Below are positions 1-64,000 of a stretch of 64,000 bases of DNA, in pieces. This DNA is from Gracilibacter sp. BRH_c7a (GTDB lineage: Bacteria; Bacillota; Desulfitobacteriia; Desulfitobacteriales; Syntrophobotulaceae), in NCBI GenBank assembly GCA_001516055.1, contig LOEZ01000082.1, positions 1 to 64,000 on the forward strand. The letters run 5' to 3'. A model generated the notes under the pieces. That model made no database searches and was not told the DNA's origin. It saw only the letters and a list, made by a program, of their open reading frames with translations. Every line of letters starts with the position of its first letter. Position 1 is the first letter of the stretch. The position numbers and the translations under genes were made by a program.

Positions 1-907
1 ACTATATTCTATAACTAATAATCGATTTAGTTTTAATATATCAAGTTTTTTTGTGAAAGCATTTGAATCAGAGATTCTAAAGATTTTCATTGAAGAAAAT
101 CCTCAACTTATCATCGCCACCCACCCGTTAATAGTCGATACTATCTGTAAATTAAAGGATAAAAGGCAGATATCTGCCCCGTTTATCTCAGTTATAACCG
201 ACTTCAAGGCACACAAGTTATATTTAAATGCAAGCGTCGATGCTTACATCACAGCTAGCGAGTATACAAGAAAAGACCTGATCCAAAAGGGGATTAACCG
301 GGACAAAATCTATTCATATGGTTTGCCCCTCAAGCAAGACTTTTTGAGTAAAACACGATATAAACGAAAGAACAAGGAATTTACCGTTTTGGTTATGGGA
401 GGAAGTAATGGTCACAGTACTATCGAAGATGTGCTTAAGCACATACTTTCTTGTCGTAATCCTCTAAAAGTAATAATTATATGCGGAACAGACAAAAAAT
501 TACTTTCTAAGCTGAAAAACAGTTATTCAGGCATAACATGCAACAAAAAGATTAAAATCCTTGGTTATACAGATAAAGTGGCAGCTTTGATGGATGAAGC
601 TGACCTGTTGATTTCCAAACCCGGGGGTTTAACCGTATCGGAGGCAATCTCAAAGAACCTGCCCATGTTTATACCATTCATGCTACCTGGACAGGAACAA
701 GAAAATGCAGCATTTCTCGTAGAGTCTGGTTGTGCAAAAGTTGTAGGGAATATAGATACCCTTCATTATGAGATAGACTCATTGATAGAAAACCCTGATT
801 TACTTATGAATATGAAACAAAAGATGAGTGAACTGTACCCGGGTTATAGCTGCGAAGACATAATAACCTTAGGTGCGAAGTTAATAGAAAAGCAACTTAT
901 TAGTTAA
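1..907 (+). CDS. Processive diacylglycerol glycosyltransferase-like protein, 5' end outside window
   Basis: The frame is open to the left edge of the window, so the gene starts upstream; the GTG at 53 has no good ribosome binding site and is not the likely start. The visible ~300 residues match the C-terminal part of the monogalactosyldiacylglycerol synthase / UgtP-like family: an end-of-N-domain segment (ENPQLIIATHP), then a GT-B C-terminal domain with the glycine-rich VMGGSNGH turn and the nucleotide-sugar site LLISKPGGLTVSEAI followed by PGQEQENA. Family members add sugars to diacylglycerol at the inner membrane face, making glycolipids and lipoteichoic acid anchors. A PAP2 phosphatase follows 77 bp downstream on the same strand, consistent with a lipid-metabolism pair. 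Acceptor and sugar cannot be read from sequence. Confidence in the family is high. Confidence 0.8.
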   Translation, partial: LYSITNNRFSFNISSFFVKAFESEILKIFIEENPQLIIATHPLIVDTICKLKDKRQISAPFISVITDFKAHKLYLNASVDAYITASEYTRKDLIQKGINRDKIYSYGLPLKQDFLSKTRYKRKNKEFTVLVMGGSNGHSTIEDVLKHILSCRNPLKVIIICGTDKKLLSKLKNSYSGITCNKKIKILGYTDKVAALMDEADLLISKPGGLTVSEAISKNLPMFIPFMLPGQEQENAAFLVESGCAKVVGNIDTLHYEIDSLIENPDLLMNMKQKMSELYPGYSCEDIITLGAKLIEKQLIS

Positions 908-984
908 ATTTATCTTCTCATAATTAGTTTAATCGGGCTTATAAGTATTCATAACTTGTTATTTTAGTATAGGAGGTGGAAAAG

Positions 985-1500
985 ATGCAAAAAGTTGCAA
1001 ATTGGATGTATAGTAACGATAGAATAGCCTTTGTCATACTAAATAGATACTGGAAGTCCTCTTTTACAGATTTTATTATGCCTTTAATCACAAATCTGGG
1101 TGGTGCCATTTGGTCAATAACTTTATGTATTGTTCTGCTCTTAAGCAGAAATCTGGATGTAACCAAGGTTGGCGAACATTTGGCTATCAGTCTGTTCATA
1201 ACTCATTTGATTGTACGATTATTTAAGAAGTTTCTTCCCAGACTTAGACCTTATATGAAGCTGGAAAATGTTCATATAGGACATAAGGTTTATAAGGATC
1301 CTTCTTTTCCTTCCGGACATTCTACTGCTGCTTTCTGCAGTGCCACAGCACTTTCAACTGTTTTTCCTGGATATATAATCTTATTCTTTACCGTTGCAGC
1401 TTTAGTTGCTGTATCTAGAGTTTATCTAGGGATGCATTACCCGTCAGATGTTACGGTAGGTGCTATCATAGCTATAGCAGTAACTCAGATGATTATATGA
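985..1500 (+). CDS. PAP2-family membrane phosphatase (undecaprenyl-diphosphatase-like)
   Basis: About 171 residues with several membrane helices and the three phosphatase signatures in order: KFLPRLRP (motif 1), PSFPSGHSTA (motif 2) and SRVYLGMHYPSD (motif 3, with the catalytic His and Asp). Members dephosphorylate lipid phosphates such as undecaprenyl diphosphate, phosphatidate or phosphatidylglycerol phosphate at the outer face of the membrane. AGGAGG at 971-976 sits 8 nt before the ATG at 985, so that ATG was preferred to the GTG at 976, which overlaps the ribosome binding site. It follows a glycolipid-type glycosyltransferase and may form an operon with it. The exact lipid substrate is unknown. 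Confidence 0.85.
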   Translation: MQKVANWMYSNDRIAFVILNRYWKSSFTDFIMPLITNLGGAIWSITLCIVLLLSRNLDVTKVGEHLAISLFITHLIVRLFKKFLPRLRPYMKLENVHIGHKVYKDPSFPSGHSTAAFCSATALSTVFPGYIILFFTVAALVAVSRVYLGMHYPSDVTVGAIIAIAVTQMII

Positions 1501-1594
1501 AATGTTCTTAAATTATTTGTTTAATTATTTTCTTGTTAATTGTGGTTTTAAACCGTAACGGTTCGCCTCCGAATTTTATTAGAACATAATAATT

Positions 1595-1637
1595 AAAGCC
1601 TAGAGGTACAAGCATTTGTGCAACTCAAGGCTTTTTA
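1595..1637. terminator. Probable bidirectional terminator between convergent genes
   Basis: Arms aaagcct (1595-1601) and aggcttt (1628-1634) pair, with an extra gag/ctc inner step, and are followed by T-rich sequence. It lies between the PAP2 gene (+) and a glycosyltransferase (-), so it can serve both. Confidence 0.55.
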
Positions 1638-1713
1638 CTTATTAGAGCCATCAAAGATAAAAGGGAAAATTCGTTATTATGAAGGGATTTTACATATTAT
1701 CTTCATTAACATC

Positions 1714-2415
1714 TTAGCGCATATTTACCCAGGGCCTAAAGTCAGAAACCCTAGCGACAACCTGGCAATATTGTGTCAATAATTCATTATTATCCATTTG
1801 AAATGTATGCAGGTTGAGATTATTCTGGCGGATATAAGCAAAATTGTATTTGTCAACGGCATAAATTTTAATGCCGGTTTTGACACAATCTGCGCCAAAT
1901 TGTTCGTCCGCAATATTAGAATCAACAAACTGCACTTTTTTGAAGACACTTTTTTTCATGAACAAGGTACAGCCAATAAGATAGTCGACGTAGCTGTTTT
2001 CTCTGTTAGGATGCAAAAGCGCCAAAATTTTGTGTTCCTCAAAATAGACAAAGTGAGTTTTCTTTCCTAAAACACCTGCGTCGCTGGAAGGGGCTATTTT
2101 CATAAAATAATTTAAATATTCCGAACCGTAATAATCATCATGATCAAAATTAGCAATGTAATCATAATTGGTTTTGCTGACAGCATAATTTAAACATGTT
2201 CCTGCTGAGCTGCTTTCAGGCAACTGAACAATTCTTACGTTATGGAATGAATCAGCTTTCCGGTACCAATCGGAAATATTCAAACTACGGTTATTAAGGA
2301 TAATAATTAATTCTTTGATAGGGTAGGTTTGCCTGGCATAATTTGCAAAGATATTATCCATATAAAAAGGCAAGTGGGTACAGGTAATAATTGATATACC
2401 ATCTGATTTTTTCAT
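1714..2415 (-). CDS. Family 2 glycosyltransferase
   Basis: A GT-A fold glycosyltransferase of about 233 residues. The N-terminus shows the beta-strand ISIITCTHLPFYMDN, followed by the NNR turn typical of nucleotide-sugar binding, and a metal-binding DXD-type motif in NFDHDDYYG. The start at 2413-2415 was chosen because GGAG lies 9 nt upstream; a second ATG 18 nt earlier has no such site. It is separated from the two glycosyltransferase genes to its right by a terminator, so it is probably transcribed alone. Such clusters often decorate spore or cell-surface proteins, but the acceptor here is unknown. Confidence 0.75.
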   Translation of the reverse strand: MKKSDGISIITCTHLPFYMDNIFANYARQTYPIKELIIILNNRSLNISDWYRKADSFHNVRIVQLPESSSAGTCLNYAVSKTNYDYIANFDHDDYYGSEYLNYFMKIAPSSDAGVLGKKTHFVYFEEHKILALLHPNRENSYVDYLIGCTLFMKKSVFKKVQFVDSNIADEQFGADCVKTGIKIYAVDKYNFAYIRQNNLNLHTFQMDNNELLTQYCQVVARVSDFRPWVNMR

Positions 2416-2531
2416 GGGTAGAATCTCCATAATCAAGGCATTTTACGAGATACTTGTCTTATACAAAATATGATTACTTCCCAAAATAGTTACACATTTT
2501 TTCTATTGAAATGACTCTGGTGCAAAACAAA

Positions 2532-2559
2532 TAATAAAAAAAACGCTTATAAAAGCGTT
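2532..2559 (-). terminator. Rho-independent terminator
   Basis: On the minus strand, stem aacgctt/aagcgtt (2542-2548 with 2553-2559), loop ttat, then a run of eight or more T. It ends the two-gene glycosyltransferase operon 4613-2576. Confidence 0.85.
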
Positions 2560-2575
2560 AAGGTTAAATCGGCTA

Positions 2576-3688
2576 TTACAGGTATTGTTCCAGAACCGAT
2601 ACTCTATCTCTCATTTGTTTTTCAAAGTCAAATACCTCTCTGAATTTTGCTTGTCCGCATGCAGACATCCTGTATAATTTCTCGGGGTCATGATAATATT
2701 CCATGACGCTTTCACTAATTTGACCGGCGTCTGGGGGGATAATATAAATATTTTTTTTGTGTTCAAAATGATTATTCATATTCAGCACATCGGTACAGAA
2801 AACGCTAACGTTGTGCAACGCCGCATCAATACAGCAGCCTGTGGGAAAGCCGTCGTAGTTTTTACCCGGTATTAGGAGAAAGGGAAGATTTGCTGAAACA
2901 ATAATGTCCATTCCCGAATAGAACCCTGGGAAGAAATTTTTATCCCTGAGCCCATGAAATACAATCCGGTCGCCCAGGGCAGTGACATCGATATCACTTT
3001 GATCATAGTTGCCCACCACATGAAACATGATATCCTCTGCAGATTGCACCAGTTTTTTGCACATATCGATAAAAATGGTATAGCCTTTATCAATTCCCAT
3101 TGGCATATACTTATGGGCTACAAAACAGATATCGAATGTTCTTTTATCTTTCCCGTAGAGTTTTTTAGGTATGGTAGTGTGAAAATACTCAGGATGTGTT
3201 ACCATTCCGTAAATAAAGGCAATTTTGTCCGGTGTAACAAAGCCGCGGCTGGTAATATAATCATAAGTCATCTTCTGCGTAACAATAACTTTTCTTAATA
3301 AAGGGGATTGAAGGACTTTGATCAGCCTGGCATCGATCACGTCATCATTGATCCAAAATCCTCCGCCAGGATATAGTTCGAATATAAAGGGTGTGTTTGC
3401 CAGTTCATAAATATAGTGAAAGGTGGCAGCGTTAAGCAAAAAAACCATATAGTATAGATCGAAAGACTGACCTGTCCAGTCAAACTCTGTAAACGATTTT
3501 ACCCTATTCTGAAACTGCGGATAGACCGCAGCATATTCAGGATGATACATGTCATTCCTAGTGGAATAAACTTCACAGTTGGGATACTTCTCCAAATAAT
3601 AATTGAATTCCGATATTCTGAAACCTGTCGTCAGATTAGGAAAATGGTCATCGAGAATGGCAAATTTTCTTTGACTTATTGCATTCAT
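2576..3688 (-). CDS. GT-B type glycosyltransferase
   Basis: A 370-residue protein with a GT4-like architecture. The N-terminal half starts with KFAILDDHFPNLTTGFR. The C-terminal half carries the domain strand FDICFVAHKYMPMGIDKGY, the VVGNYDQ and GRIVFHGL-type strands, and the conserved region PGFYSGMDIIVSANLPF followed by DGFPTGCCIDAALH, where the nucleotide-sugar binding Glu is replaced by Asp/Cys. The stop codon of the upstream glycosyltransferase is 37 bp away, so they are co-transcribed, and a strong terminator follows. The transferred sugar and the acceptor are not recognisable. The protein is soluble as judged by the lack of a signal or membrane segment. Confidence 0.7.
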   Translation of the reverse strand: MNAISQRKFAILDDHFPNLTTGFRISEFNYYLEKYPNCEVYSTRNDMYHPEYAAVYPQFQNRVKSFTEFDWTGQSFDLYYMVFLLNAATFHYIYELANTPFIFELYPGGGFWINDDVIDARLIKVLQSPLLRKVIVTQKMTYDYITSRGFVTPDKIAFIYGMVTHPEYFHTTIPKKLYGKDKRTFDICFVAHKYMPMGIDKGYTIFIDMCKKLVQSAEDIMFHVVGNYDQSDIDVTALGDRIVFHGLRDKNFFPGFYSGMDIIVSANLPFLLIPGKNYDGFPTGCCIDAALHNVSVFCTDVLNMNNHFEHKKNIYIIPPDAGQISESVMEYYHDPEKLYRMSACGQAKFREVFDFEKQMRDRVSVLEQYL

Positions 3689-3725
3689 TGCCTTATCCTT
3701 TCATTCTTTATATTGTTTTGTTTAG

Positions 3726-4613
3726 CTAATTGGCATTATTGACATAGAAGTTGAAATTCTCCAATGCCCAATCCATATGATAAAAGTGATCTTTGTAGGA
3801 TTTCGGATCATGAATAGATGCACAATAAACCGTTCTTTTGCCTTGACTTAGCTCCTCAAAATACTTTAGATATTTCCACTCGTAGGTCGAGACAAAGGAT
3901 TCATTTTTATGCTTGCTGTCTCTAAGGTCAAAGCAGGTATAATCCCTTTTCTTAAGACTGCACCACTTACGGCCTTCACAGCACTCACAAGAGATAGTCT
4001 GGACCATATTAATCGGTGTGTCGATTGCATAGCCTGCTTTAAAGGGAGTATATTTAATAATTCTTTGCGATAGTTCAGTATCACCGTAACCATTTTCTTC
4101 GCACCAATAGCCGATGAGGTTAAGCAGTTCCGGTCTTAGGCACTGGCAGTGCCCAGGTATGAAATCAAGTGAAGTATTCTTTAGCTGCAGATAGCTTACG
4201 CCGTTTCTCTCTTGAGGGATGACCTCCGAATAATATGACGGATACGGAAAAGCTCTGGCCAATCCCAGGAGCCCTACCTCAGGGAACGCCTCAAAGACTT
4301 TCATGATACGGCTTATCCAATCTGGGAAATACAAAAATACATCACTTTCGAGAGCAATAAAATATTGGTCAGGTTGTCTACGCGCCAGATTGTAATTAAC
4401 AGCATAAATGGGTCCGGAATTTACGGGTAACCGTGTTCTAGACTTAATACGGCTGTCTTTTAAGCTTTGGATATAATCCCATGTCCCGTCCTGTGAATTA
4501 CTATCAATGATATGAAGTTCAAAATCATCTGTTGTTTTCAAAAGTAAATTTAAGTTTCTAGCGGTTAATCCTAGTCTGTGAAAAGTCGAATAACTAATGA
4601 AAGGAGGTGTCAT
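3726..4613 (-). CDS. Family 2 glycosyltransferase
   Basis: A 295-residue GT-A glycosyltransferase. Near the N-terminus is LHIIDSNSQDGTWDYI, the classic nucleotide-binding loop, and at about residue 90 IALESDVFLYFPDW replaces the usual DXD (ESDVF). The middle contains a Cys cluster (CECCEGRKWCSLKKRDYTC) that could bind a metal and is unusual for the family. AGGAAGGA lies just upstream of the ATG at 4613. It is the first gene of a two-gene minus-strand operon with the GT-B enzyme. Function in surface glycan assembly is inferred from the neighbourhood only. Confidence 0.72.
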   Translation of the reverse strand: MTPPFISYSTFHRLGLTARNLNLLLKTTDDFELHIIDSNSQDGTWDYIQSLKDSRIKSRTRLPVNSGPIYAVNYNLARRQPDQYFIALESDVFLYFPDWISRIMKVFEAFPEVGLLGLARAFPYPSYYSEVIPQERNGVSYLQLKNTSLDFIPGHCQCLRPELLNLIGYWCEENGYGDTELSQRIIKYTPFKAGYAIDTPINMVQTISCECCEGRKWCSLKKRDYTCFDLRDSKHKNESFVSTYEWKYLKYFEELSQGKRTVYCASIHDPKSYKDHFYHMDWALENFNFYVNNAN

Positions 4614-4694
4614 AAATCCTTCCTGCCTTTTTCTGTTTTTCTATACCATAATATGTAAGAATGTGGACAAGATGTTACACAAATATTGGAATAG

Positions 4695-4832
4695 ATTAGC
4701 CAAATTTATTCGGCAACCGCGCAAGAGATAACAGTTCAAGGACAAGAAATCAATGTCGGTCTTCTACAGGTTGTTGCGGGAATGCAGGAAACTGCTACTA
4801 AGACATTGACTGAAGAAATTCAAGTCTTTTGA
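4695..4832 (+). pseudogene. Remnant of a methyl-accepting chemotaxis protein (C-terminal fragment)
   Basis: A 45-codon open stretch ending at TGA 4830-4832 reads ISQIYSATAQEITVQGQE and onward to VVAGMQETATKT. This heptad pattern resembles the signalling coiled coil near the end of chemoreceptors. There is a stop just upstream (4692-4694), no start codon with a ribosome binding site, and no receptor-like sequence 5' of it. I read it as a decayed gene end. The identification rests on pattern resemblance alone. Confidence 0.4.
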
Positions 4833-4850
4833 GCTTTCTTAAAGTAATAG

Positions 4851-5012
4851 TTACCATAGCAAACGCTGTTTTTTATTATCTATTACTTGTTTAACAGCAA
4901 TAATCACATATACGATAAAAATAAAGACACTTAACGACAGTGTTACACCAAAATAGGAAAAGGGCTGTGCCCCTAATGTAGCACCGTTTAGCCACAAGTC
5001 CAACAGTGACAT
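4851..5012 (-). CDS. Small membrane protein, 53 aa
   Basis: A short gene with GGGGGA about 9 nt before its ATG (5010-5012). The product begins MSLLDLWLNGATLGAQPFSY, has one clear hydrophobic helix (residues 22-41, VTLSLSVFIFIVYVIIAV) and a basic C-terminal tail ending KKQRLLW. It is the last member of a four-gene minus-strand group of membrane proteins (6280-4851). No family was recognised. The helix plus basic tail predicts an N-out/C-in single-pass protein. Confidence 0.65.
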   Translation of the reverse strand: MSLLDLWLNGATLGAQPFSYFGVTLSLSVFIFIVYVIIAVKQVIDNKKQRLLW

Positions 5013-5108
5013 ATCCAAAATTCCCCCAATACATGAAACTCAATAATCTATATAGACGTTTAAACCTAATGCGTCTATTTCGACTGCATAATGCTTTCCT
5101 TGACTTTG

Positions 5109-5891
5109 TTAAATATCTTCACACGCCCTTTGTTCGATCTTGTTGACTTCATCACTAAGAAAGAGGTGGATGGCAAGGAACAATATCAATATTACCAGAG
5201 AAAAAGGAACTTGAGCATGAATAAATCTGAAGATACTATAAATCTTATCAGTAGGTTCAAGAGCTTGTAAGACAGCAATCGACAAGTAATCAAGGTCCTG
5301 GAACACGATACCAAGATCCGTGTGATCTCGAAAGACCGGAAAGAAAATCGTCATCGAAAGAGGGGCTAACTTAAAAGGATTTAGGACTTCGATGATTGAC
5401 CTATGCTTTTCTTCAGCTACTTTTTCTAAAGCCTCAAGACTTTCCTCTTGTTCAGTTATTAATTGATTCTTTTCAGTTTGCAGTAATTTATTAATTTTGC
5501 CAGTTAAAAAAAGCCCCAAACATAAAGCCAAGATTAAGAAGGCGAGCGAAAAAGGCACATGAAACTCAAGAATTATAAACGCTGAAAATATATTGGCAAA
5601 CGTTGGCTCCATTGCCTGTCTGATATATATGTCTATTTCTCCCAAACTTGTTACTGATACTCCAATTGCCAAGCTGGGAATGACATAAAACCAGAACGCT
5701 GTTGAAATCGGAGATAAATTAAATGGATTAAGGATTTTCGCATAAAACTTACGTTGTTGCTCTGCTATTGCATACTTGATCTTTTCGAGATATTGTTGTT
5801 CGACAATTGATAGAGGACGCCAACCAATTCCGTTAAGGTACTGCTTAAGATATTCTTGCATACACATGCAAGGACTTGATGGCCCCCTCAT
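5109..5891 (-). CDS. Unknown membrane protein with internally duplicated domain
   Basis: A 260-residue protein starting at the ATG behind AAGGAAGGAG (8 nt spacing); a GTG 9 nt earlier is too close to that site. It starts MRGPSSPCMCMQEY with a Cys pair. Two halves repeat the same order. First half: ILNPFNLSPISTAF, an amphipathic/hydrophobic stretch, then FHVPFSLAFLILALCLGLFL. Second half: VLNPFKLAPLSMTI, then AQVPFSLVILILFLAIHLFL. An acidic coiled-coil-like linker (EEQESLEALEKVAEEKHRS region, residues ~150-165) joins them. Each half ends in a basic/acidic N-K-rich tail after its helix. No enzyme or transporter motif was recognised. It is the main product of a small-membrane-protein cluster. 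Confidence 0.7.
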   Translation of the reverse strand: MRGPSSPCMCMQEYLKQYLNGIGWRPLSIVEQQYLEKIKYAIAEQQRKFYAKILNPFNLSPISTAFWFYVIPSLAIGVSVTSLGEIDIYIRQAMEPTFANIFSAFIILEFHVPFSLAFLILALCLGLFLTGKINKLLQTEKNQLITEQEESLEALEKVAEEKHRSIIEVLNPFKLAPLSMTIFFPVFRDHTDLGIVFQDLDYLSIAVLQALEPTDKIYSIFRFIHAQVPFSLVILILFLAIHLFLSDEVNKIEQRACEDI

Positions 5892-5907
5892 AAAAAACAC
5901 TCCTTCC

Positions 5908-6108
5908 TTAAAACTGTTCTATTACTGCATCTTCACTTTCAGTTGTTTTTGGCGGTTCCGTAAGACCTACAGTTTGAGAAAATACCCAAATCCAAAAAAA
6001 TGAGTTGATTATAGCAATAATAGTGGGCACTGGTAACCAGATTCCCCAATACTTACCTTCCGTCGGATTATCATTTTTTTTGGGCTTTTTAACTGGATAA
6101 TTATTCAT
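5908..6108 (-). CDS. Small membrane protein, 66 aa
   Basis: GGGAGGGG precedes the ATG at 6106-6108. The product has a charged N-terminus rich in Lys, Pro and Asn, one hydrophobic helix (about residues 21-47, WGIWLPVPTIIAIINSFFWI) and an acidic C-terminus. It lies 16 bp upstream of the duplicated-domain membrane protein and is presumably co-transcribed with it. No family was recognised. Confidence 0.65.
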   Translation of the reverse strand: MNNYPVKKPKKNDNPTEGKYWGIWLPVPTIIAIINSFFWIWVFSQTVGLTEPPKTTESEDAVIEQF

Positions 6109-6139
6109 TCAAGCCCCTCCCTAATCAGAGTTTTTTACT

Positions 6140-6280
6140 TTATTTAACGGTCTCCCAATTACGTAGGATGACTGCTCCTAATACAAAAGAGACTACGAAA
6201 GAGAACACCAGCCAAATAATCCAATAACCTTGAATGAGCCGCAAAGGGCTAAACCCCCAAAATCCATAGCCATGCGTCAT
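6140..6280 (-). CDS. Small membrane protein, 46 aa, first gene of cluster
   Basis: The ATG at 6278-6280 is preceded by GGGGTGG. The product begins MTHGYGFWGFSPLRLIQGYW and continues into one hydrophobic helix (IIWLVFSFVVSFVLGAVIL) with a short charged tail. The N-terminal GFSPLRL is reminiscent of the NPFNLSPI and NPFKLAPL segments in the larger protein two genes downstream, which hints at a shared fold or interface. No known family was recognised. Confidence 0.6.
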   Translation of the reverse strand: MTHGYGFWGFSPLRLIQGYWIIWLVFSFVVSFVLGAVILRNWETVK

Positions 6281-6445
6281 AGTACCACCCCTTATTTTAT
6301 TACCATATTATTCCTTAGATATAATATAGTGCATGACCTAGGCATTTGGTGGCAATATTTGGATTTTTAAATAGCGTGAATTATTTTTTGCTATGAATAG
6401 AATACCAAGATGAACGATAACCATTAAGAGGTTTATCTGACAAGG

Positions 6446-6475
6446 TTATCATAATACAAGAAAATAAAGTATAAT
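6446..6475 (+). promoter_or_regulatory. Candidate sigma-A promoter for ptb-like gene
   Basis: TTATCA (6446-6451), 18 nt spacer, TATAAT (6470-6475). It lies 87 nt before the TTG start at 6563. The -35 is weak. The remaining 6281-6445 region shows no further gene. Confidence 0.45.
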
Positions 6476-6562
6476 TGGGGAAACGACAAAAGTCAGTGTC
6501 TAATGTTAAAAACTATAGGGAAAACTCCTATTTCTGGCTTACAAATAACGGAGGGATCTATC

Positions 6563-7537
6563 TTGTTTAAAGATTTCAATGAGCTTTTTGAAGTAGCAAA
6601 AAAACTTAGACAAGTAACGATCAGTGTAGCTGTAGCGCAAGAACGAGGTGTGCTAGAGGCTATTAAACAAGCAGAAGATATCGGCCTTGCTGAAGCGATA
6701 CTTGTCGGTGATAAAAATCTCATCCTTCAGATAATGGCCGATATCGGTCTTTCTAAAAATAGTCGAATCATCGATATTCCTGATCAGGATCAGGCAGCAC
6801 TTAGAGCCGTCGAGCTGGTTCATGACGGCGAAGCTCAGATTCTGATGAAAGGATTGATTAATACCAGTAACTTCATGCGGGCCGTCTTAAACCGAGAAAA
6901 AGGCCTGCGCAGCGGAGGTATATTGAGCCATTTTGCTGCCTTGGAAATTCCGGGGGTAAAGAAGCTGACTTTTCATACCGATGGCGGGATTAACGTTGCT
7001 CCAGATTTGAATCAAAAGAAAAAGATTCTTCTTAATTCGCTCGCGGCTCTTAGTGCGTTAGGGTTTACCAGACCGAAAGTTGCTATACTAGCAGCTAATG
7101 AGCAGGTTAGTCCTAAGATGCAGGCAACGGTTGATGCGGCAGCTTTGGTTGGGATGGCCTATGCGGGCGAATTGCCAGAGTGTGAGGTTGAAGGGCCGAT
7201 GGCAATGGATGTTGCTGCCAGTAGGGAATCGGCAGAGCATAAAGGAATTCAGAGCAAAATCGCGGGGGATGTTGATCTCTTCCTCTTCCCCACAGTAGAA
7301 GCCGGAAATATGGTTGCTAAAACTTTGATCAAATACGCTAAGGCTTTGAATGCCGGTGTTATTTTGGGGGCAACCCATCCAATTGTATTGGTTTCCCGTT
7401 CTGATAAGGCAGAGTCTAAGTTAAAATCCTTAGCGTTAGCTTCTCTGATCGCTAATGGAAGTGTAAAAACTTTGAATACTAACGTAAAGCTTGACAGCAA
7501 GAGGTTGATACAAACTTTAGATATGCTAAATAAATGA
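6563..7537 (+). CDS. ptb: Phosphate butyryl/acetyltransferase family enzyme
   Basis: About 324 residues. The enzyme transfers an acyl group between CoA and phosphate in the cytoplasm, linking acyl-CoA to acyl-phosphate and ATP formation. Family markers include AILVGDKNLI near the N-terminus, AQILMKGLINTSNFMRAVL, the GGINVAPD turn, and the C-terminal FPTVEAGNMVAKTLIKYAKA with GATHPIVLVSRSD. The family usually runs 300-330 residues. The start is taken as TTG 6563 behind GGAGGG (6550-6555), giving MFKDFNELFE; the ATG at 6503 has no ribosome binding site. It is followed 19 bp later by a double-ACT protein, an arrangement suggesting branched-chain or aromatic acid CoA metabolism. Butyryl versus other acyl preference cannot be decided from sequence. 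Confidence 0.85.
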   Translation: MFKDFNELFEVAKKLRQVTISVAVAQERGVLEAIKQAEDIGLAEAILVGDKNLILQIMADIGLSKNSRIIDIPDQDQAALRAVELVHDGEAQILMKGLINTSNFMRAVLNREKGLRSGGILSHFAALEIPGVKKLTFHTDGGINVAPDLNQKKKILLNSLAALSALGFTRPKVAILAANEQVSPKMQATVDAAALVGMAYAGELPECEVEGPMAMDVAASRESAEHKGIQSKIAGDVDLFLFPTVEAGNMVAKTLIKYAKALNAGVILGATHPIVLVSRSDKAESKLKSLALASLIANGSVKTLNTNVKLDSKRLIQTLDMLNK

Positions 7538-7556
7538 AAAGTTGAGGGGATATGAT

Positions 7557-8003
7557 ATGATAGTCCGCCAATTATCGGTTATCGTGGAAAATAGGCCGGG
7601 AGCAATTACTGAAGTACTCGCTGTTCTAAAAGAAAATGGGGTCAACCTTCGTGCCTCGGCACTTGCTGAGTCGGGAGAATTCGGTATCTTCCGTATTGTC
7701 GTTAATGATCCGGAGAAGGTTGAACGTTTATTACGAGACTCAAATTTTACAGTAAGAGTTACTCAAGTTATTGGGCTTGCATTGGATGATGACGCTGGCA
7801 GTTTATATCGAAATATGCTCAAACTAACTGATGCTAGAATAAATGTAGAGTATATATATGGATTCGCCGCTTCCGCAGATATAGGCGCCCGTGTTATCTT
7901 AAAAGTAGATAACCTGGAACTGGCAGTAAGAATTATAAGTGAGCAAGAGTATGATACCAAGCTTGATAACGAAGTGGATGAAATGCCAGAGTTCTACTGG
8001 TAA
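7557..8003 (+). CDS. Tandem ACT-domain protein
   Basis: A 148-residue protein made of two ACT domains. The first begins QLSVIVENRPGAITEVLAVL, the hallmark ligand-binding turn after strand 1. The second is seen from about residue 75 (NVEYIYGFA). ACT pairs bind amino acids and act as allosteric sensors. The start is ATG 7557 behind GAGGGGA. It follows the phosphate butyryltransferase gene by 19 bp and is probably co-transcribed. Stand-alone double-ACT proteins are commonly found beside acyl-CoA ligases or phosphotransacylases, so a regulatory role in amino-acid-derived acyl metabolism is inferred. Confidence 0.82.
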   Translation: MIVRQLSVIVENRPGAITEVLAVLKENGVNLRASALAESGEFGIFRIVVNDPEKVERLLRDSNFTVRVTQVIGLALDDDAGSLYRNMLKLTDARINVEYIYGFAASADIGARVILKVDNLELAVRIISEQEYDTKLDNEVDEMPEFYW

Positions 8004-8140
8004 TGGGCACAATGGTAATTTATTCAGGCTTGTGTCAAGATTTCATGAATTTGTAATTTAGTTTTAACAAAACTGACACATAAGCTGGTTAGGATAGGAA
8101 TCGTAGGGTGAATATCTTTTAATTTAGAAAGGAGGGAACC

Positions 8141-8767
8141 ATGATTAACAAAAAAGTGCTGATTAGCGCAGGCTTATCTTTGCTAATGGTTGTCGGGGCT
8201 ATAGCAGTTTCAGGTAGCAGTGTTTACGCTGAGGAAACAGAGAATAACCTATCAGCAAAATTCAGGGGAATAAACGCTGGGTTCATGAGTTTAAAGGAAG
8301 GAGCACATAAGCCAGCTTTCCAGGAAAAAATAAAAATTCAACTAGCTGAACTGGTAAGCAATGGTACACTTACACAAACTGAAGCAGACAAAGTAGTAGA
8401 ATATTATAGGAACTATACTAAACCTAATAGCACCGACGAAAAGATCAAACCTATCGACCAAATTGTTAAAGATGGAGTACTTACTCAAGCGAAAGCGGAT
8501 GCCATAGTAACAATATTATCGGCAAAACATCTAAGATCAAAAGGAGAAATTCATCGGGAAAAGAATAATTTGGCAGATCTGGTGAGTGACGGAACACTGT
8601 CCCAGACGGAGGCTGATAAGATCAAAGAATATCTCAAGGAGTATCGTTCCAGAAAGGATATTACTAGTGGAGAAAAGATGAGTCCTATTGAGCAAATGGT
8701 TAAAGATGGAGTAATTACACAAGAAAAAGCTGATGAGATATTTTCTTTCATGAAACAAAAAATATAA
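8141..8767 (+). CDS. Secreted protein with four helical repeats
   Basis: 208 residues with a signal peptide (cleavage likely after SSVYA, residue ~30). The mature part carries four copies of a ~22-residue unit in alternating flavours: LAELVSNGTLTQTEADKVVE, IDQIVKDGVLTQAKADAIVT, LADLVSDGTLSQTEADKIKE and IEQMVKDGVITQEKADEIFS. The copies show the repeat pattern of small exported helical proteins (YckD/DUF2680-like). The ATG follows AAAGGAGGGA. A long-armed dyad, TTGTGTCA near 8029 and TGACACAT near 8078, precedes it and could be an operator. A strong terminator follows at 8835. The role is unknown and likely in the envelope or spore coat. Confidence 0.7.
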   Translation: MINKKVLISAGLSLLMVVGAIAVSGSSVYAEETENNLSAKFRGINAGFMSLKEGAHKPAFQEKIKIQLAELVSNGTLTQTEADKVVEYYRNYTKPNSTDEKIKPIDQIVKDGVLTQAKADAIVTILSAKHLRSKGEIHREKNNLADLVSDGTLSQTEADKIKEYLKEYRSRKDITSGEKMSPIEQMVKDGVITQEKADEIFSFMKQKI

Positions 8768-8834
8768 TGAACCAACTTCAGAAACAAGTTAAGCAATGAA
8801 TGGTAAATATAGTTAATGAATAACTGATTAACCA

Positions 8835-8872
8835 AATAAGAAGTATCTGCGTAAAGCAGATGCTTCTTATTT
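8835..8872. terminator. Strong rho-independent terminator
   Basis: Near-perfect stem AATAAGAAGTATCTGC (8835-8850) with GCAGATGCTTCTTATT, loop gtaaa, followed by T/A. It ends the secreted-repeat-protein gene. Confidence 0.85.
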
Positions 8873-8923
8873 ATTAAAATAATATACTCTTTGAACCCAA
8901 CACGCGTTTTTTGCCGTCTTTTC

Positions 8924-8970
8924 ATTGATGTTTCAGCACAAATAAACAAAGCTTCATATATTTTCTATAA
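8924..8970 (+). promoter_or_regulatory. Conserved upstream element, copy A
   Basis: A ~47-bp stretch starting ATTGATGTTTCA and containing CACAAAT, AAAC, AAG and TTCA blocks. It closely matches 12455-12500 upstream of the HtrA gene. Here it lies about 125 nt before the FAD oxidase start. The remaining bases of the gap 8873-9092 show no gene. It is a candidate transcription-factor site shared by the two genes. Confidence 0.45.
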
Positions 8971-9092
8971 CCGATTCTTATGATTAAGAAGATAAAATAT
9001 CGGAATTTAAATTTCAAATATCAGGATAAAGAATCGTACGAATAAACTCTGTACAAACTATAAAGTAACCGTGCAGAAAGGACGTGACTACT

Positions 9093-12050
9093 TTGACTCA
9101 TCGACAGAGCGGTACACGACAAATGTTATACGATCTTAATCCTAAAGATCCACGCACTCCTGCTCAGAAGCATGAGGATTTACTCTCACTTCCTAAGACC
9201 TATCAAGACTTTTACCGGGAAGTAACCCGTTTCATTCCTTACCAGCGGGTCTTCATTGACCCTCTTTACACTCTGGGATTTGGGATTGATGCTAGTTTTT
9301 ATCGTTTGATCCCTAAGGTAGTTGTCAAAGTCATTAGCAATGAAGAAATGTCAGAGATTCTAAGAATCTCTCAAAAACTAAATTTGCCGGTTACCTTTCG
9401 TAGTGCGGGAACTAGTTTATCAGGGCAAGCATTGACTGATTCTGTCTTACTTATGGTCCAAGGTGCATGGAGGCACTATGAGGTTCATGAAGAAGGAAAA
9501 AGAATCACTCTCGAACCAGGTATTCTTGGTGTTGAAGCAAATCGCTACTTAAGGTCTTATCGACGAAAGATTGGCCCTGACCCAGCATCGATTGATCACT
9601 GCATGATTGGAGGAATCGCAGCCAATAATGCCAGTGGTATGTGTTGTGGTACTGCGGATAATAGTTACAAAACCGTAGAAGATATGCGTATTATTTTTGA
9701 TGATGGCACTATTCTGGATACAACGGATGCTACGTCTCGAAGTAATTTTCTTCAAAGCAAACCGGATCTTATCCGAGAGATAGAGAGCATTCGGGACGAA
9801 CTAAAGGCCGATTCAGAACTTACTTCCATGATTGAAAAGAAGTACAAAATTAAAAACACGACAGGCTATAGTATTAATGCCTTTGTTGATTTTGAGGATC
9901 CGATAGAAATCATTAAGCATGTTATGATCGGCTCGGAAGGGACTTTAGGGTTTATCTCTCAGATTACCTATAAAACCGTATTTGAACATGACCATAAAGC
10001 TTCTGCCTTAATAATTTATCCGGATATGGATCATGCCTGCCGCGCTGTTATGAAGCTGAATCGAGATTTAGTAGCTGCTGCCGAGATGATGGACCGAGTC
10101 TCCCTTAGAACCATGGAAGAGGAGCCAGGCATGCCTGACTATTTAAGAACTCTTTCAGAAGCAGCAACCGCACTCCTGGTGGAGGTTCGTGCTGAAAATA
10201 AGGAGATCCTTGAACAACGGATCAGGGAAGTAAAAGAACGGCTGGTGACAGTTCCAACAATTTTACCCATCGACTTTACAACTGTGAAATCTGAGTATGA
10301 AACCTTTTGGAAAATTCGTAAAGGAATTTTTCCGGCGGTGGGAGGAATCCGTGAACAGGGGACTGCGGTAATTATCGAGGATGTAGCTTTTCCCTTAGAA
10401 AGATTAGCTGAGGCCACGATAGACCTTAGAGATATTCTCAACAAATTTGGATACCATGATGCGATAATCTACGGGCATGCCCTTGATGGAAATTGGCACT
10501 TTATTTTTACCCAGAAGTTTGAGACGGATGAAGAAATTAGTCAGTATAAAGGATTGATGAACGAAGTTAATGAACTTGTTGTCAATAAATATAAAGGTTC
10601 CCTGAAAGCTGAACATGGAACCGGGCGGAATATGGCTCCGTTTGTAGAACTGGAATGGGGAAGTAAGACGTATCAGCTTATGAGACGGATTAAGTCTGCC
10701 TTTGATCCACATGGTCTATTAAATCCAGGTGTCATTATCAATGACAATAAAAATGTCTATCTGGAAGACTTGAAAATGATGCCTCAATCTCATGAAACGA
10801 TAGATCGGTGTACGAACTGCGGCTTCTGTCAAGATATCTGTCCGTCAAAAAATATAACCACTACTCCAAGGATGAGGATTATTCTTCAACGTGAAATTTC
10901 TTTTCTTAAACGGACTGGAAAAGAGCCTCACCGTTTAATGCGCTTGCTTAAAGATTATGACTATGCTGGTAATGCCACCTGTGCAACAGATGGACTCTGT
11001 GCTAAAGCTTGTCCGCTTTCCATTAATACCGGAGACAATTCTAAATATCTTCGTTCTCAGGCAATTACTCCGACTTCCCGCACTATTGCCAGAAGTCTGT
11101 CAAAAAATATGAATGGGGTAACGGCCTTTATGCGGTTTGGACTCGGTGCAGTCGATGCAGCTCATTCAATCTTTGGAAATCGAGTAATGAATTCGCTTGC
11201 AACGAAGGCACACTTTGTAACCAAGAATCGGATTCCCCTATGGAATCATTGGATGCCCGGTCGAGGTTCCAGTCCAAAGAATCAAACGAGCTCTCCAATT
11301 CGAAGTTTAAATTCGTCTGCGGCTACAACTGGCGGAGAACCCTTAAAGGTAGTCTATTTTCCAAGCTGTATCAGCCGTTCTATGGGCCCCGCTCGGAAGG
11401 ATAAGGATCAAAGACCTCTTCACGAAGTGATGCTTTCTATCCTGACTAAAGCCGGATATGAAGTAATCTACCCACCGGACATGGATAAACTGTGTTGTGG
11501 TATGCCTTGGGAAAGTAAAGGATTCTTTGAGATTGCTGATGAGAAAAATGCGGAACTGGAGAAAGTACTAGTTAAAGCTAGTGAAAATGGAAAGTATCCT
11601 ATTCTCTGCGATACCAGCCCATGTCTTTATCGCATGAAGGGTGCTTTTAAATCGGAGATTAAACTCCACGATTCCGTAGAGTTTACCAACGATTTCTTGC
11701 TGGAACGCTTACAGTTCAAAAAGATTCCCGAGACGGTAGCTGTGCACGTGACCTGTAGTTCAGTTAAAATGCATATCAGCGATAAATTTAAAACGGTAGC
11801 AGAAACCTGCGCTGAAAAGGTTATTATGCCTGATGATGTACATTGTTGTGGATTTGCAGGGGATAAGGGATTCTCTTACCCTGAATTGAATCGTTCCGCC
11901 TTAGCCGGTCTTAAACCTTCACTCCCTGAGGATTGCACTTCGGGGTATTCTAATAGCAGAACGTGCGAAATCGGGCTTTCCTTGAACAGTGGGATAAGCT
12001 ATCAATCCCTAATGTATCTTGTGGATCGTTCTTCATCTCCACTTCATTAA
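9093..12050 (+). CDS. FAD-linked oxidase fused to 4Fe-4S and CCG (heterodisulfide-type) domains, D-lactate/2-hydroxyacid dehydrogenase-like
   Basis: About 985 residues in one chain. Residues ~60-270 form a PCMH-type FAD-binding domain (LPVTFRSAGTSLSGQALTDS, DPASIDHCMIGGIAANNASG). Residues ~270-550 form the GlcD-type C-terminal domain (GSEGTLGFISQ, YGHALDGNWHF, HGTGRN). A ferredoxin segment follows with CTNCGFCQDICP and a second Cys set CATDGLCAKACP. The last third is a GlpC/HdrB-like pair of Cys-rich repeats (KLCCGMPW, DVHCCGFAG). Family members oxidise D-2-hydroxy acids such as D-lactate or 2-hydroxyglutarate and pass electrons to quinone or another carrier. The start is TTG 9093 with AGAAAGGA upstream; a GTG at 9084 is too close to that site. 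It is monocistronic as far as visible. Confidence 0.85.
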   Translation: MTHRQSGTRQMLYDLNPKDPRTPAQKHEDLLSLPKTYQDFYREVTRFIPYQRVFIDPLYTLGFGIDASFYRLIPKVVVKVISNEEMSEILRISQKLNLPVTFRSAGTSLSGQALTDSVLLMVQGAWRHYEVHEEGKRITLEPGILGVEANRYLRSYRRKIGPDPASIDHCMIGGIAANNASGMCCGTADNSYKTVEDMRIIFDDGTILDTTDATSRSNFLQSKPDLIREIESIRDELKADSELTSMIEKKYKIKNTTGYSINAFVDFEDPIEIIKHVMIGSEGTLGFISQITYKTVFEHDHKASALIIYPDMDHACRAVMKLNRDLVAAAEMMDRVSLRTMEEEPGMPDYLRTLSEAATALLVEVRAENKEILEQRIREVKERLVTVPTILPIDFTTVKSEYETFWKIRKGIFPAVGGIREQGTAVIIEDVAFPLERLAEATIDLRDILNKFGYHDAIIYGHALDGNWHFIFTQKFETDEEISQYKGLMNEVNELVVNKYKGSLKAEHGTGRNMAPFVELEWGSKTYQLMRRIKSAFDPHGLLNPGVIINDNKNVYLEDLKMMPQSHETIDRCTNCGFCQDICPSKNITTTPRMRIILQREISFLKRTGKEPHRLMRLLKDYDYAGNATCATDGLCAKACPLSINTGDNSKYLRSQAITPTSRTIARSLSKNMNGVTAFMRFGLGAVDAAHSIFGNRVMNSLATKAHFVTKNRIPLWNHWMPGRGSSPKNQTSSPIRSLNSSAATTGGEPLKVVYFPSCISRSMGPARKDKDQRPLHEVMLSILTKAGYEVIYPPDMDKLCCGMPWESKGFFEIADEKNAELEKVLVKASENGKYPILCDTSPCLYRMKGAFKSEIKLHDSVEFTNDFLLERLQFKKIPETVAVHVTCSSVKMHISDKFKTVAETCAEKVIMPDDVHCCGFAGDKGFSYPELNRSALAGLKPSLPEDCTSGYSNSRTCEIGLSLNSGISYQSLMYLVDRSSSPLH

Positions 12051-12190
12051 TATTCATATATTTTTACAATGGACAATATTAGAATGCGTAAGGACGGTAA
12101 GCGAGAATGAAATTCGCTGTATTAGTAAGATTGATTTTAAAAATATAATCGTAATTTGTAGAAATTTAAGATATATAGTCTAAAAAACAC

Positions 12191-12219
12191 TTGTAAATTA
12201 AATCACAAGCAGGTATAAT
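12191..12219 (+). promoter_or_regulatory. Strong sigma-A-type promoter of a 22-codon gene
   Basis: TTGTAA (12191-12196), exactly 17 nt, TATAAT (12214-12219). It stands in the 550-bp gap between the FAD oxidase and htrA. The stretch 12051-12190 before it holds only a weak hairpin near 12100. Confidence 0.75.
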
Positions 12220-12259
12220 TTTGATATAGCCAGAAAAAAATCAAGGGGGGTTAGAGTCA

Positions 12260-12328
12260 ATGTCTATGGGAGAAGCTATGCATCAGGCTTTAAGTAATGC
12301 CTGGACGACCAGAAAGATTAAAAAATAG
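12260..12328 (+). CDS. Very small ORF, 22 aa, in its own transcription unit
   Basis: ATG at 12260 follows AAGGGGGG (12243-12250) at a plausible distance, and the frame ends at TAG 12326-12328. The peptide starts MSMGEAMHQALSNAWTTRKI and ends with two more Lys; it is amphipathic with a basic end. A perfect promoter lies just upstream and a terminator just downstream, so this is a complete mini-gene. It may be a peptide gene, or the transcript may act as a small RNA. No family was recognised. Confidence 0.5.
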   Translation: MSMGEAMHQALSNAWTTRKIKK

Positions 12329-12348
12329 TATCTAAAATGTGATTTCAT

Positions 12349-12377
12349 AAAAAGTACGTTGTTTAACGTACTTTTTT
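12349..12377 (+). terminator. Rho-independent terminator of the 22-codon gene
   Basis: Stem AAAGTACGTT (12351-12360) with AACGTACTTT (12365-12374), loop gttt, followed by further T. Confidence 0.85.
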
Positions 12378-12454
12378 AATTTTTAGACTGAATTTCCATA
12401 AATCTTATTTGGTAATAAAAAGCAAAAGGCATCTACCATGATTGTAAAATTTAT

Positions 12455-12500
12455 ATTGATGTTTCACACAAATGTAAACGAAGATTCACATATTTGTCAT
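12455..12500 (+). promoter_or_regulatory. Conserved upstream element, copy B
   Basis: ATTGATGTTTCACACAAATG and the following AAAC-AAG-TTCA-ATATTT blocks align with 8924-8970 with two small gaps and roughly 80 percent identity by eye. It lies about 100 nt before htrA. HtrA-type proteases are classically controlled by envelope-stress two-component systems, so a response-regulator site is a reasonable reading. Confidence 0.45.
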
Positions 12501-12602
12501 AATTAACATTTAAACTAAGGCCATCGGGGAAAATACAGAGGGAAGATCTAGTAGTGATTAAAATTAAAAAATAAGTACTTATTCTTATGAGGGAGGTAAG
12601 AA

Positions 12603-13721
12603 ATGAAGAAAAGAAGCATGATAGGGTTAATGGTATTAACAATTGTAATGTCAGGCTTGTTTAGTTATGGTGGGACATATCTAGCAAACGAATTAAATGG
12701 CAAGACATCATTTGAAAATGATGTTAATGCTACTATACAGAATGTCAGTACTTCAAGCACATCAGATACTCTTACCAAATTAGCAAATATTGAAAACGAA
12801 GCTTATGATTTATCCATCACAGAGATTGCAGAGCTGAATGGAGACAGTGTTGTGGAAATTACGTCTGAGATTGTATCCACAGGAGGAAGACTAAGGCAGT
12901 ATGTATCAGAGGGTGCAGGTAGTGGTGTAATTATAAAAAATGATGGATATATAGTAACAAACAATCACGTTATTGAAGGTGCTAACAAAATCACAGTAAG
13001 ACTGAAGAACGGAGAAGAATATCCAGCAGCCCTGATAGGGAAAGATGCGAAGACCGATATTGCTGTCTTAAAAATCGAAGCAAGCAATTTGAAATCAGCC
13101 ATATTAGGTGACTCAAGCAAATTGACGATAGGTGAGCTAGCTGTGGCTATCGGTAATCCCTTAGGCGAACTTGGTGGAACGGTTACGGAAGGAATTATTT
13201 CCGCCCTTGACCGAGATATAGAAATTGATGGTCAAAGCATGAAATTATTACAGACGTCAGCAGCGATTAACCCTGGAAATTCTGGTGGTGGTCTCTTTAA
13301 CTCTTCCGGTGAGCTTATCGGCATTGTCAATGCTAAGTCCAGTGGGTCAGGCATAGAAGGGTTAGGATTTGCTATTCCAATCAATAGTGCTAAACCAATT
13401 ATCGATCAAATAATAAGCTATGGATATGTTCAAGGTAGAATTCAGCTGGGTATAACTATGGTTGACATTACGAATTCAGGAACAGCAATAATGTATAGAG
13501 TTTCAAAAACAGGTGTTTACGTAATAGATGTAACAAAGCAAAACGGATTTCAACCCGGTGATCGAATCGTTAGTATAAACGGTGCTGAAATAACTTCAGC
13601 AGGCGAAGTTAAATCAATGATTGATAGCTTAAGCGTGGGACAAGTAGTTGAATTTGCAGTCGAGAGAAATAACCATATCCTTACACTTAACATAACACTA
13701 GAGGAAGCTAAAGGGTTATAG
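12603..13721 (+). CDS. htrA: HtrA/DegP-type serine protease with PDZ domain
   Basis: 372 residues: an uncleaved N-terminal signal anchor (residues 5-28), a Ser/Thr-rich linker, a trypsin-like domain with catalytic His122 (NNHVIEGA), Asp152 (KTDIAVLKI) and Ser227 (INPGNSGGGLF), and one C-terminal PDZ domain (from ~residue 275; GFQPGDRIVSINGAEI). It degrades or refolds damaged exported proteins outside the membrane. The ATG follows GAGGGAGGTAAG. The upstream conserved element at 12455 may mediate stress control. A strong terminator follows. The protein length is normal for the Firmicute family. Confidence 0.9.
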   Translation: MKKRSMIGLMVLTIVMSGLFSYGGTYLANELNGKTSFENDVNATIQNVSTSSTSDTLTKLANIENEAYDLSITEIAELNGDSVVEITSEIVSTGGRLRQYVSEGAGSGVIIKNDGYIVTNNHVIEGANKITVRLKNGEEYPAALIGKDAKTDIAVLKIEASNLKSAILGDSSKLTIGELAVAIGNPLGELGGTVTEGIISALDRDIEIDGQSMKLLQTSAAINPGNSGGGLFNSSGELIGIVNAKSSGSGIEGLGFAIPINSAKPIIDQIISYGYVQGRIQLGITMVDITNSGTAIMYRVSKTGVYVIDVTKQNGFQPGDRIVSINGAEITSAGEVKSMIDSLSVGQVVEFAVERNNHILTLNITLEEAKGL

Positions 13722-13769
13722 TGTCTGAGAATTCTTGCAACTTCATATCCAGCTCGAATTAATAAAAAG

Positions 13770-13815
13770 TTACAACCAGTGGTTCCGGGTAATTCCGAAA
13801 ACACTGGTTGTAAAA
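13770..13815 (+). terminator. Rho-independent terminator after htrA
   Basis: A 12-bp perfect stem TTACAACCAGTG (13770-13781) with CACTGGTTGTAA (13802-13813), with a 20-nt loop, then A/T sequence. Confidence 0.7.
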
Positions 13816-13911
13816 ACATTATAATTTACTTTCAAGCACCTTATTCAAATCTAAAATTTCCATCCAGAGATTCTATTGTAATTGGTATGGTGATACGTAA
13901 GTTAACTAAGT

Positions 13912-14034
13912 CTAGTAATCGATTATTGCTTTCCCCCAAACTGACTTTAGTATCTGGAAAATAGAAACAGAGGTAACTACGAAGCAACCTAGCAGGAGAC
14001 TACCAATCATGATGGCAGGTATCCATATTAACAT
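13912..14034 (-). CDS. Small membrane protein, 40 aa, divergent from sodium symporter
   Basis: On the minus strand an ATG (14032-14034) follows GGAGTG. The product begins MLIWIPAIMIGSLLLGCFVV and ends ILKSVWGKAIIDY: one hydrophobic helix with a Cys and a short amphipathic tail. It is transcribed away from the symporter gene, with the repeat-rich region 14096-14238 between them. Small single-helix proteins often accompany sodium/solute symporters, but this one was not recognised. Confidence 0.5.
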   Translation of the reverse strand: MLIWIPAIMIGSLLLGCFVVTSVSIFQILKSVWGKAIIDY

Positions 14035-14095
14035 ATTAATCACTCCTATTTGATATATAATTTTTTGGTTAACCTTGCTGGATAAACTTTAACTT

Positions 14096-14117
14096 TAATT
14101 AAACTATATTTCACAAG
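14096..14117. repeat. Direct repeat in symporter leader, copy 1
   Basis: TAATTAAACTATATTTCACA plus AG. It is identical to 14217-14238, exactly 121 bp away. A degenerate third copy, TTTAAAATTTCACAAG, lies between them at 14163-14178. The first two copies (14096 and 14163) are each followed by a GCTTGGA block. Confidence 0.8.
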
Positions 14118-14216
14118 GTAACGGATTGCTTGGAAGAAAAGTTCTTTGCCACACACTTTTTGTTTAAAATTTCACAAGAAGGTGTGTGCTTGGATAACTT
14201 ACTTGTAAATCTAATC

Positions 14217-14238
14217 TAATTAAACTATATTTCACAAG
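14217..14238. repeat. Direct repeat in symporter leader, copy 2
   Basis: A 22-bp perfect match to 14096-14117. It lies about 100 nt before the symporter start codon. Repeated, helix-phased blocks suggest regulator binding sites or repeated RNA folds. A 9-codon ORF behind AAGGAGGA begins at 14265. Confidence 0.75.
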
Positions 14239-14338
14239 AAAGTTCAAGGAGGAGTTAGGTCAATATGCTAGCATTTTTTTTGACATTAAGATAATATATA
14301 TTTTATGATTCATTTTAATAATCACAAGGAGTGAGAAA

Positions 14339-15871
14339 ATGTCAGATGTAATTATTCATGCAATTGTATTAGGGCTTTATTTAGTCGGAATGTTGGGCAT
14401 TGGAGTTTACTTTTACAAAAGAAGTAAAAGTCAGAGCGATTATTTTTTGGGCGGTAGAAATTTGAATGTCTGGGTAACCTCAATGAGTGCTCAGGCTTCG
14501 GATATGAGCGGTTGGTTACTTATGGGATTGCCGGGGACAGCGTTTATACTGACTCAAAATAACGGCATGGCAGAGGCCTTTTGGACCGCTTTCGGATTGG
14601 CAATAGGAACTTATCTCAATTGGCTAATATTGGCCAAGAGATTTAGAAAATACTCAGAGTACTCTAATAATTCGATTACGATACCCACCTATTTTGAAAA
14701 CAGATTTAGGGATAAAACACATCTAATTAGAATGATATCAGCAGTTTTTATTATTATTTTCTTTTTGATTTATACTGCTGCTCAATTTTCGGCCGGGGCT
14801 AAGCTTTTTAATGCTGTGTTTGGGCTGGATTATACATTGGCACTCTTAATAGGCGCAATTGTAATCGTCTCCTATACATTTTTGGGAGGCTTCTTAGCTG
14901 TTTGTTGGTCTGATCTAATTCAAGGAACTCTGATGTTCTTTGCTCTAATTATTCTACCAGTGATTGCTATGATTAAATTAGGTGGCAGCGAAGAGACGTT
15001 CAATCTTGCTGCTTCTCTTGCAAATATCCCTGATGGGTTTGGAGTAACAGAATGGATGGGAATCGGCAGTATGGGAGTATTAGGCATAATATCCATTGCG
15101 GCCTGGGGACTTGGATACTTTGGTCAGCCTCACATCCTCTCCAGATTTATGGGGATTAAGCATTCAAAAGATATTAAGCCTGCTAGAAGAATTGCTATGG
15201 TATGGGTAATTATAACTCTTGGTGCTGCTGTACTGCTCGGCGTAATTGGCAAGGCCTACATGTCGACGATTGTGACACCGGAAGCACTCAGTGCCATGGA
15301 TGGGGAAAAGATATTTATTTATATGGTTCAGAATCTCTTAAATGGCCCTGGTTTTGCAATAATAGCCGGATTACTGTTAACTGCAATTTTAGCTGCTATT
15401 ATGAGTACTGCCGATTCGCAACTGCTTGTAACATCTTCTGCAATATCAGAAGATATATGTAAAACTATTTTTAGATCTAAGATAAATGATAAACAGTTGG
15501 TTTGGATTAGCCGTAGCAGCGTTTTAGTTATTGCAATTATTGCTGTATTTATCGCCAGTGATCCGAACAGTTCTGTTTTTGACTTAGTGGCTTATGCCTG
15601 GGCTGGATTTGGAGCAGCTTTTGGACCTGCGATACTCATGTCATTGTATTGGAAAAGGATGAACTGGCAAGGGGCACTGGCAGGAATATTATCTGGGGGG
15701 ATCTCCGTAATCATATGGAGGAATTTAGTGAAACCATATTTTAACCTTTACGAGATTCTGCCAGCTTTTATAATCTCTGTTTGTCTTATTGTTATAGTTA
15801 GTCTGCTAACAAGTAAGCCTTCTTCAGAGATAGAAGAAGAGTATGATGCAGTCATAAAATCAGATATTTAA
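14339..15871 (+). CDS. putP: Sodium/proline (SSS family) symporter
   Basis: A 510-residue polytopic membrane protein with the SSS-family signature. It shows the N-terminal YLVGMLGIGVYFYKRSKSQSDYFLGGR region, MSAQASDMSGWLLMGLPG in helix 2, the cytoplasmic WLILAKRFRKYSE segment and the sodium-site helix LLLTAILAAIMSTADSQLLV. This is the arrangement of PutP, which imports proline with sodium. The ATG lies behind AAGGAGTG. The upstream region carries three related direct repeats and divides it from a divergent small membrane protein. A strong terminator follows, so it is monocistronic. Proline as substrate follows from overall resemblance and is not proven. Confidence 0.85.
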   Translation: MSDVIIHAIVLGLYLVGMLGIGVYFYKRSKSQSDYFLGGRNLNVWVTSMSAQASDMSGWLLMGLPGTAFILTQNNGMAEAFWTAFGLAIGTYLNWLILAKRFRKYSEYSNNSITIPTYFENRFRDKTHLIRMISAVFIIIFFLIYTAAQFSAGAKLFNAVFGLDYTLALLIGAIVIVSYTFLGGFLAVCWSDLIQGTLMFFALIILPVIAMIKLGGSEETFNLAASLANIPDGFGVTEWMGIGSMGVLGIISIAAWGLGYFGQPHILSRFMGIKHSKDIKPARRIAMVWVIITLGAAVLLGVIGKAYMSTIVTPEALSAMDGEKIFIYMVQNLLNGPGFAIIAGLLLTAILAAIMSTADSQLLVTSSAISEDICKTIFRSKINDKQLVWISRSSVLVIAIIAVFIASDPNSSVFDLVAYAWAGFGAAFGPAILMSLYWKRMNWQGALAGILSGGISVIIWRNLVKPYFNLYEILPAFIISVCLIVIVSLLTSKPSSEIEEEYDAVIKSDI

Positions 15872-15894
15872 GAAGAAGGCTATTAGGTAATATT

Positions 15895-15940
15895 AATAAG
15901 ATGGAAGCACGATTTTGGTAAGTGAGTCCATCTTATTGTT
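15895..15940 (+). terminator. Rho-independent terminator
   Basis: Perfect 11-bp stem AATAAGATGGA (15895-15905) with TCCATCTTATT (15927-15937), then GTTTT. Confidence 0.8.
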
Positions 15941-16000
15941 TTCGCATGTAGTATAATATAATGTAGTTCTAACCATTACATAAAGGATGGGGTTTATTTA

Positions 16001-17434
16001 ATGAATCTTGAAGACTACTTTCTAGAAATCAGACAAAATACTATTGGTTATAACCATAAATTTTTGACACCTTACGGATATAAAAGACTCTATTATTTTG
16101 ATTACACGGCCAGCGGAAGATTGTATAAACCAATTGAGGATAAGCTTATCACAGATTTTGGTCCGTATGTTGGCAATACTCATTCTGAAGAGAATGCAAC
16201 TGGTACAGCTATGACGGAAGCTTATAAATATGCTAAGGATTATATAAAAAGGCATGTGAATGCTGACAAAGATGATGTCATTATCACGACTGGATTTGGG
16301 ATGACGGACGCAGTAAATAAACTACAACGTATTTTAGGTCTTCGGAGTGGGCGGCATGATGAAAGACCTGTTGTATTTGTTACCCATATGGAACATCATT
16401 CTAACCATATTTCATGGATAGAAACTGATGCTGAAGTTGTGGTTATTGAACCGGATGAAGAGGGCCTAGTGGATCTAGAACGTGTTGAAGCTATGCTCCA
16501 ACAATACAAAGACAAACGATACAAAATAGGTGCTTTTACAGCATGTTCTAATGTTTCTGGTGTACAGACGCCCTACTATGAATTATCGAAGCTAATGCAT
16601 CGCTATGGAGGGCTTTGTTTTATTGATTTTGCAGCATCTGCTCCTTATGTGCAGATAGACATGCATCCGAAAGATCTAGAGATGAAACTGGACGGAATAT
16701 ATTTTTCACCACACAAATTTTTAGGGGGTCCCGGCACTTCAGGTGTGCTTGTTTTTGACTCGAAGATATATCAGAATAATATTCCTGATTGCCCAGGGGG
16801 AGGAACAGTCGATTGGACCAATCCATGGGGGGAAAGAAAGTACGTTGACGATCTAGAGGCGCGCGAAGATGGAGGGACGCCTGGATTTCTTCAAGCAATC
16901 AAGACCGCTCTTAGTATTAAATTAAAAGAAAAAATGAACACTGAGCGAATGGACCAAAGAGATAAAGACATGATTGGAATCCTTTTTAATGAACTGAGTG
17001 ATGTTGAGGGATTACATATCCTTGCCAAAAATGTCATTGATCGACTTGGCATTTTATCTTTCTATGCACATGGGATTCACTACAGCTTGTTTGTTAACCT
17101 GCTAAATGACCTCTATGGGATTCAGGCCAGAAGTGGATGTTCTTGTGCAGGAACTTATGGCCATTATTTACTGCATATTGATAAGAGTCGATCCAAGGAA
17201 ATTACAGATTTGATAAGTACCGGGGACTTATCACGAAAACCTGGTTGGGTGAGAATCTCAGTTCATCCAATGATGAAGAATGAAGAAGTATATTATGCCT
17301 CAGAAGCTATCAAAGACATAATTAAAAATATTAAAATATATGAAAAAGACTATATATACAATAGTAAAACCAATCAGTTTAAACATAGAAATGCCAAGAA
17401 TTATTTGAATGTCAATAATATGTTCAGCCTATAG
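16001..17434 (+). CDS. Class V aminotransferase (cysteine desulfurase/selenocysteine lyase-like)
   Basis: 477 residues with a PLP fold. Visible marks are the N-terminal FDYTASGRLYKP, the cofactor-stacking HMEHHSNHISW, and the FIDFAASAPYVQID motif whose Asp binds the pyridine nitrogen. The Schiff-base lysine lies in SPHKFLGGPGTSG. In the C-terminal part, RSGCSCAGTYGHYLL contains a Cys where cysteine desulfurases have their persulfide Cys. It acts on cysteine or a related amino acid in the cytoplasm. No partner scaffold gene lies adjacent. The subgroup is larger than SufS/IscS (~400 aa), so a specialised lyase is possible. Confidence 0.8.
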   Translation: MNLEDYFLEIRQNTIGYNHKFLTPYGYKRLYYFDYTASGRLYKPIEDKLITDFGPYVGNTHSEENATGTAMTEAYKYAKDYIKRHVNADKDDVIITTGFGMTDAVNKLQRILGLRSGRHDERPVVFVTHMEHHSNHISWIETDAEVVVIEPDEEGLVDLERVEAMLQQYKDKRYKIGAFTACSNVSGVQTPYYELSKLMHRYGGLCFIDFAASAPYVQIDMHPKDLEMKLDGIYFSPHKFLGGPGTSGVLVFDSKIYQNNIPDCPGGGTVDWTNPWGERKYVDDLEAREDGGTPGFLQAIKTALSIKLKEKMNTERMDQRDKDMIGILFNELSDVEGLHILAKNVIDRLGILSFYAHGIHYSLFVNLLNDLYGIQARSGCSCAGTYGHYLLHIDKSRSKEITDLISTGDLSRKPGWVRISVHPMMKNEEVYYASEAIKDIIKNIKIYEKDYIYNSKTNQFKHRNAKNYLNVNNMFSL

Positions 17435-17462
17435 GAAAATATATGAGGAAAGTCTGGAAAAT

Positions 17463-17490
17463 AACCCCGTTCTTTACAGAACGGGGTTTA
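17463..17490. terminator. Bidirectional terminator between convergent genes
   Basis: Perfect 11-bp stem AACCCCGTTCT (17463-17473) with AGAACGGGGTT (17478-17488), loop ttac. It lies between the class V aminotransferase (+) and the fusion protein gene (-). Confidence 0.85.
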
Positions 17491-17530
17491 CGTGTATTGT
17501 GGGGATTTTTCTATAGTGTTTTGCTATTTC

Positions 17531-19939
17531 TTAAGCTGATTTATTGGCATAGGATTTCTGCAGTTGACCTGACTTTGCAGAGCGTTTTTGTTTGCTATGC
17601 AAGAGAACCATAATCATGGAAAATGTAGTCAGCATTAAGCCGATGATACCTGCCAGGATTTGACCAACAATATAGAGAGGCAGATAAAAACCTTCTATCT
17701 GTCCTGAAGCTGTTTGCGTCCCAAAACCCAGAAAGAGTGTGTCAAAGCCTGGGACAAAGTACAGTTGATACATTATGTGACCGGCCAAAAGCAAAGGAAT
17801 AGAAGCAAAAATCAGTTTTACTCTTTTAGAAGCAGCTTTGGTCTTATAGGGACGAACTACTAGCCAAGTTAAGATGCCTGCGGTTAAGGCAGTTACCCAG
17901 TAAGATATACTGAACCATAGTTGCCAAAGATTTTGGGGCCACAGATTTTGGACAGTTTCAAAATAGTTAATGGGAATAAGAATTGCTAATGTGACTCCTA
18001 TAAAAATAGAAAATCCTTGGTTTACTCTGACTAGATGCCATACTTCTTGAGCGGGTATCCTTATATTTAATTGAACAGAATCATTCGGGCAATTCTTCAC
18101 ACAATTAAAACATAGCTTGCAATCCAGGTTGTTATCAAGATAGGGTAGATGTTGAGACATCGGACAACCGGGAGCTTTTTCACTACCTACATAACAATCC
18201 AGAGTAGTACACTTGTTAAGACAAATATTTGTATCAGCTCTTACTTCCAGCATTGACCCGATGGAAGCAGTACCAACTAATCCTCCTAAAGGACATAAAT
18301 TTTTACACCACGTATGCCGAGTAAAAATGATCCCAACTAATATAGCAAAAAGCAGTATTATTACCAGAAGGATTCCTGTATGCATGGGATTAAATCTCAT
18401 TCCAGTAACGACCTCAATCCAAAAGATTAAAAGAAATAAAAAAGTTATAAAAAGATAGTCATATTTTTTGAGAATATCGGGCACAGGCCGATTCCAGTGG
18501 ATATATTTTTGAACAAATTCCATGATTGTAGAAAAAGGACACACTGTGCACCAAATTCTTCCGATAAAAGGAGATATTATTACTAATGCAGGCCACCACA
18601 AGCCCCAAACAATAGTAAAAACGTCGACAGCGATTGGGAGGTGAGGTCTAAATAGAAGATGCAGAATAATCAGGACAAAGAGGAAACTGGTCAGCCCTCG
18701 GATAGCAAAAATAAATTTACCTTTTCTAATTATTTCTTTTAACGGTTGCCAAGATAGAAGGTTGAAAGTTTTGCCTGCTTTTTGAGCTGTAGGGCCAAAG
18801 AATATGTGTTCAATACTAATTATATCGTTTTTGGCTAAAGAGAAAGCACGTTCGATAACTTGAATTAATTCAGTTGTGTTTTCTTGTCTATAATTATGAG
18901 AAAGTAAAAGTCTGGTAGACTCGTGATCGAGAACAGGAACTTCACGTTTATGTCTATGAGCTAGGTCTTCTAACACTCCTTGTGCGATGATAGGAATATC
19001 TCTTTTTCGTTCCCGAAGAGGTTTAATTCGAAATCTCTGATTGAAGCACTTATATAATTCAGGAATTAATTGATTCTGCTCGGAAATCGTTGTGCCTACA
19101 ACAAAGCATTGTATTTCTTCTGTTCGCAGACATTGAGCTAAATTGAACTGTGCTTTCGTGGAAAGCAAGTCAAGCCCTTTTATAAGCAGCGTTCCGTCTT
19201 CGATTAAATTGAGAAGACTATTAAAAGATTCTCCCCATTCTTGATCAAAATGACGCCCGTTAATAACGACAAAAGGTGCTGTTTCACCAAACAGGCTCTT
19301 GTGTATAAACCAAGCCATCATTTGCCTGCCTGTACCGCTTTCTCCAGTGATTAAGAGATTTTCGGGATTGATACTAAGCTCCTGGATTTTGGCGTTTATA
19401 CTTTGCGTGGTTCCTTTTCCACCCCAAATGCCATAGAATTTTTCCTTATATTGACTCAATTGCATAGCAGAACGTAAAAATTCTTTGTACTTTGCTTGCC
19501 ATAAAAAATCATTCGCTGTACTCAAACGACCGGAGAGCTTTTCGATAATCTTTTGGTTCAGATTGGGCCATCTCACGAGTATCAATGCAAATTCTCTGGC
19601 ATCTAAGGCTAGAATACGACAATCATCAAGACATCGTATGGTGGAAGCAGCAGGGTTCCCAGTTAGTAAAGATATTTCTCCGAAAGCATTGCCGGGACCA
19701 AAAGTATTAATCTGTAAGGTGTCATGCCCATCTTTCTTAACTAATGATTCCACTCTGCCTTCTGTAATAACATAGAAGAATTGAATGATTTGTCCTTGTT
19801 TAATAACCTCGGACCCTTGGGCATATTCTTGCCATTTAAACTCTTGGGCAAGTTCACCTAATTGATCATCAGTTAAATTTGAAAAGAATTGGGCTTTTGA
19901 TAAATACTTTATTTTATTGTTAATATCAATATCTAACAT
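17531..19939 (-). CDS. Fusion of cNMP-binding, degenerate sigma-54-type AAA and NapH-like membrane ferredoxin domains
   Basis: An 802-residue chain starting at the ATG behind TTAGGAGATG. Residues ~10-130 are a CRP-type cyclic-nucleotide-binding beta barrel (FGEISLLTGNPAASTIRC). Residues ~175-400 resemble a sigma-54 activator AAA domain but are degenerate. Walker A is GESGTGRQ with Arg in place of Lys, Walker B reads GTLLIKGLDLL without the acidic pair, and no GAFTGA loop is present. From ~residue 410 come several membrane helices interleaved with NapH-like motifs (CTVCPFSTIMEF, CKNLCPLGG) and a 4Fe-4S pattern CKLCFNCVKNCP, then further helices. There is no C-terminal DNA-binding domain. It looks like a membrane redox protein gated by a ligand rather than a transcription factor. 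Confidence 0.8.
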   Translation of the reverse strand: MLDIDINNKIKYLSKAQFFSNLTDDQLGELAQEFKWQEYAQGSEVIKQGQIIQFFYVITEGRVESLVKKDGHDTLQINTFGPGNAFGEISLLTGNPAASTIRCLDDCRILALDAREFALILVRWPNLNQKIIEKLSGRLSTANDFLWQAKYKEFLRSAMQLSQYKEKFYGIWGGKGTTQSINAKIQELSINPENLLITGESGTGRQMMAWFIHKSLFGETAPFVVINGRHFDQEWGESFNSLLNLIEDGTLLIKGLDLLSTKAQFNLAQCLRTEEIQCFVVGTTISEQNQLIPELYKCFNQRFRIKPLRERKRDIPIIAQGVLEDLAHRHKREVPVLDHESTRLLLSHNYRQENTTELIQVIERAFSLAKNDIISIEHIFFGPTAQKAGKTFNLLSWQPLKEIIRKGKFIFAIRGLTSFLFVLIILHLLFRPHLPIAVDVFTIVWGLWWPALVIISPFIGRIWCTVCPFSTIMEFVQKYIHWNRPVPDILKKYDYLFITFLFLLIFWIEVVTGMRFNPMHTGILLVIILLFAILVGIIFTRHTWCKNLCPLGGLVGTASIGSMLEVRADTNICLNKCTTLDCYVGSEKAPGCPMSQHLPYLDNNLDCKLCFNCVKNCPNDSVQLNIRIPAQEVWHLVRVNQGFSIFIGVTLAILIPINYFETVQNLWPQNLWQLWFSISYWVTALTAGILTWLVVRPYKTKAASKRVKLIFASIPLLLAGHIMYQLYFVPGFDTLFLGFGTQTASGQIEGFYLPLYIVGQILAGIIGLMLTTFSMIMVLLHSKQKRSAKSGQLQKSYANKSA

Positions 19940-20073
19940 AAAAACATCTCCTAATTTGGAAACCTTTTTTAATATTAAAATTATTCTAATAAATATACGA
20001 TAAAAAGAGAGTCTTTTCAATATTAAGTTTATGGTAGAGATCTTCTAAGGCACAAATATAAGAAGTAATAAAG

Positions 20074-20097
20074 ATCACCTTGCCTGGGTGATTTTTA
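20074..20097 (+). terminator. Possible terminator-like hairpin
   Basis: ATCACC (20074-20079) and GGTGAT (20087-20092) followed by TTTTTAT. It lies between two divergently transcribed genes, so it would end a transcript from upstream on the plus strand or act as an attenuator. No gene is visible on that strand before it. Confidence 0.35.
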
Positions 20098-20209
20098 TTA
20101 TGTATTTATACGAGGTATCAATGGATTAGATAATATTGGGACAATCTGTGAGAAGTTGAATACAATGTAGCGAACATTATTAATATTTGTTCAGAAAGAG
20201 GTGGTACTG

Positions 20210-22393
20210 TTGCCTGCTCAAAACCTGTTATCTACAGGCACAACTTTTGTGTCGAGTGCTTTAGCAGATATAAACCTATCCATCAGTGCTATTCTAATCG
20301 TAGGGACAGACCCGGCATTCGAAGATTGCATCAGCTTCCTGAAATTCACGTTACCAGTTTTACCTGTAGCTTCAGTCGACAGTGCTGAACTACGTTTGTT
20401 TGTTTTTAATAAAACAGGAGAATCACCCAGCCCAGTTGTGGTAAATAGAGTTACCTCGGCTTTTGACACTGACACTGTGACGTACAGTACCCAACCAACC
20501 TATGTACCAACAGCCTCAATGGCTGACGTTTCGTCGGACGATGTACTGCAGTATTTTGAAATCAACGTAACTGATCTGGTGAATCAATGGCTGAGCGGGA
20601 CTTATTCCAATGAGGGCATTGCTTTAACCAATTTGGATGGAGTAACAGAGGTTCAATTTGGAGGTAAAACCATCGGTAATGCGTATGAGCCGAAGTTAGT
20701 CCTCACTTATTCAGCAGAAGTTCCCGCGATAGCGGATTATGCCTATATTTATAATACAGGCAATCAAAATATCCCACTAGAGGAAAGCATTCTGTTTAGC
20801 AGCAACGGTGCTCTGCTTGGAATCTTGCACAATGCAGGTACCGGACCTATTACAGTGGAAGAGTCAGGAACTTATGCAGTTTGGTTTATCGTTACGAGTC
20901 AAGCAGCCAATCAATTCGCTCTATTTCAAAACGGGGTGGAAGTACCGGGAAGTATTTATGGAACAGGACTTGTTTCAACAGGTAACCCTGGCATGGCAAT
21001 GCTTAATGCTGAAGCGGGTGATGTCTTAACTTTACAAAACCATACCAGTGCTGGAGCAATCGATTTGGATAACGCTGCAGGAGGAACCCAGACGAATGTT
21101 AGTGCCTCGATTATGATCTTAAGAATTGGTCCGCCTGTTTCGCCTGATCCGGCTTTGGGCGCCGTCAATTCTGCCCAGGATATTACAGAAATGCGGGCTG
21201 CAATTGAAAACCCGCTACTTGGACTTAATCTCACGGTATTTAACTCCTTGCCAACATCTCAGCAAAATGAAGTCCTTACTGTGTTATTAGCTAATCGTCC
21301 GGCATTGGGCTATCCCACCGTAGCTAGTGTCCAGGATGCATTGGATAATGCGATCAATCAGTTGGTTGACCCCAATAACATTTATGTAGAAGCAGGAGCT
21401 ATAGACGGAAACGGAAGTATTGCAATGCCCTTTGGAACGATTGAAGAAGGGATGGTTGCTGTAGAAGAAGGGGGAACTGTCCACGTCTTAGGCGGAACGT
21501 ACAATGTTGCTACTCAGATTATTATTACGAAACCGCTTACTTTACTGGGAGAATCAGATCCGCTTCCCCAAATCGTGTTTGACCCCTTGATCAACTTAGA
21601 CGGACTTCAGATTATGGCTGATAATGTTACTATTGATAAGTTGCACTTAATTAGTAACAGGACTTTAACTGCAGATAATGCCGTATTTAGAGTAGTATTA
21701 AAAGCATCAAACCCGATTGAGCTATATGACAATTTTAATCTTCGTTCCAGTATTGTAGAAGGAACGGTACGAAGTGGATATATTTGGGCTCAAAATATGA
21801 CAATAGAAGATACGACCTTTATGCATAATGCATTTAACACCCAAGCGTTAAGATTACAAATCGTTAGAGGCACGACCAATATTCTCAATAATAGGTTTCA
21901 AGGTAATAGCACGAGTATCGGGGCAATCGTAGTGGAACCCAATTTAGTGTCCTACACGACCTCCGGAGACATTAATGTTATGGGCAATACGATGATGAGA
22001 TTTACCCAGTTTGTTAATTTCTTTCCTCACCTTGCAGGGCCAACAAGTTTACTGGTTGATAATAATGACGTCGATCACCAAGATCGTTCCGGAAGTGCAG
22101 TCATTCTATTTGCTAGGGTGGATTACGCTTTGATGGAAAATATCCTTATTCAGAATAATTTAATTGTTAATCCCAACATCGAGCGGCTTGCAGTCTATTA
22201 TGACGGGGCAGGTGGAAGCTTTGTGCCTGATCCAGGTCAAATTCAAGTGATTGATAACACTTTTGATATTGCTATGCCGTGGGGAAAGCCGACAGATACA
22301 GTAGATCCTAATTTTCCTGTAGGCTATTCCAACACCTCTCCTCCAGGAATGACCCTTGCTGCTTTCGATTTACATGGTAACATCAATGTGTGA
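20210..22393 (+). CDS. Exosporium/spore-surface-like protein: DNRLRE + BclA-C-like + right-handed beta-helix
   Basis: About 727 residues with no signal peptide. Residues 1-170 form a DNRLRE/CBM96-like jelly roll (TGTTFVSSALADINLS, FEINVTDLVNQWLSG, NEGIALTNLDG). Residues ~180-305 match the C1q/TNF-like C-terminal domain of BclA-type exosporium proteins (YIYNTGNQNIPLEESILFSS, then the ASIMILRIG end). The rest is a DUF1565/pectin-lyase type parallel beta-helix (SIAMPFGTIEEGMVAVEEGG, GGTYNVATQIIITKPLTLLG). The TTG start at 20210 has AGGTGG 5 nt upstream. Lack of a signal peptide fits mother-cell expression and assembly on the spore surface. Domain calls are by eye; the combination is unusual. Confidence 0.65.
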   Translation: MPAQNLLSTGTTFVSSALADINLSISAILIVGTDPAFEDCISFLKFTLPVLPVASVDSAELRLFVFNKTGESPSPVVVNRVTSAFDTDTVTYSTQPTYVPTASMADVSSDDVLQYFEINVTDLVNQWLSGTYSNEGIALTNLDGVTEVQFGGKTIGNAYEPKLVLTYSAEVPAIADYAYIYNTGNQNIPLEESILFSSNGALLGILHNAGTGPITVEESGTYAVWFIVTSQAANQFALFQNGVEVPGSIYGTGLVSTGNPGMAMLNAEAGDVLTLQNHTSAGAIDLDNAAGGTQTNVSASIMILRIGPPVSPDPALGAVNSAQDITEMRAAIENPLLGLNLTVFNSLPTSQQNEVLTVLLANRPALGYPTVASVQDALDNAINQLVDPNNIYVEAGAIDGNGSIAMPFGTIEEGMVAVEEGGTVHVLGGTYNVATQIIITKPLTLLGESDPLPQIVFDPLINLDGLQIMADNVTIDKLHLISNRTLTADNAVFRVVLKASNPIELYDNFNLRSSIVEGTVRSGYIWAQNMTIEDTTFMHNAFNTQALRLQIVRGTTNILNNRFQGNSTSIGAIVVEPNLVSYTTSGDINVMGNTMMRFTQFVNFFPHLAGPTSLLVDNNDVDHQDRSGSAVILFARVDYALMENILIQNNLIVNPNIERLAVYYDGAGGSFVPDPGQIQVIDNTFDIAMPWGKPTDTVDPNFPVGYSNTSPPGMTLAAFDLHGNINV

Positions 22394-22430
22394 CCAAACA
22401 AAATTATTGATTTAAACACATTCAGAATCA

Positions 22431-22461
22431 AAAAAACCCTGGCCTTTGGCTTGGGTTTTTT
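22431..22461 (+). terminator. Rho-independent terminator
   Basis: AAAAAACCC (22431-22439) with GGGTTTTTT (22453-22461) around an inner GGCC/GGCT step. Confidence 0.8.
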
Positions 22462-22588
22462 CAATAGCATGGATTTTCTTTGTTTATCTATCTAAGTTCA
22501 GAGGGATTTAATAGAGAAAAGAGAAAATAAGGAAAATACAAAGAGAGTTCGATTAATGTTTAGCTTCTTGAGCATCTGCAAATACTAT

Positions 22589-22609
22589 CTCCTAGTAAGT
22601 AACTAGGAG
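22589..22609 (+). promoter_or_regulatory. Hairpin that buries the permease ribosome binding site
   Basis: CTCCTAGT (22589-22596) pairs perfectly with ACTAGGAG (22602-22609) across a 5-nt loop. The 3' arm is the ribosome binding site of the next gene. The fold would block initiation until opened. Confidence 0.55.
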
Positions 22610-22617
22610 GTATAGCA

Positions 22618-24072
22618 ATGGAAAAGAGTCATAAAGGTTTGACGGCAGTCCAGCTTACCATGATGGCACTGGGAACAGTAGTGGGAGGGTCTTTTTTTCT
22701 TGGATCAGTGGTTGCTATTCAGGCTGCTGGTCCGGCTGTCATTATTTCTTACATACTAGGAGGAATCTTAGTATACTTTATTCTATTTGCTATATCAGAG
22801 ATGACGGTTGCTGACCCGGGGGCTGGTTCATTTAGAACTTTTTCAGAAAAAATTTACGGATCAGGTGTGGGATTTGTAGTAGGGTGGGTTTACTGGACGG
22901 GGCTTGTTTTAGCAATGTCCAGTGAAGCAATCGCTGTATCAATTTTACTAAAAGGGTGGGTACCTTGGCTTTCTTTACCTATGATGGGATCCGTTCTAAT
23001 AATTCTGGTAACCGTGCTAAATATGCTAGGGGCTGATAGATTAAGCAAACTGGAAAGTGGTTTAGCAGCTATCAAACTTTTAGCGATTATTGGATTTATA
23101 ATATTAGGGGTACTGTTGATTTCTGGTATTGCTTTAGATGTTCCGAGGATAGGAGTAGGGGCTTTACGCGGAGAGACTTGGTTTCCGGCAGGTATTGCTG
23201 GGATTGCTGGAAGTATGCTCATCGTAATGTTTACCTATGCGGGCTTTGAGATTATTAGTTTAGCAGCTTCAGAGACGAGCAATCCTCACATTACTGTTCC
23301 CAAAGCAATTTTTTATACTGTAGTTAGTCTTGTAGGGCTTTATTTAGCAGCAATTATTGTACTTTTACCACTAATTCCTATCAATAGTTTTTCAGCAGAA
23401 ATAAGTCCTATGGTTCTTGCCTTGACAAGGTGGAATTTAGGCTGGGCTGGCTGGGTAATGAATATTGTTCTCATTACCGCTATTATTTCCACCATGCTGG
23501 CCGCAATGTTTGGGCTGGGGAGGATGATTCGTTCGCTTGCTGATGGAGGGCAAGCACCCCAGCAATTAAAAGATAAAGGAGATATCCCTTATAGAGGAAT
23601 TCTTTTCTCAGGTGTAGCTATGCTAGTAGGCTTATTTTTCGGGTTTATTCTCCCAGGACAAGTCTATATTTTTTTGGTTAGTTCAGGCGGATTTGCTCTG
23701 CTCTTTACATATTTGGTTATTCTACTTACGCATCAAAAATTCCGGAAGGAAAATGGGTGTCCACCAAAGGGAAACTGCCAACTACCAGGCTATCCATTCT
23801 CTTCGTGGATAGCAATCATTAGTTTAGTAGGGATTATACTAAGCATGCCGCTCGTCCCAGGGCAAGGGAGTGGATTGGTGGCTGGAATATTATTGACTTT
23901 ACTGTATGTAACAGCATATTTAATAAAGCGATACTTTGTAAAAAGAAATGTGAATAATGAGGGGATGAAAGAAGGTAACTTAAGACGGACAGCTGAAATA
24001 TTGACTTCTCAGATTTATGCCGAAACTTCAGAAGAGTTCCTTCCAGAGGAATTACGTAAAAAGAAAAACTAA
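22618..24072 (+). CDS. APC-family amino acid permease
   Basis: 484 residues with about 12 hydrophobic helices. The N-terminus has the APC pattern LTAVQLTMMALGTVVGGSFF and GPAVIISYILGGI, with FAISEMTVADPGAGSFRTF after it. The middle shows the conserved MFTYAGFEIISLAASETSNP followed by VPKAIF. Members import amino acids or polyamines by proton symport or exchange. The cytoplasmic tail is charged. AGGAGG lies 9 nt before the ATG and is sequestered in a hairpin. A terminator follows at 24114. The substrate cannot be read from sequence. Confidence 0.85.
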   Translation: MEKSHKGLTAVQLTMMALGTVVGGSFFLGSVVAIQAAGPAVIISYILGGILVYFILFAISEMTVADPGAGSFRTFSEKIYGSGVGFVVGWVYWTGLVLAMSSEAIAVSILLKGWVPWLSLPMMGSVLIILVTVLNMLGADRLSKLESGLAAIKLLAIIGFIILGVLLISGIALDVPRIGVGALRGETWFPAGIAGIAGSMLIVMFTYAGFEIISLAASETSNPHITVPKAIFYTVVSLVGLYLAAIIVLLPLIPINSFSAEISPMVLALTRWNLGWAGWVMNIVLITAIISTMLAAMFGLGRMIRSLADGGQAPQQLKDKGDIPYRGILFSGVAMLVGLFFGFILPGQVYIFLVSSGGFALLFTYLVILLTHQKFRKENGCPPKGNCQLPGYPFSSWIAIISLVGIILSMPLVPGQGSGLVAGILLTLLYVTAYLIKRYFVKRNVNNEGMKEGNLRRTAEILTSQIYAETSEEFLPEELRKKKN

Positions 24073-24113
24073 TAAATCCTTTGTTCGTTTTACAATAGGA
24101 AGCTAAACACGTC

Positions 24114-24146
24114 AAAAAGCAATCAGTTAAAGCTGGTTGCTTTTTT
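24114..24146 (+). terminator. Rho-independent terminator
   Basis: AAAAAGCAATCAG (24114-24126) pairs with CTGGTTGCTTTTTT (24133-24146), with one G-T wobble, loop ttaaag. Confidence 0.85.
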
Positions 24147-24292
24147 GCATCTTTTTTGAATCACTGTTCTCAATCGGTCGTTAAAGGTGTTTTAAGAATT
24201 TCTGGACTTGAGAAAAATCAACATTTTGAGAGGAATATAATGTAAGATGTCGAACACAAAGTATGGCACAAAAATAATTTAAGGAGAAAGAA

Positions 24293-25561
24293 ATGAGACG
24301 CTATCGAATAATACTAGGATTAACTATTTTAATGACCGTTACCATTCTTGTCGGGTGCTCGGACGGTTCTAAACCAGCTGATACACCAGCACCTGCTGAA
24401 AAACCTGCAGAACAGTCAACAGAACAATCTACAGAACAAGAAGGACCTTCGGTAAAAGAAGCCATCAATGATACTGAGAATAACACTGCTGGAACAACTG
24501 AAGAGGAAGAAACAACGGATTCCGGCAAGGATAATATGGCCGGTGATGAGCATATCTTAAAAGCTACCTACTCTGGTAATGGGTACCAGTTTCTGGTAGA
24601 AGAAGATAAGTCTAAAGAAGTTACCAAAGGTATTCCCATCAATTATTTGTATATTCAATATAATGGTGGCAACAAGATGCTCTTAGCCCAGTCGGTTGAC
24701 CAGGGAAATGATTGGACTAATTCGGTGGCGGGTATTCTGAATCCTACTATCTCAAATGATGGGAGGAAAGTCTATTACGAAACAGATGATACGTTCACCC
24801 GTACGAACGGTTACGGAGCACAGAACCACCGAACTCGTGTGGTTGATATAGAAACCCTCGAAGATTCTTATTTCCAAGAGGGTGCGATTATGACGCTATT
24901 AAATAGAAAGCACGGTTCTTATGCAGATCACCTTATACTGCAACTTAATTCTATAAATGATGCTGGGGAACCTACTTTTATTTATCAAGTTGTTACCCCT
25001 GAATGTGAGCAACTTGTTATTCTTGATACTTATATTCCCGATGATTTGACAAATTTGATTGATTCCAAACTACAGGAACAGAACTCTCCTAACGAGTCTT
25101 CACAGGCAGAAAGTGAATATCTTACAATCGTTGAACTTCCTGCTAATGGTGTAGAAAAATCATCCTTAGAAGAAACATATCATGGTGAACTCATTGAACA
25201 CAACCGTTATGCAGCAGTAGTCGTTGAAGATTATCCCTACGAAGGAGAATATCCCTTTAGATATGGGATGCAATATACAAATCCAGCTTATCCTGAAGCT
25301 TCTTATTCTTACAGTATCGCTGTCATGGGAGAAGTATATAATGTGAGGATAAAATCAAAAGAACAGATGGATTCAGATTATAAAGAGTATAAGATTGCAG
25401 ATGAAATCGAGGATGCTCTTATCGAAGTTGTAAGCAGCTTTCCAACAGACTTTTCAGTAGATGTTATTACTTTCCAAGACTTTGAGGGGGAAACTTACGA
25501 AATCCCAGTAGAAGATATGAGTGATGATAAGTCAGTAATAGCGATTGAATTACCGTTTTAA
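24293..25561 (+). CDS. Lipoprotein of unknown function
   Basis: 422 residues with a type II signal peptide; the lipobox is ILVGC (Cys at residue 22). It is followed by a ~55-residue linker rich in Glu, Thr, Pro and Ala (EQSTEQSTEQEG) that would space the folded part from the membrane. The folded part (from ~80) begins HILKATYSGNGYQFLVEEDK and contains no motif that I recognise. A second unit starts about residue 280 (YLTIVELPANGVEKSSLEET). The ATG lies behind AAGGAGAAAG. A terminator follows. It is monocistronic. Confidence 0.7.
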   Translation: MRRYRIILGLTILMTVTILVGCSDGSKPADTPAPAEKPAEQSTEQSTEQEGPSVKEAINDTENNTAGTTEEEETTDSGKDNMAGDEHILKATYSGNGYQFLVEEDKSKEVTKGIPINYLYIQYNGGNKMLLAQSVDQGNDWTNSVAGILNPTISNDGRKVYYETDDTFTRTNGYGAQNHRTRVVDIETLEDSYFQEGAIMTLLNRKHGSYADHLILQLNSINDAGEPTFIYQVVTPECEQLVILDTYIPDDLTNLIDSKLQEQNSPNESSQAESEYLTIVELPANGVEKSSLEETYHGELIEHNRYAAVVVEDYPYEGEYPFRYGMQYTNPAYPEASYSYSIAVMGEVYNVRIKSKEQMDSDYKEYKIADEIEDALIEVVSSFPTDFSVDVITFQDFEGETYEIPVEDMSDDKSVIAIELPF

Positions 25562-25611
25562 GAATTAATGATCAAGAAAATCATCGGAGTTAACTTTTTT
25601 ACTTGTATCAG

Positions 25612-25640
25612 AAGCTCAGGCAAATAGCCTGAGCTTTTTA
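25612..25640 (+). terminator. Rho-independent terminator
   Basis: Perfect stem AAGCTCAGGC (25612-25621) with GCCTGAGCTT (25627-25636), loop aaata, then TTT. Confidence 0.88.
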
Positions 25641-25734
25641 ATGTAAACATGAAAATTATCGTATACTGCTTAAAGAAAATATGATAATATCTAAATAAAC
25701 AATAATCGATTATGCAAAAGGAGAGGAATTAACA

Positions 25735-26190
25735 ATGATAATAGGTCAGGAGCATACTGGTATTTGCGTTTCTAACTTGGATAGAAGCATAGCCTTTTAT
25801 AGAGATGTAATGGGCTTTACTATGATCAAAAGAGAGGAACCTAAGGCTACGCGAGCACGTAAACTAGGTGTCCCCGGATCCGTAATTCAGATAGCGGTTT
25901 TTGAGTATGGGAAGGGATATCAGCTCGAGTTAATCCAGTATCTTGAGCCACCTAATCCTAATACGTATGGCGAACCCGTAAATTCACTGGGCCAAGTACA
26001 TATCTCCTTTAAAGTGGATGATATCGAAAAAGAGATTGAACGTATGTCCAAATTAGGTGTGGAGTTCGTAGGCGGGAACGACTGCGAGGTCAATGCTGAA
26101 GGTCCACTCAAGGGTTGGAAATGGGTTTATTTTAAAGACCCAGATGGAACCAACTTAGAGCTTATTGAGGGCGATTTGGAAAGAGATTAA
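25735..26190 (+). CDS. VOC-superfamily (glyoxalase/epimerase-like) metalloprotein
   Basis: 151 residues with two beta-alpha-beta-beta-beta units. The four expected metal ligands are visible: His in QEHTGICVSNL, Glu in YQLELIQY, His in GQVHISFKVDD and Glu in TNLELIEGD. This is the pattern of methylmalonyl-CoA epimerase, glyoxalase I or dioxygenase relatives. The ATG lies behind AAAGGAGAGG. It is monocistronic between terminators. The substrate is not evident. Confidence 0.8.
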   Translation: MIIGQEHTGICVSNLDRSIAFYRDVMGFTMIKREEPKATRARKLGVPGSVIQIAVFEYGKGYQLELIQYLEPPNPNTYGEPVNSLGQVHISFKVDDIEKEIERMSKLGVEFVGGNDCEVNAEGPLKGWKWVYFKDPDGTNLELIEGDLERD

Positions 26191-26230
26191 TAGACCCTAA
26201 TATAGTTGGAAAAGGGAGAGTAAAAATAAA

Positions 26231-26272
26231 CATGAAAATAACCAAGGTACACATACCTTGGTTATTTTCATG
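26231..26272. terminator. Bidirectional terminator, perfect 19-bp stem
   Basis: CATGAAAATAACCAAGGTA (26231-26249) pairs with TACCTTGGTTATTTTCATG (26254-26272), loop caca. It separates the VOC gene (+) from the repressor gene (-) and marks the left edge of the tailocin locus. Confidence 0.88.
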
Positions 26273-26282
26273 AAGGCAATTG

Positions 26283-26912
26283 TTAGAATATATCTTTAAT
26301 AACTTTAAATACTACACCGACGATTTCTACTTTTTCAGGTTCTAAGGCTCGATATCTACTGTTGGCAGGTTCCAATGTTATCTTGCTTTCAAGATGATAG
26401 AACCTTTTACATGTGACTTCTTCACTATTAACCCGAGCAATTACTGTCTGGCCGTTTTCAGCTGTTTCCTGTTTTCTTACCAGGACGATATCCCCGTCCG
26501 TGATTCCGATATCAATCATGGAATCCCCCTTAATCTTCAATGCGAAGACCAGTTCATCCTCCCGGGCAAAGGAGCCGGGGACAGGCAGATAATCCTCAAT
26601 ATCTTCCACTGGTATGGCTGGTGTTCCGGCAGGAACTCGACCAACTATGGGGATAAAGACCAAATCATGAACATATTCCCCGTAATAGTGTTGCGCTAAG
26701 CTTGGGTTTGTCTTAGGATGCTTCCCAAGCAAAAAATCCAGAGAAACATCGAAGTAACTGGACACTTTCTGCAGAAAATTGAAATCGGGTTCTCTCAAGC
26801 TCAGTTCATATAAAGATAAGGCCGAACGGGATACTTCAAGGGCACAGGCTAACTCATTTTGAGTTATATGCTTACTCTTGCGCAAACTTTTTAAAGTTTC
26901 TCCAAAGCTCAC
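26283..26912 (-). CDS. XRE/S24 self-cleaving repressor (LexA/CI-like)
   Basis: About 209 residues from a GTG behind AGAGGTGA (longer frames lack a site). Residues 1-65 are an XRE helix-turn-helix (TLKSLRKSKHITQNELACAL, then VSRSALSLYE). Residues ~90-209 are an S24 LexA/UmuD-type peptidase. The Ala-Gly cleavage bond lies in GRVPAGTPA, the catalytic Ser in KGDSMIDIG and the catalytic Lys in EVTCKRF. DNA damage and RecA would trigger autocleavage and release the operon. It faces away from the activator gene; the TGCTAC-type palindromes in the intervening region are its probable operators. It is the master switch of the tailocin locus. Confidence 0.88.
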   Translation of the reverse strand: MSFGETLKSLRKSKHITQNELACALEVSRSALSLYELSLREPDFNFLQKVSSYFDVSLDFLLGKHPKTNPSLAQHYYGEYVHDLVFIPIVGRVPAGTPAIPVEDIEDYLPVPGSFAREDELVFALKIKGDSMIDIGITDGDIVLVRKQETAENGQTVIARVNSEEVTCKRFYHLESKITLEPANSRYRALEPEKVEIVGVVFKVIKDIF

Positions 26913-26939
26913 GTAGTTCACCTCTAAGTAAATATTGTA

Positions 26940-26956
26940 CTCTACATTTAGTAGCA
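26940..26956. promoter_or_regulatory. Candidate repressor operator O2
   Basis: CTCTACATTTAGTAGCA: the right arm GTAGCA is perfect, the left arm matches 4 of 6 positions of the palindrome at 27011-27027, with the same 5-nt centre. It lies just upstream of the repressor start, so it probably serves autoregulation. Confidence 0.55.
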
Positions 26957-27005
26957 TTTCAATAGGATGAATCAAAATAAAATGAAAATAATTCCAAAAA
27001 GATGG

Positions 27006-27034
27006 TTGACTGCTACAAAACGTAGCAATATAAT
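27006..27034 (+). promoter_or_regulatory. Repressible promoter with operator O1 in the spacer
   Basis: TTGACT (27006-27011), 17 nt, TATAAT (27029-27034), a near-consensus sigma-A promoter. The spacer is occupied by the perfect palindrome TGCTAC-AAAAC-GTAGCA (27011-27027). A bound repressor would exclude RNA polymerase. It drives the activator gene at 27210. Confidence 0.75.
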
Positions 27035-27075
27035 AGAAATACGCCCCACATAGAGAGCAAAAAATAATTATTAGG

Positions 27076-27103
27076 TTTCCGAGCTTTTTCCGAGGTTTTG
27101 CCG
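27076..27103 (+). promoter_or_regulatory. Late-activator box 1
   Basis: A 28-bp element with three CCG units at 10-12 bp steps: TTTCCGAG, TTTTTCCGAG and GTTTTGCCG. It matches 29003-29030 at 26 of 28 positions. It is followed by AT-rich sequence with GATAAT at 27115. It lies between the repressible promoter and the activator gene, suggesting positive autoregulation. Confidence 0.7.
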
Positions 27104-27209
27104 TTTTAATATATGATAATACGATATGCTTATTATACTGGTGAAACCATCTGGAAGGATGCTTTTTAGATTGAATATTGTACTATTGTTTCAAGGGAGG
27201 AGTAAGACT

Positions 27210-27749
27210 ATGAGAGTACTGGATGACACTGTAATCAAAGAAATGGAATCAACTCTCCAGAGGTACTACCGAAAAATTGAAGAGTTGCAGAGTAAGCGAA
27301 AAGCCTTAGAAACAGTAGAGAAAAATGCAGATGATATAAGACGGATACTGCTGGATGTCAATCAGCTTATTCCATCTAACGGAACGGTGGCGAATTATAA
27401 CCTGATTGTGGCCGAATCAAGTGGAAGGGTATATGATACTACCGCCCAAGCCTATAATGAATTCTCTCGGTCTGTCGAGAAATTTGAGAGGGAACTGGTC
27501 ACCTTACTCCAAAAAAAAATCAAACTTAAAATGCAGATTATGCAGTTGGAAGCATCTCTCGAAGGGATCGGTTTTGCTCTAAACCTGCTCGATCCATTAG
27601 ACCGGACAATTTGTGAACAATATTACGGTGTAAAAAGGAAAAGTAACCTGCAGATAGGCCTGAGCCTTAATATGGATGAAAAGAGCATAAGATATCGTAA
27701 GAAGATAATCAATCAAAAGCTAAGCGAGTATTTGAAAGTGAGAAGGTAG
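27210..27749 (+). CDS. Sigma-70-region-4-like phage late activator (Xpf-type)
   Basis: 179 residues from an ATG behind AAGGGAGGAG (an earlier ATG at 27126 lacks a site). The N-terminal two-thirds are long, charged helices with coiled-coil character (YYRKIEELQSKRKALE). The C-terminal ~50 residues (LLDPLDRTICEQYYGVKRK, then SLNMDEKSIRYRKKIIN) form a region-4-type helix-turn-helix. B. subtilis Xpf, the PBSX late-gene activator, has the same place and design. The likely targets are the two 28-bp boxes at 27076 and 29003. It is followed by a hairpin terminator. Confidence 0.72.
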   Translation: MRVLDDTVIKEMESTLQRYYRKIEELQSKRKALETVEKNADDIRRILLDVNQLIPSNGTVANYNLIVAESSGRVYDTTAQAYNEFSRSVEKFERELVTLLQKKIKLKMQIMQLEASLEGIGFALNLLDPLDRTICEQYYGVKRKSNLQIGLSLNMDEKSIRYRKKIINQKLSEYLKVRR

Positions 27750-27778
27750 AGTTAGAGTATATTATGTTGGATACATGG

Positions 27779-27800
27779 GCCCGCTGAAAGGCGGGCTTTA
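27779..27800 (+). terminator. Hairpin after the activator gene
   Basis: GCCCGC (27779-27784) with GCGGGC (27791-27796), loop tgaaag, then TTTA. A similar hairpin (ACCGTCC/GGGCGGT, ~29070-29091) lies after the second activator box. The rest of 27800-28012 shows no gene. Confidence 0.6.
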
Positions 27801-28012
27801 CTCGTGGGGTTTTCACGTACCAGGACGAAGGTCCTATACCTAAAGACTCATTCTTGTATATCTACATAATTTCTACAATTTTAGCAAATAGTCAGTGGTA
27901 TAATAAATTTCACTATGGAAATTATTGTAAAAATATATTAATGAAGGATTTGATAAGGAACTACTTTCTGAAAATTAATCTTCTCTTGTTTTATAGGAGG
28001 AGGGATAAACAT

Positions 28013-28198
28013 TTGAAAGTGAAAGTATGGATAATTGAATGTATGGGAAAGCATGCTAAACTATGTATAGCCAAAGATCAAGATGAAGCGGAAATATTAG
28101 TTGGGCTTGAAGTCTTTGCAGATAAACAATTATTGGAGAGGGTTCTCAGACATGCCAAAAAGGAAATCAGAAAAAGTAAATATAAACAATATTCTTAA
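28013..28198 (+). CDS. Small tailocin-locus protein, 61 aa
   Basis: A TTG start at 28013 behind TAGGAGGAGGGA. The product starts KVKVWIIECMGKHAKLCIAK, is rich in charged residues and ends in a strongly basic helix (LRHAKKEIRKSKYKQYS). The upstream frame is open but has no ribosome binding site. It could be a DNA- or RNA-binding accessory protein. No family was recognised. Confidence 0.6.
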   Translation: MKVKVWIIECMGKHAKLCIAKDQDEAEILVGLEVFADKQLLERVLRHAKKEIRKSKYKQYS

Positions 28199-28232
28199 TT
28201 CAGGTGGGGTTTTAACCCCATCTGAATTTTAG
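28197..28232 (+). terminator. Rho-independent terminator
   Basis: AATTCAGGTGGGG (28197-28209) pairs with CCCCATCTGAATT (28216-28228), then TTA. It closes the early unit before the M23 gene. Confidence 0.75.
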
Positions 28233-28295
28233 AAGATGTTATCCAGGAGCTTAGCTTATTTCAGGTTTGGATAACTTTATCGAAAGGAGTGAACT

Positions 28296-28985
28296 ATGAT
28301 GCTCCCTCTAAAATCAGCCAGAGTAACCTATGTGTATGGCGTCAAAAATGGCAGATATGCCAAAGTCTACCACACCGGTATTGACTTGGCTTCAGCGGAG
28401 ACGTCTGTATATGCAGCGGTATCTGGTACAATCCTAGAAGCCCGGTACGCTCCTGGTAATGGAGCAGACCCTGCTGGTTGGGGGAATTATGTTATCCTGA
28501 GAACTCTGGATCACAGGTATGACATTATTAATGCTCATCTGGCTGACGTTCAAGTATCCCAAGGTTTAACAGTAGATGAAGGAACTCTTCTCGGCAAGAT
28601 GGGCAGTACAGGGAATAGCACAGGGCCACACTTGCATTTTGAAGTCAGGAAAACCCCCTGGATCGACAGGGACGATATAGATCCAGCGTCGTTCCTGGGG
28701 ATATATAACCGGGTAGGTCAGGTGGAAAAGGTATCGTCAACATCGATCAAGAACATAGTTCTTTGTCACCCCGGCCCGGATGAAAGGGCTGCCGGTTATC
28801 TAGCTGATTGTCTTAAAGCGCCTATTTGTTACCTCGCCAATACCACCCAGGAACTACTCCATCTTGCTGAACGGGTTTATGTGATAGGAAGCAGTGAAAA
28901 AGCATTCGCTAAAACGGTAAATATAGTTGGAGCCGACAGATATGATACCTGTCGGAAAGTTCTTGACATCTGTCAAAGGGAATAG
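28296..28985 (+). CDS. M23 metallopeptidase with CWB2-like C-terminal region
   Basis: 229 residues with no signal peptide. Residues ~20-140 are an M23 peptidase: HTGIDLA supplies the first zinc His and Asp, GNYVILR is the central strand, and GSTGNSTGPHLHFEVRK supplies the HxH pair. It would cut peptide cross-links in peptidoglycan. Residues ~150-229 end with VNIVGADRYDTCRKVLDI, which resembles cell-wall-binding repeat 2. It is placed before the structural genes and upstream of activator box 2, unlike PBSX, where lysis genes come last. AAAGGAGTG precedes the ATG. It may be the lysis enzyme, since no other peptidoglycan hydrolase occurs in the locus. Confidence 0.78.
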   Translation: MMLPLKSARVTYVYGVKNGRYAKVYHTGIDLASAETSVYAAVSGTILEARYAPGNGADPAGWGNYVILRTLDHRYDIINAHLADVQVSQGLTVDEGTLLGKMGSTGNSTGPHLHFEVRKTPWIDRDDIDPASFLGIYNRVGQVEKVSSTSIKNIVLCHPGPDERAAGYLADCLKAPICYLANTTQELLHLAERVYVIGSSEKAFAKTVNIVGADRYDTCRKVLDICQRE

Positions 28986-29002
28986 ACTTAAGAGTAATGA
29001 TC

Positions 29003-29030
29003 TTTCCGAGTTTTTTCCGATGTTTTGCCG
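29003..29030 (+). promoter_or_regulatory. Late-activator box 2, before structural operon
   Basis: Blocks TTTCCGAG, TTTTTTCCGA and TGTTTTGCCG. It differs from 27076-27103 only at the 9th and 19th bases. An AT-rich TATATATTATTATG follows at 29045. It is the probable start of structural gene transcription. Confidence 0.7.
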
Positions 29031-29186
29031 ATTATACACAGGAATATATATTATTATGACTATAGTGGGACCGTCCGATTGAGGGCGGTTTCAGTAATTA
29101 ATATGCCTGAATAAAAGTATTCTCAATATGGTGTGCCGGCAACGGCGGGTTAATGCAGCCAATAATGAGGCAGGGAGGGGCTTCGG

Positions 29187-29294
29187 GTGCAATATATACA
29201 AACTTCAGTAATCAATAATAAGAGAAAAAGCAGGCGCAGTATCAGGTCGCCTACATTACTGAACGGATTAGATAGTGTTCTTTCAGCAATCTAA
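29187..29294 (+). CDS. Small ORF, 35 aa, basic
   Basis: GTG at 29187 behind GGGAGGGG. The product starts VQYIQTSVINNKRKSRRSIR and ends NGLDSVLSAI. It lies between activator box 2 and the tail terminator gene and has a good ribosome binding site. It may be a real small gene or a translated leader. No family was recognised. Confidence 0.4.
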   Translation: MQYIQTSVINNKRKSRRSIRSPTLLNGLDSVLSAI

Positions 29295-29318
29295 GAGAAG
29301 GGGGTAAGCAGTCAGCAA

Positions 29319-29756
29319 ATGCAAGCGATAATTGATGCGGTGAGTGATCTGATACTGACGAAGTATCCTGGTTATGAAATATATGTGGAAGAGATACAGG
29401 AAGGCTTTAACAGGCCTTCTTTTTCTGTAGTTTTCATTCAGGAGACTCAAACTGACAGAAACAAACAATTCTATGCCAGGAACATTATCTTATACGTAAT
29501 CTTCAACGCACCGTTAAATGCCAATAATAAACCTGACAGAATTGTCCAGTATGAGGTTTACGAAAACCTCAGGAATCTGTTCAGCTGCGGCTATTTTGAT
29601 ACCGGCGACAGGAAAATCAAAATCCGGCAAATTACCGGAGGCCCAAAGGGTAAAGAGATCTATTTAGGATTAAACCTTGATACCACCGGGACCAAACCGG
29701 ATATTTCCGAGCAAGGTCAAATTGCGGATAGCTTAGATTTCAAAATTAACATTTAA
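29319..29756 (+). CDS. Tail terminator / DUF6838-type structural protein
   Basis: 145 residues with the alpha-beta layout of small tail-completion proteins: an N-terminal helix (MQAIIDAVSDLILTKYPGY), strands FSVVFIQETQTDR and IILYVIFNAP, and a C-terminal strand set. It stands immediately before the sheath gene, exactly where PBSX-type loci carry this protein. In tailocins it would cap the head-distal-less end of the tube. AGGGGGT lies ~13 nt upstream, somewhat far. Confidence 0.7.
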   Translation: MQAIIDAVSDLILTKYPGYEIYVEEIQEGFNRPSFSVVFIQETQTDRNKQFYARNIILYVIFNAPLNANNKPDRIVQYEVYENLRNLFSCGYFDTGDRKIKIRQITGGPKGKEIYLGLNLDTTGTKPDISEQGQIADSLDFKINI

Positions 29757-29774
29757 TAAGGAGGAAAAAGTACA

Positions 29775-30839
29775 ATGCCATTGCCAAAAATCAGCATTAT
29801 TTTTCAAGAGTTGGCCAGTACGGCCATCAAGCGGGGTGATCGCGGGATAGTAGCCCTTATTCTTAAGGACAGTGTCCATAACGGTGCAAGTATTTATATG
29901 ACGCAGGATGATGTCCCGGCAGACCTCAGCTCCGACAATCTAGAGCAGATCCAGTTAGCCTTCAAAGGCGGTGTAAATCCACCCCAAAAACTACTGGTTT
30001 ATATTCTGCCTACAACGGCGGAGAATTACAGTGAAGCTCAAACCTATCTGGAGGGATCCGTCTGGAACTATCTCGCCATCCCTGGAATTAGCTCCGCTGA
30101 TGCCACTGTGATGGCTAACTGGGTCATTGGCTTGAGGGAAAACCAAAACTTGAAAGTTAAAGCGGTTTTACCCAATACCGAAGCCGATCATGAAGGAGTC
30201 ATCAACTTTGCGACTGACAGCATTGTAATTGGGGGAGTAACCTCTACAGCTGCTCAATACTGTTCGAGAATAGCAGGTATCCTGGCAGGAAATCCGCTCT
30301 CGATTAGTGCCACTTTCCAGGTACTGCCCGAAGTCGATGATGTACCGCATCTCACAACCACCCAGTTTGATACGGCCATCGATGCCGGGAAACTAATCCT
30401 GATGAACGACGGGGAAAAAGTAAAAATTGCCAGAGCGGTAAACAGTCTCAGTACGTTTACCTCTGACAAAGGAGCCGACTTCCAGAAGATCAAGCTGGTA
30501 GACATCATGGATATGATCTACTCCGATATTAAGAAGACAACCAATGACACCTATATCGGCAAAATCCCCAATACCTATGATAATAAATGCCTCTTGATTA
30601 TGGCCATCAGAGCTTATTACGAGTCGCTGGAAGAGCAGCAGCTTCTCGATCGGGGAAAGAACTCCGTAGATATCGATATCCAAGCCCAAAAATTGTACCT
30701 GCAGTCTATCGGTGTGGACACCGGTGCAATGTCGGATCAGCAGATCCGGGAAGCCAATACCAGGGATAAGATATTCCTGGCAGGCCCGATTAAGATCGTA
30801 GACGCAATTGAAGACTTTGAACTGGTAGTAACCATTTAA
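29775..30839 (+). CDS. xkdK: Contractile tail sheath protein
   Basis: 354 residues. The N-terminus MPLPKISIIFQELASTAIKR followed by GDRGIVALIL is the typical sheath start. The C-terminal domain shows the conserved DIQAQKLYLQSIG and AGPIKIVDAIEDFEL region, whose last strand donates to neighbouring subunits. It is shorter than B. subtilis XkdK (~466 aa), lacking most of the outer domain, a compact form also seen in clostridial tailocins. AAGGAGG precedes the ATG. Polymerises around the tube and contracts to drive it through the target envelope. Confidence 0.9.
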   Translation: MPLPKISIIFQELASTAIKRGDRGIVALILKDSVHNGASIYMTQDDVPADLSSDNLEQIQLAFKGGVNPPQKLLVYILPTTAENYSEAQTYLEGSVWNYLAIPGISSADATVMANWVIGLRENQNLKVKAVLPNTEADHEGVINFATDSIVIGGVTSTAAQYCSRIAGILAGNPLSISATFQVLPEVDDVPHLTTTQFDTAIDAGKLILMNDGEKVKIARAVNSLSTFTSDKGADFQKIKLVDIMDMIYSDIKKTTNDTYIGKIPNTYDNKCLLIMAIRAYYESLEEQQLLDRGKNSVDIDIQAQKLYLQSIGVDTGAMSDQQIREANTRDKIFLAGPIKIVDAIEDFELVVTI

Positions 30840-30853
30840 GGAGGAGACAAAAC

Positions 30854-31300
30854 ATGGCACTTAGTCCAGAAAGAATAATCAACGGTACGCATGGTGATGT
30901 ATGGCTGGATGATGAGAAGGTCGCTGAATGCAGCGGCCTTCAAGCCAAAATCAATCTTATCAAAAGGGATGTCCAGATCTGCGGCCGCATGGCTAAAGGA
31001 TATAAAGTCACCGGCTGGGAAGGCAAAGGAAGCCTGAAACTGCATAAGGTCTCCAGCCGGATGGTCACTAAGATCGCCCAGGATATCAAAAACGGCAGGG
31101 GCACCATCTGCACCATCGTCTCCAAGCTGGCTGATCCGGATGCCTACGGCTCCGAGCGTATGGCCCTCAAAAACGTTATGTTCGACGAAGTATCCCTGGC
31201 CGACTGGGAAGCTGGTAAAAACGGCGAAGAAACCATCCCGTTCACCTTCAGCGACTTCGACCTGCTCGACATAATCGACCCTAACCTAATCCAAGGCTAA
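30854..31300 (+). CDS. xkdM: Tail tube protein
   Basis: 148 residues matching the XkdM-type tube subunit: RIINGTHGDVWLDDEKVAEC, GYKVTGWEGKGSLKLHKVSS, and a C-terminal strand pair before LLDIIDPNLIQ. It forms the rigid inner tube inside the sheath. It lies 14 bp after the sheath gene with AAGGAGG at its ATG. It is followed by a two-copy 26-bp repeat that separates it from the chaperone gene. Confidence 0.88.
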   Translation: MALSPERIINGTHGDVWLDDEKVAECSGLQAKINLIKRDVQICGRMAKGYKVTGWEGKGSLKLHKVSSRMVTKIAQDIKNGRGTICTIVSKLADPDAYGSERMALKNVMFDEVSLADWEAGKNGEETIPFTFSDFDLLDIIDPNLIQG

Positions 31301-31305
31301 CCCCC

Positions 31306-31357
31306 AGACAAGGGGACGGTTCTCCTGTCTCAGACAGGGGGACGGTTCTCTTGTCTC
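31306..31357. repeat. Two tandem 26-bp palindrome-ended repeats
   Basis: Units 31306-31331 and 31332-31357, each AGACA-(A/G)GGGGACGGTTCTC-(C/T)TGTCTC with AGACA/TGTCT ends in inverse orientation. They differ at two positions. The GGGGACGGTTCT core resembles a dispersed intergenic repeat known from many Firmicute genomes (from memory). They sit inside the structural operon. Confidence 0.8.
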
Positions 31358-31386
31358 AAGAATCTATAGGAAAGGAAAGATAAACC

Positions 31387-31794
31387 ATGAACACATTGGA
31401 ACTGCTGCTGAAAGCAGATACCGGACAATTCAAGCTGCCAACCAAAAAAGTGGAGATCCCGAGGCTGTCAGCTATCTTTAACGGCCAGGCGGTGTTTATC
31501 TGCCAGGCTTTGTCGCCGGTCAAATATAATGAGATTCAGGAAGCGGCAGCGAATTTCACTAACGGCCAGATTCAGGGCATCGACATGGGGCAAGTCCAAA
31601 TGACTACCGTTCTGGCTGGGGTAACAGACCCGAACCTCAAAGATAAGGAACTCATGACGCACTTCAATGTTCCCACTCCGGCAGAACTGGTCAAAAAACT
31701 GCTGCTCCCCGGAGAGATCGTGACCCTCTTTAATGTGATTTCTGAAATCAGCGGCTTCGGAGAAGACGTGATTAAAGAAGTAAAAAACGAATAA
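31387..31794 (+). CDS. xkdN: Tail assembly chaperone, zero-frame product
   Basis: 135 residues (NTLELLLKADTGQFKLPTKK, VFICQALSPVKYNEIQE) of the phage XkdN/gpG type, which coats the tape measure during assembly and is absent from the mature tail. The ATG follows GAAAGGAAAG. Its last codons GTA AAA AAC GAA TAA contain an A-AAA-AAC slippery heptamer, and the -1 frame continues for 53 more codons. Confidence 0.85.
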   Translation: MNTLELLLKADTGQFKLPTKKVEIPRLSAIFNGQAVFICQALSPVKYNEIQEAAANFTNGQIQGIDMGQVQMTTVLAGVTDPNLKDKELMTHFNVPTPAELVKKLLLPGEIVTLFNVISEISGFGEDVIKEVKNE

Positions 31795-31949
31795 ACACGG
31801 ATGGCTGGGCGGAGATGCTTTATTACTACTGGGTGAAACGAGGGATCAGGCCGTCCGTGTTTGCTTCGATGCCGTATGGGGAGAGGATGGTGGTCAGGGC
31901 GTTTTATGAGAGGGAGATCGCAGATATTATTAGAAAGTCGAGTGATTAA
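31387..31949 (+). CDS. Tail assembly chaperone, -1 frameshift extended product (gpGT-like)
   Basis: Slippage at 31782-31788 into the -1 frame gives about 133 residues of the chaperone plus a 53-residue extension starting RINTDGWAEMLYYYWVKRGI and ending IRKSSD at TAA 31947-31949. The extension has no start codon or ribosome binding site of its own. It reads as a compact helical domain that would bind the tape measure, as gpT does in phage lambda. Long and short forms made in a fixed ratio are the rule in this chaperone class. Confidence 0.72.
31782..31788 (+). other. -1 programmed ribosomal frameshift heptamer
   Basis: A AAA AAC in frame with the xkdN-like codons gtA-AAA-AAC, five to eleven nt before its TAA stop. 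Confidence 0.7.
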
Positions 31950-31964
31950 AGAAAGGAGGAAAAA

Positions 31965-33053
31965 ATGAATATATTAGATAGTATCAAGAAAATTTCGGGC
32001 AATAATCCTGACTTGACATATTCAATAATCGATTCATTAACGAATGGCATTGGAAGAGAAATGACCAGTAAAGAACAGGACAAAGAGAGACTATCCACTA
32101 TTGCTGTCGGGCAGTTCAATAAGGTCACTAGCGGCATTCTTGGCGGAAAGTTGGGGGAATTGATTGAAAAGAATTATCTGGTAAAATCTTATTATGATTT
32201 TGCCAAGGACAATATAAAAACAGTCCCAATGGTGTCAGGAGGACAATTGAAACTACCTAAATTTAAATTTACTCCTCCAAAAATACTTCTCCCCGTCTCA
32301 AAACTAATACCTAATCAGTTGCTGGAATTCGTTGCTCCGAAAATGGAATACTTAGAACGTTTTAAATTTAAAATGCCTAAGTTGACTATTCCCAAGATAT
32401 CAGCATTTGGAAGAATGTCTAATCCTTTAGGAATAATCGTGGGTGGATACGGAGGATTAGGGCTTGATTTATTATATAAAAAATTAAATGGAGACCCGAT
32501 TAATAAAGATGAAGTTATTAAGAGATTGAAAAAAGCAACTGGTGCCAGTATCGGAGGGCTCATTGGATTTGGGGTTGGCACAGCATTGTTCGGACCTATC
32601 GGAGGAATGTTATTGAGTACAGTTGGGGGTATGGCAGGAGATCTGATATCTAAAGGTATTGACAAAGCCTCTGACTTTTTATATTCAAAAGGTTCTGCTG
32701 CAAAGGCTGGAATCGGAAGATTTGCAGCAGATAAATATAATTCTTTATATCAAACGATGAGCACGATGAGAGATCCACTCTTTCCGCTCAATTTATATAA
32801 CTTTCCATTTCCTTCTCTTTTGACTCATGCCATCGGCATCCCCCGCGTCCCCTACGACAACTACCCCGCTCTTCTCCATGAAGGCGAATCCGTCCTAACC
32901 AAAAGGGAAACCAATAATCTGCGGAACGGAATGGCTTCCATTAGTATCGCCAAACTCTCCGATACCATCATCGTCAGAGAAGACGCGGATATCGACAGGA
33001 TCGCCAATACCCTTGTAAGCAGGATCAAGCAAACAGCCATTAATATGGCCTAG
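31965..33053 (+). CDS. Short tape measure protein
   Basis: 362 residues, far shorter than PBSX XkdO (~1300). Residues ~155-260 contain glycine-rich hydrophobic helices (GGLIGFGVGTALFGPIGGML). The C-terminus AIGIPRVPYDNYPALLHEGE and onward to VLTKRETNN is the conserved end of Firmicute tape measures. It sets tube length, so this predicts a very short tail. Base composition changes abruptly at about 32825: the 5' part is AT-rich, the 3' part GC-rich like its neighbours, suggesting a recombined or trimmed gene. GAAAGGAGG precedes the ATG. Confidence 0.75.
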   Translation: MNILDSIKKISGNNPDLTYSIIDSLTNGIGREMTSKEQDKERLSTIAVGQFNKVTSGILGGKLGELIEKNYLVKSYYDFAKDNIKTVPMVSGGQLKLPKFKFTPPKILLPVSKLIPNQLLEFVAPKMEYLERFKFKMPKLTIPKISAFGRMSNPLGIIVGGYGGLGLDLLYKKLNGDPINKDEVIKRLKKATGASIGGLIGFGVGTALFGPIGGMLLSTVGGMAGDLISKGIDKASDFLYSKGSAAKAGIGRFAADKYNSLYQTMSTMRDPLFPLNLYNFPFPSLLTHAIGIPRVPYDNYPALLHEGESVLTKRETNNLRNGMASISIAKLSDTIIVREDADIDRIANTLVSRIKQTAINMA

Positions 33054-33074
33054 AAGTGAGTAGGTGAGAGAATT

Positions 33075-33695
33075 ATGGAATTCTGGCTGAAAAGCTACAA
33101 TAACACCCAGCAGCTGCAGCTTCCGGTCCCGCCTTCTTCTTTTGTTCTGACTCAGGGAAATTTGAACACCACGGTCAACATCCAGGATGCCGGCGAAATC
33201 AACCTCATCGGCAAAGGCAAGCTGGCAGCGGTCAGTCTGAGTTCATTTTTCCCGCAAGAAAAATATTATTTTTGCCAATACAGCGGTTTTCCCTCCCCGT
33301 ATGATTGCGTCAGGAGAATTGAAAACTGGCGGAAGTCCGGGAATCCGATCAGGCTGATTATCACCACTACCGAGATTAATCTCCCTGTATCCATTGAAAA
33401 CTTCGAGTATGGAGAAAAAGAAGAAGGAACCGGGGATGTCTATTTTACCCTTAACCTGAAAGAGTACAGGCTCATCAATACCGAGACCAGTATCTCAAGC
33501 ATCAAAGACGCAGTCCAGACTTCGAGATCCAATGAAAGAGAATTGCCTCCGACATACACTGTAAAAGCAGGGGATACCCTGTGGGCGATCGCCAAAAGGT
33601 TCTATAGTGACGGATCCAAATACCCTTCCCTAGCCGCCAGGAACGGTATTAAGAATCCCAATCTGATCTATCCCGGGCAGGTATTGAAACTATGA
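33075..33695 (+). CDS. xkdP: LysM-containing tail protein
   Basis: 206 residues. The N-terminal part ([20 protein letters not shown]) is the XkdP domain that joins tube and hub. The C-terminal ~50 residues are a LysM fold ([20 protein letters not shown], then [13 protein letters not shown]) that binds peptidoglycan glycans. It overlaps the next gene by 4 nt. Confidence 0.88.
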
Positions 33696-34645
33696 AAATC
33701 CAGCTGATAGAAACGGCCCGAAAAAGTGATATAACTCGGCTTGTCCCCCAAATCGTATGGAGCGGGGACACTAAACAGGCGGCCAGAAAACTGGAAATCG
33801 AGGTAATAGCCTCTTCAGATATAAATATTCCCAAAGTAAATCTTAGCCCGGGCAACATGCTCAAACTGGCGGAAGATAACGGAGCAGAGCTGTTCACGGG
33901 CTATATTTTTGCTCAGGAACGTACCGTCGCCAGCAACACGGTAAGGGTCACGGCGTATGACGGGCTGATTTACATGTTGAAATCCAAAGCGACCTATAAC
34001 TTCAAGAATACGACAGCGGAGGCTATCGCAGCCAAGGTGGCCAAAGACTTCGGTATTGAGATTATGGAGCTGATAAAAACAGGCATCATCCAGAATCTTG
34101 TGGTCAGCTCGCAGACACCGTATGCGATCATCACCGGGGCCTATGCCGCGGCCGGACAGCAAAACGGAAAAAAATATCTGTGCACCATGAAGAATAACAA
34201 ATTGGTAATCCGGGAAAAAGGTGCCGTCACTGCTGACTTCCTCCTTAGCTCCCACCTGAATATCACGAGTGCTTGCTATACGGAAAGCATTGAAAATATG
34301 GTCAACCGGGTCAAGATCTATGATGCTGGCGGGGAGAGCACAGGCAAGGTCGAGAATGAAGAATGGGTCAGGAATTACGGTATGATTCAGGAGGTTCTTC
34401 ACAAGGAAGCGGGACAAGACTGGCAGACGGCAGCCAAAAATATGCTGAAAGGGCTGGCAAGAAGCGGCAATATTTCTGCTCTGGGCAACACCGGATGCCT
34501 GTCCGGCACCTCGGTAAAGATCCAGGAACCGTTTACCGGTCTGAGCGGATTATTTGAGATAGATACCGACTGTCATATCTGGCAGGAAGGCCGGTATACC
34601 ATGGATCTGGGGCTTCATTTTAGCGGCATGGAAGGGGAGGAATGA
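33692..34645 (+). CDS. xkdQ: Baseplate hub protein
   Basis: 317 residues of XkdQ type: [20 protein letters not shown] at the start and [20 protein letters not shown] in the middle, with the C-terminal [20 protein letters not shown] segment typical of gp27-like hubs. It forms the trimeric ring at the tube tip. ATGA overlap with the LysM gene shows translational coupling. Confidence 0.88.
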
Positions 34646-35061
34646 GGACTATGATGAATACTCAAAACCCATACTCTGATCTGATTGCGATCATGCAGTC
34701 CCAGGGTACGAAATACAACCCTCCTCATCTTAAAATAGGAAAGGTGACCAACCCGCTGCCGCAGCTGCTTATCATAGTGGATGAGCTGCAGCTTGACCGG
34801 GATAACCTGTTGATGTCGGAACACCTGCTCGATCACACCCGTACGGCCGGTATGGCCGCAACAGCCGGCTGCGGCGAAACGGCTCCGGCCGAGGTAGGGG
34901 AGCATGGCGTCCATTCACATAACATTGCCCAGGTCGGTTTTGCCGAGGGGGAGATCAACTTCAGGGAATGTTTGCGCCAAGGAGATCTGGTGGCGCTGCT
35001 GCCGCTGGAAAAGCAACAGACCTATATAGTACTTTGCAAGGTGGTGAGTCTTAATGGCTGA
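34642..35061 (+). CDS. DUF2577 tail protein (XkdR-like)
   Basis: 139 residues. NPYSDLIAIMQSQGTKYNPP at the start and NFRECLRQGDLVALLPLEKQ at the end are characteristic. The middle has an Ala/Gly/His-rich stretch (TAGMAATAGCGETAPAEVGE) that is longer than usual and probably flexible. It sits between hub and DUF2634, as in PBSX. The ATG may be 34642 (ATGA overlap) or 34651/34654. Confidence 0.78.
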   Translation: MRTMMNTQNPYSDLIAIMQSQGTKYNPPHLKIGKVTNPLPQLLIIVDELQLDRDNLLMSEHLLDHTRTAGMAATAGCGETAPAEVGEHGVHSHNIAQVGFAEGEINFRECLRQGDLVALLPLEKQQTYIVLCKVVSLNG

Positions 35062-35485
35062 GTCGATTTTCCCATTCATTCAGGATACGGCTGCAGCGGA
35101 TCCTGATCAGAATCAGGAATTGTCTGTTCCGCGGGAATACGCCTGGGACTTTAACAACGACTGTTTCAGAATGATTGACGGCAAACTCTCGGTAGTTACG
35201 GAGCTGGAGGCGGTCAGGATCTGGGCCATGAAAGCGTTAAGGACAACAAGGTTCAGGTATCTGGCTTATTCCTGGAATTATGGGAACGATCTGGAGAATT
35301 TGACGGGGCAGGGGTTGAGCAGAGAGATTGCTTGGAGCGAGGCTATGCGCTATACGCGGGAAGCTTTGCTGTCAAACTCGTATATCCTGGAGGTAAAAGA
35401 CTTTAATGTTGACTTGAGTGATTCTATCCTGCGGGTTGAATGTGCTCTGATTACACCCTATGGGGAGGTGGAAATAAGTGTTTGA
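35054..35485 (+). CDS. xkdS: DUF2634 baseplate protein (XkdS, gp25-like)
   Basis: 143 residues. REYAWDFNNDCFRMIDGKLS and VRIWAMKALRTTRFRYLAYS with YGNDLENLTGQG are diagnostic. It links the hub to the wedge. It overlaps both neighbours. Confidence 0.87.
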   Translation: MAESIFPFIQDTAAADPDQNQELSVPREYAWDFNNDCFRMIDGKLSVVTELEAVRIWAMKALRTTRFRYLAYSWNYGNDLENLTGQGLSREIAWSEAMRYTREALLSNSYILEVKDFNVDLSDSILRVECALITPYGEVEISV

Positions 35486-36542
35486 GGGACAAACGTATAA
35501 GGAAATACTGCAGAGGTTAAAGAGTAAGGCGCCTTCCGGAATAGACAGTTCGGAAGGCAGTTTTATTCATGACGTTCTTTCCCCGGCAGCGCTGGAGCTG
35601 GCCCAACTTTATGTGAACCTGGACCTGGTCCTGACCATGGCTTTCGCTCAGACCACCAGCGGGGAATATCTCGATTACCGGGCGGGCGAGCATGGGATAG
35701 AACGAAAACCTGCCGTAAAGGCAGCCGGAACGGTGACAATAACCGGAAGTCAGGGGATAGAGATCGAAGAAGGACAGGTTTTTGTCACTGACGGCGGCAT
35801 CGAATTTGAGTCCGCTGAGCCTTCCGTTATTCAGTTGGGCGGGACGGTGGAAGTCGATATCCAGGCCAGGAACGCGGGAATTACCGGCAACGTACCGGTC
35901 GGAGCAATCAATAAAGCCCAGGTGGCCCTTCAGGGGGTGACAGGGATAGCCAATGAAAGCCCGGTCACCGGGGGTACGGATGAAGAGGCAGATCAAGACC
36001 TGCTCTTAAGACTGCTGGACAAGGTACGCTATCCTGTGACCAGCGGCAATGTTTCCCATTACCTGCAATGGGCGAGAGAAGTCACCGGCATAGGTGATGC
36101 CAGGGTATTCCCGCTATGGGATGGTCCGGGCACAGTCAAGATTATTATTGTGGATTCCGAGAAGGCACCTGCCGGTCCTGAAGCTATTGCTGTGACAGCG
36201 GATTATATCGAATCTGTCAGACCGGTAGGCGCTGAAGTAACGGTGGAAGCGGCGGTTGGAGTGGCTATCGACGCAGCAGCGACGGTCACCCTAATGGACG
36301 GCTATTCAGCTGCGCAAGTGGAAGCATCATTCCGGGAGCTATTAACAGCGCACCTGAAAGAAACGGTCTTCAGGCAGGACTATGTCAGTTATGCCAAGAT
36401 CGGCAGTATCCTGCTGGAGACCCCGGGAATCCTGGACCATTCAGAGCTGACGGTAAACGGCGGAACGTCCAACGTATCCATCGGTGACACTGTCGATAAC
36501 TGCCAGGTACCCATCGCAGGGACGGTGACCTTGAATGAGTGA
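35478..36542 (+). CDS. xkdT: Baseplate J-like wedge protein
   Basis: 354 residues from a GTG behind GGGGAGG. The sequence shows FEGQTYKEILQRLKSKAPSG, then LDYRAGEHGIERKPA and the GGTDEEADQDLLLRLLDKVR motif typical of J proteins. The C-terminus carries the Ig-like strands VNGGTSNVSIGDTVDNCQVP. It forms the baseplate wedges that trigger sheath contraction. Confidence 0.9.
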   Translation: MFEGQTYKEILQRLKSKAPSGIDSSEGSFIHDVLSPAALELAQLYVNLDLVLTMAFAQTTSGEYLDYRAGEHGIERKPAVKAAGTVTITGSQGIEIEEGQVFVTDGGIEFESAEPSVIQLGGTVEVDIQARNAGITGNVPVGAINKAQVALQGVTGIANESPVTGGTDEEADQDLLLRLLDKVRYPVTSGNVSHYLQWAREVTGIGDARVFPLWDGPGTVKIIIVDSEKAPAGPEAIAVTADYIESVRPVGAEVTVEAAVGVAIDAAATVTLMDGYSAAQVEASFRELLTAHLKETVFRQDYVSYAKIGSILLETPGILDHSELTVNGGTSNVSIGDTVDNCQVPIAGTVTLNE

Positions 36543-37146
36543 CAGAGCAGCGGTAGTTAAGGGCTATATACCGGATTGGATAGCGGAAAAAGAACCGGTC
36601 AAGTCAGTACTGACGGGACTGGGCCAGGATACGGGACTGGCGGAGGATTCGGTCAGGGATGTCCTCTCCCAGTGCTTCACCGATACCGCTACCTGGGGTT
36701 TAAAGTACTGGGAAGAGTACCTGGGGATCGCGGTCAATGCGAGCAGGCCGCTGAGCTACAGGCGAAGCGTAGTGAAGTCCAAACTCAGGGGAGCTGGGAC
36801 TACAACAGCTTCCCTGATAGAAGAAATAGCGGGGAGCTATCAGAACGGCGATGTAGATGTTACGGAGGTATCCAGGGAGAATAAGATCCAGATCAAGTTC
36901 AACAGTATCTATGGAACACCCCCGAATATTGAGGATCTCCAGACAGCGATGAACGGGATCATCCCTGCCCATCTTCTGATCGAATATCTTTACACCTACC
37001 TGACCTGGAGTGAGCTGGATGAAGCCGGTCTCACCTGGGCCGATCTTGACGACGCGCAGTTGACCTGGACAGAGTTTGAAAGCTGGAATCCGGAACAACA
37101 GCCTATCCCCAGGTATAGCTTGGGCTGCACTTTCTGCGAACCTTAA
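36535..37146 (+). CDS. DUF2313 baseplate/tail protein (YmfQ, gpI-like)
   Basis: 203 residues with LSYRRSVVKSKLRGAGTTTA and the C-terminal IPAHLLIEYLYTYLTW. The end holds three short Trp repeats (LTWSELDEAGLTWADLDDAQ, LTWTEFESW), a tandem motif also known from other YmfQ relatives that may contact fibres. It overlaps the J gene by 8 nt. Confidence 0.85.
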   Translation: MSDRAAVVKGYIPDWIAEKEPVKSVLTGLGQDTGLAEDSVRDVLSQCFTDTATWGLKYWEEYLGIAVNASRPLSYRRSVVKSKLRGAGTTTASLIEEIAGSYQNGDVDVTEVSRENKIQIKFNSIYGTPPNIEDLQTAMNGIIPAHLLIEYLYTYLTWSELDEAGLTWADLDDAQLTWTEFESWNPEQQPIPRYSLGCTFCEP

Positions 37147-37163
37147 AAATAGGAGGGATATTA

Positions 37164-37556
37164 ATGCCATACACATTTCCGACAGACAGCAATAATAAAG
37201 CCGGTGCGGTGAAAAATAAAGCCGGTGGGAACGATTTTATCGTACCGGTGCAAGAAACAGCCTTTGATCATTATGAAGCCAGAAGAGTGACTCTGACAGC
37301 CGAAACAAACGAGGCTGTAATTTTCTCGTCCCCGTGTTTATACTTCGATGTCCAGAACTTAAGCGACAGCGATAAAGTATACGCAAAAGCAGGAGGCACG
37401 GATTTCACGGACAGCACCGGCGCGGAGACAGACACGGAAGCAATCAGGATCAAGCCCGGAGGCGGGTACATGATCCCGAAAACCGGGACAACGGTGAAAC
37501 TGATCAGCGGGGGAACGCCTATAATCCAGGTCATAGGGGTGTGGAACGATGCGTAA
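37164..37556 (+). CDS. Tailocin structural protein of unknown role, 130 aa
   Basis: The product is beta-rich: YTFPTDSNNKAGAVKNKAGG, VTLTAETNEAVIFSSPCLYF and a C-terminal GGTPIIQVIGVWNDA. It resembles small fibre-attachment or tip proteins in sheathed tails, but no family was recognised. AGGAGGG precedes the ATG. It overlaps the next gene by 8 nt. Confidence 0.6.
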   Translation: MPYTFPTDSNNKAGAVKNKAGGNDFIVPVQETAFDHYEARRVTLTAETNEAVIFSSPCLYFDVQNLSDSDKVYAKAGGTDFTDSTGAETDTEAIRIKPGGGYMIPKTGTTVKLISGGTPIIQVIGVWNDA

Positions 37557-37917
37557 TTTATTTGGCGGGTATAGTTTGGCGGCGATCGATGTTAAGGTGA
37601 GAGCGGATTTGGGGGAGCATATGGCAGATGAAGCGACACAAGTAATTCACGAAAAGAACGTCTCTATTTTGTCTGCCAGTTGGGTTGATGATACAGCTAC
37701 AAGCGGGTATTGGATATACGAAATTAACCATGCAGACGTTACCGCAGATTCAGTAGTTGACGTAAATATCCATCTTTCTAACCTTGAAAATGCCAGCGAT
37801 ATTAAGTCTGTCACAGAAAATTTTGCAGGGAAATACAGGCTTTATGCAGACGCACAGCCATCCGTAGACATAACTGCCGATGTCAGGATTACTAATGAGA
37901 TAGGCGGTGTTGCTTAA
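37549..37917 (+). CDS. Fibre-region protein of unknown role, 122 aa
   Basis: An N-terminal short helix (MRNLFGGYSLAAIDVKVRAD), then a beta domain. A TAATG junction couples it to the large fibre candidate. No family was recognised. The composition shifts here from GC-rich to AT-rich. Confidence 0.55.
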   Translation: MRNLFGGYSLAAIDVKVRADLGEHMADEATQVIHEKNVSILSASWVDDTATSGYWIYEINHADVTADSVVDVNIHLSNLENASDIKSVTENFAGKYRLYADAQPSVDITADVRITNEIGGVA

Positions 37918-39176
37918 TGGCTTACGGTAAAACAAATATAGGTGGAGGATTAAAAATTAACGACACCAGCAAACAGAACTTTGTAATCGCCTCTGGTCAA
38001 ACCACAGTCAAGGGTGATAAGCTCAAAATTGTTAATGGGCAGGTAGCGAAAATCAACGAGAATGATTTCAGAGTAATTCCTTATGAATCGAGAATAAAGA
38101 GTGCTGCTCTGTCTACGATAAATTGCGATAAAATATTGCAAATAGACGACACACATTTCCTGACGTTAGTTAGAAATTCATCCAATCAAGTACGCCTGTG
38201 CATATTTAGAGTTAATCCCGATGAGACAATAAGCTACGGGCTTTCTAATGAGATTTACAATGTCGATTCTACTTATATGGACTTTAAAATGTACGATGAA
38301 AATATAGGGCTCTTTGCGTATATGTATAATGATACTAATGATTATGGGCGTGCAATAGTTTTCAATGTCAATAAGGTGACCTTGAGTATAACGATAGGTA
38401 CTGCAACAGTATTTCAATCAGTCAAAGTATGGGAGATGGGCATAGCTTTTCTATCGGCAACAAAAGCGATAATTTTCTTTAGGAATTTTAATCAAAGTCA
38501 TTATTGCTACGCTTCTTTAATCACTATATCTTCGCTTTCGTTTTCTGTTGACAGCACAACAGTAATATATTCGCAAGGGACTTACGATCTCGAAACAGAG
38601 GGACTAGATTCATCAAGAGCATTATTAGTTATTGAATCCCCATATCAAGGGACAGACAAAGCAAATGTAGTTACCATAAGCGGTTCTACGCTGATACCAG
38701 GAACTACAGTTGATATGGGAGTGCGTTCCGAGGCAAGGAATATTAAGAAAGTAGATATTGATACTATCGTCGTTGCTGGCGAAATGTACGCCTATGAAAT
38801 TGCAGTTGATGGTACTGCTCCAAGCAGGTTATCCTCCAGAAGTATAACATCGGGCATGAATCCGTTTATCGCTGGCGTAGAAGAAATAATATACTCCACT
38901 ACACGAACCATAAATGATTTTAGTGCTTTTCAGATAGCAAAAACAGTAAATTTTGGAACGCTGGCAAAAGCGGATATATTAGAAAATGATGCTAGTGATG
39001 GGGTTGGTAGGGTACACATAATTAAGTCAGGGGAAAAATACATTGCAGTATTTAATTACAAATATACCACTGATACCTTCGTGATATACCATGCGGTATT
39101 GACTAAACGGACTGCGGAGGCCATCGCTAACCAAGCGGGGGTCGGTGGTGAGACTATTGAAGTTATATTGTTATAA
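37917..39176 (+). CDS. Putative receptor-binding tail fibre, 419 aa
   Basis: The product shows repeated beta-strand units of about 40-50 residues in the middle (IGLFAYMYNDTNDYGRAIVF, KAIIFFRNFNQSHYCYASLI, SRALLVIESPYQGTDKANVV), suggesting a propeller. The C-terminus ANQAGVGGETIEVILL resembles the small trimeric knob that ends many phage fibres and capsid spikes. AT-rich codon use differs from the baseplate genes. As the largest gene directly after the baseplate, it is the best specificity candidate. The call is inference from place and fold pattern. Confidence 0.55.
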   Translation: MAYGKTNIGGGLKINDTSKQNFVIASGQTTVKGDKLKIVNGQVAKINENDFRVIPYESRIKSAALSTINCDKILQIDDTHFLTLVRNSSNQVRLCIFRVNPDETISYGLSNEIYNVDSTYMDFKMYDENIGLFAYMYNDTNDYGRAIVFNVNKVTLSITIGTATVFQSVKVWEMGIAFLSATKAIIFFRNFNQSHYCYASLITISSLSFSVDSTTVIYSQGTYDLETEGLDSSRALLVIESPYQGTDKANVVTISGSTLIPGTTVDMGVRSEARNIKKVDIDTIVVAGEMYAYEIAVDGTAPSRLSSRSITSGMNPFIAGVEEIIYSTTRTINDFSAFQIAKTVNFGTLAKADILENDASDGVGRVHIIKSGEKYIAVFNYKYTTDTFVIYHAVLTKRTAEAIANQAGVGGETIEVILL

Positions 39177-39190
39177 GGAGGATGCCTTAA

Positions 39191-39496
39191 ATGAAAGTTT
39201 TAGTTAATAAGTATACCCATGTAGTAATAGACATCAGGGAGGTTGCTGAGTTTGTAGAAAATGGCATTAGTGTTGGTGATTGCATCTATGCTGGAGATTA
39301 CATCGAACTACATGATGTGGCAGACATACCGACAGGGGTGAAACCTCAAAAATCCTGCTACAAAACAGATGTAGGTTTTTACGATAATCTAAATTATGTC
39401 CCGCCAGAAAGTGAAGAAATTATAACGTTGAAGCAACGTGTAGCGGACCTTGAACTTCAGATTTCTCAATTACTTACACAAGGAGGTACAACCTAA
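39191..39496 (+). CDS. Small fibre-associated protein, 101 aa
   Basis: AAGGAGG precedes the ATG. The product starts MKVLVNKYTHVVIDIREVAE and ends in a short coiled coil (TLKQRVADLELQISQLL). This N-domain plus heptad tail design occurs in small phage tail proteins after fibre genes. It may be a fibre chaperone. Confidence 0.55.
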   Translation: MKVLVNKYTHVVIDIREVAEFVENGISVGDCIYAGDYIELHDVADIPTGVKPQKSCYKTDVGFYDNLNYVPPESEEIITLKQRVADLELQISQLLTQGGTT

Positions 39497-39649
39497 TGAA
39501 ACCTTGGACAGAAAGAATATTTAAAAGCACCAACGAACACCTTCAGAAAGAGGGGAAAACGTTGACGAAGCTATGGCAGAACTGGAACTTCCAGTGGTGA
39601 TTGACAAGAAGAAGGTTAAAGATGATTTAAAGGCTAAGAAAACTAAGTA
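39496..39649 (+). pseudogene. Frameshifted small protein gene
   Basis: The ATG at 39496 overlaps the previous stop (TAATG). The zero frame reads MKPWTERIFKSTNEHLQKEG and stops at TGA 39598-39600. The -1 frame from about 39555 continues in keeping with it: ENVDEAMAELELPVVIDKKK, ending KAKKTK at TAG 39648-39650. One missing A in the GGGGAAAA run at 39552-39559 explains the break. A programmed shift is less likely because the run is not a classic heptamer. Confidence 0.5.
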
Positions 39650-39669
39650 GTTATGTCACATTAGATTCA
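39647..39669. repeat. Direct repeat flanking fibre cassette, left copy
   Basis: GTAGTTATG-T-C-A-CATTAGATTCA; it matches 41701-41723 at 21 of 23 positions. A 10-bp inverted repeat AGATTCACTA (39663-39672) / TAGTGAATCT (39707-39716) overlaps its end. Confidence 0.7.
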
Positions 39670-39742
39670 CTATGCAACTTTACTGGAATTTTTCTTTAGT
39701 AATTGTTAGTGAATCTGCTTGGGAAGATATTAAAAAGTCTTC
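39663..39742. repeat. Inverted repeat and hairpin in the 39.65-39.80 kb gap
   Basis: AGATTCACTA / TAGTGAATCT with a 34-nt loop, followed at ~39721-39742 by GGAAGA/TCTTCC with TCCGTTT after it. A similar hairpin ending in TTCCGTTT follows the second fibre cassette near 41756. Confidence 0.55.
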
Positions 39743-39798
39743 CGTTTATTATGAAGGGGAGTCCAGTAAATCTTCATTAACAAAGGAGGCGAGATTAA

Positions 39799-40020
39799 AT
39801 GCCCGAATACACTTCCAATTTTAATTTACCGAGACCACTTTCAAATGAAAACGTGAGTAGGGCCGCTCATAATGATTTAGTTGAGGCTATAGATATCAAT
39901 GTTGGGAACGCTTTAAGTGCACATTTGGCTGATAATACGCAACATCCATTAGTGACAGATACCCTTGACAATAATGACGGTAGACCTGACGGAACAATCC
40001 TATTTTATATAGGAGCGTGA
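39799..40020 (+). CDS. Small fibre-cassette protein, 73 aa
   Basis: AAAGGAGG precedes the ATG. The product starts MPEYTSNFNLPRPLSNENVS and ends RPDGTILFYIGA. The N-terminus resembles the baseplate-anchoring segment of phage fibres (an F-L-P-R-P pattern). It is 4 bp before the large DNRLRE fibre, so a two-gene unit is likely. Confidence 0.55.
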   Translation: MPEYTSNFNLPRPLSNENVSRAAHNDLVEAIDINVGNALSAHLADNTQHPLVTDTLDNNDGRPDGTILFYIGA

Positions 40021-40024
40021 TTCG

Positions 40025-41704
40025 ATGAGTGAAGCAATAGAAAAACGAAGTTTAAATTCTAAGCATTTCTTAAATGAGAATGGTAGTTTTACTGCACAGA
40101 TACATGCTACGCCAATCCATCACATTGATTGGACTACAGGAGAATTATTAGATAATGACTATACTATTGTCCCTGAAATAAATTGGGAGTTTGAATATGC
40201 CGTAAAAAAAAATAATTTTAGAGCATATTTCAATGATTCTACTGATATTAAGAACGCTACACTTGCAAGTTTTGAGATTCTGAATAGTCAGGGAGTAGTC
40301 AGGTGGATAAATTATAAGTTATTTGGGGCAGACCCAACTGGGCATTTATACAAAGAAAATCGGTTTAAATACTATAATGTATTTCCGAATGTTGACCTAG
40401 AATACATCGTTAGCTCTGAAAGACTTAAAGAAAATATTATTGTCAAAGAATCTACCGCAAATTTTAGCTATACGTTTACTCTCAAAATGAGTGAAGGGTT
40501 AAAACTAGAACAACAGCCTGATGGTAGTATATTCTTTATAGACACAGATACAGGAGAAGAACTGTGGGAAATATCTAGACCTTATGCAGAAGATAGTTCT
40601 CCAGAAGTTATCAGGACAGAAGCGGTAGCCTATACTCTAGGAAAGCAAATCTATGAAGGGATTGAGTATGATTCTATCACGGTAGATTTATTAGAGGATA
40701 TTTCTAAGCTTACTTTTCCTATAGTAATTGACCCGACTGTGACAATAATATCTAACACGTCAAACTGGATGGATACTAGGGTGTTTAGCGGTGACCCTGA
40801 TTATACAGGCTCTGGTGATGATAATATACTATATTTAGGTTTTAACTCGACGCTTGCAGAAAGCAGAATTTTATTTCAACCTGATTTAAGTTCTATTCCT
40901 AGTAATGCAAAAATAATCTCAGCAGTCGCTTCTCATTATTTAACTATAGATAATGGAGGAAGTATTACTGTCAGAACTTATAGTATAGAAGAGCCTTGGA
41001 GTGATAATTTCGGAGTCACATCTTGGAATACCATGCCGTCTGTGAGAAGCTATTTAGGTTCTTTATCTAACGTTAATTCTGGCGGTTATTATGATTTTCC
41101 ATTAACTACTTATTCTGATGATTTTCAAAAAATAATTAGTGGTGAATTACCCAACTATGGATTTTATCTAATGTCTATCACAGTAACAGCTAGTACCCAT
41201 AAAGCATTCTATAGTTCAGAACACACAAGTAGCGGAAGTAGACCAACACTTACTGTAGAATATAATGTACCACCGTCTGCACCAGTGATAACAAGTCCAA
41301 TAAGTGGAGTTTCAATAGATTCCACCCATACGATTACATGGAATCTTTCTACCGATGCTGAAACAGCACAAGGCAGTTTACAGTATAATGCTGATTTATC
41401 CATTGACGATGGTTTAACGTATCCTTATGAGATTGTAGCTTTAACAGCCGCAGGAGAGACATCTTACGAATATGACTTTAGTGCCATTCCTGAAAGCGCA
41501 ATTTGTAAGATAAGGCTAAGAGCTTTTGATGGAGCGTCCTTTGGTGGTTATGGTTATTCAGATACCTTTGAAATAAGTCATGGCAAAGGGTATGTAAAAG
41601 TGAATGGGGAGTATGTAAAAGTCAAAATATTCGTGAAGGGTAGTGGGGTTTATGTAGAAGCAAAGGCATATAGAAAAGTGAATGGAGTATACGAAAAAAT
41701 GTAG
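40025..41704 (+). CDS. Large DNRLRE-domain tail fibre / adhesin, 559 aa
   Basis: Residues ~1-230 form a beta domain found at the N-terminus of large secreted RHS/DNRLRE proteins (LNENGSFTAQIHATPIHHID, FPNVDLEYIVSSERLKENII, FPIVIDPTVTI). Residues ~235-410 are a DNRLRE jelly roll (ESRILFQPDLSSIPSNAKII, WSDNFGVTSWNTMPS). Residues ~413-515 are an FN3-like module. The last 45 residues contain short Gly-Tyr-Val-Lys repeats (GYVKVNGEYVKVKIF, YRKVNGVYEKM). It is very AT-rich. DNRLRE is common in cell-surface proteins and rare in tail fibres, so it may bind surface polysaccharide of target cells. Confidence 0.65.
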   Translation: MSEAIEKRSLNSKHFLNENGSFTAQIHATPIHHIDWTTGELLDNDYTIVPEINWEFEYAVKKNNFRAYFNDSTDIKNATLASFEILNSQGVVRWINYKLFGADPTGHLYKENRFKYYNVFPNVDLEYIVSSERLKENIIVKESTANFSYTFTLKMSEGLKLEQQPDGSIFFIDTDTGEELWEISRPYAEDSSPEVIRTEAVAYTLGKQIYEGIEYDSITVDLLEDISKLTFPIVIDPTVTIISNTSNWMDTRVFSGDPDYTGSGDDNILYLGFNSTLAESRILFQPDLSSIPSNAKIISAVASHYLTIDNGGSITVRTYSIEEPWSDNFGVTSWNTMPSVRSYLGSLSNVNSGGYYDFPLTTYSDDFQKIISGELPNYGFYLMSITVTASTHKAFYSSEHTSSGSRPTLTVEYNVPPSAPVITSPISGVSIDSTHTITWNLSTDAETAQGSLQYNADLSIDDGLTYPYEIVALTAAGETSYEYDFSAIPESAICKIRLRAFDGASFGGYGYSDTFEISHGKGYVKVNGEYVKVKIFVKGSGVYVEAKAYRKVNGVYEKM

Positions 41705-41723
41705 TTATGACGCATTAGATTCA
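41701..41723. repeat. Direct repeat flanking fibre cassette, right copy
   Basis: GTAGTTATG-A-C-G-CATTAGATTCA, overlapping the fibre stop codon. Together with 39647-39669 it brackets a 2-kb cassette. In 41724-41898 I see a terminator-like hairpin CGGAGGGCC/GGCCTTCCG (~41755-41779) and no convincing gene. Confidence 0.7.
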
Positions 41724-41898
41724 GAATGTGCATCTCTAAAAGGAAACTAAAATACGGAGGGCCTTAACCTGGCCTTCCGTTTGCATGAGAGGGGATAGTA
41801 CATGGCCGGAACCCGTAGGACTATTATATGACGATCCGGTCCAAGCCGTCTCTGCCTAGCTCCCATTCTAATCGTTTTATAAAGGGGGGATTTTAACA

Positions 41899-42273
41899 AT
41901 GCCATTCTTTACTCCAAGGTTATTCTTAAAAAAACCCACTGAAACCGAGCAATTAGATCAAGACAGCTATAATAACAACATGGATACGATTGATGAAGCA
42001 TTTGAGCATCTTGAAGATAGTATGGTTTACGCTGAGGTAATGAGTCTCTACAAACTTAACAAAGATGATTCGAGGGTTTTCACCGAACTCCAGTGGAAAA
42101 GAGAAGATGGTACCCTCGCCAGGAAGTCGCTCTTAAGCGGCGGGACCGCTCCAAATTATACTGCCAAGACCGTAACCTATTATGAAAGCGATGGAATAAC
42201 CGTCAAGGCGGCCAGGACCTATGCTCTAAGCTATGACCAGGATAATGACCTGATCAGTGAGGTACTGCAGTGA
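41899..42273 (+). CDS. Short fibre/tip protein, 124 aa
   Basis: AAAGGGGGGA precedes the ATG. The product starts MPFFTPRLFLKKPTETEQLD, an N-terminal anchor similar in style to the 73-aa protein at 39799. It ends with a beta-rich part (APNYTAKTVTYYESDGITVK, then AARTYALSYD). The composition is back to the GC level of the baseplate genes. It was not further recognised. Confidence 0.55.
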   Translation: MPFFTPRLFLKKPTETEQLDQDSYNNNMDTIDEAFEHLEDSMVYAEVMSLYKLNKDDSRVFTELQWKREDGTLARKSLLSGGTAPNYTAKTVTYYESDGITVKAARTYALSYDQDNDLISEVLQ

Positions 42274-42319
42274 CAAAGTTTTTCAGGATGCAAGGATGAG
42301 GAGAAAGGGGGGAGGAGTC

Positions 42320-42604
42320 ATGGTTTTGAACGGGATTGAACAGAAATTGGAAGAACAATCCAAACGTCTGGACAGTTTATGCCGGCAGCTAATCGAGTTC
42401 AGCCATGATACAAAGGAAATGCTGAAAAGTCATGAGGAAAGGATTATAGAACACGAACTTGATAGCGTCAAAAAGGTAAAGGATATAGAAGGCCTGGCAA
42501 ACTCGACTAAAGGAATCCTGGCAATCATTAAATGGACAGCCTCAACAGTATTTCTACTGCTTGCAGGTTTTTTTATTTGGTATATCCAGAATATAGCCAG
42601 TTAA
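42320..42604 (+). CDS. XhlA-like membrane/lysis accessory protein
   Basis: 94 residues starting at the ATG behind GGGGGGAGGAG; the longer frame from 42257 has no site. An N-terminal coiled coil (GIEQKLEEQSKRLDSLCRQL) is followed by one membrane helix (IIKWTASTVFLLLAGFFIWY). This is the XhlA plan: the helix sits in the membrane and aids holin and lysin. It lies right before the holin. Confidence 0.75.
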   Translation: MVLNGIEQKLEEQSKRLDSLCRQLIEFSHDTKEMLKSHEERIIEHELDSVKKVKDIEGLANSTKGILAIIKWTASTVFLLLAGFFIWYIQNIAS

Positions 42605-42643
42605 GTGAATAACGTTTAAGCAAAGTAAGGCGGTGAAAATATT

Positions 42644-43048
42644 ATGGATCAAGCACTTAGCCAGCAGATTGTAAGGTTGGGGCTGGATGCCCTGGCGGTG
42701 TTTATTCCTATCTTGGTAGCTTTGGCAGCAAACTGTCTGAAAAATTATGCCAACAACCAGAAGCTCATCAAGATGAAACAAACCATTGAGACGAAACAGC
42801 TTATAGCTCAAGAGGCGGTACTCTTTACCCAGCAGGTTTTCAGACACTGTGAGGGGGAGAGGAAATACCAAGCAGCGATGGAAGTCCTGGCGGGGAAGTT
42901 CCAACGTTACGGTATTGTTGTAACGCACGAGGAGCTGGACGAACTGGTGCATACTGCACTTAAGTCAGCCAAGAAAGAATTCAAAGAGGTCTGGGATTCC
43001 ATCGGTCAAACCGAGATGGACCGTAAGATGGACGTCTCACTACTTTAA
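42644..43048 (+). CDS. LLH-family holin
   Basis: 134 residues: an N-terminal membrane helix (LGLDALAVFIPILVALAANC) and a long soluble helical tail (IKMKQTIETKQLIAQEAVLF, KYQAAMEVLAGKFQRYGI). This matches the phage holin LLH family. It makes pores that release the lytic enzyme and so the particles. It is the last gene of the locus, followed by a strong terminator. Confidence 0.8.
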   Translation: MDQALSQQIVRLGLDALAVFIPILVALAANCLKNYANNQKLIKMKQTIETKQLIAQEAVLFTQQVFRHCEGERKYQAAMEVLAGKFQRYGIVVTHEELDELVHTALKSAKKEFKEVWDSIGQTEMDRKMDVSLL

Positions 43049-43077
43049 GCAGGGGGAACCAACTGAATTAATAGATA

Positions 43078-43117
43078 ATAACTGCTTTCAAGCTTAGGCC
43101 TGAAAGCAGTTATTTTG
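43078..43117 (+). terminator. Strong terminator ending the tailocin locus
   Basis: Perfect 13-bp stem ATAACTGCTTTCA (43078-43090) with TGAAAGCAGTTAT (43101-43113), then TTTG. Confidence 0.9.
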
Positions 43118-43232
43118 TGCATTTAAGACATAAATCTCAGAAAAATGGATAATCCATGGTGGAAAGGTATTCCGTTATCAGAAAAAAATGCTCCACCACA
43201 AAAACGCTTCTTCAGCGATACCCAGAGTTTAG

Positions 43233-44537
43233 CTAGCTGCTTTGGTTACACACCTTTACCTTCGAAATCCGTCTGTTTTCAGCCTTCTCGACTTTAAAGA
43301 TTAAGCCATTGAATTCTAAAGAAGGATTATCGCCTTTCTTAGGGATTCTTCCAAGCTGACCTATAATAAAGCCACTTAAGGTTTCGTAGTCTTCTATTGG
43401 AAGCTTAACATTTAAGGATTGGCTAACTAAATCAAGACTTGTTGATCCATCGATGAGAAAAGTGTTATCATCCAATATTTCGATATCCTCATCTTCTACA
43501 TCGTATTCATCAAAAATATTGCCCATAATTTCTTCGATTAAATCTTCAATGGTTACGATTCCTGCTGTTCCTCCATATTCGTCAATAATAATTGCTAAAT
43601 GTGTCTTTTGGCGTTGCAGTTCTTTAAATAATACATCAGTCCTTTTGGAAGTTGATACAAAATAGGGTTGTCTGATTACCAACTTAAGATCAAAAACTTC
43701 ACCTGCTTGATCCTTGGTGATAATAGGAATCATATCTTTGCTATGGAGAACACCGACAATGTTATCTATGTTATCCTGATATACCGGTATCCTAGAGTAT
43801 TTTTCTGTATTGATAAAATTAATAACCTTGCTTAGGTCAGCTTCGACTGGAAGTGCGACTATTTCAGTTCTATGGGTCATAATCTCCGTTACTGTCTTAT
43901 TATTAAACTCAAAAACATTATTAATCATGAGTTTTTCAATCTCATGAATTGTACCTTTTTCTCCTCCTACGTCTACCATCAGGCGAATCTCTTCTTCGGT
44001 AACCTTTTTATCCTCTTCGTGAGGGTCTATTCCAAACAACCTGATAATAGAATTGGTCGATAAGGTTAGTAATTTTACAAAAGGATAGGTAATGCTTGAA
44101 AGGATGCTAAGAGGACTAGCAACTACCATAGAAATTGACTCCGCTTTTTTCATAGCCAGTCTTTTGGGAACCAATTCTCCTAAAACTAAGGTAAAATAAG
44201 CCAATATCGAAGTAACAATCACCATTGAGATTGTTTTAAGCCATATTTCAGGAATGGGTATCCCAACAGCTTGGAAAGCATTGACAATAAAATGAGCAAA
44301 CGATTCTGAAGCAAACGCACTCGCCAAAAATCCGGCGAGGGTGATGCCAATTTGAATGGTCGCTAAGAACCTACTTGGCTCAGCTAACAGTTTTTGGAGT
44401 AGTTTGGCTTTATTATTACCTTCATTAGCTTGTAATCTGATTTTGTTATCGTTAAGTGATATTAAGGCAATTTCCGAGGCTGCAAAAAAAGCATTAAGAG
44501 CTATCAAGATAATCAAAAATATAATTGAAATTAACAT
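43233..44537 (-). CDS. CNNM/HlyC-CorC family membrane protein with CBS pair
   Basis: About 434 residues from the ATG 8 nt behind GGAGG; the in-frame ATG 15 nt earlier overlaps the site. Three or four N-terminal helices form the CNNM domain (FFAASEIALISLND, LGELVPKRLAM). Two CBS domains (from ~residue 215; IMTHRTEIVALPVEADLSKV, YGGTAGIVTIEDLIEEIMG) and a CorC_HlyC domain at the C-terminus (GFIIGQLGRIPKKGD) follow. Members handle magnesium or other cations. It is convergent to the tailocin holin gene; the gap 43118-43232 shows only a weak dyad. Confidence 0.88.
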   Translation of the reverse strand: MLISIIFLIILIALNAFFAASEIALISLNDNKIRLQANEGNNKAKLLQKLLAEPSRFLATIQIGITLAGFLASAFASESFAHFIVNAFQAVGIPIPEIWLKTISMVIVTSILAYFTLVLGELVPKRLAMKKAESISMVVASPLSILSSITYPFVKLLTLSTNSIIRLFGIDPHEEDKKVTEEEIRLMVDVGGEKGTIHEIEKLMINNVFEFNNKTVTEIMTHRTEIVALPVEADLSKVINFINTEKYSRIPVYQDNIDNIVGVLHSKDMIPIITKDQAGEVFDLKLVIRQPYFVSTSKRTDVLFKELQRQKTHLAIIIDEYGGTAGIVTIEDLIEEIMGNIFDEYDVEDEDIEILDDNTFLIDGSTSLDLVSQSLNVKLPIEDYETLSGFIIGQLGRIPKKGDNPSLEFNGLIFKVEKAENRRISKVKVCNQSS

Positions 44538-44800
44538 ATATAACTCCTCCATAAAGTCTTAAGGAACATAATAACAAAAAAGTCAATATTAACGCATCTT
44601 ACGATAAATTCAACCAATAGTTTATTAATTCCTTTAATTGATTGTTTTATCATAAAAATGTAGTTGATTGTTGGTAATTATAGTAAGGAATTAAATAACT
44701 AACAGGAAAAGGAGTTTATTTGTCGAATAGGATAAAAATATTTGTTAAAACACCTTCATAAAAGCAGAGAATGCTTTTAAGTAGAATGGGGGGAATAAAA

Positions 44801-45346
44801 GTGGGTAATAAGTTAATTGAACTTCAAAAAACATTGAAAGAAAAAGGAATTCTGATTAGTTTTTCTGGTCGTTTTTCTCAGGGAATCATTGAAGAATTAG
44901 GGGATGCTATCAAAAAACATATGGAGACTGAAGATCTCCCGCGCAATGATATTTACAATGTATTTGCTATTTTTGTGGAACAAACACAAAATATCAAAAA
45001 CTACACTGCTAAAAAGCTAGATACTATTCACTATGATTCAATAGTGAACTCTGGAATAGTTACTATCGGTAAAAAAGAGGAGGGCTACTTTATTTCATCT
45101 GGAAATCTAATTGAAAATAAAGATGTGGAAGCTCTCGCTGAAAGAATTAATAGGATTAGTGCTTTAGATAAATCAGAACTGAAAAACTTGTACAAAGAAC
45201 AAATGAAAAGAGAATTAGAGCAAGGTAGCATGGGGGCAGGAGTAGGTTTAATTGATATTGCTAGGAAGGCAAGTAACCCAGTATCATACTCTATTAATAA
45301 AGTAGACGACCTGCTATCTTTCTTCACAATAACTGTAATTGTATAA
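44801..45346 (+). CDS. siaB: SiaB-family protein kinase
   Basis: About 181 residues from GTG 44801, 6 nt behind GGGGGGA. The HATPase-like fold of SiaB/DUF6272 is recognised by LKEKGILISFSGRFSQGIIE, AIFVEQTQNIKNYTAKKL (the Asn-box region) and GSMGAGVGLIDIARKAS (the glycine-rich ATP lid). In Pseudomonas, SiaB phosphorylates the switch protein SiaC. It is the first gene of the siaB-siaC-siaA-GGDEF operon. A small hairpin AAAAGCA/TGCTTTT lies just before it. Confidence 0.85.
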   Translation: MGNKLIELQKTLKEKGILISFSGRFSQGIIEELGDAIKKHMETEDLPRNDIYNVFAIFVEQTQNIKNYTAKKLDTIHYDSIVNSGIVTIGKKEEGYFISSGNLIENKDVEALAERINRISALDKSELKNLYKEQMKRELEQGSMGAGVGLIDIARKASNPVSYSINKVDDLLSFFTITVIV

Positions 45347-45385
45347 CTCAATAAGCTATTAAATTCCGTCAAGAGGTGAATTCAT

Positions 45386-45763
45386 ATGGAAAAGTTGTTT
45401 ATAGAGGCAACTCGAGGAACTCCACAAATAAATTTTGATGCAGAAAAGAAACTACTTAAATTAGAAGGACAGTCTTATCCTGAAAATGCTTTTAAGTTTT
45501 ACGAACCTGTTTTTAACTGGATAGATGAATATATACAAAAATTTCTATCAAAAGAGTTAAAGGTAGAGGTAAGCCTGCGTTATGCGAATACGAGCAGTTC
45601 AAAATGTATCTTAATGATTTTAGATAAATTCGAAGAGGCTTATATCCAGGGTCTACCACTTAGCCTTGATTGGTATTGTGACCTGGAAAATGAAAGTGAG
45701 TTAGAAACTGCTGAGGAGTTTAAGGAGGACATCTCTTTTCCTTTTAATATCATTTCCATTTAA
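45386..45763 (+). CDS. siaC: SiaC-family regulatory phosphoprotein
   Basis: 125 residues of the DUF1987/SiaC type: LFIEATRGTPQINFDAEKKL, LKLEGQSYPENAFKFYEPVF, and RYANTSSSKCILMILD, which contains the Thr/Ser cluster phosphorylated by SiaB and dephosphorylated by SiaA. Unphosphorylated SiaC activates the diguanylate cyclase SiaD in Pseudomonas. AGAGGTGA precedes the ATG. Confidence 0.87.
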   Translation: MEKLFIEATRGTPQINFDAEKKLLKLEGQSYPENAFKFYEPVFNWIDEYIQKFLSKELKVEVSLRYANTSSSKCILMILDKFEEAYIQGLPLSLDWYCDLENESELETAEEFKEDISFPFNIISI

Positions 45764-45790
45764 ACAAAATAATGAATTGGGGTAATCATA

Positions 45791-47632
45791 ATTAGCAAAT
45801 CGTTCGACGATAAGAATAAATTTAAGAACGTAGGCTTCTATGACCGCAGCACCATGTGGGTTATAGCAATAGCTTCTTTAAGTATTGCCTTATCGCTTGT
45901 AATTATGGGTGGAGTAAGTTATTTCATTACTGAAAAAGCTGCAATCAATAAGCTTAAATCTAAGGACCTCTTCTATATTTTAGAGTCTGTCTCAGAGAAA
46001 ATCGAAGGCAGAATATCCAGAGCTAAAGAAACATCCTTACTATTAGCCAGGGATCCCTTTCTCAACAAATGGGTTACTCAGGGAGAAACTGATGCGATTC
46101 TGGGTAAGATGTCCGAAGAAAAGCTAAAAAAATTAGCAGAAGACTACGACTATAGCAGCACCTTTGTAGTAAGTGAAGTTACACATAATTATTGGTCTGA
46201 ACGAGGACTAATAGGTAAAGTTTCCGAGGCAAATTCTAATGACGACTGGTTTTTTCAGTTCATTGATTCTGAATCGACACTAGAAATAAATATTGACTAT
46301 AATGAGCAGCGTGACAATACTTACGTCTTCATAAATGCCTTAATGGGCTCAATTCAAGATCCAATTGGGGCAGCAGGGATTGGTCTGGATTTAGAGGATA
46401 TTGCCCAAGAGTTTGCTAGCTACAATATGAGCCAAGGCGGGAATCTTTGGTTAATCGATAAAGTAGGGAAGATTCAAGTAGCAGGTGACTTGGATAGCCG
46501 CGGTCAATCTCTAAGTGATTATTTACCTGCTGTAATCTATCAACAGATTTTTTCCAATATTGAGAACCCCAGTTTGAACTCAGGGGTTTCAGAATATGAA
46601 AGCCCCGATGGAGAACTTTTTGATATAGCCTATATGTCACTTCAAGCAACAGATTGGCAGTTAGTTCTACAAATTCCGAGAACAGAAACGATTGGTTTCT
46701 TGCAAACTATAAAAATAAATACTCTTATTGCAGCAGTTATTTCTCTTTTATCGATTATACTTGTGTTCTACTTAGTTTCAACCAGGATTGCTAATCCTCT
46801 GAAAAGAGCGATTATATTAAGCCAGGAGTTGGACTATAAAGTAGAAGAAAGAACCAAGGAATTAAAAGAGCAGAACGAAAAAATCATGGACAGTATAGAG
46901 TATGCACAAAAGCTACAGCAAACCATTATTCCGACAGAGGACCATTTGAGAGAGATATTGCCAGACAGCTTTGTGATTTGGAAACCTAGGGATGTGGTAG
47001 GGGGAGACTTCTACTGGTTAAATAATGAAAACAATAAATTGATTATAGCTCTCGGAGATTGTACCGGACATGGAGTACCTGGAGCATTGATGACAATGGC
47101 CGTAGTACCTATTCTCAAACATATCGTCGATGAATTCAGCTTTGATGACCCAGGGGCAATATTGAAGGAACTCAATATTCGGTTGAGGGCTGCCTTGCAA
47201 AAAGATGAAACCGATATCACAGATGACGGTCTAGATTTAGGTATATGTGTTATAACGGAAAATACAATTAACTTCGCTGGAGCGAAAATCGATCTCTATC
47301 TGAGAACCTCGAACAAAGTAGAAATCGTCCGAGGAGACCGGGAAAGCATTGGCTATCAGAGAGGGGATTCAGACTACGACTTTACAACTGTAAGCTTAAC
47401 TAAAGAGGATATGGATTGTCTTTATTTAACAACAGATGGATTCCTTGACCAAAACGGTGGAGCCAAAGATCATTCTTACGGGAGAAAGAGATTCACCTCT
47501 TTGATAGAGAAGGTGGGAAGACTCCCCTTTTCAGAACAAGAGCAACTATTTACCCAATCATTCGAGGATTATAAAGGAACAGAGCCTCAGAGAGATGACC
47601 TTGCAGTTTTGGGATTCCGTATTAATCCTTAG
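45791..47632 (+). CDS. siaA: SiaA-like PP2C/SpoIIE phosphatase with extracellular sensor
   Basis: About 613 residues. There is a membrane helix near the N-terminus (WVIAIASLSIALSLVIMGGV), an extracytoplasmic dCache-like sensor to ~residue 305, a second helix (INTLIAAVISLLSIILVFYL), a short coiled coil, and a SpoIIE/PP2C domain from ~370. That domain carries VVGGDFYWLNNENNKLIIAL, DCTGHGVPGALMTM and the C-terminal QRDDLAVLGF. It dephosphorylates SiaC in response to an external cue. The ATG at 45854 has no ribosome binding site; GGGGT (45779-45783) lies 7 nt before an ATT at 45791 in the same open frame, so ATT is the likelier start. Confidence 0.82.
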   Translation: MSKSFDDKNKFKNVGFYDRSTMWVIAIASLSIALSLVIMGGVSYFITEKAAINKLKSKDLFYILESVSEKIEGRISRAKETSLLLARDPFLNKWVTQGETDAILGKMSEEKLKKLAEDYDYSSTFVVSEVTHNYWSERGLIGKVSEANSNDDWFFQFIDSESTLEINIDYNEQRDNTYVFINALMGSIQDPIGAAGIGLDLEDIAQEFASYNMSQGGNLWLIDKVGKIQVAGDLDSRGQSLSDYLPAVIYQQIFSNIENPSLNSGVSEYESPDGELFDIAYMSLQATDWQLVLQIPRTETIGFLQTIKINTLIAAVISLLSIILVFYLVSTRIANPLKRAIILSQELDYKVEERTKELKEQNEKIMDSIEYAQKLQQTIIPTEDHLREILPDSFVIWKPRDVVGGDFYWLNNENNKLIIALGDCTGHGVPGALMTMAVVPILKHIVDEFSFDDPGAILKELNIRLRAALQKDETDITDDGLDLGICVITENTINFAGAKIDLYLRTSNKVEIVRGDRESIGYQRGDSDYDFTTVSLTKEDMDCLYLTTDGFLDQNGGAKDHSYGRKRFTSLIEKVGRLPFSEQEQLFTQSFEDYKGTEPQRDDLAVLGFRINP

Positions 47633-47661
47633 ATGCATTATTTTTAGGCAGGGAGAAAAAG

Positions 47662-49284
47662 ATGATTTCCAAAGATTTTCAGAGACAGTTATTTAAAGAA
47701 GAATTAGATGTTTTAGAAGAGGCAATGTCCATAATAGATTCAGGGAAGTATAAAGATAAAGAGCTTTTTATGGATTTTGAAAACCTCGTAGAGAGCTATG
47801 AAAAACTTCTTAACATTATTCGTAAAATTGTTAAAATAAGTGATAGTCAGGCGAAAAACCTCCTGTGGCGCGAAAGTGAAATAAAGAGTCTGTTAGATAA
47901 TGCAGGACAAGGCTTTTTGACATTTGGCAATGACTTCATTGTTAATAGGGAATATAGTGCAGAATGTCGACGTCTATTTGAGAAAGACATAAGTCGTAGT
48001 AACATCTTAGAACTCCTTGCTGGAGACGACCAAGAAAATACTAAAGAATTAGAGGGAAGCTTTCAAGCTATTTTTGAGACAAATGATTTAGAATTAAAAC
48101 AGCAATATATAAACGAATCGACTAAAGTTATTAAACTGGGACAAAAATACCTAGATTTAAAGATTAAATTAATTAATCATCTGGAAGATAATACACAATT
48201 GATTATGTTAATTCTTACAGATATTACAGACAGATATCAGGCAGAGAAACAAATAGAATTTTTAAGTCACCATGATAAATTAACAACTCTCTACAACCGG
48301 ACCTATGTGGATAAATGGATTGCATCTTTTAATGCAAAAGAGCACTTCCCTTTAAGTGTAGTTGTGGCAGACATGAACGGACTAAAGTTGGCTAATGATA
48401 TTTTTGGGCATTTGCAAGGCGATAAACTTCTCGCAAAATTAGCCCAAGTGTTGTCAGCTTCTACTAGAGCATCAGATGTGATTGCACGCTGGGGTGGAGA
48501 TGAATTTTTGATATTATTACCTGGAACCGATGCCAAGGACTGTACCAGGATATGTGAACGAATTAAAGAAAACTGCAAAAAAATTAAGGATCTTCCCATA
48601 GAACTCAGTGTTGCATTAGGAGCCGCAACCCAAAACAGTACAAACAATAATATAGTTGATTTATTCAATATAGCTGAAAACAGAATGTATAGCGATAAAA
48701 TGTTGGAAAGCAGCGGAATTCGCCGCCAACTCATTATGAGTGTGGAAAAGACTTTGCACACTAGATTTTTTGAGGATTCTGGGCATATCAAACGTGTGGA
48801 AAAGGCAGTCTTGCGGTTTGCAAAGAAATTAGGACTTAAGGATAACTCCATAGAAGTTCAGTATATGCAGTTGTTGGCGAGGTTACATGACATTGGGAAG
48901 ATAACCATTCCTAAAGAGATATTAGGGAAAAAAGGACCATTAACCGATGATGAATGGGAAATAATTAAAAGCCACAGTGAAATTGGATACAGAATGGCTC
49001 AATCCATCGGAGAGACGGTTGTGGCAGAAGCAATTTTGGCGATGCATGAAAGATGGGATGGAAAAGGATATCCTCGTTACTTAGAAAAAGAGGAAATTCC
49101 TTTCCTGGCACGCATGTTTCAAATCGTTGATGTTTACGATGTTATGACTCATCTCCGACCTTATAGAAAAGCAAAGCTTAGGGAGGAAGCGATAGAGGAG
49201 CTTAAGAAAAACCAAGGCTCGCAATTTGACCCTGAGTTGCTTGATATATTCTTAAGTAATTTAGAATATATAACCAAAGGCTAG
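47662..49284 (+). CDS. GGDEF diguanylate cyclase with HD-GYP-type phosphodiesterase domain
   Basis: 540 residues: an N-terminal helical region (1-75), a PAS-like sensor (75-195), and GGDEF (~205-350) with intact RWGGDEFLILL, the expected substrate-binding Asn/Asp (VVADMNGLKLANDIFGH), and no RxxD immediately before it. An HD-GYP-like domain (~355-540) follows with LHDIGKITIPKEIL, HSEIGYRMA and HERWDGKGYP. Makes c-di-GMP and may also break it down. It stands in the place of SiaD as the output of the sia switch. GCAGGGAG precedes the ATG. Confidence 0.87.
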   Translation: MISKDFQRQLFKEELDVLEEAMSIIDSGKYKDKELFMDFENLVESYEKLLNIIRKIVKISDSQAKNLLWRESEIKSLLDNAGQGFLTFGNDFIVNREYSAECRRLFEKDISRSNILELLAGDDQENTKELEGSFQAIFETNDLELKQQYINESTKVIKLGQKYLDLKIKLINHLEDNTQLIMLILTDITDRYQAEKQIEFLSHHDKLTTLYNRTYVDKWIASFNAKEHFPLSVVVADMNGLKLANDIFGHLQGDKLLAKLAQVLSASTRASDVIARWGGDEFLILLPGTDAKDCTRICERIKENCKKIKDLPIELSVALGAATQNSTNNNIVDLFNIAENRMYSDKMLESSGIRRQLIMSVEKTLHTRFFEDSGHIKRVEKAVLRFAKKLGLKDNSIEVQYMQLLARLHDIGKITIPKEILGKKGPLTDDEWEIIKSHSEIGYRMAQSIGETVVAEAILAMHERWDGKGYPRYLEKEEIPFLARMFQIVDVYDVMTHLRPYRKAKLREEAIEELKKNQGSQFDPELLDIFLSNLEYITKG

Positions 49285-49326
49285 GGTTGTGGTTATGGTA
49301 AAAAATCATATGAGGAGTGAATTTAT

Positions 49327-50088
49327 TTGCTTAAACAAAAACTTATGTCGGGACAAAAAATTTATGGGACAATGATAAAAGTTGTTCAAAATCCTGCTAT
49401 ATCGTATATAGCAAAAAACAGTGGCTTAGATTTCGTAATGTATGACTGCGAACATGCAAGCTATAACATGGAAACTCTACATAATATATTCATTACTGGT
49501 AACGCCTTGGGGCTTGATAGTTTTCTGCGTGTCCCTAGTCTATCTAAAGATTATATATCCAGAGCACTTGACCAAGGTGCTCATGGTGTAATGGTTCCTA
49601 TGCTTGAGACTCCTGAAATGGCGAAAGGACTTGTTAAGTATTCTAAATACCAACCTGTTGGTGGTAGAGGTTATTCCGTCGGGATTGGTCATGTTAATTA
49701 CCTTTCGGGTGGAAAGCATGCCGAAGTTATGGAACAAGCCAACAATACCGTTATCAGTATCGCCCAAATAGAGACTAAACTCTCAATAGATAATGCGGAA
49801 GCAATTGCAGCAACACCAGGGATTGATGCGCTGTTAGTAGGGCCGAACGATCTGTCACTCTCGCTTGGTATTCCAGGAGATTTATTTAATAAGATGGAGA
49901 TTGAGGCTATTGCACATGTAGCTGAAGCATGTAAAAAGCATAATAAAGCATTTGGCTTACATGCTGGTGCTAAACTACTAGAAATATTTATACATGATCT
50001 GACTCTGGTCATGATGCAATCCGACGTCGATGTCTTAACTGCAGGATTTAAAAATATTAGGGAAACTTGCGTTAACCTTTCAAAATAA
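49327..50088 (+). CDS. HpcH/HpaI-family aldolase
   Basis: 253 residues of the class II pyruvate-dependent aldolase barrel: MIKVVQNPAISYIAKNSGLD, DFVMYDCEHASYNMETLHNI (metal-site Asp/Glu), ALDQGAHGVMVPMLETPEMA and GIDALLVGPNDLSLSLGIPG. It cleaves or joins 4-hydroxy-2-oxo acids to pyruvate and an aldehyde. The start is TTG 49327 behind GAGGAGTG. It follows the GGDEF gene by 43 bp, ends at a strong terminator, and may be co-transcribed by chance. Confidence 0.87.
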   Translation: MLKQKLMSGQKIYGTMIKVVQNPAISYIAKNSGLDFVMYDCEHASYNMETLHNIFITGNALGLDSFLRVPSLSKDYISRALDQGAHGVMVPMLETPEMAKGLVKYSKYQPVGGRGYSVGIGHVNYLSGGKHAEVMEQANNTVISIAQIETKLSIDNAEAIAATPGIDALLVGPNDLSLSLGIPGDLFNKMEIEAIAHVAEACKKHNKAFGLHAGAKLLEIFIHDLTLVMMQSDVDVLTAGFKNIRETCVNLSK

Positions 50089-50101
50089 GAAGCCTAACAA
50101 G

Positions 50102-50142
50102 AAAACCCCATTTCTTATTAAAGATAAGAAATGGGGTTTTTT
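50102..50142 (+). terminator. Rho-independent terminator, 17-bp stem
   Basis: AAAACCCCATTTCTTAT (50102-50118) with ATAAGAAATGGGGTTTT (50124-50140), then TT. Confidence 0.9.
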
Positions 50143-50274
50143 CAATAATCGAAAAAGAAAATGATTATGTGCGTAAGATTCATGTTATAGTGGGAAGAAT
50201 ATTTAAGTATAATTGTTAATTAGTGGGCGAAGGGCATATAATGTAATTGTTATAAAGAAAGAAGGTATTTAATT

Positions 50275-50577
50275 ATGAAAAAGTTTACTGTGACTGAAGC
50301 CATAGAAATTGTTGAAAAATTAGGAGTCGACTTTAGCAGTGCAGGCTTTACTCCTGAAGAGTTCCTCGAAGGCTTACAGGTTGAATTAGAGCATGGGCTT
50401 GTGGATGCACATACTAATGTATCCAATGATGATTCCCTGACTACAGGCAAAATTGTGTTGGCCCATCTGAATGAAACTCCAAGATATTATGATCCAAATA
50501 TCGGGCTTGAAGCTTGGGAACATGTCTTAGAAGAATTTAAAGGGGATTCTGAAGGCAAAAAGATTCAAATTGTCTAA
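50275..50577 (+). CDS. DUF5661-family small protein
   Basis: 100 residues: FTVTEAIEIVEKLGVDFSSA, GLQVELEHGLVDAHTNVSND and TTGKIVLAHLNETPRYYD match the DUF5661 pattern, a helical protein of unknown role common in bacteria and archaea. GAAAGAAGG precedes the ATG. Monocistronic. Confidence 0.75.
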   Translation: MKKFTVTEAIEIVEKLGVDFSSAGFTPEEFLEGLQVELEHGLVDAHTNVSNDDSLTTGKIVLAHLNETPRYYDPNIGLEAWEHVLEEFKGDSEGKKIQIV

Positions 50578-50674
50578 TCAAATAGCCTGAATATTCATTG
50601 GTTACCTAATGCTAAACTATAAAGTTATGATTTTAACAGACGATGATTATGGTGGACTATTGATATGGGGTGCT

Positions 50675-50720
50675 AAAGGAAGCATATCTTTTGCATAAAA
50701 AAGATTATGTTTCCTTTTGT
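50675..50720 (+). terminator. Probable terminator
   Basis: AAAGGAAGCATA (50675-50686) pairs with TATGTTTCCTTT (50706-50717), with one wobble, then TG. It precedes the SigI-locus lipoprotein promoter. Confidence 0.55.
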
Positions 50721-50726
50721 ATTTCT

Positions 50727-50755
50727 ACCCCCCAAAAAAAAGAAAGAGTTACGTA
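50727..50755 (+). promoter_or_regulatory. Candidate sigma-I promoter
   Basis: ACCCCCC (50727-50733) plus an eight-A run, then CGTA (50752-50755). This fits the published sigma-I pattern of a C-rich -35 followed by A and a CGWA -10, although the spacing could not be checked against a matrix. It drives the lipoprotein gene at 50793. Confidence 0.45.
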
Positions 50756-50792
50756 TAGATAAGTAACGATCCAAAGAGTAAGAGGTGAGTAA

Positions 50793-51296
50793 ATGCTTGT
50801 AAAGAAATTATCAATTATTATGTTAGCAATAACACTCCTGGCAGTGAATGGCTGTAGCCAAGCAGAACAACCTGAGAATATGGATAAAGAACAGACAGAT
50901 AATACAAAAATAATTTTATATGAAAACACACAAGTTGGACTTAGAGTCTATGAAACAAAGAATTGGGTGACAAACCAAGAACCAACAGCTGAACCATTCA
51001 GTGTTACATTCTCTAATGAGCATTCGAAGGCAATTCTTAGCGTAATATCAAACGAAAAATCATTCGAAGAAATTAAACGGGAACTTAAAGTCGGAGCGGG
51101 AAAAGTCATTGTGCTAGAAGAAATAGGTGATTATTTAGCTTTTCAATCCGAACGTCTGGAGAGCATCCGAACAGATATTTACATTGAGCAAATAGGAGCA
51201 CGCATAGGGATTATCACTTTTATGACCCCGCTAAAAGATTATGAATTGAGTCAGGATAGTATAGAAGCCTTTAAAAAGAACATCGAATTATTCTGA
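50793..51296 (+). CDS. Small lipoprotein, PsbP-like size, in SigI locus
   Basis: 167 residues with lipobox AVNGC (Cys at 21). The mature part starts KIILYENTQVGLRVYETKNW and looks like a single alpha-beta sandwich ending SIEAFKKNIELF, the pattern of small surface lipoproteins that contain a PsbP/MOG1-like fold. AAGAGGTGAG precedes the ATG. It may belong to the SigI regulon because of the upstream promoter-like sequence. Confidence 0.65.
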   Translation: MLVKKLSIIMLAITLLAVNGCSQAEQPENMDKEQTDNTKIILYENTQVGLRVYETKNWVTNQEPTAEPFSVTFSNEHSKAILSVISNEKSFEEIKRELKVGAGKVIVLEEIGDYLAFQSERLESIRTDIYIEQIGARIGIITFMTPLKDYELSQDSIEAFKKNIELF

Positions 51297-51347
51297 AAGA
51301 ATTCAAATTAGATATCTATTAGATTTCCCATAGGAAGGAAGATAATT

Positions 51348-52064
51348 ATGAAAAAAGTAGCGAATAAAATGTTATTAAGTGCCTTATTAATAGTATTCTT
51401 ATTTTTTGGATCAGCTGTGTATGCTGAAGAACAACAAGAAGTTGTAAGCCCAGAGTCTGAATTATATAAAATCGTTAGGCTAATGGAAGACATTGAATAT
51501 GAATATACAGAGGACTATGGAGAAAAAGCTCTTCTGCAAGATGAATATGCTGATAAGAGATTATTAGAAGTCGAAGAACTGCTGACAAGTGATAATGAAG
51601 AAGCTTCTGAAGCAATTTTGAAAGACTATAGTAAACATATCCAAGAGGTTCAGCAAAATCTGAATGAAGCTAGAAGAAGAGGAGATGTCATTGGGATTGA
51701 ATCACTAGTAGCTCAAAAATTTGCCAAGCGCACTGAACATTTAACAGCACTCTTACAACGTGAAGGTCTCCCTTTGCAAGCAAGGGAAGGCATTACTAAA
51801 GCTCTTGCCAATCAAGAAAATGCCAGACAAAGATTTACAGACGCTTTACTAAAAGCAAGAGAGGCCAGAGAGCAGGCTAATTTAAGGGCCGGGGAGTTTG
51901 GTGAACAGGCTGAAAGAAGGATGGAAGAAGTAAGGGAACAGATCGAGGAGAGAGTAAGGGAAAACAGAGAACAAACTGACCCAAAAGCCAAAGAAACGAG
52001 AGAGCAGGTAGAAAAGCAAATTAGAGAGCCCAGAAGCACTCAAAATTCTTCGAGTTCAAGATAA
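51348..52064 (+). CDS. Secreted DUF5667-like coiled-coil protein
   Basis: 238 residues with a signal peptide (cleavage after SAVYA, ~residue 26). A DUF5667-like helical part follows (SPESELYKIVRLMEDIEYEY, GDVIGIESLVAQKFAKRTEH). The end is a highly charged, repetitive coiled coil (AERRMEEVREQIEERVRENR). It is exported and may stay at the wall. It sits between a lipoprotein and sigI; GGAAGGAAG precedes the ATG. Confidence 0.7.
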   Translation: MKKVANKMLLSALLIVFLFFGSAVYAEEQQEVVSPESELYKIVRLMEDIEYEYTEDYGEKALLQDEYADKRLLEVEELLTSDNEEASEAILKDYSKHIQEVQQNLNEARRRGDVIGIESLVAQKFAKRTEHLTALLQREGLPLQAREGITKALANQENARQRFTDALLKAREAREQANLRAGEFGEQAERRMEEVREQIEERVRENREQTDPKAKETREQVEKQIREPRSTQNSSSSR

Positions 52065-52077
52065 TAGTCTTGACAAT

Positions 52078-52105
52078 AACTCCCATGGGGTCATGGGAGT
52101 TGTTC
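52078..52105 (+). terminator. Rho-independent terminator
   Basis: AACTCCCATG (52078-52087) pairs perfectly with CATGGGAGTT (52092-52101), loop gggt. It separates the secreted protein from sigI. Confidence 0.75.
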
Positions 52106-52193
52106 CTATGAAAAAGCATCTTTACGATTTGCAATTAATGGATTACTCTAAGAATAAAATTGATTCATAGGATAGCAAGTAGGTGGAATTTTC

Positions 52194-52928
52194 ATGGAAA
52201 AAATTGAACTTAAAGGGCTGCTTGGAGAGGCGAATAATGGGAATGAACTAGCACGTGAAAGGATAATACTTCATTACAAGCCCTTTATTCTTAATACAGC
52301 AGGTCATATATCTAAAAGATACTTGACGTGGAGTGATGAGGAATCAAGTATTGCGTTAATAGCCTTTAACCGAGCCATCGACACATATGATCCACAAGGT
52401 GGCAGGACATTCCTTAATTATGTTTATCTTCTTATTAATAGGGATCTCATTGATTATTCTAGAAGAGAAAAGCGTAATTATCATCTTTCTCTGGACCCTG
52501 ATTTAGACCAAGAAGATCACACCTTACACACCTATGAAGTTGTCCAATCCGTGGATTCATACCAAAGAACTATAGAAACTATGGAATTAGTTGAAGAAAT
52601 ACTGGAACTTGATCAAACATTGAACCAATTTAATATCTCATTTGAAGAATTAGAGTATTACTCTCCCCAGCATCGAGATACCCGGAGTTTACTCTTTACA
52701 ATGGCCGAAAGATTTGTGGAAGATGAAGAATGTGTAAAAATATTTCTAGATAAAAAGCGTCTGCCAGTTTCATTATTTACAAGTAAAACTGGTTATCATA
52801 CTAAAACAATCGACCGACATAGAAAATACCTTATAACGCTTATACTTCTCAGACTTAATCCACAGTGGGTACAGCTTGCAGAATTTATTCAAGAAGGTAC
52901 ACGGATTGGAAATGAGGGATTGTCATGA
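52194..52928 (+). CDS. sigI: RNA polymerase sigma factor SigI
   Basis: 244 residues. Region 2 is seen in ARERIILHYKPFILNTAGHI and SALIAFNRAIDTYDP-like text (IALIAFNRAIDTYDPQGGRT). RTFLNYVYLLINRDLIDYSR is a SigI hallmark. The C-terminal KKRLPVSLFTSKTGYHTKTI, then DRHRKYL, is its special DNA-binding domain. SigI answers heat and wall stress, and polysaccharide in cellulolytic clostridia. Its stop overlaps the rsgI start by 4 nt. Confidence 0.92.
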   Translation: MEKIELKGLLGEANNGNELARERIILHYKPFILNTAGHISKRYLTWSDEESSIALIAFNRAIDTYDPQGGRTFLNYVYLLINRDLIDYSRREKRNYHLSLDPDLDQEDHTLHTYEVVQSVDSYQRTIETMELVEEILELDQTLNQFNISFEELEYYSPQHRDTRSLLFTMAERFVEDEECVKIFLDKKRLPVSLFTSKTGYHTKTIDRHRKYLITLILLRLNPQWVQLAEFIQEGTRIGNEGLS

Positions 52929-53971
52929 GTGCCAAGGATATTGATGGCATAGTGGTGAAAGTAACCGAAAAGGATATAGTTATATTATGCGCGAATGGAA
53001 CATTTAAAAATGTCCCTCGGAATGTTTCTGACCAAGTACCGATGTTAGGACAGCACTTTTCTTACACACAAAAGCGGCGTTCCAATCTGTGGTTGCTTAA
53101 ATATGCTTCGATTGCTTCAATTTTCTTACTAGCATTTCTTGCCTACGCCTTTATACCAATTGGAGATAAAAGCCCTGCTTATATTGTTGCCATGGATATT
53201 AATCCCAGTATCGAGATTACTGTAGATAAGAAGTTGACGGTACAAGAGATATCTGGATTAAATAATGATGGCAAACAGCTGATTGAGTCTATGGATATTA
53301 CAAACCAGCACTTGTTTATGGTTACCGAAAAAGTAATCATAGCAGCCAAAGAGAATGGATATTTACAATCTACAGAGGAAGAGATTGTCAGTATTACCGT
53401 AATCCCTTTAGATGAGGGGTTAGAACCTTTAGACATTGACATAGAAGAAGAGTTAAATCGTTCTCTTAAAGATAATAGTATTAAGAGTGACTTGGTGGTC
53501 AGCCAGGGTAGTAACGAAATGTATCAGGAAGCCAAAGGATTAAATTTGTCAGTGAATAAATTTTTGCTATATCAAGAACTCTATGCTCAGGGAATAGTGC
53601 ATTCTCCGGAAGAGGTTAGAGATAAAACAATTCCACAAATAAGAGAGATGGGTAAAGAAGGACAGCAAAGAATAATCAAGGATCCTAATAATCAGCAACA
53701 AAGGCTTATACCTAATAGGCAGGAACAAGTTAGGGAAAATGATAGAACAATTCCTGAGACAAACAGAAGAGAAGCACTGGTAGAGAAGAAAGGTGAACAG
53801 GATATCAATCAGGGGGTCGAACAAGGAAACAATCGGGAAGCCGAGCAAGAAAGTAATCAGGAGATCGATAACAATAGAACGGATAATCCTGAACAGAATA
53901 GCAGAAGGATAGCTCCCGATGGTCAAGACCCAGCTAAGAAGGGGGAAAAGAGAGGTACAGAGGGATCATAA
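52925..53971 (+). CDS. rsgI: Anti-sigma-I factor RsgI
   Basis: 348 residues. The N-terminal ~55 residues bind SigI (DGIVVKVTEKDIVILCANGT). One membrane helix follows at ~60-78, then the periplasmic RsgI_N domain with MDINPSIEITVD, the Asn-Pro site of spontaneous cleavage in this family. A long Gln/Asn/Glu/Arg-rich disordered tail (from ~245; QGVEQGNNREAEQESNQEI) takes the place of the carbohydrate-binding or catalytic sensor of cellulolytic clostridia. Holds SigI inactive until cut. Confidence 0.92.
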   Translation: MSAKDIDGIVVKVTEKDIVILCANGTFKNVPRNVSDQVPMLGQHFSYTQKRRSNLWLLKYASIASIFLLAFLAYAFIPIGDKSPAYIVAMDINPSIEITVDKKLTVQEISGLNNDGKQLIESMDITNQHLFMVTEKVIIAAKENGYLQSTEEEIVSITVIPLDEGLEPLDIDIEEELNRSLKDNSIKSDLVVSQGSNEMYQEAKGLNLSVNKFLLYQELYAQGIVHSPEEVRDKTIPQIREMGKEGQQRIIKDPNNQQQRLIPNRQEQVRENDRTIPETNRREALVEKKGEQDINQGVEQGNNREAEQESNQEIDNNRTDNPEQNSRRIAPDGQDPAKKGEKRGTEGS

Positions 53972-54130
53972 ATAAGATTTTGCCTCACTCCAGACTGTAA
54001 GATTGTCTTTTTGGTGTGTACCCCAAGCAATTAAGAGTCTGAGAGCCTCATCCTTCTTACCAGCGAGAACCAGTTTAGATAATAAAATAGGAATCTCAGT
54101 CTTAATCAACTTTTCTTGAACTAGTTTCAT
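53966..54130 (-). CDS. Small protein, ~54 aa, paralogue of the divergent 54253 gene
   Basis: KLIKTEIPILLSKLVLAGKK followed by DEALRLLIAWGTHQKD and VWSEAKSYL. It aligns with residues ~19-68 of the product at 54253 (IRNELPELLSRLAIEGQEEE, AIRLLVEWGT). The ATG at 54128-54130 is 27 nt past AAGGAGGG (54158-54165); non-standard ATA codons at 54146-54151 are at the right distance, so the N-terminus is uncertain. It overlaps the end of rsgI by 6 nt, tail to tail. Confidence 0.6.
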   Translation of the reverse strand: MKLVQEKLIKTEIPILLSKLVLAGKKDEALRLLIAWGTHQKDNLTVWSEAKSYL

Positions 54131-54252
54131 CTGAGATGATTGATTTATTATGATTAACCCTCCTTACACGGATTGAAAAGAAAAATTTAGGAAAAGGGCC
54201 AAATACATTATAGAATAATTATAGCATTAGTTTTACAAAGGAGGAAAATTCA

Positions 54253-54492
54253 GTGCCTGAAAATTGTTGGGGTAATACCACACTGGAGGAACATCATCGC
54301 CTTCATAATAAGATACGTAATGAACTACCGGAATTATTGAGTAGGTTGGCAATTGAAGGGCAAGAGGAAGAAGCCATAAGACTTCTGGTAGAGTGGGGAA
54401 CTTTTAAGAAAAAAAGGTTTGAAATATACAATGAAGCCCGTGTGCTCTTGGACATGGGAAGGATCGAGGTAGATGTTGAAGTACTAGAATAA
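54253..54492 (+). CDS. Small helical protein, 79 aa
   Basis: GTG at 54253 behind AAAGGAGG. The product is helical and acidic (NTTLEEHHRLHNKIRNELPE, LLSRLAIEGQEEEAIRLLVE). It is a paralogue of the small protein encoded divergently to its left; both share the ELP-LLSRL ... A-RLL--WGT core. No family was recognised. A regulator or adaptor role is possible. Confidence 0.65.
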   Translation: MPENCWGNTTLEEHHRLHNKIRNELPELLSRLAIEGQEEEAIRLLVEWGTFKKKRFEIYNEARVLLDMGRIEVDVEVLE

Positions 54493-54598
54493 TATTTAAA
54501 CAACAGGAACATTCTCAAGACTAATTATCTAGGTAAACACTATGAGCTTATATTAGACATAATATATATAGATTATTAGCTGGGAGTGATGAAGGAAC

Positions 54599-55213
54599 TT
54601 GGAAAGGTATTATCTTGCCCTAGGAGATTCAATAACAACAGGGTATGGAGTGGGCGATAGAGGGTTCGCTTTTCGATATTATGCCTATCTTCGGTCCTTA
54701 TACCACAACTTTAGATTTATTAACCGTGGGGTTGATGGCTTAACAGCCAGTGGTTTAACCCATATGCTATTGGCAAATAATCAGCTAAGGGAATTAATAG
54801 CTCGAGCAGAGATAATCACAATCACGATTGGATCTAATGATCTTATGAAGTATGCTGTATCAACACTACACGGAGCTAACTCAAATGTTTATCAGATGCT
54901 TGCTAATATGGAGAAAAATATTGACTTAATTGGGCAGGAGATACGTAGGCTTAACCTTAAAGCAACTGTTAAAGTGGGGACAATTTATTGCCCTGATCTA
55001 GGAGGCCAGTATTATCAGAGTTCTCGAGAGGCACAGAAAATAATCTCTAAAGCTAATAAAGTCATAATATATTCTTCTGTGAGACATAGATTTCAGATAG
55101 TCTCTATTGATAAGGTGTTTTATAGCAGAGAACAATTGTTTATTGGAAAGGATCACATCCATCCTAATATACTGGGGCATCAAGCTATAGCCGAAGAATT
55201 TATTAGAAGCTGA
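54599..55213 (+). CDS. SGNH/GDSL-family hydrolase
   Basis: 204 residues with all four blocks: LALGDSITTGYG (Ser), the Gly in NRGVDGLTASGL, TIGSNDLMKY (Asn) and GKDHIHPNILGHQAIAEEF (Asp-His). No signal peptide, so it is cytoplasmic or on the spore. An esterase or lipase acting on small acyl substrates. The TTG start is behind GAAGGAAC. A weak terminator-like dyad (AAATGG/CCATTT, 55276-55312) follows. Confidence 0.85.
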   Translation: MERYYLALGDSITTGYGVGDRGFAFRYYAYLRSLYHNFRFINRGVDGLTASGLTHMLLANNQLRELIARAEIITITIGSNDLMKYAVSTLHGANSNVYQMLANMEKNIDLIGQEIRRLNLKATVKVGTIYCPDLGGQYYQSSREAQKIISKANKVIIYSSVRHRFQIVSIDKVFYSREQLFIGKDHIHPNILGHQAIAEEFIRS

Positions 55214-55385
55214 TTTTCCTAATCGATTCTATTAAAATACATTCTATTAGAATATAACAATACTTCATTTATTAAATGGGAGTGCCTAATTCAAAGACGC
55301 CTCCATTTTCTGTATTTAGAGCTATAATCGTATTATTGTTACGAAAGTTGGGACAATACGATAAAGAACAGTATATAAACAGAGG

Positions 55386-56783
55386 GTGGTTGTCATCGAT
55401 AACAATAGATTTAAAGATTTCCAAAATAAACGCATGCAAATCTTCCGTGAACTTGTGAAGAGGTTTTGGTATGGAGAAATTAGAGAGAATATCGATTTAG
55501 AGCAATTAACAGACGAAATAAAAGAGAAATATGGCTTTAATAAATATGATATACCTTTTATCAAAGACCATATAAGGATAGCCATGGGGCTGGACCCTAC
55601 AGGCAATCAGATGTTCGAAAATGAAATCGATCTAGTGAAGAATTTTAAAGAAATACATAAACCTGTTATTGCCAAGCTGGATAGGGCTTGCAGCTACTGT
55701 GAAGATCAAGAAAAATGTAAAGATGCTTGCAAATATGAAGCCCAGATATATCGAAGAACGAGAGGGCCAATAATCAAGAATGAAAAATGCCTCACCTGTG
55801 GCCAGTGTGTGACGAGTTGTGACTTCGGAGCATTAGCTGATAAGATTGAGTTTATCCCTTTGATAGATTTATTACAGGATAAGGATACCGATGTCTATGC
55901 AGCTGTTGCTCCGGCAATAGTTGGTCAGTTTGGCGATAATATTTCCATGGGGAAACTCAGAACCGGATTGAAGATCTTAGGCTTCGAAGATATGATCGAA
56001 GTAGCTATGTTTGCTGATATTCTGACTATCCGAGAAGCTTTTGAATTTGATAACATGGTTAAGACAGAAGAAGATTTCTTTTTAACAAGTTGTTGTTGTC
56101 CTGTTTGGTGGAACCTGACTAAAAAGAACTATCCTGAAATATTTACCCAAATGTCTCCATCGGTATCCCCGATGATAGCGTCTGGCCGCTTTTTGAAAGC
56201 TATATATGAAGATGCAAAGGTAGTATTCATCAGCCCCTGTATTGCCAAGAAGTCAGAGGTCAAAGAACCTGAGCTGAAAGGTGCTATCGACTTCGTTTTA
56301 CTCTTCCCTGAATTGAAAGAAATCTTCGATGCACTCGAGGTAAGGCTGGAAAATATTTGTGAAGAGAACAAGGACCAGGCTTCATATGGAGGAAGAATTT
56401 ATGCGCGTACAGGTGGGGTAACCTTTTCAGTAAAGTCCGTGGTCAACAGGATAGCACCTCAAAAGGTTATTAAACTTAAAGCCAAGAAAGTTGATGGCGT
56501 ACGAGAATGTAATGAAATTCTAAAAAAATTAGCAAATAAAGAAATTATTGATGAGAACTTCATTGAAGGAATGGGATGTGAAGGTGGATGTGTCGGTGGT
56601 CCAAGGACCATGATAGATAAAGATAAGGCTACTACTATGGTTAATGAATTTGGAGAAGAATCATTTATCATGACTCCGTTTGATAACTTAAATATCATGA
56701 AGATACTTAACGAAGTAGGATTAAACAAAATTGAGGAGATCATGGAGAATGAAGATGTTATCAGTTTGTTGAAGCGAGAATAA
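55386..56783 (+). CDS. Monomeric [FeFe] hydrogenase, TSCCCP type (group B-like)
   Basis: 465 residues. An N-terminal helical region is followed by Cys-rich clusters (CSYCEDQEKCKDACK, CLTCGQCVTSCDFG) and the H-cluster motifs: L1 TSCCCPVWW, L2 PCIAKKSEV and L3 EGMGCEGGCVGG. The TSCCCP variant of L1 (TSCCPxW in group A) marks the less-studied group B. It reduces protons or oxidises hydrogen with ferredoxin as partner. The GTG start is behind AGAGGG. No maturase genes are nearby. Confidence 0.9.
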   Translation: MVVIDNNRFKDFQNKRMQIFRELVKRFWYGEIRENIDLEQLTDEIKEKYGFNKYDIPFIKDHIRIAMGLDPTGNQMFENEIDLVKNFKEIHKPVIAKLDRACSYCEDQEKCKDACKYEAQIYRRTRGPIIKNEKCLTCGQCVTSCDFGALADKIEFIPLIDLLQDKDTDVYAAVAPAIVGQFGDNISMGKLRTGLKILGFEDMIEVAMFADILTIREAFEFDNMVKTEEDFFLTSCCCPVWWNLTKKNYPEIFTQMSPSVSPMIASGRFLKAIYEDAKVVFISPCIAKKSEVKEPELKGAIDFVLLFPELKEIFDALEVRLENICEENKDQASYGGRIYARTGGVTFSVKSVVNRIAPQKVIKLKAKKVDGVRECNEILKKLANKEIIDENFIEGMGCEGGCVGGPRTMIDKDKATTMVNEFGEESFIMTPFDNLNIMKILNEVGLNKIEEIMENEDVISLLKRE

Positions 56784-56953
56784 CCAGCGTCATGTAGACT
56801 TAATAAGCCTGCCTATCGTTAAATTGAGAAAAATTATTTTTTGAAATGGAATTAATATAGTATACTAATCTTCGAAGGATTCTTTATTATTTTTCAAGAG
56901 TAATTATCTGCTTTAAATAAACGGTAAAGGATATGGCCAGGCGGGGTAAGAAA

Positions 56954-58099
56954 ATGAAGCGTATTTACAATTTACTCTTATCTATTCACTCCAATCCGTT
57001 TGCTGTGAAAGTCGTTGTAACCGTAATTATGTTCGCAGCTTTCTCCTGTTTTATTGTGTTACTCGAGTTAAGGGCTCACATGACTAAAGTTTTGAGTGAA
57101 CCGTGGGTGAGCACGGACGTAATTGTTGATATGTTTTCTCTGAAATTAGTAATTACCACCATAGTATTAACAGTTATCGGGGTATTTTGTGCTTTGATAG
57201 TAGCTCATCTTGTTACCAAGCCCATCAGAAATTTGGCAACAGCAAGTAGGAAGATTACTGAGGGAGACTTATCTCAAAGGGTTACCACCTGGGGAGAAGA
57301 TGAAATTGGTAGGTTAGGTGAAGCGTTTAATCAAATGGCTTCCAGTATAGAAAAGTATTCTCAAGAACGGGAAGCCTTAGTTAAAGAGTTAAAACGCAAC
57401 GAGCAAATTCGCCAAGAATTATTGAAAAAGGTGATAACAGCCCAAGAAGATGAACGCAGGCGTATTTCCAGGGAGCTGCATGATGAAACCAGCCAAAGTC
57501 TGACATCATTGATAATCGGGCTTAAAATGTTAGAAGCAAAGGTTGATATTGATGGGAAGCAGTTACAAGAGGTATCTGCCCTGAAGAATCTCGCATCTGC
57601 CACCCTGAAAGAAGTCCATCGGCTGGCAGTGGAACTGCGTCCAAGCGTCTTAGACGACATGGGGCTAATTCCGGCGATTGAACGCTTTGTAAGCCATTAT
57701 ATTGATAATTATTATATTGACGTTGATTTTCACTTTCTAAATAAGACCAACGATAGATTACCGGAGGGAGTAGAGACAGCTCTCTACAGAATCGTGCAAG
57801 AAGGTTTGACGAATATCGCCAAGTATGCTCAAGCTCAAAATGTAAGTGTTTTGCTTGATATCCAAGATGAATGGGTTAAACTTATCGTTGAAGATGATGG
57901 CGGAGGTTTTAACGTGGATAAGATCGAGCAATCCGAAGAAGCACATTTAGGACTTGCGGGGATGAAGGAGCGTACCTTGCTGCTAGGGGGCGAATTCACG
58001 ATTGAGTCTAGCTCCGGACAAGGAACGGCTATCTTTGTTCGTATTCCGTTAAAAAGGAGGGATATCATTGAAATCACAAATCAGATTACTTCTCGTTGA
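56954..58099 (+). CDS. NarL/DegS-type sensor histidine kinase with HAMP domain
   Basis: About 381 residues from the ATG behind GGCGGGG (56933 ATG is possible). Two membrane helices enclose a short ~30-residue loop, so little extracellular sensing. HAMP is at ~90-145, the coiled coil to ~175, HisKA_3 with RRISRELHDETSQSLTSL (phospho-His), and HATPase with DDGGGFN and GLAGMKERTLLLGG. It overlaps its regulator gene by 32 nt. The signal may be the membrane or a partner. Confidence 0.9.
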   Translation: MKRIYNLLLSIHSNPFAVKVVVTVIMFAAFSCFIVLLELRAHMTKVLSEPWVSTDVIVDMFSLKLVITTIVLTVIGVFCALIVAHLVTKPIRNLATASRKITEGDLSQRVTTWGEDEIGRLGEAFNQMASSIEKYSQEREALVKELKRNEQIRQELLKKVITAQEDERRRISRELHDETSQSLTSLIIGLKMLEAKVDIDGKQLQEVSALKNLASATLKEVHRLAVELRPSVLDDMGLIPAIERFVSHYIDNYYIDVDFHFLNKTNDRLPEGVETALYRIVQEGLTNIAKYAQAQNVSVLLDIQDEWVKLIVEDDGGGFNVDKIEQSEEAHLGLAGMKERTLLLGGEFTIESSSGQGTAIFVRIPLKRRDIIEITNQITSR

Positions 58100-58715
58100 C
58101 GATCATACGGTATTAAGAAGCGGATTGCGGCTGCTATTAGATTCGAATCAAGATATGACAGTGGTAGGCGAAGCCGAGTCAGGCGAGGAAGCAATTGAGA
58201 AAGTGAAAGAATGTAATCCTGATATTGTATTGCTTGATATATCTATGCCTGGAATGGGAGGAATTCATGCTCTTGAGAAGATAAAACAGATCTCCGAGGC
58301 CAAAGTACTCCTGCTGACTATGCATGCCGATGAGGAGTATCTGAAAGAAGGACTTCAAGCTGGGGCAAGCGGTTACGTTTTAAAACAGGCAGCCGATTCA
58401 GAACTTATAGGGGCAATTCGAGAAGTCTACAACGGTCAGATATATCTGGATACGGGAATGGCCCAAAGTCTTCTTAAGACAATTTATCATCCTATAAGTA
58501 ATAAAAAACAAATTAATTCTACCCTTACGGATCGAGAGAGAGAAGTATTAAAATTAATAGCTCTGGGATATACTAACAAAGAAATCGGTGAAATTCTTGT
58601 AGTGAGTGTCAAAACTGTAGAAAGTCATAAAACGAAGATCATGGAAAAAATAAAATGCAAAAAAAGATCTGAAATGGTTCGCTATGCAATAGAAAATGGC
58701 TATATCTGTTGCTAA
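58068..58715 (+). CDS. NarL/LuxR-type response regulator
   Basis: 215 residues: a receiver domain with DD at 10-11 (LLLVDDHTVLRSGL), phospho-Asp in DIVLLDISMPGMGG, and conserved Lys in YVLKQAADSE. The C-terminal GerE/LuxR HTH is LTDREREVLKLIALGYTNKE followed by VSVKTVESHKTKI. The TTG start is behind AGGAGGGAT. It is the cognate partner of the overlapping kinase. Targets may include the hydrogenase or nuo genes nearby, which is speculation. Confidence 0.9.
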   Translation: MKSQIRLLLVDDHTVLRSGLRLLLDSNQDMTVVGEAESGEEAIEKVKECNPDIVLLDISMPGMGGIHALEKIKQISEAKVLLLTMHADEEYLKEGLQAGASGYVLKQAADSELIGAIREVYNGQIYLDTGMAQSLLKTIYHPISNKKQINSTLTDREREVLKLIALGYTNKEIGEILVVSVKTVESHKTKIMEKIKCKKRSEMVRYAIENGYICC

Positions 58716-58809
58716 AAATGAAACACAAAATATTTCCAATATAGAATATTTTTTCGGCAAAAATATTACAAGTAGGGGAATACCCTGCCTCCTAGTTTTG
58801 GAAGGGAGC

Positions 58810-58827
58810 TTGTTAACTCTGTAACAT
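58810..58827. promoter_or_regulatory. Rex-like palindrome upstream of nuoA
   Basis: TTGTTAACTCTGTAACAT: TGTTA-N6-TAACA, close to the clostridial Rex consensus TTGTTAA-N4-TTAACAA. It lies 169 nt before nuoA. The remaining 58716-58995 holds a TATAAGGG/CCCTTATA hairpin (58878-58897) and no gene. Confidence 0.45.
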
Positions 58828-58995
58828 ACTGATTTTTAGGCTTAGTATCAGCAAACGAGCACGTTTTATATCGGCTTTATAAGGGAAAACCCTTATAGAC
58901 AAATCGGGGTTTTTACCTATTTATTTATAAGGCAGCAAAGGATGATAATGTAAGCGGACTATTAAAGATTTTTATAGTGGATTGGAGGGATTATA

Positions 58996-59349
58996 ATGTC
59001 GGAGTGGGTAGGGGTTGCCCTTTTTATTATGGCGGGCCTGGCCTTCGGTGTCGTAGGTATTGGGGTAAGCTTTCTGGTTCATCCTCGGAGTAAAAACAGA
59101 TATAAGTTGGAAACCTATGAGTGTGGTATACCTGTTGAGGGATCTGCCTGGGGCCGGTTTAAAGCTCAATACTTTACATTTGCACTTATATTTGTTATTT
59201 TCGACGTCGAGGTGATTTACCTTTATCCCTGGGCCGTAAGTTTTGTCCAACTAGGTTTAGCCGGGTTGGTCAAGATGTTCATCTTTATTTTTATTCTAGT
59301 ATTAGGATTATGGTATGCATGGAAGGAAGGTGCTCTTGAGTGGAAATAA
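58996..59349 (+). CDS. nuoA: NADH-quinone oxidoreductase subunit A
   Basis: 117 residues, three helices, with the conserved [20 protein letters not shown] loop and [13 protein letters not shown]. It helps form the membrane arm at the quinone site. GGAGGG precedes the ATG. First gene of the operon; overlaps nuoB by 10 nt. Confidence 0.92.
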
Positions 59350-59921
59350 CTGGAGGAGACAACAATTCCTGTAACCTGCAGCCCGATGATGAAATGGTTG
59401 ATGAAACTACGAAACGTCTAAAGAGATTGGGTGCAGAACCTGCAGTTATCGGCGAAGTCACTAGAACTGTTGCAGTTGGCCCATTGGAAAAAATACTTAA
59501 CCTAGGAAGGGCTAATTCATTCTGGCCATTAGGATTCGGGTTGGCTTGTTGTGCGATTGAAGGACTAATGGGTTCTAACACAGCCAGATTTGATCTATCG
59601 AGGTTCGGTTATGAAGTTATGAGGGCTTCACCAAGGCAGGCAGATGTAATGTTGGTCTGTGGTACAGTCACGAAAAAAGCTGCGCCTTTTGTGGTGCGAC
59701 TGTATGAGCAAATGCCTGATCCTAAGTATGTAATCGCTATGGGTAGTTGTGCGATCTCCGGCGGACCGTTTGTGGATTCCTATAATGTTGTTCCTGGGGT
59801 AGATCAGCTGATTCCTGTTGATGTATATCTGCCAGGTTGTCCGCCCAGGCCAGATGCAACGATTCATGCTTTTATGAAGCTGAAGGAAAAAATACTTAAT
59901 CCCGAGGTGGTGAAAAAGTAA
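59340..59921 (+). CDS. nuoB: NADH-quinone oxidoreductase subunit B (cluster N2)
   Basis: 193 residues. [34 protein letters not shown] and PGCPPRPDA supply the four N2 Cys ligands, the last Fe-S cluster before quinone. A 45-residue N-terminal extension ([20 protein letters not shown]) precedes the usual start; GTG 59340 overlaps nuoA, while ATG 59394 lacks a good site. Confidence 0.92.
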
Positions 59922-59922
59922 T

Positions 59923-60366
59923 ATGACAGTACAAACCATTTCTGAAGTAAAAACAGAGATTATTGCCAAGTATCCGCAGATAGAGTTATCGGAGGCGGGG
60001 CATTTTTTTGTGCCGGTAAGCCAACTGGCAGATATAATGCTTGATTTAAAGGTGTCTTTCGGGTTTGATTTCCTCACCAACCTTACAGCAGTAGATCATG
60101 TGGAACACTTCAACGTAGTTTATAACCTTAGTAAGACTACTGGCCCCGAAATGCTTCATATTATTACCAAGGTTGATCGAAACGAACCTAAAGTTCCCTC
60201 CATGGTTCCTATTTGGGGTGGGGCCGTCTGGCAGGAACGAGAGACATACGATCTAGTGGGCATTATCTTTACCGGTCATCCAAACTTAAAAAGAATATTA
60301 CTGGACGATAACTGGGAAGATCACCCCCTGCGTAGGGATTTTCAGTGGGAAGGCGGTAGGGATTGA
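59923..60366 (+). CDS. nuoC: NADH-quinone oxidoreductase subunit C
   Basis: 147 residues, the 30-kDa subunit. [20 protein letters not shown], then [16 protein letters not shown] and [13 protein letters not shown] is its signature. It is shorter than E. coli NuoCD, being a separate gene. Its stop overlaps nuoD by one base. Confidence 0.93.
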
Positions 60367-61460
60367 TGAAGACCCAGGAAATGTTATTAAATGTAGGCCC
60401 GCAACACCCTAGCACCCACGGGGTATTCCGTGTTGTTTTAACCCTCGACGGTGAAACAGTGGTAAATGCTACCTCAGTGCCTGGTTATTTGCACCGAGGA
60501 ATTGAAAAATTGGTTGAATCCAGGACCTATCCACAGGTTCTTCCGTACACTGACCGGCTGGATTATTTAGCTGGCATACTCATGAACTGGGGATATGTCC
60601 ATGCGATGGAACAACTCATGGAGATAGAGGTCCCTGAAAGGGCTGAGTATATCAGGGTAATTGTGGGTGAATTACAAAGAATAGCGAGTCACTTAGTCGC
60701 CACAGGAGCATATGCAGGCGATGTCGGTGGACTCACAGGATTTATTTATTGTTTTAGAGATCGTGAAGATATCATGGATATGATAGAAATGGTAAGTGGT
60801 GCTAGACTTACACCAAGTTATATGAGAATCGGTGGGGTAGCGGGCGACTTACCGGATGGATTCCTCGAAAAATGTCAGAAATTTATTGATTATCTACCCA
60901 CAGCTATTGAGGAATATAACGGACTAATAACTGGTAATGAGATTTTTCAACATCGAACCAAAAAAGTTGCACCTATAACAGCTGAAAAGGCTATTAATAT
61001 GAGTCTTTCAGGACCTATTTTGCGGGCCAGTGGGGTAAATTATGACCTGCGTAAGGCTAGACCTTATAGCATTTATGATAGGTTTGAGTTTGATGTTCCC
61101 CTAGGGTCTAATGGAGACTGCTTTGATCGCTTTTATCTTCGTATCTTAGAAATGACCCAATCTGCCAGGATAATAAGGCAGGCTTTGGCTAAATTGCCAG
61201 AAGGTCCGATTAACGCGAAGGTACCGAAGATTATCAAGCCTCCGGCTGGTGAAGTATATGCAGAAACCGAAAGCTCCAAAGGAATTATGGGTGTGTATGT
61301 AGTAAGTGACGGCAGTACCAAGCCCTACAGGGTTCACTTCCGACGCCCTTCCTTTGTCAACATGGGGCATTTTGATGAATTGATTCGCGGTTGGAAGATT
61401 GCTGATGTCATTGCTATCCTAGGCAGTTTCGATATCGTATTAGGTGAAGTTGATTGTTAA
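60366..61460 (+). CDS. nuoD: NADH-quinone oxidoreductase subunit D
   Basis: About 364 residues, the 49-kDa subunit. [40 protein letters not shown] and [10 protein letters not shown], and the quinone-site [16 protein letters not shown] region. The ATG at 60366 overlaps the nuoC stop. Derived from the hydrogenase large subunit without the nickel Cys. Confidence 0.94.
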
Positions 61461-61483
61461 AAGGATTGGGGGAGTGAGGCTAG

Positions 61484-62533
61484 GTGGAAAATATATTTGT
61501 TAATGCTGCCGGCGGAATAAGAAACCTGCTGGAATCCGCTGGTCTGCCCGGCTTGGCTGTTGATCTCATTGTTCTTACTGTGATATTTGTAGCCATTCTG
61601 GTATTTGTCTTGTTAAACGTGTTGTGGTTGGTATACATGGAGCGGAAAGTATCGGCATTTATTCAATGCCGTATCGGTCCCAACCGTGTTGGCCCAATGG
61701 GGCTCTTTCAAACCATAGCAGATACAGTTAAGTTAATCAGTAAAGAAATTATTATTCCTAAGAATACGAATAAGAAATTATTTTTATTAGCACCGGTTAT
61801 GATTTTCATGCCACCAATGGCAGTGTTTGCTGTTACGCCGTTTGGAAAAGGGATGGTTGCTCTGGATTTAAACATCGGAGTTTATTATTTCGTGGCGTTG
61901 GCTTCTCTGTCTACCGTGATTATTTGGACAGCAGGTTGGACTTCTAATAATAAATATTCCTTGCTCGGAAGTATGAGAGTTGTAGCCCAGATGGTCAGTT
62001 ATGAAGTACCTTTACTTCTGTCTATAGTAGGTGTAGTTCTTCTGACTGGAACTTTGAACCTGACTGGCATTATCACGTCCCAGCAGAGTGTGTGGTTTAT
62101 CTTCTTGCAACCTCTGGCTTTTCTCATCTATCTAATAGCAGCAGTAGCAGAAACCAACCGTACACCTTTCGACTTAGTAGAAGGGGAATCAGAGATTATT
62201 ACTGGACCTTTTACTGAGTACAGTGGTATGGGATTTGCCTTCTTCTTCCTTGCTGAATATGCAAATGTTTTACTGGTTTCGATGTTGGCTTCGATCTTGT
62301 TCTTAGGTGGTTGGCTGGCTCCTTTTGGCTTAACCTTTATTCCGTCTTGGATTTGGCTATTGCTCAAGGTCTATCTGATGATTTTCATCTTAATGTGGCT
62401 CCGCTGGACATATCCTCGGATCAGGATAGACCAGATGATGGCTTTTTGCTGGAAGGTACTTGTGCCCCTAGCTATTGTCAACATTTTTGTGACCGGCATA
62501 GGCAAATACTTGTATGAGTCTGTGAGGTGGTGA
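61484..62533 (+). CDS. nuoH: NADH-quinone oxidoreductase subunit H
   Basis: 349 residues, about eight helices. YMERKVSAFIQCRIGPNRVG, AETNRTPFDLVEGESEIITG and FTEYSGMGFAFFFLAEY form the quinone access channel. GTG start behind GGGGGAGTGAG. Confidence 0.94.
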   Translation: MENIFVNAAGGIRNLLESAGLPGLAVDLIVLTVIFVAILVFVLLNVLWLVYMERKVSAFIQCRIGPNRVGPMGLFQTIADTVKLISKEIIIPKNTNKKLFLLAPVMIFMPPMAVFAVTPFGKGMVALDLNIGVYYFVALASLSTVIIWTAGWTSNNKYSLLGSMRVVAQMVSYEVPLLLSIVGVVLLTGTLNLTGIITSQQSVWFIFLQPLAFLIYLIAAVAETNRTPFDLVEGESEIITGPFTEYSGMGFAFFFLAEYANVLLVSMLASILFLGGWLAPFGLTFIPSWIWLLLKVYLMIFILMWLRWTYPRIRIDQMMAFCWKVLVPLAIVNIFVTGIGKYLYESVRW

Positions 62534-62538
62534 TATAA

Positions 62539-63051
62539 ATGTTCGGTAAAGGTTTACTCAAAGGCTTAAAAATAACTATAGGTCGGTTCTTTGGCAAAAA
62601 ATCAACTGTTCAGTACCCTGAAAAGCGCTTACCTCTTCCTGACCGTTTCTATGGCAAACCGGATTTTCATTATGATAAATGTATTGCCTGTAACCTATGT
62701 GTGAATGCTTGTCCTAATAAAGTAATAACACTGGGGACTGACACGGTAGAGAAGAAAAAAGTAGTTACAGGATACCATTTTGACCAACAGTACTGTCTGT
62801 TTTGCGGGTTATGTGAAGAAGCATGCCCCAAGGACGCGATTACGTTTACGGATGATTTCGAACTAACCACGTATGACCGCAATACAATTGGAATCGAGTT
62901 TGTTAAACAAGAACAGGTAGATAATAAAATTAAGGAAATCAAGCAGGCTGCTGCAGAGAAAGCCGCTGCAGAAAAAGCTGCTGCGGAGACGAAAGTTCAG
63001 ACAGAAAATACGGATAAAGAACAGACTACAAATAAGGAAGGGGGAGCCTAG
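62539..63051 (+). CDS. nuoI: NADH-quinone oxidoreductase subunit I (2x 4Fe-4S)
   Basis: 170 residues. Two ferredoxin motifs CIACNLCVNACP and CLFCGLCEEACP bind N6a/N6b. A C-terminal tail of EKAAAEKAAAE repeats and TDKEQTTNKEGGA extends ~40 residues past the usual end and looks disordered. Confidence 0.93.
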   Translation: MFGKGLLKGLKITIGRFFGKKSTVQYPEKRLPLPDRFYGKPDFHYDKCIACNLCVNACPNKVITLGTDTVEKKKVVTGYHFDQQYCLFCGLCEEACPKDAITFTDDFELTTYDRNTIGIEFVKQEQVDNKIKEIKQAAAEKAAAEKAAAETKVQTENTDKEQTTNKEGGA

Positions 63052-63052
63052 C

Positions 63053-63571
63053 ATGGAAAACGTCTATGAATTGATAGCATTTATCTTACTCGGAGGCATG
63101 GTCCTTGGCTCGGCCCTCTTGGTTGTAACTTTAAAGAACCTGGTACACAGTGTACTTTCACTCATCGTTACCTTTATCGCTGTAGCCGGGATATTTCTAC
63201 TCCTAAACGCAGATTTTCTGGCAGCTGTACAGGTACTTGTCTATGCGGGCGGAGTATGTATCATGGTGGTTTTCGGGGTCATGTTGATCCAACGAAGTGA
63301 CATTGCAGAATCTAATCCCGTAAACTGGAGGTTTGGGTTTGCTGCACTTCTGGGAGGCGGAATATTTATTCTTATCGGAATGTTCGCAGCCAGATCCCAA
63401 TGGATGATTGCCGGAACAGAAGTGCCTAAGGACACCGTAGGGACGTTTGCTCCTATCTTACTAACAGATTTTGTAATTCCCTTCGAAGTGGCGGCCATAC
63501 TATTGACCGTAGCTTTAACTGGTGCCCTATTGCTGGTAAAGGAGGTGAAAGCAAATGGGGACAGGTCTTAA
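63053..63571 (+). CDS. nuoJ: NADH-quinone oxidoreductase subunit J
   Basis: 172 residues, five helices. NLVHSVLSLIVTFIAVAGIF and AAVQVLVYAGGVCIMVVFGV with VPFEVAAILLTVALTGAL-like end (VIPFEVAAILLTVALTGALL). AAGGGGG precedes the ATG. Overlaps nuoK by 17 nt. Confidence 0.92.
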   Translation: MENVYELIAFILLGGMVLGSALLVVTLKNLVHSVLSLIVTFIAVAGIFLLLNADFLAAVQVLVYAGGVCIMVVFGVMLIQRSDIAESNPVNWRFGFAALLGGGIFILIGMFAARSQWMIAGTEVPKDTVGTFAPILLTDFVIPFEVAAILLTVALTGALLLVKEVKANGDRS

Positions 63572-63872
63572 CCCTTCATACTTTATCGGCCTAAGTGCTG
63601 CTCTCTTTGCTATCGGGATGTACGGTGCTTTATCTAAAAGAAATATCATCTCGGTTTTGATTTCCATTGAGTTGATGCTTTGTGCAGTTAATATTAACTT
63701 GGTGGCCTTTAATAAGTTTCTTACCCCGGATGCTTTCTTAGGACAGATTTTTGCGATTTTTATAATAACTGTTGCCGCCGCTGAGGTTGGTTTAGGTTTG
63801 GCCTTAATTATAGCCATTTCCCGTCGTCGGGAAACAAACAATTTGGACGACCTCAACTGGTTAAGGTGGTAA
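63555..63872 (+). CDS. nuoK: NADH-quinone oxidoreductase subunit K
   Basis: 105 residues, three helices. LSAALFAIGMYGALSKRNII, the conserved Glu-bearing LISIELMLCAVNINLVAFNK, and IFIITVAAAEVGLGLALIIA with the second Glu. Antiporter-like proton path. Confidence 0.94.
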   Translation: MGTGLNPSYFIGLSAALFAIGMYGALSKRNIISVLISIELMLCAVNINLVAFNKFLTPDAFLGQIFAIFIITVAAAEVGLGLALIIAISRRRETNNLDDLNWLRW

Positions 63873-63903
63873 GACTTAGAGTGGAAGGTAGGTGTTGAAA
63901 ATA

Positions 63904-64000
63904 ATGGTCGAATTTGCTTTGAATCATGCCTGGTTGGTTCCACTACTACCGGCCTTGGCCTTTGTAATTATTGTCTTCTTGACGCAGAGATGGAAGAGAC
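63904..64000 (+). CDS. nuoL: NADH-quinone oxidoreductase subunit L, start only
   Basis: The first 32 codons before the window ends. MVEFALNHAWLVPLLPALAF followed by VIIVFLTQRWKR is the first NuoL helix. A TTG at 63895 in the same frame is an alternative start. AAGGTAGGTG lies upstream. The rest of the operon (nuoM, nuoN) is expected beyond the edge. Confidence 0.8.
   Translation, partial: MVEFALNHAWLVPLLPALAFVIIVFLTQRWKR

Follow-up and report, generated by a model that had tools for sequence, protein, structure and literature searches.

What switches on a set of phage-tail genes, and does the regulator that does so also act on its own gene? These questions are raised by a locus in the window, by which we mean the whole 64,000-nt stretch analysed here (Gracilibacter sp. 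BRH_c7a, contig LOEZ01000082.1). The features of the locus are collected in Table 1. No head or terminase genes were recognised among the ORFs scanned between 29319 and 43048, and as judged by its sheath, tube and baseplate genes, without recognised head or terminase genes, the locus is a contractile tailocin. A first-pass annotation had proposed that two near-identical 28-bp boxes, one preceding a small regulatory gene and the other the tail operon, mediate positive autoregulation and late activation by an "Xpf-like" protein, making up a bistable commitment switch. Our analysis indicates that box 1 and box 2 are very probably the operators of the 27210-27749 activator at two activated sigma-A promoters, from which the activator would fire its own gene and the tail operon.

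Table 1. Features of the control region and the tail operon, in window coordinates
Feature	Position	Strand	Remarks
Divergent repressor, XRE-type HTH and S24 (LexA/CI-like) autopeptidase	26283..26975	-	Pfam and TIGR00498
Putative second repressor operator, CTACatttaGTAG, near repressor start	26942..26954	.	sequence; predicted binding
Near-consensus promoter, TTGACT-17-TATAAT	27006..27034	+	predicted repressor control
Box 1, three 11-bp direct repeats	27076..27103	+	putative autoregulatory activator site
-10 hexamer TATGCT	27125..27130	+	21 bp 3′ of box 1
Activator, 179 aa, coiled-coil hairpin and sigma-region-4-like HTH	27210..27749	+	RinA/ArpU/phrog_36-like
M23 endopeptidase, between activator and late promoter	28296..28985	+	Pfam M23, 3e-22
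Box 2, three 11-bp direct repeats	29003..29030	+	putative late-operon activator site
-10 hexamer TATTAT	29052..29057	+	21 bp 3′ of box 2
Promoter-proximal hairpin ACCGTCC-GATTGA-GGGCGGT	29070..29089	+	terminator-like or 5′ mRNA stabiliser
Conserved leader RNA, GNRA-type hairpin GCCG-GCAA-CGGC, ahead of tail operon	29130..29192	+	
Tail operon: tail terminator, sheath, tube, XkdN-like, tape measure, LysM, hub, baseplate J, tail proteins, holin	29319..43048	+	

Both boxes belong to a composite promoter element

The presence, position and similarity of the two boxes were confirmed. They are identical at 26 of 28 bases, with mismatches at box positions 9 and 19, and each carries three CCG units (starting at 27079, 27090 and 27101 in box 1, and at 29006, 29017 and 29028 in box 2), with a period of exactly 11 bp. 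The repeat unit is approximately TTTCCGAnnTT, and the repeats are in direct orientation. The boxes first noticed are therefore real, but two accompanying elements had been overlooked. In both cases a sigma-A-like -10 hexamer is found exactly 21 bp past the last CCG, with no recognisable -35 element, and a promoter predicted to be controlled by a repressor (27006-27034) lies upstream of box 1.

When the window was searched with the 28-mer consensus, allowing up to 3 mismatches, box 1 and box 2 were the 2 sites obtained (shuffled sequences are expected to give 0). A genome-wide search revealed exactly 2 copies of the T-rich box in the 4.1-Mb genome, and the composite motif (box, 21 bp and TAnnnT) was likewise present exactly twice in the 4.1-Mb assembly; the controls gave 0 hits in both cases. 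The initial statement that there is no other copy is true for this genome, and related genomes carry extra ones. The bare CCG-8-CCG-8-CCG skeleton was dropped as evidence, with 10 hits genome-wide and 6 in the reversed control. A second TAnnnT-like element was also observed in roughly half of 17 promoters, 30 bp past the last CCG and often as TACAGTG or TATAGTG; in the window it occupies positions 27134-27139 and 29061-29066, near the predicted transcription start.

Box and spacing are kept in relatives and in held-out loci

Five sister-genus genomes encode activator orthologues (67-70% identity) together with a tandem paralogue. In 5/5 of these genomes, which are close relatives and not independent events, box 2 precedes the late operon and box 1 lies between the paralogues, and the box, the 21 bp and TAnnnT are kept at both positions. 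In G021, box 2 is made up of four repeat units. Taking these five genomes together with four IMG/VR tailocin records, the late box was found in 9/9 and the activator-upstream box in 8/9. Both boxes are present in the IMG/VR records L073 and L074, and record L072, which is identical to the window, starts at the activator and has only box 2 observable. Record G465 (L109/L118), with an activator 61% identical, carries three boxes, one 5′ of the activator and two 5′ of the fibre and tail modules.

Six boxes from the window and the sister genus served to train a profile, which was then run on nine held-out loci with homologues of 61-27% identity. An outlier late-promoter site was detected in 9/9 loci, corresponding to 7 distinct sites (L112/L113 share one, and L102/L114 share one), with scores of 12.6-48.5, where shuffled sequences averaged about -2 to -5. 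For the GACGA variant shared by L102/L114, the score of 12.6 compares with maxima of 10.4 and 12.9 among the shuffles; since this about equals the highest shuffle, the case rests on the exact geometry of the site. In L109 an extra profile hit was obtained before the activator. All 17 promoters, the six training promoters included, have TAnnnT at a distance of exactly 21 bp, and the mean -10 score was 4.57 at this spacing and 3.58 at the next-best one. The 21-bp spacing was top-scoring in 14 of the 17 promoters, second in 2, and fourth in box 1 of the window, where the -10 ranks 4th among the -10-like hexamers of its AT-rich stretch.

Because relatives share the box and the spacing at both positions, late activation and positive autoregulation by the 27210 product, as first proposed, are strongly supported by comparison; the words "Xpf-like" and "bistable" do not stand as written (see below). 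The boxes can be tied to the activator, because even in prophages that are unrelated, homologues of the activator have the box nearby. At the loci of the prophage homologues only the late box was observed, and for this reason self-activation looks tailocin-specific. In the activator tree, a single clade (100/100) unites the tailocin activators and excludes those of the prophages. This clade also takes in the tandem paralogues, with the G465 paralogue as a long branch of uncertain place. Since the window holds the box-1-proximal activator type only, it is likely that the first paralogue was lost in the window lineage.

A hairpin and a leader RNA follow the late promoter

A hairpin starting 7-43 nt past the -10, usually followed by a T-run, was found at 10 of 11 late promoters and at 0 of 6 activator or satellite boxes; these promoters are partly related, and at a score of -10 or below such hairpins were present in 89 of 1500 random segments, coding DNA included. 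Lambda-type Q is a DNA-bound late regulator that acts at a promoter with a terminator-like hairpin downstream. By analogy, the late promoter of the window may be likened to this arrangement in its terminator-like hairpin, and it differs in lacking a -35 and in apparently needing activation. The distribution of the hairpin, together with a weak Phage_antitermQ hit in one homologue (E 0.013), would fit an activator that is also a Q-like antiterminator, such that polymerase modified at the late box passes the terminator and a second lock is placed on the tail operon. The hairpin of the window (29070-29089), however, has a weak U-tract, which is clear in several relatives, and the relatedness of the loci and the coding DNA in the background sample weigh against this reading as well. 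Several of the late-promoter hairpins lie right at the 5′ terminus of the RNA and could just as well shield the mRNA, so that terminator/antitermination and mRNA stabilisation are both possible. We consider the antiterminator function a rather unlikely one; it would add to the operator function of the boxes.

Between the hairpin and the tail operon, a leader RNA was found in tailocins only (the window, L118, L022, L024, L073 and L074). Its tetraloop is GCAA, GAGA, GUGA or GAAA across relatives, and a comparison of 29130-29192 with Rfam gave no match. A small ORF as the explanation of this element was dropped, since spacers of 7, 6 and 4 nt do not preserve a common reading frame among relatives.

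The activator is nearest to RinA/Ltr proteins

The start of the activator was set at 27210. An ATG further upstream, at 27126, was dropped because it overlaps the -10 of box 1, whereas 27210 has a ribosome-binding site and agrees with the relatives. The phrog_36 model was matched by 9/9 family members (best 4e-21), the RinA model TIGR01636 by 8/9 (best 4e-9) and ArpU by 5/9, and the window activator itself reached 23.2 bits with the NCBIfam RinA model, under the cut-off of 31.9. The family therefore matches these three models weakly to moderately. An INPHARED tblastn search and a search of PDB sequences with the activator gave no match, and scans of the contig databases, run with the protein as well as with alignment A1, gave no relatives.

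The AF2 model of the activator (pLDDT 82.9) consists of a long helical hairpin followed by a three-helix C-terminus. With Foldseek, the C-terminal domain was matched to sigma region 4 (3hug_E, TMt 0.78, prob 1.0), a fold match that rests on a short domain and in which the E-values were all >0.1. The gene is located 1.25 kb 5′ of box 2, and the prophage homologues sit ahead of terminase or late genes. Among named families, the activator is nearest to the RinA/Ltr late activators rather than to Xpf-type sigma factors.

The sigma-region-4-like C-terminus, the weak TIGR02937 hits in 9/9 homologues and the position of the third CCG near -35 could point to a true alternative sigma factor (Xpf/ECF type), with the CCG boxes as its -35 element. 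This is very unlikely. Domain searches revealed no sigma2 domain in the activator, and its N-terminus is modelled as the helical hairpin; furthermore, the -10 is sigma-A-like (TATGCT/TATGAT/TATAAT), and a -35 hexamer is unlike three or four phased repeats. Xpf, from Bacillus PBSX, is comparable in being a sigma-like factor that exerts positive control in a defective contractile phage element. It is listed as a sigma factor with sigma2 and sigma4 (PMC10141391), and this published domain description sets it apart from the window activator. "Xpf-like" was thus a loose term for a protein that shows only a sigma4-like C-terminus and has RinA/ArpU/phrog_36 as its nearest named families.

A small gene (28013-28198, 61 aa) lies between the activator and the M23 gene. 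In sister-genus relatives a protein similar to its product is encoded upstream of the repressor, and the gene has therefore moved.

A probable second promoter precedes the activator gene

The divergent repressor matched Pfam HTH_3 (2e-11) and Peptidase_S24 (5e-31), and TIGR00498 lexA above the cut-off. An inverted repeat, GCTACaaaacGTAGC (27012-27026), is located inside the spacer of the 27006-27034 promoter, and this arrangement is kept at the same place in the sister-genus relatives, as revealed by comparison; an inverted repeat similar to CTACatttaGTAG is also present in relatives. Box 1 starts 41 bp past the TATAAT of this promoter. The activator hence appears to have two promoters, one predicted to be repressor-controlled and one box-controlled.

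Box 1 lies within the transcript of the upstream promoter, where a bound protein could be a roadblock, and might accordingly be read as a site of negative autoregulation. We regard this as highly improbable, because the geometry between box 1 and its -10 equals that of the late promoters, and because in relatives box 1 lies between tandem paralogues, away from the repressor-controlled promoter, with the same geometry. That the divergent XRE/S24 repressor uses the boxes as its operators, as their place in one regulatory region and the adjacency of box 1 to the repressor-controlled promoter might suggest, is scarcely credible, since a different inverted repeat (GCTAC-n5-GTAGC) occupies the 27006-27034 spacer and recurs near the repressor start, and since the boxes are direct repeats that are kept in unrelated prophages beside activator homologues.

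With the boxes as operators of the activator, we propose the following sequence of events. DNA damage would lead to autocleavage of the S24 repressor, a presumed SOS input, and loss of the repressor would free the 27006-27034 promoter and provide the first activator. The activator would then act at box 1, giving more activator, and at box 2, giving expression of the tail operon, both the binding and the direction of regulation being predicted. At each box, the three repeats would line up activator subunits on one helix face, at approximately -58 to -34, and the sigma-region-4-like domains would replace the -35 contact and recruit RNA polymerase. A bistable commitment switch may be a consequence of this positive feedback, but it goes beyond what the sequence itself displays.

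Comparison with known late activators

Direct repeats 5′ of a late promoter are the established mode of action for Alt and phi13 Ltr (PMC13123087). For Alt of phage TP901-1 there are four repeats from -76 to -32, and for phi13 Ltr the repeats, of 18 bp, extend from -107 to -42 and are essential; phi13 Ltr exerts no feedback on its own expression (PMC13123087). The window resembles the RinA/ArpU/Ltr systems (phi11, phi13) and Alt in having a small activator gene just before the late operon and imperfect direct repeats at the late promoter. It differs from the RinA/ArpU/Ltr phages in its units of 11 bp (18 bp in phi13), with a strict period and 21 bp to the -10, and in an operon without recognised head genes, and from phi13 Ltr in the second box 5′ of the activator. 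Sequence comparison indicates that self-activation was an addition made in a tailocin lineage to a late switch of phage type.

In Pseudomonas pyocins the P-box consists, as a rule, of four repeats of 10-11 nt (PMC4905994, PMC8609362), and P-boxes are also found 5′ of unlinked pyocin genes (PMC4905994). The likeness of the proposed circuit to PrtR/PrtN is in its logic, in which an SOS-cleaved repressor is followed by an activator and then by the tailocin genes (PMC8609362), and homology is not claimed. The locus has an S24 repressor gene and, within the promoter spacer, an inverted repeat, and control of the activator gene through repressor binding and cleavage is predicted. The repeat sequence differs, and the extra, putatively autoregulatory site is without counterpart in the publications consulted.

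Unlinked copies of the promoter motif

In G003 and G013, the composite motif was found 5′ of an unlinked gene whose 1230-aa product combines SH3, Ig-like, M14 and M23 domains and is probably a cell-wall hydrolase. In G003 it was also found 5′ of a two-gene cassette, fibre-like by reading alone and with no Pfam match. Such copies suggest a dispersed regulon, comparable to the one under the pyocin P-boxes. The lysin and fibre-like genes that carry the motif would then work together in the killing system, and would escape a search based on gene clusters. The operator (three 11-bp units, 21 bp and TAnnnT) is searchable, for a class of phage late activators that is poorly characterised, and regulons could be predicted from sequence by means of it. 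A broader and speculative proposal, to which we give little credence as a whole, is that this late-activator family joins, across related phages, the three-repeat 21-bp promoter with Q-like terminator control, and that tailocins added the self-activation box and spread the promoter to unlinked lysin/fibre-like genes, giving a self-amplifying dispersed regulon.

A box-like site is present in G012 (L058, position 4674), a genome with no detectable activator; its -10-like hexamer is at 22 bp, and there is no clear gene close downstream. In G003 and G013 (L020, L022) the tail genes 3′ of box 2 are mostly gone, yet these genomes retain the activators, box 1, box 2 and the unlinked boxes. The unlinked box sites are at position 5439 of L055, at 5693 of L056 and, on the reverse strand, 5501 from the far end of L057.
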